Below are positions 1 through 64,000 of a stretch of DNA of 64,000 nt, piece after piece. The position numbers were made by a program, and so were the translations under genes. Positions within the stretch are counted from its first letter, which is position 1. Every line of letters starts with the position of its first letter. Under the pieces are notes generated by a model. That model was not told the DNA's origin, ran no database searches, and saw only the letters and a program-made list of their open reading frames with translations. Origin of the DNA: Thuidium tamariscinum (taxonomy: Eukaryota > Streptophyta > Bryopsida > Hypnales > Thuidiaceae); the NCBI GenBank assembly GCA_947034885.2, contig OX344749.2, positions 19,793,501 to 19,857,500 of the forward strand, written 5' to 3'.

Positions 1-1480
1 GTTGATGCAGTCATTGTAGATAAATCATTTATACCCTCATTTTCTTGTAATGATTTCAAAAAGTTGTAACATGTGCACATTAATGTATTTAAAATCACAT
101 TTGGCTAGCCAACAATGTCTTAAAAACGTATATGGAATTTAAAACCTTAAAACTGCCATTGGTCACTTTAAAGACCCCCTCTTATTCTTCATTGTAAATC
201 AACAAGCTTCTTCTACATTTTACCATCTTTCTTTACATTCCACATGTGTTTTCAGTTTGTTGAACCTATAGTCAAGAATAGGTATCTAAGGTTGACATCT
301 TAGATAAATCATAACTAATTCAATATTTCTCTCAAAAATTATGAAACTACTTTCGTTGCATGTGGCATCCATTTCTTTCTATATCTCTCTCTCTCAAAAA
401 TAAAAAATAAATTTTTTTGTCTACATAAGCCCATGAAAAATGCAACCAACCCTTAAATGGTTGCTTTTCAAGTGGATTATCTTACTGCATGTTTACTAAT
501 GTGCCTTGTGCTATTGTGATAATCAAAGTCAAAATCAAAGTAATTTATAATTTTCCAATCTATAAAACTTTGAAATTCAATAACTTTCTCTCTATAAATT
601 GAAATGCTACAAAACAAAGCTTGTACACCCTTCCTAGTTGAGAGCTTTCCAATGGTATCAAGAACGCAATTGGGGGGACAAGAGATTTGGGAGATTTCAA
701 TGTAACAAACAAACAAAACAACAAACAACTTGTCTTAAAGTATAGACTTGTGTGCCCTGTGTTGTTGCCATAATCAAAATTGAAGTAAAAGTAATTTTTT
801 AATTTTTTTAAAACAAAAATAGTTCAAAATTTCATAACTTTCCTACTGTAGGTCGAAACGCCATGAAACAAGGGTGGAAGCATGTTAATAGGAGCCAACT
901 TGGATGTAATGCCTCCTTTTTTTGGGGTGAAATTGCTATTTGTAGTCACACAATTTTGAATTCTCTTAAATTTTTTTGACAATCTTGTACAAATATAGCA
1001 CATGTACCTTGGCTAAATTTTTTTTTTGTATTGTAGAATGTTTATAATTGAAATAACCACACAATACCACATGTAACGGGTCCTTTTTGTCCTTACTTGC
1101 TATAAAACTTGGATGGATGTCGTTGGAAAACTGTGGATGGAAGGAACAATTCGTCAACATCATCGCTGGAACCCCAAATCGCGTATCAGTGGGTCAGAGA
1201 TGGATTGATCTTCTCTTTACTACCAAATCCTTGAATTAGCTGTTGAGCTTTGGGTCCGATTTTTCCTGGTGTTTGTTGAATTTTGAATGTTGGCGGCAGT
1301 TAGGGTTGAGCGCAAAATGTTCGTATAGCTTTGTGAACGTTGGCAAGACTCCTGCGATTGAGGGTTTAGGGTTTGATGTTGTCTAAGTGCACCTTGCAAT
1401 TTTACAACAATGTGTACTTTGATGAAGGGTTCAAGCATGTACGATAATGTAGTTTCGATTTAGGGTTCTAAGTAAAAAAC
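1..1480. other. AT-rich spacer with a diverged direct repeat
   Basis: No coding region can be supported here. About 480-730 and 740-920 look like two diverged direct copies of one sequence: both carry a version of 'gtgccttgtg...ataatcaaa' and then an AT-rich stretch with 'ataactttc'. Parts of it recur near 24.4-24.56 kb, where a run beginning 'ggctcctattaacatgcttc' is the reverse complement of about 868-897. This suggests an old dispersed repeat. A telo-box-like 'gggtttagggtttg' lies near 1,365. Confidence 0.4.
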
Positions 1481-1486
1481 AAGGTT

Positions 1487-1873
1487 TTGGGTTTGATCAT
1501 GAGCACTACTGCCTCCACAATTGTGTATGGTGGCCCCAGTTCAAGGCGTCCAGGTGCGGTGTGGCAACGAGTTAGCACTACAGTGTGGAAAACTTTGAAG
1601 TGGATCAAAAATGACGAAGAAGAAAGCTTATGCAAGGAATCTTTTTGGACACCACCTCAGAGCCCACGGCATTTAGGTTTAGAAGATTCACAGAGCAATT
1701 GTAGCAATAATTTGAATTCCATTAGGAAAGCAGACCGCCTACTTGAAATGCATGATAGGGTATTGGATCAAGTTTTGTGGGAACCGTCTGTGCTTCCGTG
1801 TAAATCTAAGTTGAAGGTGCGGAGGTGTCGTTGGCGCCAAACTACGGTCTGTTTCTCTCCAGGTCCTAAATGA
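1487..1873 (+). CDS. Unrecognised ORF, possible exon
   Basis: An open frame of 128 codons; the likelier start is the internal ATG at 1499. The product is basic and hydrophilic, with a Trp-rich stretch near residues 26-40 (VWQRV, VWKTLKW) and an acidic patch (NDEEE). I recognise no domain. It lies about 430 bases upstream of the family A transposase-like gene on the same strand and could be its 5' exon or a separate captured fragment. The end of the frame runs into a sequence that is repeated about 235 bases downstream, so its last codons may not be genuine. It may also be a chance ORF. Confidence 0.25.
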   Translation: MGLIMSTTASTIVYGGPSSRRPGAVWQRVSTTVWKTLKWIKNDEEESLCKESFWTPPQSPRHLGLEDSQSNCSNNLNSIRKADRLLEMHDRVLDQVLWEPSVLPCKSKLKVRRCRWRQTTVCFSPGPK

Positions 1874-2190
1874 ATCGTCCAAAACAACAATTTGGAGTTC
1901 AATCCAAAGAATTTGGAGAGCGATCAGGTATTCATTTTGGATTTAGGTGCGTTTAGGATGGCATTAGGAGTTCCTAGGGTTTAAGGGTAATGGGTGACGG
2001 TTAGAAAATTTACCTGTCCTGATTTTTGAGTGAGTATTGGAATCGTATGTACTTTGTTAGGGTTGAAGGTATCTCTGTACGCGTATATTTCTCTCCGGGT
2101 CCTAAATTAACTTCCGAAAACAATGATTTTGAGTTGTAGCAAAAGAATTCTGAAGAGCGAGTACGCATTCATTTTGAATTTCATTTGCGG
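1853..2190. repeat. Diverged direct duplication, about 235-bp spacing
   Basis: The segment starting near 1,853 ('ctctccaggtcctaaat', then 'caaagaatttggagagcga' and 'attcattttg') recurs near 2,090 ('ctctccgggtcctaaat', then 'aaagaattctgaagagcga' and 'attcattttg'). Each copy is about 100 bases long. I see no coding sequence between them. Confidence 0.6.
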
Positions 2191-2309
2191 TTATTGATGG
2201 GTTAGGGGTTTTGGGTAACTTAAGCGAATAGGGGATGGAGTTCAGAGTTTTTGGTTTGAGGGTGATGCAGTTTAGATTATAGGGTTTACCTCTAATTTGT
2301 GTGTGAACA

Positions 2310-5300
2310 GTAGTCGTAACGTTGGTTGATCAAAATGGTAGGGGCGAATGCAAATTTGTCGAAGAACTGCCAGAGTTCCCTGTACCAGGTTGCGGTTTAG
2401 GTGCTTGGTTGTCCGAAAAGTGTAAAGCAAATGGTTGAGAGAGGACTCGTAGGTGTCGTGCTCGGAAAGCTCAATCTTGCAGTGAACACGAGTTGGTCTC
2501 TACTAGAAGCTTAAACAGAGACCCTAAGTTCTTGGTTACAAGTCACAAACAAGCTCATAGGACTAGTGCTACTCTTGCTCGAGACATCAGTTTGTATGCA
2601 ACGAAGAAGATGAAGAACCATGAGACGGAGGTTTAGCACTTGACCGTCATGAAGATCTTAGGGCAACCGATACTGTCGAGCATGGTCCCTGATTTTTTAA
2701 GGGATCCTGTTGCAGTGAAATTGCGACATGATGTTGTAGGTAGCTTGAGAGATGGTTTAGGGAGTCACCTTGTGGGGCTCCGGAAAGCTAAAACTTTTCA
2801 AGCAAAGAACATTGTCACTACTTTTGCTGTTGCACCAGGAATTGGGAATGGGAGGGGTGTGGCAGGTTTACTTGGAGTAGATCGGAGGAGTATCAAGAAG
2901 GTGTTTGTGAGGAGAATTTTGCTGGACACAAAACAAGATGCGTTTTGGCTACAAGATCAGAGAAGAGTCCGCTCAGATGCTCTCTCAGATGCAACAAAGA
3001 AGATTATTAGCGAGTGGTGGGAAGAAGAGACTACAGTTTCTCCGAATCGGAAGGACATCGTTAGAAAGTGGATTGGGCGGAATCTTTACATTGAGCACGC
3101 TACTCACTATCTTCAAATCTCCCATGTACATCTGCAATTTTTAGTTTGGAGCTATGGTTTAGGGTGATATGTTACTGGCAGCTGCTATGGTGTCAATTTC
3201 GGTCACTTTCATTCATTCAAGGTTGGCTTAGGGTGTTCAATTCGTTCCTTAGTCATTCGGAGAGATTGCCAAGTGTTGTGAATGGGTCTGGGGCTCTAGG
3301 CCCAAGAGAGTATATAGTCAACAACATGTGCTTAGGTATTTAGGTCAACTTCTTCCCTACTTTACCGTCCTTTGCTGTAAGAAGATAAGTAAGCGGTTTA
3401 GGAAGTATTCTGGATAATGGCTCCATTACATTTTCATAGTCCTTTTCAGGAGGGGTTGCTTCTTTGGTCCTTTGTGGTCCTTAATTCAGCACTTTGTATT
3501 GGATTCCATAGCAACTAAGCACTTAGCATTGCTTTGGTCCTTTGTGGTCCTTGGTTCAGCACTTTGTATTGGATCGCATAGCAACTAAGCACTTAGTATT
3601 GCTTTGGTCTTTTGTGGTCCTTGGTTTAGCACTTTGTATTAGATCACATAGCAATTAAGCACTTTGTATTGCTTTGGTCCTTAGAGGTCCTTTGTTGTAC
3701 TATTTTTGAAGCAGATAATGAGAGTATATTGCTTTTGGGATGATTGGTCCTTTTTGGTCTTTTTTGGTCCTTTTCATAAGGAGCGTAGCACTGTTTGAGT
3801 GTTTGGAGAGTCCTTGCTGGTCTTTTGTGGTTCAAACTAACCAACTAAGGTCTGAGATGTACTTTGGTGGCAGTTGGAATTCTTCACCGAATTCAAAAAG
3901 AAGTATCCAGATCTGACATGTGGATTAAAGACGTTTGAGGCATTAAAATGTTGGTGGGTAAGGAGATTGAAAACATGGAATACATATTGTTGTAGGTACT
4001 ACCAAGATTTTTCAGATCTCTAACATGGCCTGAATGCTATGAAGTGTGATTTGCTGGGTGTACATAAAGATTGCACCTGTGATTGCATTGTTTGTGCTAC
4101 TATTTGTGATTGTGAAACAGTCGAAACTAGATGTGATGCCTATAATGAAGTTTATGAACGACTAACGCATTTGTGGAGTTCAGTTTTGTGCAAAAAGGGT
4201 GAATTCGAGATTTGGTACAAGCAGGAGTGCATTCTCGGTGATTGTGAGAATTGTGGTGTCCAAAATTTGCGGATTGCCCTAGCGAAGTTTCTTCTAAGAA
4301 GCTAGTGAAGTCGAAACGCATAGGGTATGAGGAAATCAGTGTGGGGGAAGATGGAAAGCAAAAGAAGGCCATCAAAGTCATCTACTGTGAGACCCCCCCT
4401 TCTGAACTCTTGAATTACTTGAAACCAAAATTGGAACAGTTCACAAAATTGGAACAGTTCATTGTGCACAACTTTTTTGCCTCGTGGTAGGACTTGCAAT
4501 TCAAAGAATTGTTCTCTTCAGTCCCTCATGGTACTCTCATATCTTGTATGGATTTCTCTGAAAACTATTCTATGAAAATTCAAAACGAAATCTAGTCTAT
4601 GCATTGGCGAAGTCAACAAGTATCGATTTTGGTCCACATTACTTATCGATTGAATCCTGATTGGACCTTGTCGGGTGATGAGCCTTACTTACTGAAGGAA
4701 GTTCACTATTATGTTTCAGATGACAAATGCCATGATTCCTTATATGTTCAGCATGCCTTCTCATTGCACTGGGGTTACCTGAAAGGAGAGGGATTTCAAC
4801 CCACTAACTATGTTGTGTGGAGCGATGGTTGCAGTGGGCAGTTCAAGTCTGCCCGAGCTTGGTACTTCATAAGTCGATTCCCTAGCTTGACAATGAGTGA
4901 TGAGTTGCCTGAAGGTTGTCAAATGTCATGGAATTACTTTGCATCTGGACATGGTAAAGGTGAAGTTGATGGGGCAGGGGCACTTCTGAAACGAGAGTTG
5001 TATAAGGAGCAACTCAAACCTAACGGGAGACAGCTCCAGAGCGCTGCTCATGTTGTTCGTTTTCTACAGGAAGAAAGTAATAAGTTTCATGCAGGGCAAT
5101 TAGGTGAATGCCAGAGAACCACAAAAAATTTCTAGGAAATCAAAGAAAGGGACATTTGCAGGGTGGACAAACTTGAGGCGGAAACGATTCCTGGGAGTCG
5201 AGGGATGCACCAATGCCGTTCTTTGTCGTGCAAGGACCCAACCTTGATCCAATTTCGGCAACTCACTTGTTTTTGTGTGTCTTGTTCTGATCCCAACTAT

Positions 5301-5351
5301 GATTTACCTTGCTACCAAAAGGCCCACGTGCCCAATTGGACACTACACTAG
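2310..5351 (+). pseudogene. Family A transposase-like gene (DFSENY / SDGC / HGKGEVDG), broken
   Basis: I read a decayed gene in two exons. Exon 1 (about 2,310-3,125) has a Cys-rich start (PGCGLGAW...KC) and a basic block (RARKAQSCSEHELVSTR). A GT-AG intron (3,126-3,873) carries a 70-bp tandem repeat. Exon 2 (3,874-5,351) shows, in order, a YPDLTCGLKTFEALK block, a Cys-cluster (CTCDCIVCATICDC), MDFSENYSMKIQNEI, VVWSDGCSGQFKS, SWNYFASGHGKGEVDG, GSRGMHQC and a C-terminal CFCVSC motif. I recognise this signature order from repetitive protein families scattered through animal and protist genomes. The Asp of DFSENY and of SDGC fit a DDE-type nuclease, but that is inference. In-frame stops lie at 2,436, 2,634, 4,021, 4,488, 4,593 and 5,133, with a frameshift near 4,275-4,300. 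All six stops are explained by one transition in a Gln or Arg codon. It is non-functional as read. Confidence 0.72.
3462..3700. repeat. 70-bp tandem repeat, about 3.4 copies
   Basis: The phrase 'ctttggtcc(t)tttgtggtcc' restarts at 3,462, 3,532, 3,602 and 3,672, exactly 70 bases apart. Each unit also has 'agcactttgtatt' and 'agcaa(c/t)taagcactt'. The units differ at only a few bases. The array lies inside the intron of the family A gene. Confidence 0.9.
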
Positions 5352-5584
5352 AAGAAAAGCCTCAAAATTTGCGTTTGTTTCAACATAACGCGTCAAGTGA
5401 GTTATATTGAAACAATCGCAGAAAACGTAGTGAAAAAGTGGAAAAATGCAGAAAAATGCAGAAAAATGCATTTTTTTGCGTTTTGCCACTTTTTCACTAC
5501 GATTTCTGCGTTTGTTTCAACATAACTCACTTGACGCGTTATCATTAGGAGTAAAATGGACCCACAAAGGGGCTGTCCATAGTG
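5346..5584. mobile_element. CACTA-like end fragment shared with the 12.36-12.43 kb sequence
   Basis: From 5,346 (CACTAGAAGAAAAGCCTC) the sequence matches the reverse complement of 12,427 down to about 12,361. The match runs through 'aatttgcgtttgtttcaac' and resumes with 'cattaggagta(a/g)aatggaccc'. CACTAGAAGAAAA resembles the end of a plant CACTA element or MITE. The 5-kb copy is interrupted by a 158-bp hairpin insertion. I found no matching opposite end with a target duplication, so its full extent is unknown. Confidence 0.5.
5385..5542. mobile_element. 158-bp foldback (hairpin) insertion
   Basis: Left arm 5,385-5,441 (ATAACGCGTCAAGTGAGTTA...) and right arm about 5,487-5,542 are near-perfect reverse complements of about 57 bases; the outer 21 match perfectly. 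The loop is AT-rich with three 'aaaaatgcag'-like repeats. The homologous sequence at 12.4 kb reads straight from 'tttcaac' to 'cattagg', so it is the empty site. No target duplication is visible. The right arm also repeats the flank 'gcgtttgtttcaac' (5,371-5,384). Transcribed, this would form a long hairpin RNA. Confidence 0.85.
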
Positions 5585-5589
5585 CAAAT

Positions 5590-6227
5590 TTCAATCAACT
5601 TTCAGCTTGGTGATTGCATTACAAAGCAATGATGTTGCCCTGGGCAGTCTCTTGATCTCAAAGATCAACGATAAAAAATAAATTCATAATTGGGCAGTCT
5701 GATATCATTGAAGAATAAAGCTGTTAGGCTGTCATTGTCAAGGCCTTGTGGGCTCCTTTGTACCATGACGTGTTCATCCAAGCATCCAGCTGGTATGAAC
5801 TTCCCGCCACGTGAATTTCCCGCCACGGTTATTTGCATGCAATCAACAGTTGTAAGTTAAACTGAGGCTCTCAACGATCAACGATGTCAATTTGATCTTC
5901 CTTGAGTGAGCTAATTCCTGAGTTTGAGATGAGCCACATTTGTGTTTCAATTTGTGTGTCAGGTGGAATCTTATCTATGTCAGAGTGATGTTAGGTTGTT
6001 AACTTGTTGTTAAGATCAATATGGCGCCTACTGTGTACAAAGCACAAGCGTCAATCGATGGAAAGTACGCACCGCTTATCCAGAGAGGAAAATTTGTCCA
6101 TGAATAGGTCTCGAAGTCTTCATTTCCTGAGAAGCGGAAAATAGGTTACAATAACTTAGATCTCTGGTACGATGCAAGCATCTATCCATTAGATCCACGA
6201 TCAGGGAAGCGTCCACGTTTTTCATGT
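5590..6227. other. Spacer between families A and B
   Basis: Unique-looking AT-rich DNA of about 640 bases. Small ORFs antisense to the start of the next gene are shadows. A short direct repeat, 'gggcagtct', occurs near 5,642 and 5,692. I see no promoter I can defend. Confidence 0.4.
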
Positions 6228-9200
6228 TTGAAATCGCTTTTGGAATTTGTTGGAGATGGTGAGGGCGGTTTATTTGGGTATGTAAAAAGTCTAGAGTCTC
6301 AGGGAGGTCAAAGTCACGAAACTCAGTATATCGTAGAGACTGCATTGCTGAAAGAGCGAGTACTTAGCTTGCAGAGAGAAATCAAATACCAACAATTACA
6401 AGTAGAGGCGATACCAAACTTAGAAGAGAGAATAGCTTCACTTGAGGCTGACCGATCTTCGTGTGAGGAGCAATTGCAGGCTTTGCAAATAGATGTTGAT
6501 TCTGAGAAGAAGGCAAGATTAGATTCTGAAGAGGGCCTTGAGCAACAGAAAATTCAGTTGATAGAGAATCACAATTTAGAACTGCAATCAATTCGAGTAG
6601 AGCTTATAAAGACAAAAGCTGCTTTGAAACGTGTAACTGTCAAGTTTCAGAGCTTGCGGAAAACACCATTTGGGTACCGCTCTCAAGTCAGGCAACGGAG
6701 AGATTTGTCAAGTTTATCTTAGAGAGGAGGTCATGCTAAAGTCCAAAAAAGGTTGTTACGTACTATTATTGGACCAGAAACAGTGCGTAACATCCAAGAA
6801 GAGAACGCATCTCAAGGAAGATCTCAACGTTTGCATGGCAATACTGCTTCACAAGTTGAATCTGGGCAAATTTTTGCTAGTCTTTTGTCAAAGACTGAAG
6901 TCAATTCCTTACTAGAATCACCAAAGTTGTCCCATGTTGGTACTAGGATGGTAAACCACTATTTAGAGAAGATTGGGAAGTCTATAGGACCAGAAAATAT
7001 CCTTGAAACTTGTGACAGAAATGGCATCACCCATTCTGGGTATGGTGCAATTTACAAGAACTTTCGAGGAGCTGTAAAGAGAGTAGGAAAAGGTATTCGA
7101 GTGGGATGCTTGCCAAATCCCTACCCAGTGTCACAACTTCGTCAGAAATTAAATTCTAAACTAGAGGACATTATTGGACAGTACTACCACATTGATAACA
7201 CCCTGGTCATTCCTCCCTCAGTTAAATCCAAATCTAAAGAGCCTCTAAAAATAGCCTTATCAGCTCGAAATTCCTTCTTTGTTGATTTAGAAACTGTGCA
7301 AAGGACGATGGTCCAATTTTACGGAATAACGACTGTAGAAGTTGAAGGTGATCCTCTCATCTTTTGCTTGAAGCTTGATGAGGCAGAAATTGTCCATGGG
7401 CAAAAATTAGAGCGAGTCTCTATTACACTGATGAATCGTGCACTTAATCCAGCCATCCAGCCAAATTCTCCAGAGTATTTTTCTGTCCAGTCCGAGAGGG
7501 AGATATGGCCCATTGCAAGTTTTCAAGTCGAAAAAGAGTCACACCAAGTGCTAGATTGGGTGTTTAAGCAAACACAGATTTCTAGCTTAATAGAAGCTCA
7601 AGAAGATGGGAAAAAACTTGAGGTACCAGGAATCGGGGACTTTAAAGTCCAATGGCACATGGCTGCTGATATGAAAACAGTGAAATGTATATATGGCCTT
7701 GGACACGGTGCTAATAGTCGATTTTGTTGCTTTTATTGCTTACAAGAAAGAACTAAACCTATTGTAACAACAATTGCAGCAGCCAGAGATATGCTTTCAG
7801 TGAAGCGCGGGAGCTCATGGGACGGGGGCCTTTTTTCCAGGAACCATCGTTCCAAACCAATCACTGGATCTCAAAGTTTGGGCCGCTAGAAACCTGTGTT
7901 AAAGATTCCTATGGATCGTGTTCACATATGCACATTACATGCCATGAATAGAATGGTTGAGAAGATTCTCCATTTACATTTCATTTTTTTATGGACAATC
8001 AGGGATAAGTCTGTACAAGCTTCAGCAATTGACCTCATGCAGAAGGTCATTTCTTCCACAGGAGCTCACGGAGGAAATGTAATTATTTTCAAAGACCCTC
8101 AGTTGTCAGGAAAATCGAATTCTGTGCCTAATAAACCCAGCTTGAGTGGTGCCAATTGCAACAAGTTATTTAAACCAAGTTCGTTAGAAGGTGGATTTGA
8201 GAAGTTATGGAAAGACGTAGTCAGTGCAACAAAGAATCTTCTAGATGGTGGAGATGCAAAAAGGCTACAGTTAGAGATGTGGGCTGCATTGGACGATTTA
8301 AAACAATATTTCAGTTCTGATCTCACATTGTCAGATGATCAACGCCACCAGTTCAAAGAGAAAGTTGAGCATTGGGGGCGGCTATTCATTCGTTGCTTTG
8401 GCGAGCAACATGTGACACATTACATGGTGAGTATAACTACTCTGATGAAGTGCAAATTAATCACCTTGAATTTGGACTTGGATATTGTAAGTGAATTAAA
8501 TTGCATATATCCTCAATCGTTTTGCAATACGTAAAAACTTAGCCTCATAAGTTTCTGTAACTTGTTTAATCTACATAGCTTTACTGCACTTGGTTCGTTA
8601 AGTTCCAATTATGGACATATGGTAGTTAATCAGGTCATTTAGTTCCAGTTCATTACTATGTCAAGTTCCAGTTAATTAGATCATTAAATTCTAGTTAATT
8701 GGATCAGTCATTTAGTTCTAGGTAATTGGATTGTTAAGTTTGAATTAATTGGTTCATTTAGTTCCAGTTAAATACTTAGTCAAGTTCTAGTTAATTCAGT
8801 GGTTAAGTTCCAATTAATGGATCATTAAATTCTAGTTTAATCCTTAAGCTTGACAGTTACAATCACAAGGTCGATCCTAAGTAACAGTCCTTTACCAGAC
8901 CTTTCTGACCTTCTGCATTTTGTAATCTAATATGTCCATCTTTGATATATGAGCATGCTCTGAATCATATATACAAAACTTGATTGAAATAGATCGTTTT
9001 TAGAATCCATGCATATCATTCTGCATCTCTAGAACTTCTATTGATTAATTATCTATGACAATAATGATGTACTAAAAACAAGGTTTTGGGTGTAGCATGT
9101 TATAGTAAAGCACGGACCATGGTTTGTCGAAGAGTACGGATCTCTTTCCGTTTGGAGCTGCCAGGGTATGGAGAACTCGCACCATGCTGCTAAGGCGGCT

Positions 9201-9548
9201 TATCATCGTCATACTCAACATTCTGGTGGGATTTCTAGAAAAAGCGCACTGCACCAAACCTTCGAGCATTGGTATCGCATTATACAGCATCGATTCCGCA
9301 ATAAGGAATTACAAGAAACTGAGGTACGAATACCACAATCAACTGAAGATATGGATGAAGCTTTAGCAACTAGACGAGCTCGCACTTTCTCCTCAAGCGC
9401 TGCTGCACATTGGGCAGAGTGGAGAGCTAATTGCACTCGCGAAGGATCCCGCTTCGTTCCTAATCAAGTTTCAGAAGATCAACAAATCTCTACTTCAGAA
9501 CTAATTGATGGTCAATGCGAGAATTTGGCAGAGGAGCCTACAGTTTGA
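6228..9548 (+). pseudogene. Family B transposase-like gene, copy 1 (two stops)
   Basis: One frame runs from 6,228 to 8,426, interrupted only by TAG at 6,720 and TAG at 7,887. A GT-AG intron (8,427-9,095) leads to a last exon at 9,096-9,548. The N-terminus is a coiled coil (about residues 40-150). It is followed by NSFFVDLETVQ, PLIFCLKLDEAE, SVQSEREIWPI, AADMKTVKCIYGL, CCFYC, VHICTLHAMNR, HVTHYM and, after the intron, KHGPWFVEEYGS and QGMENSHHAAKAA. The Asp of ADMKT and the Glu of QGMENSH fit the first and last acids of a DDE nuclease, which is inference. Copy 2 at 44-47 kb has TGG (Trp) where this copy has the 7,887 stop, so that stop is a G-to-A change. It lies 0.9 kb downstream of family A in the same orientation. 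I cannot name the superfamily. Confidence 0.75.
8427..9095 (+). other. Intron of family B copy 1, with irregular short repeats
   Basis: The donor follows CATTACATG and the acceptor precedes CATGTTATA. Copy 2 has an intron at the same codon boundary (46,662-46,788), which confirms the placement. Inside it, about 8,600-8,850 holds an irregular array of about 20-25-bp units built on 'gttccagttaattggatcatt'. Confidence 0.7.
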
Positions 9549-9549
9549 T

Positions 9550-10590
9550 GTTGCTTTATATACTGATAAGGCAAAATAATTCTTGACAAATGCACTTGAC
9601 TGAATTCGCTTATATGAGGATTAAGATAATAATAATAATATTAATGAGAGAGTTTGGACATGCAGTCTTCAGACCAAGCTCACAGTCTCTCTCCTTCTCT
9701 GCTCATGTTCATTCCTAGCTTTGCGCTCAGTCTGACTCCCTGTAGGCTCAGTTAAGCTTCCCAGTCGCTCCCGACTCTCCCTTCAGCTCGAACTCCTGCC
9801 CTTTTGATCTCGTCGATGTTGCTCCTCCTTGTCCGTCTCGCCACCCGATCCCTCCACTGCGAGCTCTCGTCCCGAAGAAGCCTTTGGTACTTTGAAGTCC
9901 GAACCCCCTCCCCGATTCGCTCATTGGTTCCCTTCTCGCCTCCGACCTTTCGCCCGCTCCTCTTTCCGTTCTGTCCCCCTGCTTCCACCTCGCTCGGCCC
10001 CACTCCCAGTGCGATCAGTCCGCCCAGACTCGCCCGGAAGCTGCCTGCTCCTGGCTCCGATCGCCCCCTCCTTTCTGAGGAAGCTCCCTTGCGCCTGGTT
10101 CAGTCTCCTCTTTTTTTTCCTTTTTCTCCCGAGCTAACCTCCTTTGTTTTGATCTCCTCCCCTGGTTTTGGAGAAGAAACTGGTTCATAACTGTCAATCT
10201 ATTGAACAACTCAGAGTCTCTTAGGGGGCATCACCTCCTCATCAATTTGCTTCTTTTCATTGCGCCTGTTGATCTGCAAATCATTTTACATGAACTAGAA
10301 TCACTGACTGTAACTATTGTTCAATTAAATCCATATCTGAAGTGTATGTATCAAGAGAGGAATCGCTTGAATATATAGCAAGACTTACTCAGTATACTTC
10401 AATAATAACCTCCATTCTAGACAGTAAAAATTCTCAAATAGTGCAATCAAATTTGTTTATGAGCTATTACTTCTTGTCATTTAGTATTCAGATTTGAAAA
10501 CAAGTACTACAAATAACTAGTTCATAGCATTAAGTATTGTAAGTATATAGTACATAATATTATATATTACTTTAGATATTGTAAATATTC
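9550..10590. other. Spacer with a CT-rich, GC-rich patch
   Basis: Around 9,630 there is an (aat)n run. From 9,680 to 10,180 the plus strand is strongly C/T-rich and GC-rich compared with its surroundings. Open frames there on both strands are compositional artefacts: low-complexity Ser/Pro/Arg strings with no motif. The patch could be the 5' leader or LTR part of a retroelement, but I find no primer-binding site, polypurine tract or second LTR. Confidence 0.35.
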
Positions 10591-10593
10591 TTA

Positions 10594-11867
10594 TTAAGCC
10601 TGTATACGAGAATAATAGCCACTTTCTTTCTTAGTTAAGTTGTGGCTCGAAATTAAAACCTTCTGTGCTGGCAGTCCATCTTGAACGATCCACAATTGAA
10701 ACTCTTCTGGCAGAGTTGCTCCAAATGTTATACAAAGCTCTTGCCGCACATTCGAGATCGTCCAATTCTTGCACACTTCAACTTCATCCTGCCATCCTTC
10801 AAATTCACATAAAATTTTGATAACATCGATGGGTCCGCTCTGATCGATAAGTTCCCAAATGCCTGCTACGCAACGTGCTCTGTTGTAACTGAAGTTACAG
10901 TACAATATTGATCAACTGATGTGAAATCGAAATCGAATGGAATGACAATCCACTGTACACTTTATGATATCGTTTCCAACTGTAACCTTGGTATTCCAAC
11001 CAGCATCCATGAGAGACGACAACAATTCTTCCGAAATGTCTTTGACCACAAAGAATGTTGTTGTCCTGTGAATGTTGGAGGCATTTGAAAACAAATCAAC
11101 TAGTACGTGAACTGGCATCCACCACTGTAGATGTGTCTACTTATTACTTGTACTAGGTCTCATTGACAAGAGAAAATCACTACGCATGCGAGCTCGAAAT
11201 GACTCTGAGGTATCCATGTCCGGCAGAGGCCATGAAGGATCATCAAATGCAGGTAGAGGAATAGATTCCAAACTACCAAACTGCTCTTGCCCTACTCGTG
11301 GGTGATAGTATGCATTATAAAAGAACAAACTTTCCTGTAAGAGTTCCTTGTGGGTGCGGTCACCTCGACTTGGTTCTCCAATATTAGCATGTACAACGTT
11401 GATTGGACCGGTTATGCTTTTAACATCAATCCAATCCTCATAACGTGAAGGATACAAATCTGCCAAAAATAACAGAATAATAAAAATATAAGGTCAAAGA
11501 ATCTAAAGATATTGAAAAAATAGATTGCAGTTATAATAGAGATTAAGGAGTACTTACAGTTGCAACCACATTGTGCTATGTGATTACGAGGATTCAGATC
11601 CAATTGCCTCATCATATATGCATGCTGAACTCGCACTTCGGTGACAATCAATGAGCCCGGTTTTACACGAAACTGCAAGATTCGAGCCTTATAATCACCT
11701 TCAACACTACTGCTTTTATACTTTTTAGCGTCTCGTGCATGGCTGCCTTGTTTTCTAGGCATTAGCATCACCCATGAGTGTATCTCATACTTCTGCGGTA
11801 TCCACTCTCCTTGAGAGTCTCTCACATTATATAACATAACAGCCTGAATAGATGATCGCGGTCTCAT
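10594..11867 (-). pseudogene. Unrecognised two-exon gene with two premature stops
   Basis: Exon 1 is 11,867-11,558 (start MRPRSSIQAV) and exon 2 is 11,459-10,594, joined by a clean GT-AG intron (11,459/11,558 borders, donor GTAAGT, acceptor TTTTTGGCAG). The joined frame is 392 codons. It is broken only by TAG at 11,137-11,139 and TGA at 10,912-10,914, both one transition away from Gln and Arg or Trp codons. Notable segments are VQHAYMMRQLDLNPRN, HANIGEPSRGDRTHKELL, and a C-terminal stretch (ISNVRQEL...LPEEFQLWIVQDG) that has the look of a ubiquitin-like or PB1-type fold. That last point is a guess. I recognise no family. It lies between family B copy 1 and a family A scrap, so it may be a cargo or accessory gene of an old element. 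Confidence 0.55.
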
Positions 11868-11930
11868 CTTTCAAGGTTTTTGATATAAAAAAGGATTGCT
11901 AACCACAAATAAACTTACAAAAATGCTTAT

Positions 11931-12050
11931 ACAAAGCTTCGATAACCAACACAGAGCTTCCACAACTCATACTGAACTTCTATAACTCACACAAAGCTTC
12001 CACGGCTCAGACAGAGCTTCCATAGCTCACACAGACAAAGCTTCCATAGA
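11931..12050. repeat. 20-bp tandem repeat, five copies plus a partial one
   Basis: Units of 'aca(a/g)agcttccacaactcac' type start at 11,931, 11,951, 11,971, 11,991 and 12,011, exactly 20 bases apart, with a degenerate tail to about 12,050. It lies just upstream of the start of the minus-strand pseudogene. Confidence 0.85.
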
Positions 12051-12360
12051 GCTCCACTGGAGAAGTTGAAAGTTGTCCTTTTGTAAAATGATAACAAGCC
12101 AGGTGTTATGTTTTCATTCCTTCTCTGTGTTGTACAAGCTCTGGCATTACTACATCCTGCTGGAACTGTGATGATAGCGTACTAAAGCCCTTGTGGGTTT
12201 GTAATGATGTATACTTCTCAGACTCACGCTTAGGACGATTCTCATTAGCCAGACACCTCTTTGTTTTTCACCATCAATCCTACATGGTGGCCTCAATGCC
12301 ACGCTGGTGAATTCATCATTATGGACTGGGCAATGTAAATTTTGGGGAGAACTCGAAGCC

Positions 12361-12427
12361 CTCTTTAGGGTCCATTCTACTCCTAATGGTTGAAACAAAC
12401 GCAAATTTTGAGGCTTTTCTTCTAGTG
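12361..12427 (-). mobile_element. Short repeat matching 5.35 kb; empty site of the foldback
   Basis: Read on the minus strand from 12,427 it begins CACTAGAAGAAAAGCCTC and matches the 5.35-kb copy for about 65 bases. It lacks the 158-bp hairpin, which makes it a natural unoccupied site. Confidence 0.7.
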
Positions 12428-12510
12428 CTACGAAGGATCTATCCGAAGTCCAGGACAAGCTTGCATAATCTACCTGAGCACGATTGGGACGACACTGAAG
12501 CTGATGTTGA

Positions 12511-12916
12511 GGCGACATTGTAGGGGAGAAAGTGCGAGTTGGCTTCAACATTGCTGTGAAGGCTGACTCAGACAATGGTGAAGCATTTTGGATAATGTTG
12601 GTGACAAAAGGAGAGCATGTGAATGCTTTGGCGTTCAAGGATGAATACGAGAATGAATTTGTGCCGAGTGAAAGCCTAATTCAAGGCTATTTGGTACAAA
12701 CAATATGCACCTGCCTCCAGAACTTATTTACTCCACGATGATAAGGCATTTGCGTATGTGCATAGCCATGCTGTTTTACTTTCCGATTTGGGGATGCCTC
12801 CTACGGCGCATTCTGTAAACGGAAATTTTGTGAGTTATGAGTTACAAGTGCCCGTTTTGGACTCCATAATTGGGTCTCTTTTAGATGTGGAGGCTACAAG
12901 GGGGCTTTCTGCTTGA
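12511..12916 (+). pseudogene. Family A-type C-terminal fragment
   Basis: The frame from 12,511 (GEKVRVGFNIAVKADSD, GEAFWIML) stops at 12,739. A +1 shift then continues with DDKAFAYVHSH and VNGNFVSYELQVP to a stop at 12,914. A 'G-E-x-F-W' motif followed by an aromatic 'AYxxSH' block is what I expect at the C-terminus of DFSENY-type proteins, which is memory-based inference. The upstream part of such a gene is missing or scrambled. It may be the relic of a second family A copy. Confidence 0.4.
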
Positions 12917-14456
12917 AATGGATTTCCTCATGGTGATACCGTTTAGAAATGTAAACACCCATTTTTCCAGCCGTACATTTTCTTCCTTGAGCACTACGTA
13001 GTTCATTTATGTGGATTTTTCTTTGGCTTGCATTTGACATGCGGTTTGCTAAAGTTGAGGTGTGATTTGCAGGACTGAGGAGTACTTCGCTGTTTTACTG
13101 ATGGTGAACCGAGTTTAGTCTTCCACATTTGCAAGAGAATCAGATGCAATCACCGTGCTTGAACAAATTTGAGTTGTGGTTATGTGTAACTGCTCCAAGT
13201 TTTAGCAGTTGTTGCCTCCGTATGTGAGGTATGTGTTTCAATTTGTAAGTTTCAATTACATTGTCATGTGGTTAATGATTTGTTGCTTCCATTCAATTCT
13301 AAAGCAACTATAAGAGGGTGTTTGTGTTCATTTCGGACTTAGGACCGCAGTTCTAGCAAATATCTGCAAATCTTCACATTCACAGAACTTCACATTTTGT
13401 TTTATCTGTATTGGTTCCTTTGACTTTAGGGTGTCTGGATTTAAGGATTAGGATCTTGCAAAGCTCTTCTTACCTCAGCTGCCTTGACATTAGAAAGCCT
13501 TTTGTGAATCATGATGGCCCAGTTTCCCTTCACGAAGGCTGAACTCGAATTGTCCCAAACTTGGATTGACATAGTAAGCTTTCTTTTGGTTGTGAATTCC
13601 TCATCTTTTGGGATGGAAGTTTGGCCACTTTTCTTTAAAGAAATACTTGGATTTAGGCTCTACTATTTACTAAAATCCAAGCTTATATAAACTCTTGACT
13701 TGTAACAGGTGCATGGTAATGACTTTGGAGCATGTTTGGGTGGTTTAGAGTTAGCTTCTGCACTTAGCTCTTTAAGGAATGGTTGTTGAGGTACAATACC
13801 ATTTTGTAAGCAGGTTTTTGGCATACTATGAATATGAATGGACTCAATGTGATTTACCCCAAATTTTGTGGTTGTATTGGGTTTCAATTCTATTTAATAC
13901 AATTTAGGTGACTGCATTTTATTCAGTTTGATTTATCATTCACAAATTCACAATACATATGACTGTTTTCGATTCTCCCTTAGTGCACAAAGATAGACCA
14001 AATACTTAACTATCTTTCATAGACAGGTTAAGGACCTTGTATTGGATGTTGGAGTCAATGTTTGGAACCCTGTCCATGACTCCATGTGCAATGTTTTCCC
14101 TTATTTACCTTAAAAAGACATGGATCATTCCAACTACACACCAAAAAAGCATCTATAATCATAGAAACTGCATTGGATTAAAATGTATTGAATTAACTTG
14201 CATTTTAAACAACACTTGACAAAACAACACTTGAAGGGCAAAGGAGAAGCATAGAGCTCCAATTTCAGAATACAAATACACTAAGTGATGTTATGGAACC
14301 ACATTTTTATTGAAAGGGGCGTTGCCAAAAAAAACAGTGAGCTGCTGCGGTTTAGGGAGCAACGAGTACATTTCACAATGTACTCAAAACTTGGCTCCAT
14401 AGCAAGGAGTGCAACTTATCCTACATTCTACCTTAATCACTATGGCACCCTACATT
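12917..14456. other. Spacer downstream of the B3 gene
   Basis: No gene can be supported. The phrase 'atggcccagtttcccttcacgaag' near 13,510 would read MAQFPFTKAELELSQTW and ends near a GT donor (13,575), so it could be a tiny plus-strand exon, but nothing continues it. The rest is AT-rich and unremarkable. Confidence 0.3.
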
Positions 14457-17400
14457 CTACTCTAAGAACTCTTTCTTTCGTGTTATAGACACAAAGAAGT
14501 TGGATTCAACAGTGAGAGAAAATGTCAAGTGGTCGCCTTCTTGCAAGCAATGAGAGGCCACAAACTGTTTCCACCTGTGTCCCATTTTCACTTGGGGCTC
14601 TCCTTCCTTGTTTTGCACATTCACGTTCACTTCCCACTGTGAATTTTGTTCATCAGACTGGATTTGTATCGAGTTCCCAATTTGCCCTCCATAGTCACAC
14701 ATAAAAGGTGTTGGCAGCGTCTACAAGGCAAAGCTACAAATGCAAAGCCACAACAACACAAAGTCAAGTGAATGTCAAGTGCTGCTTCTACACACTTAAA
14801 TCGTAATTCTCTGAGCAAGTTCAGTAAACACTAATGTCCAAGAGACCTAAAACAGTCAACAACAGTCCCTCATGTACACCACGTGAGCCTCAAGACAAAC
14901 CGCTCTTTAAACCTGCATGGGATGACTTCTTCCTAAAAATAACACAATCCCTTCTTCATACTACAGTGCTACAAAAAGGACAAACTTCAATCGAAAAAAG
15001 AACACAAAAATTCAACCATTACTTCCAACATTTGAAGCACAAGATTATAAAAACGCACCAAAGTGCAAAATGTTGACCTCTTAACCTCCCTTTCAAAGCT
15101 GGGAAACTGGCCCAAGTCTACATAACTCCCATCCAAGTTCCACAATGTGTTTCTATCTTGGCCAAAGGATGACATGGTAATGGAGAAAACAAACTCAAAG
15201 ACAAGAACCTTGAGTAAGAGTATAGCACTCAAACTCCCTGAAAGTGGCAACTTCTTCAGCCTCAGTGCTCAATTAGTAGGCTTGTAGTTAAGAGAGAAGG
15301 AAGTATATGCAGCTCTCTCTATCATGACACAGAACACTTGCAAGTGAAGTCAGTAGATTCCAAATCCAAATTCACCATCACAAGCGATTCTTCTAAGCTT
15401 CAAAAGACAGTCTGCGTCCCATCGCTAAACCCCAACCCATACCCAGGAATCATTCACGTGTCAAAATGGCTCATTTTGATTATGCGAGAAGATTGAGCAC
15501 AGATTGCATTCAAAAGTTGTTAAATCATAATTCTCCGACATGTGATACTACACATGTGTAAGTCTGAGTTATATATACATGTCCATTGTCGTAAGGTATC
15601 TATAAAAAAAATACAAACTAGCACATCTACATGTCCATATACCTACTGAATACAAGGAATGAGACTCATTAACGTGTGTTCCAATTTTTTAGCCTCACTG
15701 AGACGATGACAAACATCAAGAATGGTAAACTCACAACGTATTGATTACATAATACCTGATGGTGTTAAAAATGCCATATTCCACTCCAAATTCGGGGGGC
15801 TCCAACTGTGATCTGTACTTACTGTAAATCTTCAATTCGAAGTACCCTCTATGCATAGCTTCAAGGTAGATCCTACATGAAACCACAGAATTGAAGGTAG
15901 TAGCTCATGATTACTTCTGTTGTCTAACAACCTACAGAAAAGAGATACATACCAAACTAGACCATAAATATACATCTTGGATTCAACTTGCCCACAAGAG
16001 GGAGCCCAAAACTGAAAATAGATGCATAACTAACAAACACATGAGACCTTCATGTGAAACAATGACAGGTTTGCGCAATTTTGTTGTCATCGTTTCTTAG
16101 TGTCAGCTCGAGTAGAAACTCTGCCTGCAAGTGTATATAGAAGGACCTCACGGGATTTTCTCTTGGAATTCTTTGTCTTGGCTTTTCCCTTGGGACTGAC
16201 GGAATTCAAAGACCTACACTTAATTGTTTCCTCGCCACTTGATTGTACAATAGGATCCGATTCAACTACCATAAGTGGTCCACTTTGTACTAAGCTACTC
16301 AAAGCTACTTTCTTCCTCTTGTCTTCATTGTCGTCTAAGAAATCAACAGGTCTCTTCAAGAGAGAGCATCTGAACTTTGGAATGCCAAGAAACTCACAAT
16401 CACTACTAAGTCTTGACTTGTCTGCACCAAGGGAAAGTCACCCGAAAAGCCTCAAGCAATGGCATTGCACAGTAGGCATTTGCACAAAACTTGAAAAACA
16501 GAAATTTGAAGGACCCTCAAAATTAACAACAAACTAGTGAAGTAGGTTTTAAGCAAGCTTACCATGTCCCTCATCTTGTGCCATCCCCAAAGGTTCTTGC
16601 AAATCTAAATCCAAAGAATCATAACATCAATATCATTGACATTTCAGGGTGCAATTTCTAGTAGCCTAAAACAAGGGGACAGGGATGACGGGACGTCCGG
16701 ACGTCCATGGGACGTAGACACTACCCCTCGGACGTCCTGTGACATTTGAAATTTTTTTTGACATACGTCCAGCGGACGGGCGACCGGACAGCCATGCGGA
16801 CGGCCTTTCAATAAGACAGAAGGCGGACGGGTGGTCGGTCGGACTACGGACGGAGCAGCGGACGGCACCATCCGACCTCCCGTCCGCAGTCTCCGACCGC
16901 CCATCCGCACTCCCCGACCCCCCGTCCGCACTCCCAGACCGCCGTCCGACGGCGGTCTGGGAGTGCGGACGGGGGGTCTGGGAGTGCGGACGGGCGGTCG
17001 GGGAGTGCGGATGGGCGGTCGGAGACTGCAGACGGGCGGTCAGACGGTGCCGTCCGCAGTCCGACCGCAGTCTCCGACCGCCCGTCCGCAGTTTCCGACC
17101 CCCCGTCCGCACGTCTACTTCCGACGGATGCCGTCCGTTGGTCGCCGAGGACTACGTCCACTGCGTCCACTGCGTCCGGACGTCCGGATTTTGGACGTAA
17201 TTTTGCCCTAGACGTTGCAATTCGTCAACCCTGCAAGGGGAGAGTAATTACACAACCAATACGCCTTCATGTCCAAACCTGGATTAGCAATGACATCTGT
17301 AGCACCAATTGCATGACATTCCACACCACGAGTCTTCACTGGCGACTCGGCTTCTTGATCTCCTCCGGAATTTGAAACACCCAGCTCTACCTTAGTGTAT

Positions 17401-17642
17401 AACGGTTCTTCAAATGGAGTGTAACTAGCACGGGAAGGCAGCCTGTACCCGCCTGCTGTACGTATGCTACATTCCCCGTTAATCGGATCCTGTTGACCCC
17501 AAACCACATCCACTTCGGATCCACATGACCCCAAATCTGAGTGCTTCAAACTTGATTGCGTCCGTGGACATAAGCAACAATGAGTCATAAAGCACTTCCA
17601 AAAGAGTGTAGCACTCACACATAAGGAATAAGCAGGAAGCAC
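14457..17642 (-). CDS. B3-domain protein gene (5' end not located)
   Basis: Minus-strand exons join in phase: an exon ending at 17,279 (its start within or above 17,642 is uncertain), then 16,604-16,563, then one from 16,421 to between about 16,140 and 16,087. Further down come an exon ending at 15,059 and the last exon 14,720-14,457. The last two form a B3 DNA-binding domain: FPSFEREVKRSTFCTL joins TLPTPFMCDYG, followed by WEVNVNV, HRWKQFVASHCLQEGDHLTF and SNFFVSI. The strand order W...FV...L.EGD.l.F...s.F.V.I is classic B3/REM. The middle exon has basic clusters (DKRKK, KGKAKTKNSKRKSRE), likely nuclear localisation signals. B3 proteins bind DNA as nuclear transcription factors. The link between the 16.4-16.1 kb exon and the B3 exons is not proven, because the frame meets TGA at 16,087. 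An intron from 17,278 to 16,605 holds a GC-rich foldback element. Confidence 0.62.
16680..17215. mobile_element. GC-rich foldback element built of inverted 21-bp repeats
   Basis: About 530 bases of high GC in an AT-rich region. Both margins carry the palindromic motif GGACGTCCGGACGTCC (16,691-16,706 and near 17,176-17,190). The interior is a tandem array of 21-bp units of the type 'ccgaccgcccgtccgcactcc'. The array flips orientation at a perfect palindrome centred near 16,949 (cagaccgccgtcc/ggacggcggtctg type) and flips back near 17,050. Because 21 is a multiple of three, several frames are open but meaningless. It lies within the predicted B3 intron. I did not find a convincing target duplication. 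Confidence 0.75.
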
Positions 17643-17689
17643 TGATGCATTATGACCGAAGCAGTTATAGCAAGGAGGTGCTTACAAAA

Positions 17690-17900
17690 TAAGCAGGAAG
17701 GAACACTAAAGCAGAACAAAGCACAATTAACCACCACCCTAAACCACCAAGCACTTGCAGGTATCACATAACCACAAAGGGATCACATAACCACTACAAA
17801 GGAACCATGAGCACCACCAAGCACTTGCAGGTATCACATAACCACCACAAAGGAACAACGAGTACCACCAACTGAAGTACAAATAAGCAACGATATACAG
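17690..17900. repeat. 70-bp-spaced repeat of 'caagcacttgcaggtatcacataacca'
   Basis: The phrase 'gcacttgcaggtatcacata' occurs at 17,751 and 17,821, 70 bases apart, flanked by degenerate 'accaccacaaaggaac' runs. The unit length equals that of the 3.5-kb array, and short phrases (cacaaagga, aagcactt) are shared in reverse orientation. A common origin is possible but not shown. Confidence 0.5.
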
Positions 17901-18093
17901 CACCTTCTTCTTTCGGCAGTGGCAATCCTTATGTAAGGAACTCAGAATTGAAGTCTAAGCAGCCATGGCCCTGTTCATAAGCAGCATTGGACATTTGTAG
18001 CTACAGTGGTACTTGAGCACTTTTGGCCAACCATTTTCATATGAATTTCATGTAGGAGCAGCTTCATTCAATCGGAAAAAGAGCTTCACCACT

Positions 18094-19704
18094 TCAAGCA
18101 ACCACATGTATCGCTATCAGCCATTCTCTATAGCAATCACAGAAATTAAAGAGTGGTGCAGTAGAAAGCAAATCAAAGGAAGAAAAACACTTACAATTTA
18201 GTATTTGACAGCTGCCATTGTCCTTCAAAGATTGCCTTACGGCTTCTACTTCTGCAGGTAATTTCAACCTCAGATTCTCCTCTTCAAACCTTGAGTATGC
18301 AGCTTGGAAGCCAAAACTTTGCCACCAATGAAGATGGAAAACTTCATGACATCGGATGCACTTGTGGTCAGCTTTGGCAAGTGCTGCTACACAAAAAATG
18401 TGGTAGATGTGACGGCAAGGCACAATGACAATATCAAAAAACGGATAACCTCTATTACAAAACACACAGGGATGCAGCTGCAAGATCGAAGTGTTCACAT
18501 GTCCATCGTTGGGCATAGTCGGATGGAAGGCTGGCTTGGGCCACAATGACAAGCCACCTCCTTTTTGCATCTCAGTACACTGATCTACAACAACAACAGA
18601 ATGTCGCTGAAGGTCCACAATCTCCCTTCTCAAAATCCGGAGATCAGATTCTACCTTCATCTGCTCGGATTCAATGTCTTCATAGAAATCTTGACCTTTC
18701 ATAGCCCTCTCCCGACTAGAATCTGCCACGGATTTGGAAACTTCAAGCTTTCTTTCAACCAGATTTGCTTGACTTCGTAGGATCTTCAACTTCTGCTCCA
18801 CATCTTTGAGCTGAACAAAGTCTATGGAAATGCCCAAAGCCTGCACACCAACCAAGCAAGGCAACAGTGAGCGCCAAGCTAAGTGGAGCATCCACCCTAA
18901 ACCCTAAACGCACCCTTCGAAATCCACAGCAGGTAAGGTGTCCAAAACATTTCAAAAAAGAACAGTAAGTTTACCTATAGATCCAATTCTTCAACCGCCT
19001 TGGTCGCTCTCTCAAACTGAATTTGGAATTGCAAAACCTTCTTTTCATCTTCTTTTGTGGTAATGTGGCAATCGTCCATAGTGAATTTGAATCTGACCAA
19101 CCTGTCCGATATTCTCTTGTACTCTACTTCAACGTATTTCACTTTGCTTGTGGCAATGACAAGAATCTCACCCTGAAGCTTATAAACATCCCTAACCACT
19201 TCCAAATCAATTGGTGACACCCCATAAGGACAAGAGGTGCTAAACCCTAAACCCCCAGAGGTGCTCCCGAGCTTCACCTCGATTCCCTTGGATTTGACTG
19301 CCGCTCCTCCTAAACGACTACTAATCCCGTCTCGATGGAATGTGCAATATCCCTCCTTCAATCCTGAGGCAGTAGCTTCGTCACTCGATTCTGGATTCAT
19401 GAACTTCAATAAGAGCCTCTATGCTCGATCTACTTTCTCCAAAGCAGTTGTTGAAGCTGCCAATGCCCAATTAACCTTTTTTTTTTCTCAAGTTCGTGAT
19501 GTACCCCTTCACGAGCCATCCAACAAATTCGTTGTTGGTAACTGAATGCGATCCGTAAATCTCCCAATACAGCTCCATTAAGTCTTTCCTCGCATTGGGA
19601 TCAAAGAATGTATTCGTGGTGCGTAATTTCGTGCACTTTCCAAATAAACCCTCCACATCCGTGTCAGTGACGAAAGCAACATCGGCAGCTAATTTAGGGT
19701 TCAA
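18094..19704 (-). pseudogene. RING-H2 coiled-coil protein gene, broken
   Basis: Minus strand. The start MNPKLAADV at 19,704 opens an N-terminal segment that loses frame at a homopolymer run (about 19,480-19,489). The next frame has TAG at 19,419-19,421 and another TAG at 18,975 just before an apparent donor. After an intron (acceptor GTGTGCAG before GCTTTGGGC) comes a coiled coil (KDVEQKLKILRSQANLVERKLE, in two halves). Then follows a complete RING-H2: CVFC, then C-R-H, I-Y-H, I-F-C, and KCIRC. The spacing C-x2-C-x13-C-x-H-x2-H-x2-C-x10-C-x2-C is textbook and predicts a ubiquitin E3 ligase. The exon ends at a GTAAGT donor at 18,194, so at least one more exon lies downstream. Two stops and a homopolymer shift argue for a pseudogene, although the shift could be an assembly error. 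Confidence 0.6.
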
Positions 19705-19719
19705 TCCTCCTCTAATTAA

Positions 19720-20560
19720 GCCCCGCTCATCCTCAAAAAAACTCTCTATTTATGTTGTGTAGAAAGCAATCTCTTCTTTGCATTTCTCTACACTCATCTC
19801 TAACTTGAAATTCAGTTTCTTCTTAGAATCCTTCCCTAAACTCTCTCGATGCCCTTGTTTTTCTTCTTTGCCCAAACTCTTCCTACGCACTTGTGAGCGC
19901 TCCTAACTCCACCCTCGAGCTAAGAGTTTTTCACACGGGTCCTGTGTCTAATTGAGTTTTCTTTCTAATTGGGTGAAAAAGAAAGCCTTCCAAGCAATGA
20001 ACTCTTTTAGTCACGTCTTTTAAGTTTTTTCTAATCTAATTTCGTGGTTATCTATTCTAAAATTCAACCTAACGAGGCCCTGCTCTATTCTATAGTTGTG
20101 CCTAAATCTAATTCCAAGTGTTTGGTAAAAGGAAACTTAACAGTAAAATAATGAGAATGAAAATCAAATGTGAGCGGTTTACCTCCTCTGCGTAAATCTC
20201 CATGGTCTCGTCATCAAACATCATCATGTGTAAATATTCCCCTACGACCTCGCCATCGAAATCATCCCAACTCTCCATCTAATCCATAGTAATTTCCCAC
20301 AACTGTTGGTAAATTTTATCCTAATTAAGAGAAACCACTGAAAGTTATGTAGGTTCAAGTTAATTGAACATTCCCTCTTCAATTCCTAACTTATTGGTAA
20401 TTGGAAAATGTCACAATATTTTGAATCTACTAAATAGTTCGGATGATTAATGGAAATCCTATCTAATTGTTAGTATTATTATTCTTTGATTAATTGAATT
20501 AGCAAATTAGTTGAATTACGAATTTATCTAATTAAATTTCACCTAATCCCGAAGTAATGA
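19720..20560. other. AT-rich spacer upstream of the RING gene
   Basis: No coding sequence or structured repeat that I can support. C/T-rich stretches immediately above 19,704 could be the 5' leader of the minus-strand RING gene. Confidence 0.3.
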
Positions 20561-20900
20561 GTTGTTCTTTTGTCTTCTTTCTTAGAATTAAAATATCATT
20601 ACCAAACCTAACTAATTCAATTTCTTGGTAATTCCTAACGAAATTGGTTGTCAATTAGTTTGGCTTTTTAGAATTAATTTAAATAAAGAATTGCAACCAA
20701 ATCTTTTATAATCTAATTAATTTTAATTTCTTTTAAATTCCTAAGAAATTGGTTGTCAATTTGTCTTTTTTAATTTGTCTTATTAGGATTAATTTGAATA
20801 AAGAATTGCAACCAAATCTTTTATAATCCAATTAATTTTAATTTCCTTAAAATTCCTAAAGAAATTGGTTGTCAATTTGTTGTTTTCCTTTTGGCTTATT
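20560..20900. repeat. AT-rich tandem repeat, three copies of about 105-116 bp
   Basis: The marker 'aaattggttgtcaatt' recurs at 20,641, 20,746 and 20,862. Between markers, 'aaagaattgcaaccaaatc' and 'taattaattttaattt' recur in the same order. The units are diverged but clearly related. Confidence 0.75.
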
Positions 20901-21399
20901 AAGCCTAATAAAACAAAACTAACAAAATCCAAACCTTCTAAGAATCTAATAGCCAAAGAATGTAGAACATTCCAAAAGACCGAGAACAATTTCAATAGTG
21001 TTATTCCAAATAAATGGATTTTTTATTCCCAAAGGTCAACCCCCAAGAATAAAGAATCCCTCTCTATAGTGTTATTCCAAGGAAATTAGTTTTTTAATCT
21101 AATTTGTCACGGTTAGGAATCTCACAACCTTAATCTTCTTCCTAGTTCTCTTTGTTTCTCATTTTCGTTGTGCAAAGGTTGTTGCAATATTTGTAGATGA
21201 AAGTTTGGCTATGGCGGTTAGATGCGAAGGATTTTGATGGAATTTGTTGATGTTGTAAGTATTGGATTTTTTAACCTTGAATTGAGTTTTGGAGGTGTAT
21301 GAGTCCTTCACAACTTCCTCTACTTGGTCAAAAATCCAATTTTTATAGCTTCAACTTTGAACAATAAAAAGTGTTAGTGATGAGTGACTTACTTGGAGT

Positions 21400-21720
21400 G
21401 TTTAAGTGAGTTGATGTGCGAGTTGATGTGCAAGTTGATGAGTGAGTTGATGTGTGAGTTGGTTTGGTTGTCTTTTTTCTTTCTTCCTGCACTCCCTGGA
21501 CTCCCAGCCCCTATCCCGCAGCTCCCAGCCCTTCCCGCAGCTCCCAGCCCCTGTCCTGCAACGGCCCAGCCACGTGGCCGGACCGGACTGGTCAGACCCC
21601 CTTGCCGCCCCGTCAACGCCCGCGACGTGGCGAGGCGTGATTGGCCTGGCAGGGGGTAGAGAGGGGAGGCTTGGTTATTGTCTGCTCAGACTGACTGGCC
21701 TTCGGGCTGGCTGGCCCAAA
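21400..21720. repeat. 12-bp minisatellite beside a GC-rich patch
   Basis: From about 21,407 to 21,462 'gagttgatgtg(c/t)' repeats about five times. Then 'cccgcagctcccagccc'-type units repeat three times (21,500-21,560), followed by GC-rich DNA to about 21,720. Open frames here are low-complexity (Pro/Ala) and I do not treat them as genes. Confidence 0.6.
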
Positions 21721-21859
21721 ACTGATTTTTGTTTTTTTCAGATTTTTTCCAAAAAAACACAACTAACTAATCAAGACTAACTTACGTTTTTGACGAAAAC
21801 TAAACTAATAATTCTAACACAAAGACACTATAAAACTATAAGAACACGTACTTGGGGGA

Positions 21860-22600
21860 TTATTCGGATACCTTGACTAGCCGAATAGAGATTTTATCCC
21901 ACCGACTCTAGTCCTTCATCGCAACGGGGGAATGATAAAGAGAATGGTTCAAGTGAGTTATTAGCTCATCTTGACTCTACTAATACCCAATGCTTTGATG
22001 GTCTATTCCCCGACTGATTCTTTTACCAAAGAGGTTATTTGAATTGGTGACTAAATTTCCTTGGTTGTGAGAATTGTAGGGAGTTCAGAGCTTCGCCGTA
22101 TGAGATTTAGAGGAATAGTATTTTGAGACTTTATCCGCAAAAGGTGGTACACATGACAGTGTTTAACCAAACTTTCACATTAAGTTTTCAAAATTTCTAA
22201 TATTTTAATGTTTCGCAGTCAAAGGAGGTACACATGACAGTGTTTAAACCGAACTTTGATGCTCCACACTCAAATTTTCCGTTTGAAGTAGATGGCAAAG
22301 GTTTGAGGTTGAACCTCTAACACGTGATTACAAAATGAGAGTTAGTTGAAGGGGCCTAAGCCTTCAAAATTCACCACAAAACATAAAAGAACTTGGCCAA
22401 GATCTTTGGTCCAAGTAGTGCTCCAGCCACGCCGGTAGCACCTAAGCGAAATAACAAAGTGTCGGTGTGAGAAAATAAGGGTACTGGCAACCTCGAGGGG
22501 GGCCCTTATATACTTGTGGCCGGGCCCCTCTCGGTAATTGCCAGTGAAAACACTTTGTTACTTCATACCCTAAACTACCCTAATGTAATTCCAAAATATT
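21860..22600. repeat. Non-coding repeat with an 80-bp direct duplication and a hairpin
   Basis: The phrase 'ggtacacatgacagtgttta' occurs near 22,145 and 22,227, about 80 bases apart, with similar flanks. Between about 22,456 and 22,562 an imperfect hairpin pairs 'aacaaagtgt...actggcaa...ggggccc' with its reverse complement; a 'ttatata' TATA-like motif lies in its loop. The layout suggests a fragment of a retroelement promoter or LTR, but no second LTR or coding region was found. Confidence 0.4.
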
Positions 22601-24600
22601 AGTTGTTTAATGGTGGAAATTTCTAAAAACATCCCCATTTTGTCAAAGAAATCTTGGCCAAATCAAATCCAAGATCTTAACCCAAAATATTTTGGATTTA
22701 ACCCTAATCTACGTAGATATTTTGCAAATTAATCCAAAGTCATTTCGAAAATTGTCTTTCTTTAGTCCAAAGATGGCTTTTTACGCAAGAAAGAGATCTT
22801 GACCAAATCCAATCTTTGATTTTCCAAGAGATATTTCCAAAATCACTTTCAATTAACCGCAATTAACGATTAAAAAGTCAAACTAAGAGCTGACCCTCTC
22901 TATCTTTTAGGGAACAACTCAAAACGGAAAACCGTCTGCGCTATTGTCTTCAGAAGACCCCAATTAGCCTAAAGGACCCCTCACCCCTCACTCCTAGGCC
23001 ATTTGCGTGCCCAAATTGGAATTACGGTAACTCCAATTAAAAGTCAAAAATTTAACTTTTAGGATTTGCGCAATTTGATGAATCTGTCAGGCCAGGGTCG
23101 TTAGGAATGTCCTTGAGAGTAAGGAATGACTCCTTATTTGCGACAATCGGACATCATTCGCTCCTGATACGTCGGTCAACCTGCCGCCAATTTGTAATTT
23201 CCAGTGAATTTCGATGTCGATGCCGGTTTTGGTAGTTGGGAATGTCGGAATGTCGGAATGTCTTCAAACTTGACCAGGCGCTTATTAAGCACACAAAAAC
23301 CTATCCTAATTTTTAGTGAGATTTTACCGCATTATACGTAATTTCTATGATTTTACGATCATTTCTATGTGCGGTTGATTTCCCATGGAGTCAACGTGGA
23401 ATTTCGGAAAAATCCGAAATAAATTGGGTAACATCTAGGGCACTCCTAGATTTTAGGTGTAAGTCCCACGCAACCTTGCACCTTTCTAATTTTAGCAATT
23501 TGGAATTACTTTGCCCAATTGGACAATTTAATTCCCGATGCCCGGGAATCTTGGACAATTGTTTGATTCTCGTTCGCTCCTGGCATGCTCCTACCCTTGG
23601 AACACCTCTCTGTAGTCTTCAATCTCCAATCCTCCATCTTTTGCCTCGTGAAATTCGAATTCTCCAAATTCATTGTAGTGGTTCTACCTTTAAATCCAAT
23701 TTATTCCAAAATTGAACTTAAGCCCTGGTAACTCTCCCACGCTTGTAGTAGACTCTTCTAGCTTAGTCAGTATGTCGTGTGCATCCTTAAAAGGTTGACT
23801 TTGCACAGACATTCGCTAGGACTGACTAACTCTCTATTCCTTATTTCTCTCGGAATTACTAAATCTTTACATAAACTTGCTTTGGAGACTTAGAATGATT
23901 CAAATTTCTAGCAATAGGAATTTTCCACCTTCTAAGTTGGTTTTCCACCATTTTGGCATAGACTGACACCAAAACTCCCTCAACACCCTTTTTATGTGTT
24001 TTTCTTGAATATTTTGACTAATTTTCGCTATTTATTCGCGAAAAATGGACCCAGAGTCCTGAGTGCCATCTCGAGGGCTCACAACACCCACGTCTCTTCC
24101 ATTGCATCTGCAGCACTAGCCCAATTCAAGGTAACTGCCTAAAGCCCTAATCACCCAATGCCACAACAAAAGAATTCAAACCAAGTTCCAAAACACAGAC
24201 GGAAGCAGAACAGGACCAGTTCGCGGAGAGAGACGATGAGTTCTCAATGAAGCTCAAAAGAATTCAAATTTTACACACCTGCGTTAAAGTCTTGTACTAT
24301 GTGTTAGGTAACGAGTTCTGGCAGTTTTAATTACCATTAACTATAACAGGTGGCACCTTCTAAGTGTAAAATCAGTATTCAAGGAAGTCCATTAAGGTCT
24401 ACTAGTGGCTCCTATTAACATGCTTCCACCCACAAAACCTATGCACCTCTCTTCACCAAGAGCTCTTTGGTGGTACCAAGAACGTGACTTGGGGATGTAT
24501 AGTCTAGGAAATATCAATGTGACAAACAAAACAAAACAAACAGTCTTAGGGCCTCTTTATATGTCTCAATGGGCAATAAAACTTTACAAGGAGTACTATA
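22600..24600. other. Spacer, no gene seen
   Basis: AT-rich DNA with a 10-bp triplicate 'tgtcggaatg' near 23,240. At 24,400-24,560 there is a copy of the repeat seen at 0.6-0.9 kb. Short ORFs have no recognisable content. Confidence 0.35.
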
Positions 24601-24609
24601 AGGAAAAAT

Positions 24610-25700
24610 GGGTGAATGCACGAAACACTTGTACTATTTGTTGCGTTTTTTTGGGTTGATTGCTTTAAGATGGCTCTAACTTTTGAATAAAAATTTAAGT
24701 GCCCAAAATAAAAAAACGCTTCCTAGATATCTTGACTCACATTATTATCCTTATTTTTTACAAATTAAAAAAAATCATTTGATATTTAAAATTCAATTTT
24801 GTTAATTTGTCACACTTTGGCATTGTGGGGTTTTTAGTACTATTTAGAACCCAAAAAAACGAATTTTGAGCTGAATATTTGAGTGGATATTCTACTAGTA
24901 GACTTATAACTTATCTCCAAAGGAATTTTAAAAATAGTCATTTTTTTGATGTGTAGAAGTCCACAAAGAGACCTTCTTTCTAATTGCTTTTTGAAACATA
25001 TAAAACATTCTTTTGGTGATTTTCTTGGTCAAGCCTTATCACCAAAAAGTATTCTCAAATGGACAATTTTTAGATTTCATTAAATTTGTTTTTTCTATTT
25101 TTTACAAATTAAAATGTTAAAGTTGTATATTTCTTCACTAGAATTTTGGACATAGAACACATAGAATTTCGGTGAAGAAAATACATACTTCAATGTTTTA
25201 ATTAATAAAAAATAAAAAATATTTTTTTAAATAAAAATAAATATTGGCCATTTGAGAAGAATTTTTGGTGATAAGGCTTGACCAAGAAAATCACCATAAA
25301 AATGTTTTACACGTTTCAAAAAGCAAGCAGAAAAAAGGTCTCTTTGTAGACTTCTACACTACATGAAAATGACTATTTTTGAAATTCCTTTTGAGATAAA
25401 CTATAATTCTACTAAGAAAACATCCTCTCAAAATTTCAGCTCAAAATTCATTTTTTTGGGTTCTAAATAGTACTAAAAACCCCTAAATTGGAATGTGTGA
25501 CAAAAAATCGGGGGCTATTTAAAAATAGTAAAATATTTTTTTTAAATCCTCAAAAATTCTGAATGATGTATAACAGTTATGAGTACCCATTTAAAAAAAT
25601 TTGAATCATTTGGAGCTAAAAAACAAAAGTTATTGCTAAAAAACTAGTCACCACAAAATATGATGCAACACAGCAGTACAAGTGTTTCATGCAATCACCC
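24610..25700. mobile_element. Foldback DNA transposon, GGGTG-type ends, 1,091 bp
   Basis: The left end GGGTGAATGCACGAAACACT and the reverse complement of the right end GGGTGATTGCATGAAACACT continue to match over 26 bases with two mismatches. The whole element folds back: for example 'gtttttagtactatttagaaccc' near 24,830-24,855 pairs with 'gggttctaaatagtactaaaaac' near 25,458-25,480. The element is flanked by a 4-bp duplication, 'aaat' at 24,606-24,609 and at 25,701-25,704. It has no coding capacity and so is non-autonomous. A relative lies at 47,870-48,599. Confidence 0.8.
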
Positions 25701-28363
25701 AAATAGTCTTTGCACTTTCATGTAGTCTTGTTGGGTGGAAGGAATACAATTAGAGAAGCACATGTCTTAAATTTTTTTCAAGCTTGCTAAGTCTCTACCC
25801 AATACCCATGAGATTGTCCACCAAAATCAGTAAAACTTCTCGTCCTCCATTCCTACTTGCCCACTTTGACAAGACAATTGGTGAAACTTCTCCTCCTCTA
25901 GCAAAACAATCAATGAAGCTTCTTTTGTCTTATTGCTTGAACAAGCACATGTGTAGATAGATAGACTATAGAATTCTAGAATCTAGTAAGGATTGTTGTG
26001 CAATCTAACTCCAATTTTGCAGCACAATAGCAGTGACACACAATTCAAGACTCTTCCAAAGCTTAAATTAATCTTGGACTGTTGTGAGCGCCAAGGTCAT
26101 TTGAAGAGATTAATTGTAGTTTTTTCTTCCATTTTTTTGTAATGACCTTTCATGTTGAATTACAAAGAGTATCGAGTTGAGTTTTTAGTCTAACTAATGT
26201 TTGTTTTCATGTAGTTGAGAAGTAAATAAAGAAAAGAAATGGCAAAATTTGCCATTTTAGTGTATTTTGAGAAATTGAGTGAATCTGAAATTTCTCCACA
26301 AAAATGTTATTTTTTGAATTTGAGCCCAACTAATGAAATGAAGGACTTCTACTCTAGTTTCTACTCCAATTGGAATTTTATTAAAATTCGTAATATTTAA
26401 AATTTAATTTCAATTTGAACTTTGGATGTATTTTCAATGTCTACTGCATTCTATTCCTAGAAATACATGGAAATTGAGTTTACACCATGATGTTTGTCAC
26501 TGTAATGTACATATATGGTGAGATTTTCAGATTTTTTAGATGAATTTCTACTTGATATGATTTTCTCATCACTTTCTCTTCAAAAATTCTCAGAAAAATC
26601 AATTTTCGTCAAAGAAAAATCTAAATTTTTAGTGAAGTAGAGAAGACAAGTAATTCCATCTCTGAAAAATAAATTATAATTTTTCATACATATCTAGTTC
26701 CAAAACGGCAACAAACTGAGCGACAAGCGACTAGGCTTGAAATCAGTGGTTATAAGTCCGTCCTTTTAAGGGTGAAGTTCTTTTCGTCAAGCGGGAAGTT
26801 AGGGATGCATCTTCTTGGCTGTGGAAAAGAGCCAGTGTAAGAAGCCTTGCGAGTTGCGACCACTGAATGCCACCCTCGAACTTGATTGAGGAAAGTGCAT
26901 TGCGACGATGGCCGTCCACCACCCATTCCGTTCTCAGGTACTCCCAAGACTGTTGACCGTGCCTGACATGAGGGAAAACGAAAACTTTAAGAGAATTTTT
27001 GGGAAACAAATGGATATTTCCCATTGACAGGGAACCAGCACATCGAAAAGAGAGACTCTTTCATGATTCGTAAGAAGCTGACCTTTGAGCATCAATAGCC
27101 GGGGACAGAGGGAGATCCCCAACAGCCTGCTAACAACTGCACTGTAGCGATGAAAAAGCTGTACCTTGATCACTGCCTGAGGAGTGAGGATGTCACACTG
27201 ACGGGCGACGCTCCAATCAGATAATGATATCCAAAAGCATGACATTGTTTTTAATTTGTACTCCGTACTAGTCGAACAACTTTAGCAGAAGCTTGCAAGC
27301 ACACCCCCTCCGCATAACGTAGATTTGTTTGGATATTTTTGTTCAGGGGAATACGACTGCATGACGAAGCACAGGAATATATAATTATACGCTCGTCGTG
27401 CTTAATACAAAAGATTTTAATTAAAGTCTTCGGGTCATGATCGATGTGCGTTGGTAACTTAGCACACGTCTCGATCTCCCGTATAACTTGAATCAGCTCC
27501 TTGGATCCGTCTCTCCTTGGATCTCAAACCAGCAGCTAGTTAAGTTACTCAATTCCAACCTGAATAATTAACTTACATCTAATTTTTTGCAGGTGGGTAG
27601 CTGAAAAGCTCACTTGGAATGCCTGATGTGCAACTATGATACCTGTAGGTTCAAGTGCTTCGACTGAGATTGCTGCTGGAATGTGCTTGTCGTTACAATC
27701 ACCCCGACTGTGTGAGAATTTGAGTTCGAATTCCCAATTTCTCTGTAATTCTGTCTTGAAGTGAAATCAAAGCAGGGCTGGCTTGGCCTTTCTGCTGACA
27801 GAATTATGAACAGTAGCAGGCTTGGAGGGAAATAGACAATGTGTTGGGAATAGGAGTATGCAGGAGTGAGGGATCTAGGTTCGGCAGCTTAGCATGGCAG
27901 CAGAGCATCAGGGTTTCCATGGTCTTCAAGCTGTGAGTTTTTCTGCTTGGGTACTGAGCTAAGTGAGCTTGGCGTGCGTGGGTTTAACAGGTGGTACATG
28001 AGCACCTGCGACGGCAGTTGCTCCTGGCGCGTTGACAGGCTACGCTAGGTAGGTTGATGGATCAGGTTCGACAGTGCGTGTTATGTTGTTCAATGAGTGC
28101 TTTTATACCAGAAAGTTTGATCTTTCTTTGCGATGGTCAGAATTGATTTTGGGGTCCGGAGGCTGAAACTTGTGAGCTCGCACCTCGTCGTCTGTGGTAG
28201 AAGTTCGTGAACTCTCTGTAAGCCTGAGAGCATCGGTTGCCTTGCAGGGGGGTTTTGTTCTCGGTAGAAAAGCTTTCTAGAGGAACTAGTGTTGATCGGT
28301 TGAGCCTTCAGGAGCTGATCGGAACTTGGGGTTTGAGGTTGCAGATAGATTGAGAGAGCAAAG
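25701..28363. other. Spacer upstream of the aldehyde oxidase gene
   Basis: 25.7-26.7 kb is AT-rich with nothing recognisable. Minus-strand frames at 27,245-26,743 (SDWSVARQCDIL; EWVVDGHRRNALSSIKF) have a coding look but no family I know, and they overlap in different frames; they may be exon remnants. From about 27,250 to 28,363 GC rises, which is consistent with the promoter and 5' leader of the plus-strand gene. I cannot place a TATA box with confidence. Confidence 0.35.
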
Positions 28364-31300
28364 ATGGGACTTCCATCGTCGGTGAACCCGGTGCCCAGAC
28401 CGCTCGTATTTGCTTTGAATGGGCAGCGCATGGTGCTTTCTTCATTGGATCCTGCCACCACTCTCCTCTCCTATATTCGCAGCGAGACTCGATTCAAAGG
28501 CCCCAAACGCGGTTGTGGCGAAGGTATAATCTCATCAAATCCTAGTCATGGTGGAGTGCGTGCCGCTCAGGAGACACTCACTGTGTTTGAAGAGAATTCG
28601 GACCCAGAGTTTCATGTTCAGGGAGTGGTATCACCTGAGCTGAAACATCAAACATCTCCAAGTTCACTTTCATGGTTAAGTTCTGCGAGATTTTCAATTT
28701 TTACAGTCTCGCCTGTCGATGTGCGTTTCAGGTGGCTGTGGAGCATGCTTGGTGATGTTAGCAAAGTACAACCCTGAAACGAAAGAAGTGAAGGAAAGCT
28801 CCGTGAACTCCTGCTTGGTGATGCTCTGCTCGATCGATGGCTGCGCAATCACCACCACGGAAGGCTTGGGCAACCAGCGAGACGGCTTCCACGCCATCCA
28901 GAAACGGCTGTCTGCATTCCACGGCTCCCAGTGCGGCTTCTGCACCCCAGGGATGACAGTCGCCATCTACGACCGTCTCAAGCACGAACAGCACCAGCAT
29001 CAAGATTCATGGTCAGCAATCAATGGCCACAGCAACTGCAACCCGACATCAGGCCCTTCCATGGAAACCATGGAGAGAGCCATCCAAGGCAACATCTGCC
29101 GCTGCACGGGCTACCGCCCCATCCTCGACGTGTGCAAGTCCTTCGCCTCCGACGTCGACCTTGAAGATCTAGGTCTCAACACCTGCTGGACTGACAAAGC
29201 GCAAGCCAAACCAGAGAATCTCCCAGCATACGATTCCACCGCTGACCCCACATTCCCGCAGTTTCTCATCGACGAGATCGAGTCCAGGAAGCAAGTGCCT
29301 GGTAGAATTGCAAGTTCAGACGGCGAAGCTGAATTAGACGCACGCTTCACGTGTGTGGATCATCGTGGCGAGCACGAGCGGTCGTGGGTGAGCATCGCCG
29401 ACTTCGAGGAGTTACGCACTGCATTGAAATTCTTGAAACCGAAGCGCGACCGGGTGAAGCTCGTCGTCGGCAACACGAGCTCCGGGCTTTTCAAAGAGAC
29501 CGCCACCGTCAACACCTTCGTGGACATCAGCCAGATCCCTCAGCTTTTGACTCTCCACAAAAGCAGTCACAGCCTAGAAGTCGGTGCTGCAACTCGAATC
29601 TCGGAGCTCATGGATCACTTGGAAAATTTCCAAAGTGAGGACGGAAGCAAGCACCCTGTGGCGGAAGGTCTCGTGGACCACTTGAAGAAACTAGCCGGGG
29701 GTCACGTCCGCAACTGGGGAAGCGTGGGAGGGAATTTGGTTATGGCCCAGCAATTCGCCTTTGAATCCGACATAGCTACTATCCTTTTAGGCGCAGGGGC
29801 GTCAGTCAAGGTAATCACATTGCGAGGGTCGGAGTTTCCCGTCAACGGCATGCCTTTGGAGGACTTTCTCGCTTTGGGGAGCCTCGGTGAGGATCGTCTG
29901 CTCCAGTCGATGTACATTCCTTTGGACGGAGATTCCAAAACCACGGTTTTTAAGTCGTTTCGGGGAGCGCCCAGGCCGTACGGCAATGCGGTCGCATATG
30001 CGAACTCTGCTTTTTTGGCCCGAGTTTCTTCGGAGGGAGGTGTGATTGAGAGTGTCAGGTTGGCATTTGGGGCGTTTGGGACCAAGCATGCCGTCAGGGC
30101 TGGGCGTGTCGAGAAGCTTTTGACGGGGAAGGCGTTAAGCTGGAGCTTAGTGAAGGAAGCCGTGGAGGTTTTGAAGAAGGATGTGGTCCCCAGTCAAGGC
30201 TCCAGTAAGAGGGAGTACCGAGTCAGCCTTGCTGTGGGGTTTCTGTTCGACTTTCTCGCGTCTATGCTTACCAAAGAGCCAATATTGACGCCCACACACC
30301 TTGTAAGTGCTCGTGGAAAACACCAGGCTTTTAATAATTAATGCTAGTAAGAGTACTTGGGCGATTGCTTTGAACTTTAGGATCAGATATGGTTTGCACA
30401 GAACTCGTTATTGCCTTGGCTTGGAATATATCGCTTGACTCAAGTATTGAAATACATGCGCTGAATTTGTGTGCAGTTCCCACATACTGGACAGCAAAAT
30501 ATCACTGTCTCTGATGAGCATTACCCTCTGTCGCAACCTGTAGCAAAGTTTCTATCCCAGCAACAAGCATCTGGTATGTAAATGTCTGAGTTCTTTCAGG
30601 TCGCAGAGATTGTATCAAACAGCATAATATTCTTTACCAAGCTTGAAATGTCCCTCGCTTCTGAGAATGGAGTTAGCAGTAAATATGCGTGCACATAAAT
30701 CTTTAGATTTGTAACTTTACCTTGGTGGACACTTGAAAGGGAAGGAATCAGGCACCAGAAAGGGGCGGTATTTGGAAGGGTTTTGAAAAGATAGCTTGGC
30801 GTGTGTTACAATTTTCTCATTTATTGACACTGTCTCCCTTGAAGATTTCGAAAGAGACCCCAGAATTGTATGTACAAGATGAATAAACAGTCTGAATCAT
30901 CGATTTAATGACGAATTGGTTGCGCAGGGGAGGCCGTATATTGTGACGACATTCCTTCCCCTCCTCATTGCCTTCACGCGGCGTTTGTGCTCAGTACAGA
31001 GCCTTTGGCAAAGATTAAAGTTGTTGATACTGCGCCAGCACTCGAGTCCGTCGGTGCAGTGGATTTTGTCTCCACCAGTGACATTCCTAAAAAGGGTCGA
31101 AACGTTGGCGTTTTTAACGTTTTCAATCATTCAGAGGAACCCTTATTTGCCGAAGATCTTGTTGGATATGTGGGTCAACCATTGGGAGTAGTGGTAAACT
31201 CTTCATTTCACCGAGACACGTTTTTTATTTTCTTGTCACTCACAAATCATGCTCTCTGCATGGAATTGCCTTGAAGTCATAATAGATCTTTAGCAACTAA

Positions 31301-33382
31301 TTTAACAGATTTTCAGTAGAATTCGATTGTTACAAGAACTAACGTCATGAAAGAAAACCTTCTTTACGATTCACTGAGAGACTTGTGAATGATCAAAATA
31401 AAAACAAATTGATTGAGACTTCTTAATGAATCGTATCTGGAGAAGATTCTTCCAATGATGATATGTGAAAGTTCTCATTTGAAGTGGAAATGAATACCCT
31501 TTTAAATAATAGTTTTCTACTGCCGATTCTGATTCTGATTTTTGATCAAGGCTTGTGTGCTTTTTTTCAAATTCTAGGTTGCAGACACGTACGAGCATGC
31601 AAGCTGGGCAGCTGGAAAAGTGAGAGTGGAATATGACACTCAAAGTGTTGGAAAGCCAGTGATGAACTGCCAAGAAGCCATTGCCCAGGATTCGACCCAT
31701 CCTCTGCCTCCACTCAAAATGAAGCATCCGATCGGTGATGTCGACAAGGCTCTTGCTGAGGCAGAACTCAAGTTTGAAGGAAAGGTACGGGCTCATCTAG
31801 CCTAGTCGTTAAATTGTGCATTGCTTTCAACTCCTCCCAATTTACTCTAGTGTGGACTTTAGTATCTTGATAGTTTCACACTTCATGGAGTTGTAGTGGT
31901 CTTCCCAAATTTTGTTGCTTAGACTGTTTCTAATAGTTTAAGCCTTTAAGGACCGGTTGATCACTTTTTGGTTGAAATTGACACTTTCTCATTGGTAACT
32001 AAAGTCTTAAATGAATTTGGACACAGACAAAAGGGCATGGGGAATTAAGAATCGAATGCATTGGGACAAGAATTACAATAATTTGTGCTAGCATGTAGTT
32101 TAGGGTTTGAAAAAACCTAATGAAATATGGGTTGGAAATATAAAAATCTTCTAGCAAGAGAACCTTTACTTGCCACAAAAGTACCATGGAGATCCAAGCA
32201 TTCATGCCAATTCCATTGGTATGGTCAAATCTTTAGAATGCATGATAGTTTGGTATTTTTCTATATTTAGCTTGGGATTAGAAATTGTCTTGTCCGCCTC
32301 TAAAATCAACCACGGTCTTTAAAGGATTAATTATAGAACTTTATTTAGAATCTCAAAAACAACTGAAGAGAATGAAGAGTGTAGTTGACTCCTACATGCC
32401 CAGTGCATTACATTTTGGTGTCAACAAAACTTTGAAATTAAACAAAACTATGTCAAATTTTGTGAAAGGGTGTTCACTGCAAATCTTGACTTTCTAATAT
32501 TAAGGACTCTTAGAAATGAGCCCCAAATGCACTGGATATTGGATGGAGAAAAAATCTCATTTGGAATGTATTTGGAATTCATTTGTAAAAGCAGTAATCA
32601 CAATAGAATTTGAAAAGTTGTAAATTGATTAAAGTTATACATGTTATGTCCTTTAATCTCATTTTCTTTTCATGATCTCTATTTAAGATCATTTGAATTG
32701 TAGAAAGAAGATTGATAGACTTCAATTCCCTTTCACTATTTCAACACCCTCCTGATCAAACATTCTAATCTTTCAATCCATAAGTGGTCTTGCAACCCCT
32801 TCACTAATTTTGCAACAAGCCATTCAGTTTCGTATGCTCCCACTGTAATGGCTCCCCGTAACTGCTGCAGGTGTCGACGAAATCCCAACAACACTTTTAC
32901 ATGGAAACGCAGGCAACTTTGGCGGTCCCTGACGAGGATGGTTGCCTCACTATTTACACTGCCTGCCAGGGAGTCGATAGTGTGCAACAGGCCATTGCGA
33001 AATGCCTCGGCCTTCCTCTCAACAACGTCCGCGTCATTACTCGACGACTTGGAGGCGCATTTGGTGGCAAAGGCTTCCGTAACATGCAAGTAAAAGCTCA
33101 GTCTATCTTATCAGTTACAAGCCTTGTTTTACCACCCTGCTTCAAATCTCATGAGTAGGATAATTTCAGTAGCCATCAAACTTTCGCTAATTATTGATGA
33201 GTTCATCCCTACTTTTCACCTGGTGTTTTACTTTCGAACTCTCATAGGTGAGTGTAGCAGGGTTTATAATTAGTACCCCATTGGTCTATTTGCACCGCTG
33301 CAAATGTAAAACTTTAATCAAATTAAGTATTGGAAGTGCACAGTTACAAGAGATAGTTAGAAATGTTCAAATATGATCTCTC

Positions 33383-33415
<33 letters not shown>

Positions 33416-36400
33416 TTTATTTTGCGTTTCCACTTGCACCGGCTCGGACAAGAAATGAGTGTGTTTGATGATTCGATGTAGTGCAAATTGCTCCTCTGCA
33501 AACTCATACGGAGTATAAATTTAGCATTGCAACATGGCATCAGAATTTTGGAAATGAAACTCTCAACACTGAAAGTACTTCTTGTTTTGGAAGATTAATG
33601 CTTGAAGAAGTATTGTACAATTATACAAGTCACGGTGGTTGTGTTGCAGATATCAACAGCGGTGGCACTGGCGGCGTACAAGCTGCAGAGACCTGTGCGA
33701 ATGTCCCTGGACCGCAACACAGACATGCAGGTGGTCGCGGGCCGCTTGCCAACAGAGTCCACATACAAGGTGAGCTTCACCAAGACGGGCAAAATCACGG
33801 CCTTGAAAGTGGACATGCTGATGGAAGCAGGGTGGTTCCCAGACGTGGGCCCCTTTTTGGCAGGGCATTTCACCACCACGTTGAAGAAGTACGACTACGG
33901 CACCTTCGACGTGAAATACACGATGTGCCGCACCAACAACGTTCCCAAGACGTCGGTCCGAGCGCCCGGCGATGCCGAAGGCTCCGCGGTGGCCGACGTC
34001 GTTCTGAATCAGGTATGTACACACAACAGTTACTTCCCCAATTGCCAAAACATGTCTGTGATGCATCAGTGGCTCTTCCTGTAGAATCTGAGATCTAAGG
34101 TTTGTGCACCTCACTCCAATATCGACACCCAGATTTAAAACCAAAAGGAAATGACAAAATGGTCATAAGCCGTTTTTAAGAACAACCAATTATTGGAGTC
34201 AATCTGTGGGAAATGAAGCATTTTGTGCTTCAAGGATTTTTTCGTTTCAGGGGAGTCTAGTGTCGTGTGTAGGTACCACATGGTTTCAAAACTTCGAAGA
34301 TTTCAAAACTCACGAAACTACTCTGTTTGGATTAATTTTTCTTGAAATCGCTAGTAAGTGCTCTCATCAAGTGTGAACAATTTGGTTACATTGGCAATAT
34401 TCCTACACTTTGGCACAGTTCAGGACGCACAGCCTGAACCCAAAATCTATACCTACCCTAGTTTGTGGCCTGAAATTAAACCTTTGTGAAGATCTATATA
34501 TGTCACAATAGTTGGCTGTGCAAATATTGCCAATTTATCGAATTTGACCACCAAGTCAGATTGTGCTATTGAAGGACCATAAAAAAGTGTCACTTCTGGG
34601 CGAAACTTCCTTCGATTCAAGCTCTGCGCACTTGCACAAATCTTTGCCACATCTGTACAGAGTTCAATTGTTTAATAGTAACGGATGGCTTCCCTTTCCT
34701 TCAGGTGGCCTCCTACTTGGGCGTGAGCGTCAACCAAGTGCGAGACGAGAATTTGCACACTCTGGAGAGCATCAACTTGTTCCACGGCGCAGACAGCGTG
34801 GGCGGGGAGGAAGGCTTCACTTTGCCAGCCATTTGGGAGCGGGCGAAGGTGCGTTCCAACCTGGAGGCCCGTGAGAAAGAGATCGAGAGGTTCAATGCGG
34901 GGAGCAAGTGGATCAAGCGAGGCATCTCCATTGCTTCCTCCGTGTACCAAGTGACTGTGATTTGCAGCGCGGCCACTGTGAGCATTTTCCAAGATGGGTC
35001 GATTGTGGCGGAAGTGGGAGGGGTGGAGATGGGGCAGGGCTTGTACACCAAAGTGAGACAGACGATTGCGTACTCGCTCAGTCCTCTTTGGAACCAGGTC
35101 AGTTGGAAAAAAAAAAAAAATTTACTGCCTGGGAAACAGGCTAGTACGTATTGGGGTGTGGCCCGGGCCTTGTTTTCCATTCATGAATTTGGGGTTTGAA
35201 TTAATCACGAAGCTTTCCCGAGTCCATGTTCTGGTTGATGACCGAACGAGGAGAATGAGAAGCCGAAAATGAAAAACGCCTGAAGTCTGGAAGACCTGGA
35301 ACAAAAAAGATCAATCGACTCCATGCTCTTAAGAAATTAAGCCAGAATGCACGACTTTTGAAAAACTTTGGGGTCAGTGACGTTTCTTGAGTTGACCAAG
35401 CTTCAAGACCTACGCTTGTTCTAGCTCATTATGTCATGTTATGACAAACTACACGAGGCGTGGGTCATTGTGCTTGGTCTACTCGGACGTATTTTGAACA
35501 AAACTTTGTTCGAAAAGCTCCTAAGACTCCGTCATCCTAACTAACACTCGATTCTTCAGGAACCTTGCATTTCGATCCTTGCTTCATGACCAATTTGATG
35601 AAACCAAGGTAAGTGCTATATGTGTAGAAAGAGGTGAGGAAGAAATCTAAATATTCAGAAAGGATTTGAGTATTAAAATGTCAGCTGTGTTGCACATGGT
35701 TGCAGAAGAAAGATGTGGACATAGTCTCAAAGATCCGGGTCCTTCAACAAGATTCGTTTAGTTTACCAAACACGTTCATAGATGGTGGGAGCACAACATC
35801 TGAGGGGTCGTGTGCAGCAGTTCGAGATGCCTGCGCAGTTTTAGTTGAGCGTTTGCTACCTGTCAAAGAGATGCTTGCAAAGAATCAACCTGATGGAGAA
35901 GTTTCCTGGGAGACACTCTGTTTCACGGCACGTTCTTGATCCCACTGATTTCTTTCTCGTGCACAAAACAGAATAATCTTGATATGCATGTTTCTCTATT
36001 ACGTTTAGTGTTTTTAGTGCCAATTACGTACTAAAAATCAAAATCTAATTTGAAATTGAAAATGGTGAACTCTTGGTTGTAGTGGCACCGGAGGGGGGGT
36101 GGGGTGCGTGTTACGTACTTACAGAATCTCACTTCGTTGGACTCTTTGTTTTGAACAGGCCAAAGTTTCGTTTACGGATATGCAGTCTCATACGCTTTGG
36201 GCTCCACCCATGGTTGAGTACCTTCTGTTTGGAGCAGGAGTCAGCGAAGTGAGATTGCTGAACTTTACAATGATCTAATTCTCAATTCACAATTGAATCT
36301 TGTCAATCTAATCTGGTTTTGATTCATTTTTTCCTTAGCCTATGACTTTCAGTCGTCAAGTTCTTAATTCTAAATGTGACTTAGGTTAGTTTCTCCTTGT

Positions 36401-37806
36401 CAGATGGATATACTCCCTTTTATTGCCTGGATTTCAAAGACACACCCAGTCCACAGACTGCTTAATCATATTTGTGACTCACTTCAATTTTTCATCTGCA
36501 GGTGGAGATCAACCTTTTGTCAGGCGAAACCAGAATCTTGGCGGCAGATCTTGTATACGATGCTGGAAAAAGCTTAAACACTGCTGTTGATGTGGGGCAG
36601 GTGAAGAAATTTCATTCTCCAATTCACAATTGAGCCCTTCTGAATCTCTTTCCTTTTCAGATTTTTCTCAGCTTGAATGTTCGTAGGTTTCAACCCTAAT
36701 TCTCGTTAATTTCATGTACATCACCAGGTCGAGGGTGCCTTCGTCTTCGGAATTGGATTCTTGGTGACAGAAGACGTGGAGAGGGACGCCAAGGGCAAGC
36801 TCTTGACGGATGGCACCTGGACATACAAGCCACCCACGTTTGACATTATTCCACAGAAGTTCAATGTGGAGCTCTTCAAAAGTCCCACCCACAAAGAACG
36901 TGTCTTTTCTTCCAAAGGTTTGGCTTCTCTTTGCCATTTTACTCTCACTTTGATCACAAACCATCAGTATTGAAAAGGAAATCAGTCACTAATTATTGGT
37001 TTTGACCTTTTGTTTGGAATAGTGAAAATTATGTCCTATTTAAGTTAGGGGATTTAGTACTCAATTTGGTGTAGAATTAATCATAAGTGGGTACTTCTAG
37101 CTATGGACTTTCTCTTTGAAATAGGACTTGATTTCTTCTACACTTATTTATTTATCAAATCTACACATATTTTAAACTAGTGTAGGTTGAAATATAACAT
37201 GTTTGCACTAATTTCTATAAAATCATTCCATTTATAAATTTTAGAAAAGACATGGCGGATTTGAAAAAGGATGAAAAAAGATAATATCAATCGGAGTTCC
37301 ACTATAGAGGGAATATGATGAAGAAATTGAAGAGACATGTTCCAATTGGTAACATGCAACAATTGTCACTAAGAATTGAACAACCAAGAAGAGGGGAAAA
37401 ATCACTTTTTGTAGTGATACTAAGTGTTGTACCCTCTCTACTAGTATAACTTGGTGTAGTTTTGCAAGAATTAAATCATCTATTTTTTCATTGATTGCTA
37501 ATGGAGTAGACCACTTTATTATATTTTTAAAGGCCAGTCATCATCTAACACCCTCAATTGTGTCATGTAACAGCGGTGGGCGAGCCTCCAATACTGCTAG
37601 CTACTTCTGTATACTCTGCAATTCATAGTGCTATTGTAGCAGCTCGGAAAGACTACAAGGGTGCCAATGCAAGTCATGATCTCTTTGACTTTAGTCCTCC
37701 TGCCACTGTAGAAAAAGTCAAGAGCTTGTGTGGCCTTGATAATGTAGAGCGCTATTTAAAGTCCACATTAAAAACTACCAAAGTGCCTCACGGAAAGCTT
37801 CTATAA
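28364..37806 (+). CDS. AO: Aldehyde oxidase (molybdenum-iron-sulfur flavoprotein), 13 exons, 1,369 aa
   Basis: Exons, all joined in frame: 28364-28523, 28732-30302, 30477-30573, 30928-31193, 31578-31784, 32871-33089, 33650-34012, 34705-35097, 35706-35927, 36159-36248, 36502-36600, 36728-36917, 37574-37806. Total 4,110 nt, the usual length for the family. N-terminal 2Fe-2S ligands are C51, C56, C59 and C81 (RGCGEGGCGAC, VNSC); the second cluster uses C121/C124 (QCGFCTPGM) and C176/C178 (CRCTGYRP). The FAD domain follows (GGHVRNWGSVGGNLVMAQ). The molybdopterin domain has GGAFGGK (828-834), VRAPGD (near 944), GQG (1071-1073) and the catalytic Glu E1296 in AVGEPP. VRAPGD instead of the xanthine dehydrogenase FRGFG motif, plus SFASDVDLEDLGLN after the Fe-S domain, point to aldehyde oxidase. 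Plant members oxidise aldehydes such as abscisic or indole acetaldehyde in the cytosol using O2; the substrate here is unknown. No frame breaks. Intron 9 uses a GC donor. Confidence 0.95.
33385..33413. repeat. (CA)14 microsatellite in aldehyde oxidase intron 6
   Basis: An uninterrupted CA dinucleotide run of 29 bases inside the intron at 33,090-33,649. Confidence 0.95.
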
Positions 37807-40380
37807 ATATGATTGCAACTTGAATAGATATAATAGTTGATATTAAACATCTTTAGTTGTACATTCTTTGTAAATCTATAAAATGTATATAGGGCAAGAT
37901 GGACTTGTATATGGACTTAATATAGAATTAATCTTTAAATAGAACTTTGAATTATAGGTAACATTTTGCCATTGAATAGTTGGTATTAGGACTTTATTTG
38001 TGGACCAATGTCCCCCTTGCTAGCCTTCCTCTAAGGCTAGTTTTTGGAGGGATGACTGCTAGTTTGTTGCATTTTGATAGATCTGGAAAAAATTTGCCCC
38101 CTAAAAAAGCCCTGGTTGGTATATATTGACAATTATGAGTTGTAAATGTTTTAATCTACATTTATACCATTTTAAGTTGAATGGAGCAACTTTGATGTTG
38201 TCATGGCTATAACAATTAGTATACAAAGGATTTGCGAACATGAGTTATGTACCATATGTTGTAATGTACCATAGTATGATATACTACTATAAAAACATGA
38301 TATTTTCTTTTGTTATTAACACACACATTTCTCGTAGCTTTGTCACTATAAATATTGTGTTGCTAAGACTTTTACCCTATTACAGTGAGGATGACAAAAG
38401 TATTCCATACCTCCCAATAATTGTCTCAAAAGTGTTTGTAATGGACAATGTTGAAAGTCTTTGAAGAAATTGAAAAAAAAACTTCCAAGTGAAGGCTAAC
38501 TAAATTCCTTTAGACCCCAGGGGGTGCACTCTTTGTTTCTTTAATGTCGACATGAAAACTAATGAAGGATAATTTTAATTGCCTTAAACCTAAATTTTGG
38601 ACAATTATTCAAAGTAAACCAGCATCCATATAATGGGCTTTTAGACTTTATAAATAATAAAGGGTATACAAAAATACTAAATTTTATCAATTTCTTTTTT
38701 CTAAAGTAGCTCTACCAAAATTCCCCTCCAAAAATTTGAACTTTTGGTAGTATTCTTAGTACAGTATAAATTCCATGACCTATACATTGAATTCACAATA
38801 GTGTAAGAATTTATAGTTCAGGGTCAACTAGAATCCTGTAAGCACACTGTACAAATTTAATTCTAGATGAATGAATGATATTTGACTAGGCACTTCAGTT
38901 TAGTGACTGAGTGGTAGGGTGAGTGAGCAACAGGTTTTGGGTTATAATTTACTATGCTCTGCTTAGCATCTTATAACATTGTTACAGTAGATGTCATACC
39001 GGTGATGAAGTCAAAGTTGGTATTGAAGACTTTCAAGATCAACATGGTGGTCTTCACAAAGTTCTAGGGATTAGACATTCATGTCCCTCACAAAGTACGG
39101 ATGGTTGCACTTGGTTAGCTTAGTGTTGCAGAGCTACACCAACTAAAGGTTATTCTTCTTGGCAAGTGGCAGGTAGAGATTGAAGTGCGCAAGGGAAATG
39201 AACAAGTTGGCTTGCCCAACATGTGGGTAATCCCTACATGTCACTAAGGTACTAAAAAATTTGCATACAATTTTTTTCCAGTGATTCATATGTGCTTCCC
39301 TCTTGCATGCATTTTTTTCCAGTGATTTATATGTGCTTCCTTCATTGATGTTGTGCTGTTTTAATGTGTAGGTCACAAGCATCATATTGGCTTTAGTTTG
39401 GAGTTCTTCTGTATCCCATTGCATTTGAAAATGGGAACCGTGGACATAACATACTCTTCATTTTTTGAAACTTCATGTAAATGGTGTGTGTTATGTGTTT
39501 ATTTACACATACACCACAATTTGGTACATTGCCTTGAGCCATCTAGACTTGAACTTGCATTGTTTTCTCATGGTACTAGTTTTTGCTTCATTGCTCCATT
39601 GTTTCATTGCTTCATTGTTTTTGCTTCATTGCTTCGTTAGTATGAGCTTTGGTATTAGTTTTTGCAATTGTTGTGATTTTGTGTTCTTGTGAATATATTG
39701 TTTGCAAATACACCATTTAGGATTATATTGTAACTGTTTGTATGACATTCTATTATGTTGGATTTATAATGAACATAGGGTATAAAAAATTGACACCTAA
39801 GAAAATTTCAACTAAAAGATAGGGTATATGAAATAAGCACCCTTTAGAAATTTAGGTGAAGTAAGCCCCCTATAAATCCCCAAAAATCACCTACATAACC
39901 CTTGAATAATAGGGGCTTGTTCACACATGATCAACAAACTTCTCATATAGTGCACCCCCTGGGCTTTACACACAATGTCATGATAATCATAGTTTTAAAA
40001 TTCAAATTCCACATAGAAGTTATTAAGTTTTATTCATGATCATGTTTAAGAGTTCCAATATAATAGCAAAGAAGTAAATGATGAAAAATGATTTCGGATA
40101 CAATGATAGTTGTTTATTTTTTAGCAAGGCTAATTATGAAGGATCCTAGATACTTCACTCTTGAATCTTATAGATGAGGGTTAAAAGAACATCATATTGA
40201 CATTGAAGCAAAAAAAGGAAGAAATAAAGAAATGTAAGAAGTTATAAAAAAATTTAATTTTTAAATTTATCTTTGTTGAAGGAATTTTCCAATTAAAAAA
40301 TTAAAAATTTAGACATTTGTAATCAATCATGTTGAAACTCAATGCAATGTTATCAATTTACTATAAAGCTCAATTTTGTA
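37807..40380. other. AT-rich spacer after the aldehyde oxidase gene
   Basis: No gene. 39,585-39,645 is a short degenerate array of 'ttgcttcattg'. Near 38,890-38,960 'gtgactgagtggtaggg' followed by 'ggttttgggttataattt' is faintly like the A and B boxes of a tRNA-derived SINE, but too degenerate to call. Short ORFs are AT-rich noise. Confidence 0.35.
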
Positions 40381-41730
40381 ATACTATACATGAATGTTTT
40401 TTGGACTCTACACAACATCAAGGCCTTGAGGAGAACTTCAAGGCCCAACAACTTTCATAACTTTTGACTTCACGTTTCAAAAGTTATTGTATGATATGTA
40501 GTTAAAAAAAACCATTTAAATTTTTTTTTGAAATTAGTTTCTAAATTTATACATACAAAGGTTGTTATTATGTGAACCTAGGAGTGTGAGCCTATGAGCC
40601 TAGAAGACGATACACCTATGATATATGTGTCTTTATTAAAGAGACCTTCTATTATTATAGTATATTTATATTATAGATACTTAATTATATTATAGATGCT
40701 TTTATTATAAGCACCTTCAATGGTTATAGTATATGTACTTATATACATATTCAAAGCTCACTTGCTTAGATTTTCATACTCACATACTAGCACCATAGTT
40801 ATACATACATGGAAAGCTTTGAATCATTCTATTTTGATTAGTGAGATGAAAGTTGTAAGGAATTATAGTTTGTAGGTAGTTATGGATTCCCTACTCTAAA
40901 ATAAACTTTGAAGTCCTTTCGTTAATCCAATTTTCAATATTTTTGGAAAATAAAAATAAAAATTTGGATGTAGATCTTTTATAACAACATTGCAACCATG
41001 AGGATTACATTTTTCAACTCTATAAATAAATTCTTAACAATTTAGTATTTGGAATCATTGTCAACTCTTTCTACTTATTATTTTTTTCCTACTTCAGTTG
41101 TAAAACAACTCTAAATGATTTGAAAATTTTCAAGCATATAGCCAACTAGACTCAAAGAATGAATCCAAAGTAGCTCTATCATTTTGGACATTTTTTCATA
41201 CTATTATGACCTTGTAAAGTGTAGTTGCCTGGCTTTTTGCAAGGCAAATTTTTTTTTTGTCAATTCAAATGCTAATATATTACAATCTACAAGGTGGAAA
41301 TTTTTGAAATCTTTTCCACACATTCTCAAATCAAAGTACTATAATACAGGGCTTTTTTTTTTGCTTTCTAATGCTAGATTACACCAAAAAAAATAATCTA
41401 GCTAAAAAAACACTACAAAAAATGCCAAAAAACTTGGATGAAATCACCAAACAACTTTGAAATTTAAAAAAAAATTAGATGAAATCGCCTAATTGTGGAT
41501 GAAAACTTTACTATACATCCAATAAGTGGATGAATGTTGCAATTTGGAGCACCACTATAACATTTTATATTGCCACTATGGCACATTTTCAAATATGAAA
41601 ATAAAAACTTGCTACAAAATCCTACAATTATATGTGCCTAGAAATGTTATTTTTCCTAAAATTTAGGTCTTGCACTAGAAATGGCAATTTTGAAGCATTT
41701 TGATGAAGATATAGTCAAATACATCTAGAG
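40380..41730. repeat. Dispersed AT-rich repeat, copy 1
   Basis: Blocks here recur in the same order at 43.27-44.21 kb: 'aaggccca...ctttcataa.ttttgacttcac', 'gaaagctttgaatca', 'tttggaaaataaaaa', 'ttgtcaattcaaatgct', 'acaatctacaaggtggaaattt' and 'agaaatggcaattttg.agcattt'. The copies are diverged, with indels. It is probably the remnant of a transposable element with no coding capacity left. Confidence 0.7.
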
Positions 41731-43269
41731 GTCAAGTGTAATTTTGTGGATTAAATTTTGATTTGTCTTGGAATTTACTTATTTATTCCATTTTCATTCA
41801 TTGCACTATAAATCCTAGAGTAGTAGGTCAAATTCTAATATACAATTATGAGTTTTCATATTTTAGGTTGTTTTTGTATATTTTATTATAAAGAATAGTA
41901 AGTACAAAATTCTATAGACTATATTAGGCTTAGTCATGATTAAACTTTCTAACTTCAATTACTAAGATCTTGTAATCAATGATAGAGGTGGAAATCTCTA
42001 AAATAACTACTATACATTGCTATAGTATATGAATGCATTCTACTAGTATAGTATAGTCAAATTTTTAACAAATAGCTTTTCTCATTCTTTCACAATATAT
42101 TCAAGATGACATCTGTTTTGTAATAGGTAACATTGACCTTTTAGGAATTAATTTATACCAAAACTAACTTTTGAACAAACAAAAAAAGACTATAAATTAC
42201 TTACTTCAATTTGTCATTTTAGGTTTTAATGAATTTGTTGATATCAAAACTAGTACACTTTTGTACTAGTAATTCATGGAGTTTTGTATTTTCTACTAGT
42301 ACATTAATTTTTAGATGGTTTTGTTTAAAATTACACAATTTTTTATTTAAAATTCAAGATTAGCTTGTAAAGTTATTAAAAAAATGTTAAGCCCCATATT
42401 CAAATGTTTAATAAGTGTCTTTTGTATTTTTATTCTTATACCACAATTTAGGCGTTGAATTGGTGAATGCATTAGAAAACCTTTAGGCTCTTAAAGAGGC
42501 CTTGTAAGGTAGCTGGTGGACAACAACTTGTCATTGACTTTCCATTCGGGCAGGGTCACTACATATGTAATTTAGAAGGGGGCTGGCACTACTAGTCGTT
42601 ATTCTATATAATGCAAATGTACAACTAGGGGCTGGTAATACTTAGGTGGAGAGACACAGTGGCACATGCTACCAAAATGGGGGCTAGCTTCTATCCTAAA
42701 AATGATTTTGACTGTAGGGTATCTGTCCCTACATTAGAAATTTTATATTGTTGAAGTAGTTGTACAAAATTTGAGCGTGAAAACAGATTTAGCATGCAAA
42801 CTAAAATGAATTTGGCAGGATTGCACACATTTTTGCCACTTTGATGTCCTTGAGTACAAGAAGGTTATGTTTGTGCTCTTATTGTAGGAGTGAAGTTTCA
42901 CTATAGCACTAAGAGATGTGACAAACACAAGTACTTCCTACATTCCATAAATTCAACTTGAAGGGAAGTATACTCCATTGATTTGGCGTGGAAAGACCTT
43001 TGATACATAAGCATCACACAGTAGTTTTCAAATCAAAAGGGCAGCTGGTGAGACAAACATTGATCTATAGGTGGATGGGCACCTTTATCTTGTTGACCTT
43101 GCCTACCTGCCACTTAGATGCCCCCAACATTTAGTACCACAAAGGTGTACTTGGAGTTTCTTTGCAATGGTGAAAAAGACTGTTGGGCTACACACAGCGT
43201 TTAAAGGCCGGGGATAATGCACAAACCGTACATAGGAGTGTTTTGACACTTGAATTAACCCCTAAAGCC
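41731..43269. other. AT-rich spacer, no gene seen
   Basis: AT-rich, with several TAGT/ACTA-rich stretches near 42.25 kb. Nothing I can name. Confidence 0.3.
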
Positions 43270-44215
43270 CTGAACATTGTTTTTTGAGATTATAAATTTT
43301 TTGGGCAGTTCACTACGGATGGAGTTTTTATTTTTATTTTTTGAAATTTTGATACAATATGTGCCCAAGGAGTAGCTTTAAGGCCCAATAGTTTTCATAA
43401 ATTTTGACTTCACGGTTAAAAATTTATGGTAGGATATGTTGTTTTCTTTACTCGACGGGCAGCCTGGATAGCTGGAAAAACTTCTTCAAAAAAAAAATTT
43501 CTTAAAAAGTGAAATTTCAAATTGGTTCTTTAGGTTTATACAGACATGGGAAGCTTTGAATCAATCCATTCCGATCAATGAGTCAAAAGTTATGAAGATT
43601 TTGAGTTTGGGGTAGTTTGCGGCCAGTTATAGAATCTCTATAGTACAAAAAAAGTTTGAAATTCTTCATTTAATTCAATTTTTCATATTTTTGGAAAAAA
43701 TAAAAACAGATGGTATAGATTGTTTATTATGACATTTTAACCATTGGGATTGAAAATTTTCAATTCCATGAATAAAATGTTCACAATTTGGTGTTTTGGC
43801 TCATTTTTTACTTCTTTCTACTTACTTATTTTTTCCTATATGTTGTACAATTCCAAATGGTTTGAAATTTTTTGAGAATGTATCCAACTTGCATTGAAGT
43901 ATGAATTCAAAGAGTAACCACCATTTTGAATTTTTTTCACACAAATGTGACCTTGTGAAGTGCAGCTGCCCGGATTTTCGCAGGGATAAAAAAACAATTT
44001 TTGTCAATTCAAATGCTTATATCTTGCAATCTACATGGTGGAAATTTATGAAATTTTTTCGACATTTTTACAAACCACCTTACTACAAGATCCTATGGTT
44101 ACATGAGTCAAAAATGTGTTTTAAAAAAAAATTGCACTTGTATTAGAAATGGCAATTTTGGAGCATTTTTGGTGAAAACATAGTCAAAAACCTTTAGGGA
44201 TTAAAGGTGACAAGA
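43270..44215. repeat. Dispersed AT-rich repeat, copy 2
   Basis: The partner of the 40.4-41.7 kb repeat in direct orientation; see the shared blocks listed there. It ends immediately upstream of the second family B gene, so it may be part of that element's 5' flank. Confidence 0.7.
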
Positions 44216-44236
44216 TACGAAGTTGAAATTTAAGAA

Positions 44237-47000
44237 TTGCGGGTCTTATGTGAGCATCTCAAATCTCTTGCCAGCACATTGTTGATTGCTGGAATTGAAG
44301 ACATTATTGGACACCAAAAATTGTGCTACGATGTTGAAGTACTTGAAGCTAGATGTAGTGAGCTTATATCCATGTTGACACAATGTGAGCATAACCGTGT
44401 GGTAGAGAGTACTGACTATCGTCAAAAAGTTGAGGCATTGGAAGAAGAGTTGCAAAGATGCAATGTTGAATACAAGGCATTAGAAAAGAAGATGTGTTCC
44501 TTGCTTGAGACTCCAAGAGCCTATCGCCAACGAATCCATGGTTCAAAGATGAAAAGTTTCAGTGATCTTTCTTCTGATAGCGGGTATGCAAAGTGCCAAC
44601 GAGCTTGTGAGAGGCATGCCTGTGGTTGTGGCAGCAGTACAACATGAAAATAAGCAGGGAGGAAGGAAAAAACGGCTTACTAGGGATTTTGTTGCTGAGG
44701 TGAAGACTACCGAATGTATTGCCAACATGTTGAGGCCCAGTGAGGCAACTACATTAGTCAACCAACCTAAGATGTCAGAAGCTACAATGTCAATGTTGAA
44801 GAAAGTGATCAAGCGTATTGAGGATAGCATACGAGAGGATTGTATGTTGGACTCATGCAATGTAGCTGGGGTCACAAGGCAAGGATATATTAGTATTTAC
44901 AAGATAGCGAAGAATCAAATTGGACTTATAGCACTCGGATTCAAATCAAGTATTTTGCCAACGCCGCATCGACTTGCGAAGTTGCAGAAGTAGATGAATG
45001 CTAAGTTGCCGCAATTTATTGGAGAATACTACAGCATTGAAGGACGCCGCATGATTCCAGAAGTGCGGGTGGATGGCAAGGTGATCACTATAGCAAAAGA
45101 AGTCATACTGGATAATAAGAACAATTTTTTTGTTGACTTGGAGGTTGTCCAATGCTCAATGGTAATGTTCTATGAAATGACAGTAGTAGGTAAAGGGCTC
45201 ATCATAATCTATAGTATAGTGTGGTCTACTGAAATTACACAAGCTATATTATGCCATCATATGAATTGATTTTGTTGTGCTAAATTGTATCAATGTAGTT
45301 TGCAGAGTGCAATGGAGGACCTTTGATATTTGTGCTGAAGCTTGATGAAGCAAAAGTTTTGGAAGGTAGAAAATTTGAAAGGATAAGTTTGACCTTAATG
45401 AATCGGGCACTAGATACAAACATTCAAAAGGATGATGCCAAATATATTTCTGTCCAATCTAAGCAAGAGATATGGCCCATAGGCTACTTTGAAGTTGGGA
45501 AGGAGTCTTATAACGTGCTTAAGTGGGCATTCGAAAAGACAAAGTTCCCTGAAGTTATAGCAACTCAAATTGAGGGCTAAAATCTTGTTGTAGATGGGGT
45601 AGGTAGCTTCCAAATTGAGTGGTATCTCAATGCAGATATGAAGACAATAAAGTGCATGTATAGACTTCAACATGAACCCTCATGTAAGATGACTTGTATC
45701 TATTGTCACTTTGTGAGTAAGTCCATGAAAGAGTAAAGACTTCTACAAGTGCTAAAGCAAAGAGGATAAAGTTGCGGGCACTACAAGAAACTCATGTTTT
45801 GGGTGACGAGCCCTAATTTTTTATGACGGATTTTAGGTGATGTCAATGTTTACAACTCAAAAATTTTATGTCAACAAAAATGTCCAATGTAACATCAATG
45901 TTGATAGTCTAATGTTTTTATGTTAACAGTGATGTTACATTGGACATTTTTGTTGACATAAAGTTTTTGAGTTGTTAGCATTGACATCACCTAAAATCCG
46001 TTATAAAAAATTAGGGCTCGTCACCAAAGATAAAGGTTTCTTATAGTGGGGGGAAAGGTACATGGCAAGGTGGTCTTTTTGCACCACAAATATCAGAAGA
46101 GCCATGTGACATTAGCACGCATTTAAGGTGGAAGCCAATCCTACCGATTCCTCTTTCTAGAACTCATATTTGCACATTGCATGCACAAGTGCATATCATT
46201 GAAAAGATATTGCACCTTCATTTATGTTCATCTAGAACATGTAAGATGTTACAAGGAAAGCAAAGGCTATTGAATCCATAGAGAGGACACTATCAGTGAT
46301 CGGTGTGGAACACGGTAACTGCCAATTAAAAAAAGACTAGAAGAAATCAGGTAAAATTGGGAATGTCGTATCAATGCCAAGTCTAAATGGTGGAGTGGCA
46401 GCAAAACTTTTTTGAGGTAGCACATGGTCATTGTATGATAAAGTCTAGAAAGAAGTGTGTATAGCTGAGTCAAACTGCCTCGAGGGGGGAATGGGTTGAC
46501 AAAAGCGATGGAAGGTATAGAAGACGTTGGAAGATCTACAACCTTACTTAACAAGACTTGTACTTACATAAGGGCAATGTGAAAGTTGTTGAGCTAAGAT
46601 GGACGCATTTGGAAAGGCCTTCTTAGTAGCATTCGGAAAAACCCACATGACACACTACATTGTAAGGAGCTTATTTTAGAAGATTTGAAATTAAACTTCT
46701 TTTCTATTGAAGCTATGCATGCATAGTTAATATTCTCTTTGTGTATCAAATATCTATGCCTAATTAAGTTCTTTATTTGCATATGCAGCATGTTCTTGTC
46801 AAACACGGACCATGGTTTGTTGAAGAATTTGGAAGCTTATTAATTTGGAACTACCAAGGGATGGAGAAATCCCACCATGTTGCGAAGGCTGCCACACAAG
46901 TTCATACACAACATGGGGGGACAAGAAACCGTACAAGCATCATTATACAACAATACGAGTCGTAGTATCGATGCATTCAACATCGCTATCACTACAAGAA
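44237..47000 (+). pseudogene. Family B transposase-like gene, copy 2 (heavily broken)
   Basis: A paralogue of the 6.2-9.55 kb gene. A coiled-coil N-terminus (44,237-44,590) shifts frame near 44,560-44,600 into 44,562-44,993. TAG at 44,991 interrupts LAKLQK/MNAKLPQF. The frame continues through NFFVDLEVVQ to a GT-AG intron (45,190-45,305) that copy 1 lacks. It resumes at PLIFVLKLDEAK, SVQSKQEIWPI, TAA at 45,578, then NADMKTIKCMYRL and CIYC. A 270-bp MITE splits the coding region at 45,779. Beyond it come RWKPILPIP, RTHICTLHAQ, THYI, an intron (46,662-46,788) at the same place as in copy 1, then KHGPWFVEEFGS and QGMEKSHHVAKAA. A second MITE follows at 46,990. It is dead, but it confirms the conserved blocks of the family. 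Confidence 0.75.
45779..46048. mobile_element. 270-bp CACTA-type foldback MITE, copy 1
   Basis: It starts CACTACAAGAAA and ends TTTCTTATAGTG, nearly a reverse complement. It is flanked by a 3-bp duplication 'ggg' (45,776-45,778 and 46,049-46,051). The interior is one long inverted repeat of about 110 bases per arm around a loop near 45,910. It is inserted in the coding sequence of family B copy 2. It has no ORF. CACTA-superfamily elements typically duplicate 2-3 bp and end in CACTA. Confidence 0.9.
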
Positions 47001-47259
47001 ACCCATGTTTTGGGTGACGAGCCCTAATTTTTTATGACGGATTTTAGGTGATGTCAATGTTTACAACCCAAAAATTTTATGTCAACAAAAATGTCCAATG
47101 TAACATCAATGTTGATAGTCCAATGTTTTTATGTTAACATTGATGTTACATTGGACATTTTTGTTGACATAAAGTTTTTGAGTTGTTAGCATTGACATCA
47201 CCTAAAATCCGTTATAAAAAATTAGGGCTCGTCACCAAAGATAAAGGTTTCTTATAGTG
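46990..47259. mobile_element. 270-bp CACTA-type foldback MITE, copy 2
   Basis: The same length and ends as the copy at 45,779. By eye it differs at only four positions, three of them C/T. It is flanked by the 3-bp duplication 'tat' (46,987-46,989 and 47,260-47,262). It lies in the same orientation, 941 bases downstream, within the 3' part of family B copy 2. The near identity implies recent insertion of both copies. Confidence 0.9.
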
Positions 47260-47262
47260 TAT

Positions 47263-47869
47263 ATATGAAAAGAGAAGCTAAAGCACATTGAGGCTATGCA
47301 TGGAATACCAAACATTGTAAATATTGATGTAACTGCTCAACATTGTGATGCATGGCACTGGTCTACTGTTGCAACAACCCATAAAGAGTCGTAAAACAAA
47401 TGCCAACGAGACGAAAAGCGATGGATGGCAGTGAATGAAATAAACACTGAATCACCAAACATAGAAGGTGCTTCCACTTGAAATGAAGATATAGTTAGGC
47501 AATCATCTAACATAGACTTAGAAGTAGAAATCAATCTGCTAAATGAGTGAAAAATGTCACAGGCCACTTAGGATCCAAAATAGGCCATTGGACAAATGAT
47601 GACATTATTGATATTACATATTTGAATTACAAACTCAGATTTTGAAGGTGTATCATATTTGCAAGGGTAGAATGTCGGGATTGATTTCATCCAGAGTCAA
47701 AAACACTATATGTAACTGGTCCTAATTAGATGAAGGTACTTTTTTTTTCTCTAAATCATAGATTTTCTCTATGTTTTTCTACAAATCCTCAGACTCATTC
47801 TAATCCTATAATTAAATATTAATATTTAATTTGCATAATAATATATTAAATTTTAAAAAACTAAAAATA
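47263..47869. other. Degenerate 3' end of family B copy 2, and spacer
   Basis: The first 300 bases probably hold the rest of the broken reading frame but are full of stops. The remainder is AT-rich. Confidence 0.35.
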
Positions 47870-48599
47870 GGGTGGTTGCAAGAAACACCATTTTCCGTAG
47901 CGTTTTGGAAATGGACGCTATTTTCTTTGGGAGTACTATTTAATTAGAAAATAAATTTTTTTTTAAAATGAAAAATATGTCTAATGTATAAAACTTAAAG
48001 AAGAAGGTATCCTATGAAGGAAAACCTTAGGAAAATTCTCCAAGTAGGAGAACTAGAAAAGTGGGAAATCTCATGAAAATGGGCGTATTTACATTTTAAT
48101 TTGTAAAAAATAGGAAAAGTTATTTTTCTTGAATCTAAAAATTGTCCATTTGGGAAGAGTTGATGGTGATGATATTCCACCAAAAAAATAATCTCAACTC
48201 TATTATCAATGGTCAGAAACTGCGTGCAATGGGAGTGCTGTTTGCAAGCATGTAGAAGACATAAAATAATGTATTTTTAGATTCCCTTCCATAGGAATAT
48301 GCTTTCCTACTATGCAAATGCACCATGAAAATTTCAACTTTAGATCATTAAATTTGGGTACTCCCAACGTAGTAAAAACCCCTAAACCTCAATTTGTGAC
48401 AAATTAACAATAAATAATTTTAAATATAAAATGATTTTTTTTTATTTCTGAAAAATAACGGATGTAAAAATCATCAAGTTAGAGAGTTCCAATAATTATT
48501 TCATATCCTCGAATATTTTAATTCAAAAGTTATAGCAAAAAAGAACAACATCACTCCAATTGTGACGGAGAATAGGACCGGTGTTTCTTGCAACCACCC
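47870..48599. mobile_element. Foldback DNA transposon, GGGTG-type ends, 730 bp
   Basis: Both ends read GGGTGGTTGCAAGAAACACC inward, with 20 identical bases. It is flanked by a 4-bp duplication, 'aata' at 47,866-47,869 and 48,600-48,603. The inner flanks share blocks with the 24.6-25.7 kb element: 'aaaacccctaaa' followed by 'tgtgaca', and 'aaaagttat.gc.aaaaaa'. No coding capacity. Confidence 0.85.
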
Positions 48600-48603
48600 A
48601 ATA

Positions 48604-49780
48604 GTAGTGTCAAAATATTTTATTTTATATTTGAAATGTGATTTTTTTAGTAATTTGGATAACGTATATATATAATAGGACATACTACAGTACACCTACT
48701 TAATCACAATTACTTTCTCTAATCTCAATTACTCCAATTTAGAGTTTCTTATAATTCCAAAATCAGTCCAAATTTTTATCATTAGTCAAAGTCACAGTTA
48801 ACAAAGAATGGTTGTCTTAATATTAGACAACTATTCAAATTTGAGGTGTTTTGGTTGTTCAAATTTTAGAACAATAAATTGAGTTGGAATACTTTTGTTT
48901 TCATTGTTACTAATTAGTACTATAACTTGGATTTCAATTATATTATTATAGGATTGTAAAATCTTAGGCAAATATATTTAATATGATTAACTAAATGAAT
49001 TTATTTGTGACAAAGTTTACAAAGTAATCTACTAGCTGTGGCTTTGTACATCACAATTAAAGATATAGAATGGTGATAAATACTACCATATAGGGCTCAT
49101 ACAAAATATTGAAGTCTACTACACGTGACCTTGGCTATAGGGCCTTACTGAAGCAATACAAAATTTGAGAAGGACTTATATTGAATTTCTGATATTTGTA
49201 GTGATAGGCAAGGCAGTCATTTCTAAAGCATTCTAAACAAACATTTCCAAGTATTCTAGAAAAAAATGATTTACTAATAAAAGAAGGGCCACTGTAATAA
49301 GAGATAATCTTCATTACTATCAATAATAAATGTTTACAGAAATATCATAGGATATGAAAATGATGATTCATTGCCTACTATGAATTCAAAGTAATTGTCC
49401 AAGCAAGATCTACTCTACTATAATAACGTATAATAGCAACAAAGCTAAGTTTCCTTTTCAATCTCTATGGCTGCCTCAAATGCAATACAAACAACATTTG
49501 TCCATATAATACTCGATGTAATTGGTTGGCTTTTAGCAATAGTATTAGCTACGCTACGGCAGTGGCACTTTGATGGTAGTTGCAAGTCATCCTCTGCAAT
49601 CAGACCCTTTATAGGGTTGAACATCTGCTTGTTTGGAGAGAATAGAAGTTGTCACTTTACATTCACCTTTTTCCAAGTAGCCAAATTGTCTAGTGTTTTT
49701 TTCCATCTCGCACCTTTCCCTTTGAACATAGCATCTCGAATAGCCTCTTGCACTCTTGAATTGTCGTGAATGAAACCCCA
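48604..49780. other. AT-rich spacer
   Basis: No gene can be supported. Frames at 49,467-49,793 on both strands overlap the likely 3' flank of the RING-like fragment and carry no motif. Confidence 0.3.
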
Positions 49781-50074
49781 CTACCCCATCCATAAACTAT
49801 TGGGGACATCATTGTAAGATGGACACATTAACTTCTCTACAAGTACAACTTTGAACATGCACACCGGGTGTAGCAAACAACCACATGGCAAGGATACAAC
49901 TGCTAGATCCCCCCAATATCGTGCACAAAGCATGCATGGGACATTGACTTGGAGCTGAAGTTTATCCTGCAATATAGAGGGAAGGTGTGACAACAATTGT
50001 TTTGGCCGAATAAAACTATGGTCAATCATTAAGGCGTCAATATCAGCATTCATTTGTCTAATGTCATCCTGCAA
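49781..50074 (-). pseudogene. RING-like zinc-finger fragment, second member
   Basis: Minus strand, 97 codons. CMLC, then 13 residues, then C-G-C, two residues, H, two residues, C and a final C-P-S-Y mirror the RING-H2 of the 18-19.7 kb gene. The last zinc ligand is Tyr instead of Cys and the first His position is Cys, so zinc binding at the second site is doubtful. A short amphipathic segment precedes it (DDIRQMNADIDALM), as does the coiled coil in the other copy. It is probably a relic of the same gene family. Confidence 0.5.
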
Positions 50075-50383
50075 AGTTTAAGCAAGTGCTGTGAGACAAC
50101 CCATACTATTAGTGAACTCCAAAATTTGAGCTACTAACTCTTGTATTGAAACCAAACAGAGGTCTCAGACTTGGTTACATTACATTTTCTTGAGGAAAGA
50201 TGGACAATTCTTCTTGTATTAAATGTTGGAAATGAACAATGCTTGAGTACCGATGTGAATTATTTTGAAAGTACCCAGTAATGGGATGTTGAGTAACTGT
50301 CTTCTCTCTACTGTCAATTCATTTAGATGTGGTGAACATCTTTCACTTTCTATCTAATTTATATGAACTCGGAGCATATGTAG

Positions 50384-51085
50384 GGCAAGGTTGTTGCACT
50401 AGTTGGTGCCTGGGCCTCCGAACTAGTCAAACTGGGCTACAACTTACCACTACCAGTCCCAACTCCGGAAGTTCAAGCGACGATGTCAATGCTGGACTCA
50501 ACGGACATCCACAACTTCATTGTGACCTCGAATAAAGATGCTCTCTCGGATTGTGATGAAGACGGTGAGCCTGCACCACTCCTGCTGAATGTGTTAGAAA
50601 TCTCTCAATGGACCCTCATTCTCTCCATCGCTCTGAAGGATCCAAACCAAGCCCTGGAGGAGCTAAAGATAGCACATTCTCAACTTGTAGAAATTTTGGA
50701 GTTCAAGAACAAGGAACTTGAAACAGCCACAGCCCGATCAAAGAACGTGGATGCTGCTATTTGGAAGGCCAACCCACAAGAAGCTCCAAAGGAGACCATT
50801 ACCTCCCTAGCGTTCAATACTCTAGCATCTCCGTCATCTTCTGTGCACCCTCTACTGAGTGGGATGAAGATAGCCCCTGCACACAAGGTAGCTTTGGAAG
50901 ACTTTTGTTCTTCCATTCAGTCGTCATAGGTGGAGAAAGCTACAGCAGCCCTTCTAGCTTCTGGGAAAGGGCCCATCACACCTTTATTTCCTAGATGCTC
51001 GGTTGAATACCAACTAGGATCTAGAAACCATCAATGTTGGACTCTCAACAACATTAACTTGATGGCTCCTATATCGATCCACATA
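50384..51085 (+). pseudogene. Unrecognised hydrophilic ORF with an in-frame TAG
   Basis: An open frame from 50,384 (GKVVALVGAWASELVK) to TAG at 50,927, then in the same frame VEKATAALLASGKGPITP to a stop near 51,086. The first part includes an acidic block (SDCDEDGEP) and a coiled-coil-like run (ALEELKIAHSQLVEILEFK). The TAG is one transition from CAG. I do not recognise the family. It could be a retroelement structural gene or a captured host exon. Confidence 0.35.
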
Positions 51086-51380
51086 TAGCGCACTTAGAGT
51101 CACTTGAGTGCCTTGGAGATGGAATCCCTGAAAAGCAACGCCTTCAATTATACTAGGCATGTGCGTAAAGCACAGAACATTCCCAATGCATTTCCCCTAG
51201 GAATGTATGACCATAAGAAGTGCTTGTCGGCTAATATTAAGGTGCCCACGAAGCAGGACTTACGAACAGGCTATGATCAATGTGATAAACACTCCTCAAC
51301 ATTATAGAATGTACAACGCCCTTACCTTCATTGTCTATATAAAGGTGAGGATGTTAACGGCTACAAATGAGACGTTTTAT

Positions 51381-51460
51381 GCAGTGTACCAAAATGTGGT
51401 AAAAAAACCGCACTCAAAATCAAGTGCGGTTCTTTTTGCCACGTTTTTGTACATGCACGC
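51381..51460. repeat. Short inverted repeat (hairpin)
   Basis: Arms 'tgtaccaaaatgtggtaaaa' and its imperfect complement flank 'aaccgcact' / 'agtgcggtt', with arms of about 35 bases and a short loop near 51,421. No target duplication was recognised. Confidence 0.7.
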
Positions 51461-54400
51461 GTAGTGGATTTTCACAGGTTTTTGCAATTTTCCACTACAA
51501 TTTTTGAAATTTGGGGGCATGTAATATACCATTGGAAAGGTATTTTAAAGTAGTACGACAGACATTGATCAATGAAGCGGCAAATTTTTTTTTATAGACG
51601 ATTGAGGAAATGAGGGGCCGATCACGCTTCAGTGAGTTTCCCCAAGATCAACATAGGTAGACTGATTGGTAAAATTATTTCTTTAAATAGACTTGATAGC
51701 AACACATAGTTAGAATTGGGTTGTTCCCACATCCTCGAATACAAACGAATAGGGTCTGTGTAATTGAAATATTGAATCATGACGATCGTCAAATCTGAAA
51801 ATATGAGATATCAATCTAGCACAGTTTGAAAATGCCCAAACATGGGGGGTATCTATTCTCTCTCTCTCTTCTAGGGAATTTTTTTTGAATTTACGTGTTT
51901 TTGAAAAATGTTGACATTTTTTCATTGATACCTAAATTCGGTATATATGAATTAGTACGAGATTAATAGCCACTTGAGCATTAGATATGCCAGAATATTT
52001 ACAAAACTCAAACGATATAAGTATTCTTATCTTTTAAGATATGACTGCTTGAGACAATGATTTGGAGACTGGCACTTGAGTTATGACTCAACACCTTGGT
52101 TTATTAAAACTCCAAAGATATGGCAATAACCAAATTTGTAGTGTAACCTGATCACTCTAAGAATATCAACAGACGAGTTATTAAATAACTTAGTTACGGC
52201 AACTAAGCTCCCATTATACTGTCGTGGTGGCGGCACAAAATTAAAAAACGTCTATTGATTGAACCAGACGGGCCACAGCTCTTCATCCATCTTGGCTCAT
52301 AATGGTACTGTGATCTCAAACTGAACAAGACTGTTGGATCCAGTTTTGTTACTTGGAAAAGTATACACACCTCTGATATACAGACTGGCCATTTTGTGCA
52401 CCAACTGAAATCGGGAGGTACAAGTGGTTGAGTGAGGATTGTGCCACATTCTATTCTCAAGAGTTACAAAACGTATATGAGTTTGAGCACGGTGCAAGCA
52501 CTCAGCTTCCATAGCTAACAAGGTTTCTGCACTGCTAAATGTTTATGACAACATGTTGATTGTTGAGAGAAAATGATATTATGTGTTAATTTAAAGTTCA
52601 AGTGTTTTGACATCTTTTTGCCTTTGTTGTGACCAGGATAACAACTGGAGTACTGCTGAAGACACCTCACATACGATCAAGAACTAACTTCCTGTTTATT
52701 TTGTGGTCATGGGTGTAGGTGAGGCAGCTCCTTCAACTATGGCATTCGATTGCGCAAATCTATGTTTCCCTCCTTCTGTAAATGAATGCTTCATCTTTCT
52801 TTCACTGGTATGCTTATTCAACTTCCGCATGCTTGATTTCATTGATTTTTTGCAACTCTAGTTCTTGGAGCTTGAAACAGCCTGAACAACTGATTTGTCG
52901 AGCACCTGTGACCAGATTCCATATGTATCACTCCTATCGATATTAAATCAGTCATTTACCTTGTTGAAATTCAGCACCATTGGTTGTATAAACTTGCCTC
53001 TGATAAATCCAGTTGGTAACTTGGTACTAGGTCCTTTGCATCTCGGGTCCCAACATCTGCTTGATCGATCGTAGTGTTATATTGGAAGTTCAAAATCGTA
53101 GACCATCCCGTACTCCGATACTCTCTGATAGTCCCTGTAATTGTGTTTACGAGACGGAGTGAAATATAGCATGATCGAAAGATGACTTTGTTTATATCGA
53201 TACAATGGAGATTGAAGTAGGTTACAAATTTGGTAATGATCAATGAGAATCCAACAGTGTTAGAAATTGCCCAGTAATGGGGCGTCTTCTCTCTCTCTCT
53301 CTTTCACAGTTCCATAGGAGCATGCTGAATAACTGATATATTACTCAAAGGAAAATTCTGACTTTCCAACTTCTTAGATAGCCCAACAACAAAACATACC
53401 TGCACATGCACAGGAATCACCAGAGTATGACATAGCCCCAAATTCAAGCACACGGTATTATTACTTCCAAAAATACACCTGCATGAGTACTCAAGGTTTT
53501 GACTCAAATCATTGAGCCATTAATACACCAGAGATACTGTAGCATCCCAAATCCTCAGTACATAGTTATTACCCAAAGGTATTAACAGACAAATCATTGC
53601 GTATTATGAGGCCAAATAGCTAAGCAAGCATCCGATATCTTGGTGATGGCACAAAATTAAAAAGTGATCAGGATGCCAAGATGAGTTCATCCGTCCATAC
53701 CTCATCCCCATCAAACGGCACACTTGAGGCACCACGATTACGCAACCTGCTTTGGCTCAGTCTCAGACATCGAGTGCACCTCCCATACTCAACTTGTCTC
53801 CATATTTTTAGCATTGAGCGAAGCTACTTGCTACTGGATATTGGGAGAGGAGTGATTGGAGCAGCTTGAGGAGTATATTTGGGAACCAGTTGGGTTACGG
53901 AATGAAGCCTCAATGCAAGGACTTGGATTACATGCCAATGGCCACTAAGGTTGTTGGGCTATTGGTTATTTATGAGAACATGCCGAGAGTGGATAGTTTC
54001 ATATGCTACTAACAATTTATGTATAGATTCCTCACATGCTCTGATCTTTGTTGTGACAAGAATAACACCTAGAGTACTGCTGAAGACACCTCGCACACGA
54101 TCGAAAACTGACTAATTGTTTGTTTTGTGGCCATGGGTGTAGGTGAGGCAACTCCCTCAACAAACGGTTCCAGAAAGCAAACGAAACATGTTTATACTTT
54201 TGTTTAGTAAAAGTGGTTTTGAATTGGTTCTAACATTACGTTTTTAGTCTTGATTAAGCTTCTTAACATGCTACATTGATGCATTGGACTACCTTAGCGA
54301 TAGTCCGATCACACCCAAAAGTACAGATGTGCAAACTCAAGGAAACCAAGAATCCAGTAGAAGTGCAAAGTCATGACAACCTTTGTACATGAAACCTGCT

Positions 54401-55022
54401 AGAAGTTCAGGTCACAATGGATATATATGTAGCTTGTTGAAATTACAAATCCTCTACTCACAGTTCTATGCAGACTGATAGCAAAAGTATCTATATCGAT
54501 CCAGTACCTAATCTACATGATTACAATATGTAGAATATACTATAGATATTGTATGGCAGGAACTCAGCAAATTGATCAAGTTGCCAAACGTCGAATTAGT
54601 ACAACAGGCATATGTGGGAAATGGTTGTGACTATTACAGAAAGATCAAGTATTGTTAGAAGATGCCCAATCTTGGGGTGTAAAATAATGTCTATTATCTC
54701 TCTCTCTCTCCTTCCCTCCCTCCCTCCCCCCCACCCAACTAACTCTCATTTTCCCTTCTTTTCCTTTCCATCAAAGGTGAGGGATAGGGGCACATTAGCC
54801 CTTGCTCCAACCTAAGACTCCACCTAAGATTTTAAACCCAACCCCATTCACACCTTTGCAAGCTTCTAGCTCCTTTAGGTTAACTTCAAATCACTAACAT
54901 TTTTTCTACAAATATAATCACTCATTGTGATTTTCATAAAATATTCAAAAAATAAAAAACTAAGAACTAACATTTCATAAACGTCTAATAGAGGTAAGAA
55001 AACTAGAGTTTCAATCAAAGCT

Positions 55023-55487
55023 TCACTTTATTTGCAAGAAATTGATAATGCGCTTAACAGTGGGAGCAATGTAATTTGCACAATTGGCTTTTGGCAATAG
55101 ATTTGCTGGACTTGCCAACCATTGGTTGTGGCCACGGTCACTCTCCACCAACCGAGGCGTGTCCAATAACATGTTGATGTTCTTGCCTTCATAACTTGCC
55201 CCAAACGTCACTTCACATAACACCATCGGGCTCAACACACCCAACTTGAAGTAGGATCACTAAAGCACGAGCATCTTCATTGAGATTACCATGCCATTGC
55301 CACCCCGTACGAGGTTGTTTGAGAGATTAAGAAGACTTAGCTTCATCTCAAGTACGTCCGTATAGCAAAGTAGGATCTTGCACCAAAAGTGGCTGCTCCG
55401 GCAATTGTGACAATGAAAGCTCAAACTCAGCCTCCGGTTGAGGCTCTTCATCTTGAGACTCACAGAAAATCCTCCAATTTGACATTC
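55023..55487 (-). pseudogene. Unrecognised coding relic with frame changes
   Basis: Read on the minus strand from 55,487: MSNWRIFCESQDEEPQPEAEFEL and a Leu-rich segment (MKLSLLNLSNNLVRGGNG) lie in different frames. They are followed by LGVLSPMVLCEVTFGASYEGK and SPANLLPKANC to a stop at 55,023. The pieces look coding but need at least one frameshift. I cannot name the family. Confidence 0.35.
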
Positions 55488-55489
55488 TA

Positions 55490-56474
55490 ACTCTTAAGTG
55501 GAAAACAAAATTCGCTAATAGAATTCAATGAAGCTCTGAGGCAAAATTGTCTCCTTAAATAGAACACCTCAATGGAATGGCGTCACGTTGAAGCTATTTA
55601 ACAAAATAATGTCACCTTCAAGCTACTTGATGAAACATATTATAATATATTTTTAAAGTATGCCTTAATTTACAACAAGACAACGTATTTATACCAAATC
55701 TTTGAATTTGGTATATAAATTTAGTTTAAAGAAAGGTATGAAGACCATGATATATTTGTATCTATTTATAAAGTTGTTCATAATTGTCTATACTATAGTA
55801 TGAATGGAATGAAATCAAATAGACAATCTCTTACACATTGTATAAAAAAAAGATTTCAACATTAGATTTCTCATCTAATTCTAGCATATCGTATACAAAC
55901 TCTTCCTCCAATGGTACAAATCGTACATATTATACAAATATACACATAAAAAAAATGTAAGAATTCAAATATACATAAATTTAAAAATATACAAGCTAAA
56001 CAATAAGAAGAATATTATATTGATAAAACAAATGATTGAGTTGGATTTTTAATCCTAATCCAAATGCAATTGCCTTTTATTTATCTTATTAGCCATATTA
56101 ATATTGAAGTTCTTTTTTGATATATTATTGAGAATGTGAAGTAGAAAAAATTCAATGTTTATAAGATTTTTCATTTTGTAAGTAAAATACAAATACTAAA
56201 TTTAATATCAATGACTACAGAATGATAAAACAAGAATGAATAATTTGTTTTTAACTGCATGACGTAATGAAAAAAAATTGAAAATACAAAATCTAACTAA
56301 AATCAAGTTAGAAAAAAATAATGGAAAAATGTACTCATCATGAAGTCAATATGGTATAAGAAATAATTGTGTATTAATGATATATGTCATATGAAAATAA
56401 ACTAAAGAAAGATGTCGTTTAGCATATGCTTAAATAGACGTATTCAAGACATTGATTAGGAATCCATTTAAAAA
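55490..56474. other. AT-rich spacer
   Basis: Very AT-rich, with no ORF or structured repeat that I can support. Confidence 0.35.
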
Positions 56475-59464
56475 CACTACAAGAAAAAATGGTGTTTCAA
56501 GTGGAATTTTTAGTCAAAAAATGCATATTGAATGGTCATGTACTTTAAATAAAATTTACTTAAAATCATGTGTATAGGAGTTGCATTAAAATACCATACT
56601 GAAAAGTCAATTTTGAAATTTTTGCATGTCTTTTTAGCATTCTAAAAAGACAACATTAACTATAAAACAAAATCTTCTCTAAGAGACACTCTATTTTATA
56701 AGAATTTGTACATTTCAAAAAAACAAAATAATCAACAAGAAATTTTATGTCTTACAAGAAGTCCAAATGTACATATGATGAAGTCTAAATCTATAAAAAT
56801 TCCAAATGTATGAAAAAAAATTTAAATCTTAGAACAAATCAATCTACAAAGAAAACTAAAATCTAAAAAAAATCTAAAATATTAGAACAAATCTAAATCT
56901 ACAAAGATAACAAAAATCTAAAAGAAAAATCTAAGAAAAAATTTGAATCTATGAAAAATCTACATCCTTGCACCACCAGCCTAAATGATGCACTTGAATT
57001 GTACAACAGGAAGAAAAAGTCCAGGGGCAAAGTCCAGCAATCTCCAAGCCCAATGTCTGCACTCAAGGTGAAAAAACATGTTTCAAGTTAAATTATTTCA
57101 TAGACAAACCTTCCTAACAAGTACTTGCTACACCATTATAAGAATTCAAGATATCAATAATTCAAGTCTTCTATACGCATGGGGCTTATTTACAAGATTC
57201 AATACCTTACACAAATAAATATAATTCAAAGATGCTAATGGGTTGAGGTTGAGGTTGGACAAAATCAGACAACTGATCTCTATGAACATCAATAGAAACC
57301 ATTGCTATGATCTAATGCACTCCAAGGCTTAACGAAATGAAATTCAGAAAATAAAATATGGTCACTAGAGAATAAACATACAATTGGAAGACAAGACTGG
57401 AGAAAAATAAAACCATACATGGACATACTACTTCAAGATGTATAACATACTCACATAAAGAAAATTCATTTTTAGATAAAAAGTATGGGTTTTGAGGGAT
57501 GAATACCTAAACATGTAACTAATTAGCTTGAACAAACCATCTACGGGCACAAATAACACATAATATAAAAACAAACATGAGACTCAGATTTGAATTCAAG
57601 AAAAGAAATTACCATGAGCCTTACCTAATAGATGGTAACAAAGTTGTCATGAATCAAGTCTTTATAAAGCCCATCCAAATGTTGTATTAGGACACCTGCA
57701 CCCTGCCCAAAAGCTTTCACATCAACAATGACCCAATTAGAAATCTCTGCAACAAATTTCGAAGCTCTACACACATACACTTGCCAAATCTCAAAATTAA
57801 GAACCACAACCAAACGAACTATTGTCCAATAATCAAGAAAAAAACCCTCTGAGAATTCGATTGTTAGAAAAGCTTCACAATCAAGGCTTCGTTTGCATCT
57901 TATGTGAGCATTACCTCCCTGCATTTCTAATACCTCACTCATTGAAATTCAAAGAAACAAGAATGTGGCATGAAATTGCTCAAGCACAACAAAAGCTTGA
58001 AGATCACAGAGTTCATACAGCTTTTCAAGTTACCTGGTTCAACAATTTCATCCATGATTCCTATTTCACAACAGATTTAGAACCCTAAAGTTCAAGGTTG
58101 GTAATTTTGTTGATCAAAATATAGCCCTAAAAATCATCAATTCACAACAGATTTACATATAATTCCAAGGTGATAGACTACGCTCACCTTGCTAACTATT
58201 GTCTTGGTATCTCGAGTTGTAGGAAAGAATCTTTCTATGAACGTAAGTATGGAAATAATGTCCAAACGGCCCTGAACAACAAGTCCATGTAGTTGCACAC
58301 TGGAAATTTTGATTAGTGCCCAATACCTAGGAGGAGACATACATCAAGCTCTATAATTTCAACTCAAAACTCATTCATAATAAACGCAACAAATCTGTAA
58401 CTTGTAACCTAAAGATCTAAGAAACCAAATGAAGCAACTTCGATGGGAGCTTCCTGCAGAAACATGTTGCCTCCAGTGGTACAAAAAGGATACACTCAAA
58501 AGAAATAGTCTTCGCCTTCGGGACGACACCAGAAGTAAACCCCAATCTCTCTTATTTCGAAGGCTCAATTTTCATCTCCTGTCAGAATAAAACTAGTACG
58601 TCTTCCTTCATCTACCTCTTCCTTCACCTACTCAATCTAGAATGTGAACGATTACAAAAACTAGCTTTTTCAAGAATCAAAAGGAAATGACATCAGCAAA
58701 GTGTTGTCCGAGGACAAGAATCAACTTCCCAATGCGTTCCAAAACCTCCCGTGTTTCGCATAAATTCGCTGAAATGAACTCTTATCAGAGTTTCACTACC
58801 ACAACAAAACGCATTCCACAGGTAAGAATAAAATTCAACGAAATTCACTTAATCGGAATGATGGATCAAGGTCACAAGGAAAATAACCATGAAACCACAA
58901 AAGAAAAATTGGCATTCACCTAGTGTAATTCAACGGGCACCATTCCATTCAATTCACATCTTTCAACTGTATCAGCCTGAGCTCTGCTAAGTACGTGATT
59001 GTATTGTGAGCTGCAGAAATTATGAGCTGCACTGGAGACATCTCATCTGACCGGAATAGATCCATGACTACCACTTTCACAACCTTGGAATCCCTGCATT
59101 GTAAGCTAAATTTTCTAGAACAAAAGAAGTTTGCGGCAAGTCCCTAGCACTGTCAGTGATGGTGCTCCTACTCCCCTAAACCCTAGGATTCACAAACTGA
59201 ATGAAGGGTTTCACTAGATACCATTTTCATGAATGGTTTTGAAACTGCTGCATAAAGACTATCCCAATTCATTACACAAGGAGACATGGTGACCAAAAAA
59301 TGTTGTACTTCCTTCCGTTCCAGCGACCAATCAAGACTTCAGGTACTCAATACTCTCGATTCAACCCATCTTTGCTTTATAGTGTGACCTTTCAAGAAAT
59401 TTAAGGTATTTTCAATAATTTCTTACTTAAATCTCTAACTAAAAACACCCTTTCTTTTGTAGTG
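56475..59464. mobile_element. CACTA-like element, about 2.99 kb, non-autonomous
   Basis: The left end CACTACAAGAAAAAATGGTG and the reverse complement of the right end, CACTACAAAAGAAAGGGTGT, share the CACTACAA start and a GGTGTTT block. The flanks are 'aaa' at 56,472-56,474 and 'aaa' at 59,465-59,467, a 3-bp duplication (weak evidence in AT-rich DNA). The outer parts are AT-rich. The interior (about 57.6-59.2 kb) is clearly less AT-rich and has exon-like pieces, for example a minus-strand frame 57,942-57,625. No transposase motif is visible. It may be a Pack-type element carrying host gene fragments. Confidence 0.55.
57625..57942 (-). CDS. Unrecognised ORF inside the CACTA-like element
   Basis: 105 codons: SLDCEAFLTIEFSEGF, a hydrophobic stretch (WTIVRLVVVLNFEIWQVYV), then SNWVIVDVKAFGQGAGVLI. 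No family is recognised. It may be part of a captured gene, with further pieces between 58.1 and 58.9 kb. It could be spurious. Confidence 0.25.
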   Translation of the reverse strand: MSEVLEMQGGNAHIRCKRSLDCEAFLTIEFSEGFFLDYWTIVRLVVVLNFEIWQVYVCRASKFVAEISNWVIVDVKAFGQGAGVLIQHLDGLYKDLIHDNFVTIY

Positions 59465-59467
59465 AAA

Positions 59468-60640
59468 CAACAAATTTGGAATAGTCTTTAATATGAGTAC
59501 TTTACAACCTTGATTGATGCTAGCAATTTTATTTTATTTAGTTGTTCATGAGGCTCTTCGCTAGGTTGCTAGAAACCGAAGAATTGTGGATCCAAAAAAT
59601 GACGATAACCTCCACATGCTGGACATAAAATCCTAGCATCTAAGGTAGGTCTAACAGTGTAAAACTCAATCTACCAAGGGTTGACAAGGGTTCCAAGTTT
59701 ATATTTTTGTTTGTTTTTTCGGTATGTTGAAACTCCCCTAGGCTAATTTGGGATCTCAATTTCCAAATATTAACTCAAAACTTAAAACCAAACATGTGGG
59801 ACTTCAAGAATCACCTACAAAATTAAATAAATAGAATACGTGAAATCGAAATACTTGGATTTAAAAAATATATATTTATTAACAATTTCTAAATTATCAA
59901 GTTTCATTTGTAATACTATTTATCTAAAGTCAATAGATCTTGCAATTTGTAATGCTCTACAAAATGTTAAAGAAAAAGGTCGGAAGGACATGTAAACATA
60001 TTCAACAAAATACATTTCATTTTCATCCTTGAAAAAATAATGTGGAAAGAAGTAGATAACTATTTAAAGTTTAAAGTTTAAAGTTTTTGTTAAAAGTATT
60101 GTTATGGAATTGAAAAATGAAACTTGAAATGGTTGTAATGTTATAATGAACAATCTATATCTAAGATTTTATTTTTTTCCAACAATTGAGTAAAATTAAG
60201 GACTTACAAATCTATTATTGAACAAAGATTCTATAATTTTCCACAAACTTAAAGTGTCTTTAACTTGCATCTTATTAAATGAAATAGATTGGTTTAGTGC
60301 TCTCCATGTAAATAAAAATCTAAATACCAATTCCAAATTATTATTATTTTTAAAAACGACTTTTTGGAGTTGCATGATTTGCTTGGATTGAAAAATTAAA
60401 GTAAATATCATAAAACAACATTTTAATTATGTAGTCATAGATTATGAAAAGTGTCATCTTTTAAAGCTACAAGAAATGTTACCATGTGTACATCTGCACT
60501 GAAGATGCACGAAAACACCGTCTTTATAGACTTGTACAAAAGATGCACCAGTAAACATCTGTATATACACAAAGCATTCCGCATCACACTTCCAAAAGGA
60601 AAAAGCTGGTCAATATACAGTTCTCCTAAGATCCATGATA
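59468..60640. other. AT-rich spacer
   Basis: A short direct triplicate 'aaagttt' near 60,065-60,085. No gene. The last part may be the 3' untranslated region of the F-box gene. Confidence 0.35.
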
Positions 60641-60897
60641 AAGACCATAAACACTATGCAAGTAGCGGCCTTTTGCATTGGTGTTCTTCATCCGCAACCA
60701 AGTAGGCTAAGCTACATAGCAAGTTAGCAACCCTGTGGAAGGATGAACTTACAGCATGCAAGTCTTCACCTCTCTCAGAGACAGCAATCGGTAAGCAATC
60801 TATAAGAGGAAAAAGTCCCGGCCAGAGTCGGAGTCCATGTCGTCGTCTTCGTCTTTCTGAACCCGTAGACGTCAAATCATCGGCATCGGCATAAAGA

Positions 60898-62130
60898 TCA
60901 AATGAAATCATCGGAACCATCGGAACCATCGTCAAGATTTGGTGCATACGCCTCATCGACCGCGACATCTCCGGCGGCAACGTTCAACTTCTGCCAATTC
61001 TTAGTGGCCATGTTGAACAAACAAAACCTCCCGGCCGAACCATTAACGAAGTCCCATGAATACACAAGCATGAAATCTCCACAAAAGCTTGCCTGGATGG
61101 AAATGTCCCCGGCCTTGGTATGGAGAGGAAGAAAGCCTCTGGTGCATCGAAGCCATGAGCACAGACCGTTGGGCATGCAGTCATATACTCTCCACTTGTG
61201 CAGCGTTTCATCAACCAGCTCCCACACTTGAAGTGACCAGTTCTTATTGCGTACAGATTGAAAATCACAGGTCATGTCGTAAACGCGCCTGTTCCATACT
61301 CCCAAAGTATCAAGGCAGAAGTGCTCGTTTAGATGGGAAACCCAATCACAGGGACTGCGAAGAGAGCTCCACCTGGCTTTTTCGATGTCGTATACGAAAA
61401 TCTCCCGAGTGTATTCCGTGGTGATATAAATTCGTCCATCGCAGTCGGCACACCCGGTGACCGCCTGCAGAACGTTACAGGGTGACGTTTCCGGCTTCGG
61501 TACTCGACATGGCTTCGTCTGCCACACCCCTGATTCGTACAATTGGGTGTCATAATTGTCGCTACCACGAACAACCCTGAACGAGCGGAACGAGCTGCCG
61601 GGGTCTTCTTTCTCAGATACGCTCATCCCAAGAATCATAAATGCGGGAAGGCTTGGCGTAGGGGGAGGAGGCTCATGCACTTCCTGATACCTCTTGGAAT
61701 GACAGTGATATGCACGGGGATTGACCCTCAAGAACATGGTGTCGGTAGAAAAAACCACGCCTTCGCTCGCAACAACCTGAGAGGACTCACTAAAAAAGCC
61801 ACCCGGCTTCCAATCCCAAGACCGGGACGAGGCGTTGTAGGTTAGGACTCCGTCGAGTCGGGCAACCTCACCTTTCGTGAACAAGGTGAAAAATGGCTTG
61901 TGTATCAGCTCCTTGAGACCCAAACGCTTGCACGCAATGACGTACCAGTCTTTGCAGACTGTGCGAAGGTGGAAGAACTCTTCGAAGGGGAGCTTGGAAT
62001 ATACGTTTTCCGCCAAGTTGATGTGGTGCCGCAAGGTACCCCAGAGATTCTCGTCAAGGTTGGTCAATGTGCTTGAGTCGCCAAGATCGCTCTCCAAATT
62101 TTCATTCGATTTTGCTGATCTCGTTTCCAT
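60898..62130 (-). CDS. F-box / beta-propeller (kelch-type) protein, 410 aa
   Basis: A single-exon coding region with ATG at 62,130 and stop at 60,898. Residues about 25-70 form an F-box whose first helix is degenerate but whose second half (KLPFEEFFHLRTVCKDWYVIA) is typical. The remaining roughly 330 residues have the repeated W/G pattern of a kelch or galactose-oxidase-like propeller (SRSWDW, GVWQTKPC, CDGRIYITTE, EKARWSSL, MATKNWQKL). The tail is acidic (DDGSDGSDD). Such proteins are substrate receptors of SCF ubiquitin ligases; the target is unknown. A 3' splice site (CTTGCAG) at 62,167 on the minus strand suggests a 5'-UTR intron. GC is higher than in the surrounding DNA, and the reading frame is intact. 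Past the stop, other frames keep encoding acidic residues, so the C-terminus may be mis-framed. Confidence 0.85.
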   Translation of the reverse strand: METRSAKSNENLESDLGDSSTLTNLDENLWGTLRHHINLAENVYSKLPFEEFFHLRTVCKDWYVIACKRLGLKELIHKPFFTLFTKGEVARLDGVLTYNASSRSWDWKPGGFFSESSQVVASEGVVFSTDTMFLRVNPRAYHCHSKRYQEVHEPPPPTPSLPAFMILGMSVSEKEDPGSSFRSFRVVRGSDNYDTQLYESGVWQTKPCRVPKPETSPCNVLQAVTGCADCDGRIYITTEYTREIFVYDIEKARWSSLRSPCDWVSHLNEHFCLDTLGVWNRRVYDMTCDFQSVRNKNWSLQVWELVDETLHKWRVYDCMPNGLCSWLRCTRGFLPLHTKAGDISIQASFCGDFMLVYSWDFVNGSAGRFCLFNMATKNWQKLNVAAGDVAVDEAYAPNLDDGSDGSDDFI

Positions 62131-62169
62131 GATGCTATTCTCTTCCAGAAGCAGAAAAACTGTCCCTGC

Positions 62170-63100
62170 AAGGACGGAAGAGATTAACCCTCCAAGGACG
62201 TGGCCCCATCACCAAGATAATCAGCCAAAAATTATCAGATTTCAGGATGAATGGGTACATTCATCGTTTTGTTTCTACAGTTTCCCTAACAGTCAGTGCC
62301 GTTACGAGGTGAATGTGAGACCTCTTCAGTGATCCCTTCCAAAATCTCGCCGGTGAAACGCAAGTTAGATACAAATTGCAGACCTCCATAGATCGACAAA
62401 ATAATTTGGTTCAGCAACACTCTACCAGTACTAGACTAACGAAGACAGCAAACGTCAATGCGAAGGAGCGAGCGCCTGAGTGCATGCACGCTCAATGAAA
62501 CAGGCAGAGTGTACATTCAAGCCGGATACCCTAAACAGCCCCGCTGCTTCACAGGAAGCTACAGCCCCATCCATACAAGTCCTTAAAACCATACAAGGTG
62601 TCTGAAACTCAGAACCTATTCGGCTCCTCTGTAGAAAGTACATTTACGACCAGGAAATTGGAGAGCACACAACCCTCAATCCCGCACCTCGCACACTTAC
62701 ATGCATTGTACTCTTTGACCATCATTTGGAATAATTGTACATCGGCCTAAAAAGTAAATCTGTCTCTAATTAGCTAAATCACAACACGAAGGCACTGCTC
62801 AATTATCATCACGATCAGACAGTCAAAGGCACGCTCAGAACGCTCCAAATACTCTAAATACAACTCCAAACACAGATCAACTTAAACTTAACTTAACAAG
62901 AAGTTCCAATTCTTCAGACAAAACGACCTATCATACGTTGTCCATCCCCTGCACAACAAAGTCATCTCAGAGAGAAGGCCGTCATCAATCTCAACCACAG
63001 CTGCAAGCATCTCGGGTTCGAACTTCAAGTCCAAACCCTCTCCTCGTGTCTAAACCCTCTGCTATATAAAACTCGAACGCAGCCACAGACAAATCAAGAG
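62170..63100. other. Probable 5' region of the F-box gene, and spacer
   Basis: Moderate-GC sequence with no supported ORF. It probably holds the 5'-UTR intron, the leader and the promoter of the minus-strand F-box gene. Confidence 0.35.
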
Positions 63101-63506
63101 GCGTAAACTTACACTCTTTCGTTTCCGTGATCGAGTCTACGCAACACCCAAAGACTGCCGACTTTTCCACACACCTGACTTAGAGTTGAAGAGACCAAGG
63201 TCTTCTCCTTCGAAATGCAATGGATTCGGCTACCGGAGGTGCTACTTATGTTGGGGGGAGGCGAAGAAAAACTCGTACTGGGCAAGCTTCCAGAAATTTC
63301 ACCACTGGTCACTGTCCCTATTCGTGCACCTTGGCTCACAAGCTTCGCTGCAACACACAGAGTACCAATCACATCAACGAGGGACTCTAATTCGCAGCAT
63401 TTCAAACCGTCTCAAACCTGTTGGCATTGACTCAGTTACCTGGTATATCATTGTGAAAATTAATAGAAATCTAAGGCAATCCATCAGTGTAAGACCTAAA
63501 ACTTAC

Positions 63507-63817
63507 AAGAGAAGCCAATCCTACAAAAGGCAAGACCATCTGTTTGGTATCTTCCCAGGAATTGCTGCGATTTGCTGGAAGGCCTTCAAAGTTGGCATCA
63601 CCATCTCCTCCGCTACCGCCACCGCCACCTTCTTCCCTTTTCTTTATCTCCTCGTTTCACTTATTGAATGCATCCTTCTTCTCTCCAAGTGCAGCTTCTA
63701 GAGCTCTCCGTGCCGCATCCTGCATCAGATCCTCTTTCCTTAGACAGGTTCGTAGTAGGGTTTGCCAAACCTCCTTGAACGCATAACCTTCTATAGGCCA
63801 CAAAACAATGCTCTGAT
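63507..63817 (-). pseudogene. Broken exon of a plant membrane-protein type
   Basis: The minus-strand exon from an acceptor (TTGCTTTTAG, exon start 63,817) to a donor (GTAAGT at 63,506) reads WPIEGYAFKEVWQTLL, RKEDLMQDAARRALEAALG, then EEIKKREEGGGGGSGGDG and NSWEDTKQMVLPFVGLASL. The pattern KEDLMxDAxRRALEAxxG ... W-x-EEIKKREEGGGGG ... W-x-x-x-K/Q-Q is one I associate with a plant plastid or membrane protein family; I cannot name it with certainty. A TGA at 63,657-63,659 replaces the expected Trp codon. Either this is a pseudogene or there is a sequence error. A possible next exon (63,405-63,109) encodes a Ser-rich stretch. Confidence 0.4.
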
Positions 63818-64000
63818 CTAAAAGCAACCAATTCCTGTCACTTGTAATTCAACCCTGGTTTTGAAAATAACAGGTTTCACACTTTTCATTTCAACGATAG
63901 TTTTCAACAAGCCGAACTGGAAATTCGACAACTCTCTACAGTGGGCTGGGGGAGAAGTTTCAGTTCAATAAAGATTCGTTACACTCATTGCAGTGACAAG

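Follow-up and report, generated by a model that had tools for sequence, protein, structure and literature searches.

Excerpts of PMC10741241 give CACTA elements a target-site duplication (TSD) of 3 bp, and for the CMC superfamily an excerpt of PMC4482050 quotes variable TSDs of 2-4 bp. The latter source also describes Spy, a member of the PHIS superfamily, as an element with terminal inverted repeats (TIRs) that leaves no TSD and takes AAATTT as its target; in the excerpt, the AAATTT preference together with the absence of TSDs sets Spy apart from all other DNA transposons (PMC4482050). Sola elements, as portrayed in parts of PMC10741241 and PMC9033089, combine a DDD transposase with a 4-bp TSD and TIRs, measure 2-9 kb or over 15 kb, and have been described (as Sola1) in the moss Physcomitrella. 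The 4-bp TSDs of the Sola2 families are AT-rich (AWWT) according to an excerpt of PMC3627910. In the portions of the literature that we searched, we found no TSD-less TIR element described in plants.

Here we analysed a stretch of 64,000 nucleotides from the genome of the moss Thuidium tamariscinum (contig OX344749.2, positions 19,793,501 to 19,857,500 of the forward strand; hereafter the window), in which two transposase-like gene families, A and B, stand head to tail. The account that we favour as a whole, at a probability of roughly 0.78, is that a Sola-like element, A, was entered by a CACTA-ended MITE, and that the MITE was then entered by a second element, B, which integrates with zero stagger and leaves no TSD.

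An initial annotation, made from the letters of the sequence, had described A and B as unrelated families on the same strand, each with acidic residues in a fixed order, and this description stood up well. All of the motifs quoted for the two families were found, with a gap of 0.97 kb between them (from 5135 to the start of the B open reading frame (ORF) at 6108). The family A motif MDFSENY (4548-4568, plus strand) is followed by an in-frame TAG, and VVWSDGCSGQF and HGKGEVDG both lie within the ORF at 4596-5135 (+). For family B, ADMKT falls within the ORF at 6723-7889 (+), HICTLHA within 7890-8534 (+), and GPWFVEE and QGMENSH within 9096-9548 (+). Both window copies are decayed, that of A by frameshifts and in-frame stops and that of B by in-frame TAG stops, and both genes reach past the interval (2310..9548) to which they had been assigned. 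When the window's own genome (363 Mb, 19 contigs) was searched, a 179-aa piece of A gave 162 matches at E<=1e-3 and a 388-aa piece of B gave 112 matches, corresponding to 72 merged loci; the locus counts of both families are lower bounds, and an older B copy in the window (44.6-47.0 kb) is absent from the B list. Such numbers of matches in the same genome indicate that the ORFs did not arise by chance, and both gene families are real and conserved. A profile-versus-profile comparison with hhalign assigned a probability of only 0.2% to a relationship between A and B, and each family has conserved acidic residues in a set order. Judging from these motifs, each family may encode a DDE nuclease. 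Single-sequence AlphaFold models (pLDDT 42 for A and 35 for B) were too poor to judge an RNase H fold. The transposase-like pieces of A and B had no Pfam match at the cut-off, the best sub-threshold match being CmlS_C (E 0.0016, 19.1 bits against 27) over the coiled-coil region of B. Searches of PDB sequences with A and B returned nothing better than E 0.06, and searches of viral and prokaryote contigs confirmed no relative of either.

Together with its nested insertions, element A extends over 872..24431 (+), or ~11.5 kb when these are left out, and is bounded by inverted ends of 25 bp starting GGGTGGAAGC (TIR GGGTGGAAGCATGTTAATAGGAGCC at 872-896, inverted at 24407-24431). The left border (872) is common to copies L041, L042 and L043, and the right border (24431) to L045 and L046, which are the loci of L042 and L043; the flanks differ at both borders. 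In stretch L047, which was read for the L041 copy, no right end was seen. In the window, A is flanked by the TSD ACAA (868..871, with the right copy of this direct repeat at 24432-24435), and the corresponding pairs are CCCT/CCCT in the C9 copy and CTTT/CTCT in the C7 copy. When the joined flanks were compared with related empty sites, a 4-bp collapse was the best fit in all three copies. The C7 site aligned over 221 bp at 97.7%, ungapped at the 4-bp collapse, and the C9 site over 151 bp at 88.7%, likewise ungapped, but with the inverted arm of the flank itself as comparator, which extends only 13 bases past the junction; the window site aligned at 69-79%, with fewer gaps under the 4-bp collapse.

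The transposase gene of A starts with decayed upstream exons (1502..3164, +; ORFs 1472-1873 and 2637-3167) that match the C7, C9 and C1 copies at 96-97%. The main exon, bearing DFSENY, WSDG and KGEVDG, occupies 3846..5135 (+) and resumes after the nested insertion at ~12431-12900. In copies with long open frames this exon encodes 640-652 aa (652 aa in the open frame of L022/L041). Three aspartates, D227, D318 and D366, are invariant in 9/9 aligned copies, and their catalytic role is putative. Among family members with long open frames dN/dS is 0.09-0.10 (4/10 pairs with finite dS), in line with selection on the coding sequence. Between the window copy and the three closest A copies, changes were not concentrated at silent positions, as expected if these copies are dead. 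A second, convergent gene (16082..19749, −), interrupted at ~16683-17232, codes for a protein that combines a coiled coil with a RING-like Cys/His motif; the RING-like part retains 58% identity in L060 and 33% in L061, and with a best E of 0.014, below the cut-off, the RING assignment is suggestive only. The A subfamily represented in the window also carries a fragment of a B3 DNA-binding domain (14457..14720, −; PF02362, E=9e-12), which is present in three A copies; the 8 kb read downstream in each of the divergent copies L060 and L061 did not contain it. A further element of 4.2 kb is nested in A at 19891..24084 (TIR TTGTGAGC, TSD CAC), with a 3-bp overlap in L045 and L046. Two smaller insertions also lie inside A.

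Compared by description and not by sequence, A is like Sola, as outlined in the excerpts cited above, in its 4-bp TSD, its three ordered and conserved Asp residues and its TIRs. In contrast to the AT-rich TSDs in the excerpt on Sola2, the CCCT and CTCT duplications in two of the three A copies are not AT-rich, and the coiled-coil/RING-like second gene and the B3 fragment of the subfamily were not found in the Sola descriptions looked at. The initial annotation had placed neither family in a standard plant superfamily; this probably fails for A, given its Sola-like TSD length and Asp motifs, and has held so far for B.

A hairpin MITE of 236 bp with CACTA ends is inserted in A and is split into a left part of 197 bp (5346..5542) and a right part of 39 bp (12389-12427). 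Joined together, the two parts make a near-perfect palindrome of 236 bp, the outer 60 bp of which pair perfectly across the B junction. The MITE is bordered by the TSD CTA (5343-5345 and 12428-12430), and its CACTA ends, which form a perfect inverted repeat, and its 3-bp TSD agree with the features of CACTA elements. It is missing from the A copies L041-L043, which read straight through 5346|12428, and the 4-bp overlap at this junction consists of CTA and the initial C of the MITE. The order of insertion is A, then the MITE into the transposase gene of A, then B into the MITE. We also considered the CACTA repeats as the ends of B itself, a possibility that was dropped because other B copies end at CATTAG and the CACTA pieces join into the palindromic MITE.

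Element B, sitting in the MITE, is 6846 bp long (5543..12388, +), runs from CATTAGGAGTA to CTAATG, so that its termini are CATTAG...CTAATG, and is flanked by no TSD. The CATTAG border recurs with differing flanks in L003/L052, L004-L010, L048, L050, L054, L055, L057 and L058. The stretches read for L016, L017, L019, L020, L049 and L051 showed no B end, and the left end of L044 and the right end of L010 were likewise not located. The search for B ends gave 31 matches against 11 in a reversed control, and about one third of the matches may thus be due to chance.

The transposase-like gene of B (6108..9548, +) has a coiled-coil-like start, followed by ADMKT, CxxC, D..HIC and MExSH; in L003 it is preserved as an open frame of 745 aa plus the last exon. 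The dN/dS value for B is 0.09, obtained from 1/6 pairs with finite dS. MExSH is kept in all nine displayed copies (as GME in seven and AME in two), and the D before HIC in 10/11 displayed copies, being changed in the decayed second copy of the window. Eight aligned copies read [AG][DN]MK[TS] in the ADMKT region, with N in place of D in L020 only, a copy that is also missing the D of HIC. A GT...AG intron occurs in B copies such as L006 and L007 and is missing from the window and the L003 lineage. The second gene of B is convergent (10594..12300, −), and its exons in L052 and L050 share 57-67% amino acid identity, with pN of 0.22-0.28 against pS of 0.83-0.84. Elsewhere in the window, at 44619..47001 (+), lies a second, older copy of the B gene without A, which bears two hairpin MITEs (45779-46048 and 46990-47259).

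Nine B sites were scored, comprising seven gene-bearing copies with both ends and two further end pairs with unread interiors, namely a 4.0-kb pair on C4 outside the listed B loci and a second pair on C11, of 12.3 kb, with listed B matches; in most copies the ends were paired by position and not read through. None of the nine sites has a flanking direct repeat longer than 2 bp (1 bp at C2 and 2 bp at C3). The joined flanks of the seven gene-bearing copies were compared with the sequence collected in this analysis for empty sites, and in six of the seven a related empty site spans the junction and is ungapped there. Four of these are convincing: that of the window, where the comparator is the other arm of the MITE (189 bp at 90%, ungapped and reaching 39 bp beyond the junction), that of C11 in a satellite array (125 bp, 90%, ungapped), that of C5 in a hairpin MITE (50 bp, 86%, ungapped) and that of C3 (217 bp, 94%, with one gap, away from the junction). 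The empty sites of C9 (74-82%) and C6 (83%), both diverged and gapped away from the junction, are weak. Five further units of the C11 satellite also span the junction; in two, a 3-base gap lies some ten bases off it. By contrast, one of six spanning C6 matches (window 47840-48046, 71%) is interrupted at the very junction by a gap of 5 bases. No comparator was found for the C2, C4 and second C11 sites. As the C3 empty site reads ...GCTATAAC..., the TA/TA flank of that copy is no duplication. The same procedure recovers 4 bp for A and is therefore not blind to duplications, and it is the four good empty sites that carry the claim that B makes no TSD. B inserted into the MITE without gain or loss of target bases. 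AAATTT occurs at none of the nine sites, where T at -2 (6/9) and C at +4 (5/9) are the most frequent letters, and no fixed target motif is apparent. A preference of B for hairpins was unsupported, as two of the seven joined-flank folds ranked among the lowest 3% of those from 1000 random 120-mers and the other five were unremarkable.

The initial annotation had suggested that the head-to-tail pair may be either two genes of one large element or two independent insertions. If A and B were genes of one element that has been split or lost elsewhere, their common strand, their distance of 0.97 kb and a slight excess of A-B pairs within 100 kb (11 against 5.9 expected, P 0.04) would be accounted for; we read the excess as shared repeat-rich regions. 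Nevertheless, among 150 listed A loci (of 162) and 72 merged B loci, only one A-B pair lies within 10 kb (measured between match starts), at the window itself, against a chance expectation of 0.6. Most copies of both families stand alone, 149 of the 150 listed A and 71 of the 72 merged B loci having no listed partner within that distance. Each family also has its own ends, and the B segment is exactly missing from A copies. The solitary copies elsewhere and the A copies without the B segment rule out the one-element model, which is refuted in this genome and retains next to no credence. The suggestion of independent insertions was borne out in a stronger form, B having inserted inside A: the pair is part of a nest of three elements, and its adjacency comes from one element jumping into another. 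It is also very improbable that a TSD of B exists and is hidden, the true ends lying a few bases away. The flank matches of 1 bp in C2 and 2 bp in C3 would suit such a shift, but the CATTAG border is common to copies with unlike flanks, and the four good empty sites have no duplicate at the junction.

B is most likely a TIR transposon that integrates with zero stagger, and it is a candidate for a new TSD-less group or else for a divergent member of a known superfamily (CMC or other) that makes no TSD. Its end hexamer CATTAG resembles the CACTAG of CACTA/EnSpm (CMC) elements, it is a large element with two genes, and an excerpt of PMC4482050 quotes variable TSDs of 2-4 bp for CMC. On these grounds B could be a member of CACTA (CMC) in which the missing TSD is a quirk of the lineage. 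We consider this unlikely, as B has a TSD of 0 bp against the 3 bp given for CACTA in an excerpt of PMC10741241, lacks CACTA/CACTG termini, and has no Pfam match to Transposase_21. The same model, PF02992 for the canonical CACTA transposase, is abundantly matched in this genome (150 scored matches of 627 candidates); it evidently works here, and the missing domain of B is thus no failure of the tool. With Spy, as described in the excerpt of PMC4482050, B shares the combination of TIRs and insertion without a TSD. It is unlike Spy and PHIS in having AAATTT at 0/9 sites and no IS5/PIF-type or other DDE domain in Pfam. Looking beyond DDE elements, B is also unlike Helitrons and Cryptons, which insert without a TSD, in that it has inverted ends and no Pfam match to a helicase or a tyrosine recombinase. 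The precise TSD-less insertion and the lack of fold evidence for DDE would be consistent with movement by a non-DDE route (e.g. a recombinase) or by end joining, the D/D/E order then being coincidental. Such a route is, in our estimate, decidedly improbable, because the ends are inverted, the ordered D, D and E are conserved along with a CxxC pair, and no recombinase domain appeared at the Pfam cut-off; end joining, moreover, usually leaves small gains or losses. Animals may carry proteins with motifs similar to those of B. It is tempting, albeit tentative, to speculate that B may found a new plant TIR superfamily, characterised by a predicted zinc-motif DDE transposase of ~900 aa, CATTAG ends, a convergent second gene, zero-stagger integration, no TSD and no fixed target motif.

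Returning to the nested history that we favour, A, with its TIRs, 4-bp TSD and two convergent genes, would be a cut-and-paste mover, and its gene with the three Asp residues would encode a Sola-like transposase. The MITE, inserted in this gene with a 3-bp TSD, may have been mobilised by the abundant canonical CACTA transposases of the host. The ~900-aa protein of B would be a DDE-type transposase that joins the target strands at positions directly opposite each other, that is, with a stagger of 0 bp. If so, gap repair would make no TSD.

Insertion without a TSD is rare for an element of this type. As the nest in the window shows, genes that stand side by side can be mistaken for parts of a single element, a question that can be settled with empty sites located within repeats. 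As TSDs serve both to find and to classify elements, a TSD-less family would escape annotation that depends on them. A multi-copy plant family of TSD-less TIR elements without an AAATTT target would place zero-stagger integration outside the Spy lineage as well, and the B family would offer a direct system for studying how a transposase sets its stagger.

Copies of element B, the CATTAG-ended transposon, differ in gene structure within the genome, as a GT...AG intron between GITPAG and ELQGDPL is present in some (L006, positions 2113-2523, and also L007) and absent from others, the lineage of the window and L003 copies among them; the matching position in the window is about 7330. Within one old B copy of the window, we also found two CACTA-ended hairpin MITEs (45779-46048 and 46990-47259), which are 98.5% identical to each other. 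Two further B loci, L004 and L005, lie 53 kb apart on contig C6 with the same flank and equal scores, and probably represent a segmental duplication.

Element A, too, carries additional sequences. A partial B3 domain of the plant transcription-factor type (14457-14720, minus strand) is common to the close copies of A, and is a possible case of host gene capture. A 4.2-kb element with inverted ends TTGTGAGC and a 3-bp TSD, CAC, is nested at 19891-24084, and a palindromic, low-complexity insertion with ORFs overlapping on both strands occupies approximately 16683-17232.

Contig C11 (17.5 Mb), which accounts for 4.8% of the genome, holds 29 of the 150 A loci listed, a fourfold excess (binomial, 1.6e-10), and B showed no enrichment there (4 of 72 loci). 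As a guess, this contig could represent either a sex chromosome or a heterochromatic one. One B copy on C11 interrupts a satellite array composed of units of about 177 bp with internal palindromes (L053, positions 1-1001).

Follow-up and report, generated by a model that had tools for sequence, protein, structure and literature searches.

The window analysed here (the whole stretch of DNA under study, 64,000 nucleotides from the moss Thuidium tamariscinum) holds, near its left end, two genes that the original prediction described as DDE-like families, A and B, lying head to tail and 0.9 kb apart. The motifs named for family A (MDFSENY, VVWSDGC..QF and HGKGEVDG) and for family B (ADMKT, HICTLHA, GPWFVEE and QGMENSH) are all present on the plus strand in the order described, both genes have relatives that make them families (33 for A and at least 10 for B), and fold prediction gives both an RNase H-like core, as expected of proteins of the DDE/DDD type. 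The two genes do share a strand, but family A is not over before B begins and resumes beyond the B element. Additionally, a gene start at position 2310 is unsupported; the first recognisable family A exon lies further downstream. The features of the locus, together with a second copy of family B (B2), are the following:

About 2640-3137, plus strand: probable N-terminal exon of family A (open reading frame; likeness to the N-terminal part of P0031 and P0032, judged by eye)
3138-3873 (bounds approximate), plus strand: probable intron of family A (the P0011 alignment begins at 3868)
3462-3696: minisatellite, 70 bp x 3.4, within the probable family A intron
3874-5345, plus strand: family A main exon, left of the insertion (P0011 alignment)
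5343-5345: target-site duplication CTA, left copy
5346-5384, plus strand: left terminal inverted repeat (TIR) of the B element, CACTAGAAGAAAAGCCTCAAAATTTGCGTTTGTTTCAAC (inverted-repeat search)
5385-5542: 158-bp palindrome in the left end of the B element, arms 92% complementary
6021-8426, plus strand: family B transposase exon 1, with the KLDE and ADMKT aspartates, CxxC and HICTLH
8427-9095, plus strand: family B intron (GT..AG), 669 bp, placed by relatives that end at the splice point and by P0002
9096-9548, plus strand: family B transposase exon 2, with HVIVKH (HxxxxH), GPWFVEE and QGMENSH (last E)
10597-11867, minus strand: candidate second gene of the B element, in the pieces 11867-11556, 11463-11143, 11121-10924 and 10905-10597
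12389-12427, minus strand: right TIR of the B element, perfect inverse of the left 39 bp
12428-12430: target-site duplication CTA, right copy
12431-12907, plus strand: family A coding region, right of the insertion (aligns to P0011 residues 522-651)
42933-46989, plus strand: B2, an older, broken copy of family B (alignments extend to 47001; a MITE starts at 46990)

Family A: gene, relatives and predicted fold

The probable N-terminal exon of family A (sequence …RSDALSDATKKIISEWWEEETTVSPNRKDIVRKWIGRNLYIEHATHYLQIS) and the probable intron precede the main exon, which carries the first (MDFSENY), second (SDGC) and third (GEVDG) aspartates. With 5895 candidates scored, 33 relatives were found at E <= 1e-3, including the open relative P0011, which is 70% identical to family A in this search (71-75% where it aligns to the main exon) and whose C-terminal part aligns at 12514-12907. 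The three aspartates are nearly invariant (D229, D320 and D368 are present in 33, 31 and 32 of the 33 relatives, respectively), and the acidic neighbour E366 is found in 26 of the 33 only. One of these relatives bears an organism name, that of the insect Tuta absoluta, and is a distant match (E 7e-9); animal relatives of this family may, we presume, be Sola2-like.

The predicted fold of family A contains an RNase H core; a DDD transposase with this fold is the predicted function of the protein. No Pfam model matched family A at the cut-off, no relative was found among viral contigs, and in the viral fold library a single protein matched at E <= 0.001; it comes from a Lactobacillus phage and bears the name transactivator/viroplasmin. 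The main coding stretch contains four in-frame stops, apparent frameshifts in family A are located near 4275 and, right of the insertion, near 12515 and 12685, and neither this copy nor that of family B can encode a full protein in its present state. Just upstream of family A there is a direct repeat (1843-1972 and 2078-2210, 77% identical) that may belong to the subterminal part of the A element.

The family B element and its predicted transposase gene

Family B lies within an element of 7082 bp (window positions 5346-12427) with CACTA..TAGTG ends, which carry CACTAGAAGAAAAGCC. Of the perfect inverted pairs in the 64 kb whose arms are separated by more than 1 kb, its 39-bp TIR is the longest; among the 12 longest, it is also the only one with matching trinucleotide flanks (CTA). 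The first 21 bp of the TIR, with up to 3 mismatches allowed, occur at two places only in the window (0.00 expected). When the palindrome in the left end is skipped, the TIR match grows to 59 of 60 bp; the palindrome has no obvious target duplication around it and may derive from a related element, since one of its arms repeats GCGTTTGTTTCAAC of the TIR. The coding-looking stretches on the minus strand of the element, for which we found neither a Pfam match at the cut-off nor another copy within the window, are possibly its second gene.

The transposase gene is interrupted by one intron. At the splice point (…YMV), six of the eight aligned relatives continue into other sequence and P0006 stops earlier; P0002 crosses the intron position as YMHILLVHGPYY, reading YMHILLVHGPYYATQGSLAIWSTQGME at the splice junction where the window has YMHVIVKHGPWFVEEYGSLSVWSCQGME. 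An acceptor just before CACGGACC was dropped in favour of the one at 9095, because P0002 shows HILLVHGP there. The homologue search, for which the query was spliced without five residues at the exon junction, gave at least 10 relatives among the 7997 candidates scored, all at 4e-18 or better. P0001 is an open relative (89% identical over 84% of the part searched), and organism names are attached to two of these relatives, both from the fern Adiantum nelumboides. No family B relative was found among viral contigs.

In P0002, the conserved positions form the pattern D404, D501, C521xxC524, HxCTLH (580-585), H755xxxxH760 and E779, and the same order of motifs is observed in family B and in B2. 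Both aspartates, CxxC and HxCTLH are invariant in all eight aligned relatives; the C-terminal H-H-E part, which is covered by P0002, family B and B2 only, is conserved in these three. At the cut-off, no Pfam model matched the family B fragments or the eight aligned relatives; the weak matches listed were mostly coiled-coil families and, at E <= 1, did not include a transposase model (in a scan run without a positive control). A sequence search of solved structures with the family B profile gave three weak matches, none of them a transposase. In Foldseek, the predicted fold of a family B relative finds its counterparts in RAG1, ProtoRAG and Transib (E down to 3e-7), and all seven fold matches at E <= 1e-3, among the matches listed, are to these three proteins, with RAG1 E962 named in the PDB titles of the fold search.

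Family B has three in-frame stops (6105, 6720 and 7887). As all three are TAG, we considered that this codon might be read as an amino acid, and rejected this in favour of decay, given that P0001 has a tryptophan at the third TAG (SVGRWKPVLK vs SLGR*KPVLK) and that the coding stretch of A also contains TAA and frameshifts.

The B2 copy and other features of the window

In B2, the motifs KLDE, ADMKT, CxxC, HICTLH, HVLVKH and QGME are still readable among several stops. When families A and B and 43 relatives were compared with the whole window (E <= 1e-3), family A was absent around B2, and all matches outside 2300-13000 came from B or B relatives. The ends of B2 were not found among the inverted pairs listed (25 of 168 pairs); the only pair starting with CAC and having at most 2 mismatches in 13 is 40759/50088, with a 2-bp flank match. 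Two foldback MITEs of 270 bp, closely similar to each other and with the ends CACTACAAGAAA…TATAGTG, are located at 45779-46048 (within B2) and 46990-47259 (at the end of the last aligned exon of B2), with the 3-bp duplications GGG/GGG and TAT/TAT.

Elsewhere in the window, a GC-rich 21-bp tandem repeat is arranged as nested inverted repeats (16846-17116), and exons at 28719-35196 belong to a molybdenum hydroxylase gene of the aldehyde oxidase/xanthine dehydrogenase type; its domains are FAD, 2Fe-2S and molybdopterin. An F-box gene with an open single exon occupies 60898-62130 on the minus strand; its F-box and kelch matches are weak, below the cut-off. Three of its 13 relatives are named, all from the moss Ceratodon purpureus (50-54% identity), and one of these three is named F-box domain-containing; these relatives make a moss other than Ceratodon the most probable host. 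Rfam and tRNA scans gave no matches.

The B element is inserted in the coding region of family A

The nesting of the two genes can be read directly from the frame of family A, which reaches the left CTA and is resumed beyond the right CTA without a change of phase (...AHVPNWTL to the left of the element, RRIYPKSR... to its right). P0011 is unbroken across the insertion point (...SHVTDWTLRRIVPKSR...), and 29 of the 33 family A relatives span this point without the inserted element (spanning being defined as at least 8 aligned residues to the left and at least 6 to the right, with the most distant rows loosely aligned there); the remaining four have no residues on one or both sides. Since B is nested in A, the 0.9 kb of the original prediction corresponds to the distance from the left part of A to the B gene inside the inserted element.

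The original prediction had left two options for this arrangement: two genes of one large element or two independent insertions. The second is borne out, as B has its own TIRs and duplication, lies inside A and occurs as B2 without A. That A and B would be two genes of a single composite transposon, moving together, is in line with their position on the same strand, less than 1 kb apart, and with the fact that CACTA elements do have two ORFs, according to the part of the literature available (PMC4158355); nevertheless, we regard it as extremely improbable, because A lies outside the TIRs and the duplication of B, the frame of A runs on across the B element, B2 is found without A, and the B element has a candidate second gene of its own on the minus strand. 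The only terminal repeats in question (5346-5384 and 12389-12427) enclose B only, with A on both sides, so that shared terminal repeats for A and B were not found in the window. Additionally, profile comparison found no kinship between the two families.

Discussion

Based on these results, we consider it very probable that B, with its predicted core of the RAG1/Transib type, is the gene of a transposon of 7082 bp that has CACTA ends and is inserted in the coding region of A, and that A, for which no kinship to B was found, is likely the transposase gene of another DNA transposon, probably a Sola-like one. By analogy with Transib and RAG1, the family B protein would bind both CACTA ends as a dimer, cut the element out (in the cut-and-paste manner of a DDE transposase) and join it to the target at a 3-bp stagger, which would leave the CTA repeat on both flanks. 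The A protein, in turn, would have mobilised the element that B entered. The relation between A and B is thus settled: an element lies within a separate gene, whose relatives show the site without interruption. Nested transposons are common in plant genomes, and no known idea is overturned by this one; the plant family with a predicted RAG1 fold is of mild interest. This family falls outside Pfam coverage, has two named fern members and is tied to CACTA ends and to a predicted RAG1-type core; it would offer an annotation marker for moss and fern genomes and a plant test case for the link between CACTA, Transib and RAG1.

For family A, Sola is our best guess, set against the published description of this superfamily. 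In the portion of that description available, Sola has a DDD transposase and is known from the moss Physcomitrella. Family A agrees with it in the DDD triad (three near-invariant aspartates on a predicted RNase H core) and in its occurrence in a moss, a comparison made by description. It differs in that the 4-bp duplication and the TIRs of Sola were not found: around family A, no TIR flanked by matching 4-bp sequences was detected at the thresholds tried (its ends may be eroded), the best inverted local match between its two flanks has an E of 0.26, and a look inside each flank separately gave no TIRs either. These missing ends, together with the lack of a Pfam match at the cut-off, give another or unnamed DDD superfamily nearly an even chance, against which stand the same triad and the same presence in moss that agree with the available account of Sola.

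Comparison of family B with known systems

In the published signature of the CMCT (CACTA-Mirage-Chapaev-Transib) clade, the second D and the last E are separated by a stretch with C(2)C and H(3-4)H (two cysteines and three histidines in all), and the elements have CA..TG ends in most cases and duplications of 2-5 bp (PMC12730594). Family B has D, D, CxxC, H, HxxxxH and E in this order (we infer which histidine is the third), CACTA..TAGTG ends with CTA/CTA flanks in the one element observed, and a predicted RAG1-like fold. As judged from sequence by the published criteria tested, family B thus belongs to the CMCT clade; its ends, 3-bp duplication and DDE/C2C/HxxxxH pattern place it in the CACTA-Mirage-Chapaev-Transib group, even though no Pfam model matches it at the cut-off. 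The earlier view that it belongs to no standard plant superfamily is, in this form, unsupported.

Where family B stands within this group is a more tentative matter. The hallmarks of CACTA elements, as given in the available text of PMC10741241, are CACTA..TAGTG ends, TIRs mostly below 50 bp and 3-bp duplications, and the B element, with its CACTA termini, short TIR and 3-bp duplication, corresponds to this textbook definition, also in its possible second ORF; the intron-bearing transposase gene is a further likeness. It differs from CACTA/EnSpm in its length (7.1 kb, against the more than 10 kb usual in the same part of PMC10741241) and in a transposase for which there is no Pfam model at the cut-off. 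A divergent branch of ordinary CACTA/EnSpm is therefore quite conceivable, if somewhat short of an even chance, with the absence of a transposase model from the weak Pfam matches of B and its eight aligned relatives (E <= 1, without a positive control) counting against it. The lineage called Lanisha is another candidate, compared with family B by description alone. It was reportedly named by Maumus, McDaniel and Carey (2020, Repbase Reports) and is said to have been found in Ceratodon purpureus, the moss from which all three named relatives of the F-box gene of the window come. Lanisha is described as a CMCT lineage that resembles EnSpm and has C(2)C and H(3-4)H, the same motif pattern as in family B, and this makes the assignment a real possibility that we hold with some reserve, as the likeness is to the published motif description only and nothing directly ties B to Lanisha.

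The remaining comparison is with the RAG1 side of the group. Family B resembles Transib, RAG1 and ProtoRAG in its predicted RNase H core, in CxxC and HxxxxH, and in having the E 19-20 residues past the second H; it differs from them in being only 12-17% identical in structural alignments and in its long helical N-terminal region. Transib makes a 5-bp duplication, unlike the B element, which has CACTA ends and a 3-bp duplication. That family B would be a lineage of its own, made up of RAG1-fold transposases that mosses and ferns carry on CACTA-ended elements, and separate from EnSpm, Lanisha and Transib alike, seems unlikely to us; if true, it would be a plant-side branch that reveals the relation of the RAG1/Transib core to the CACTA ends.
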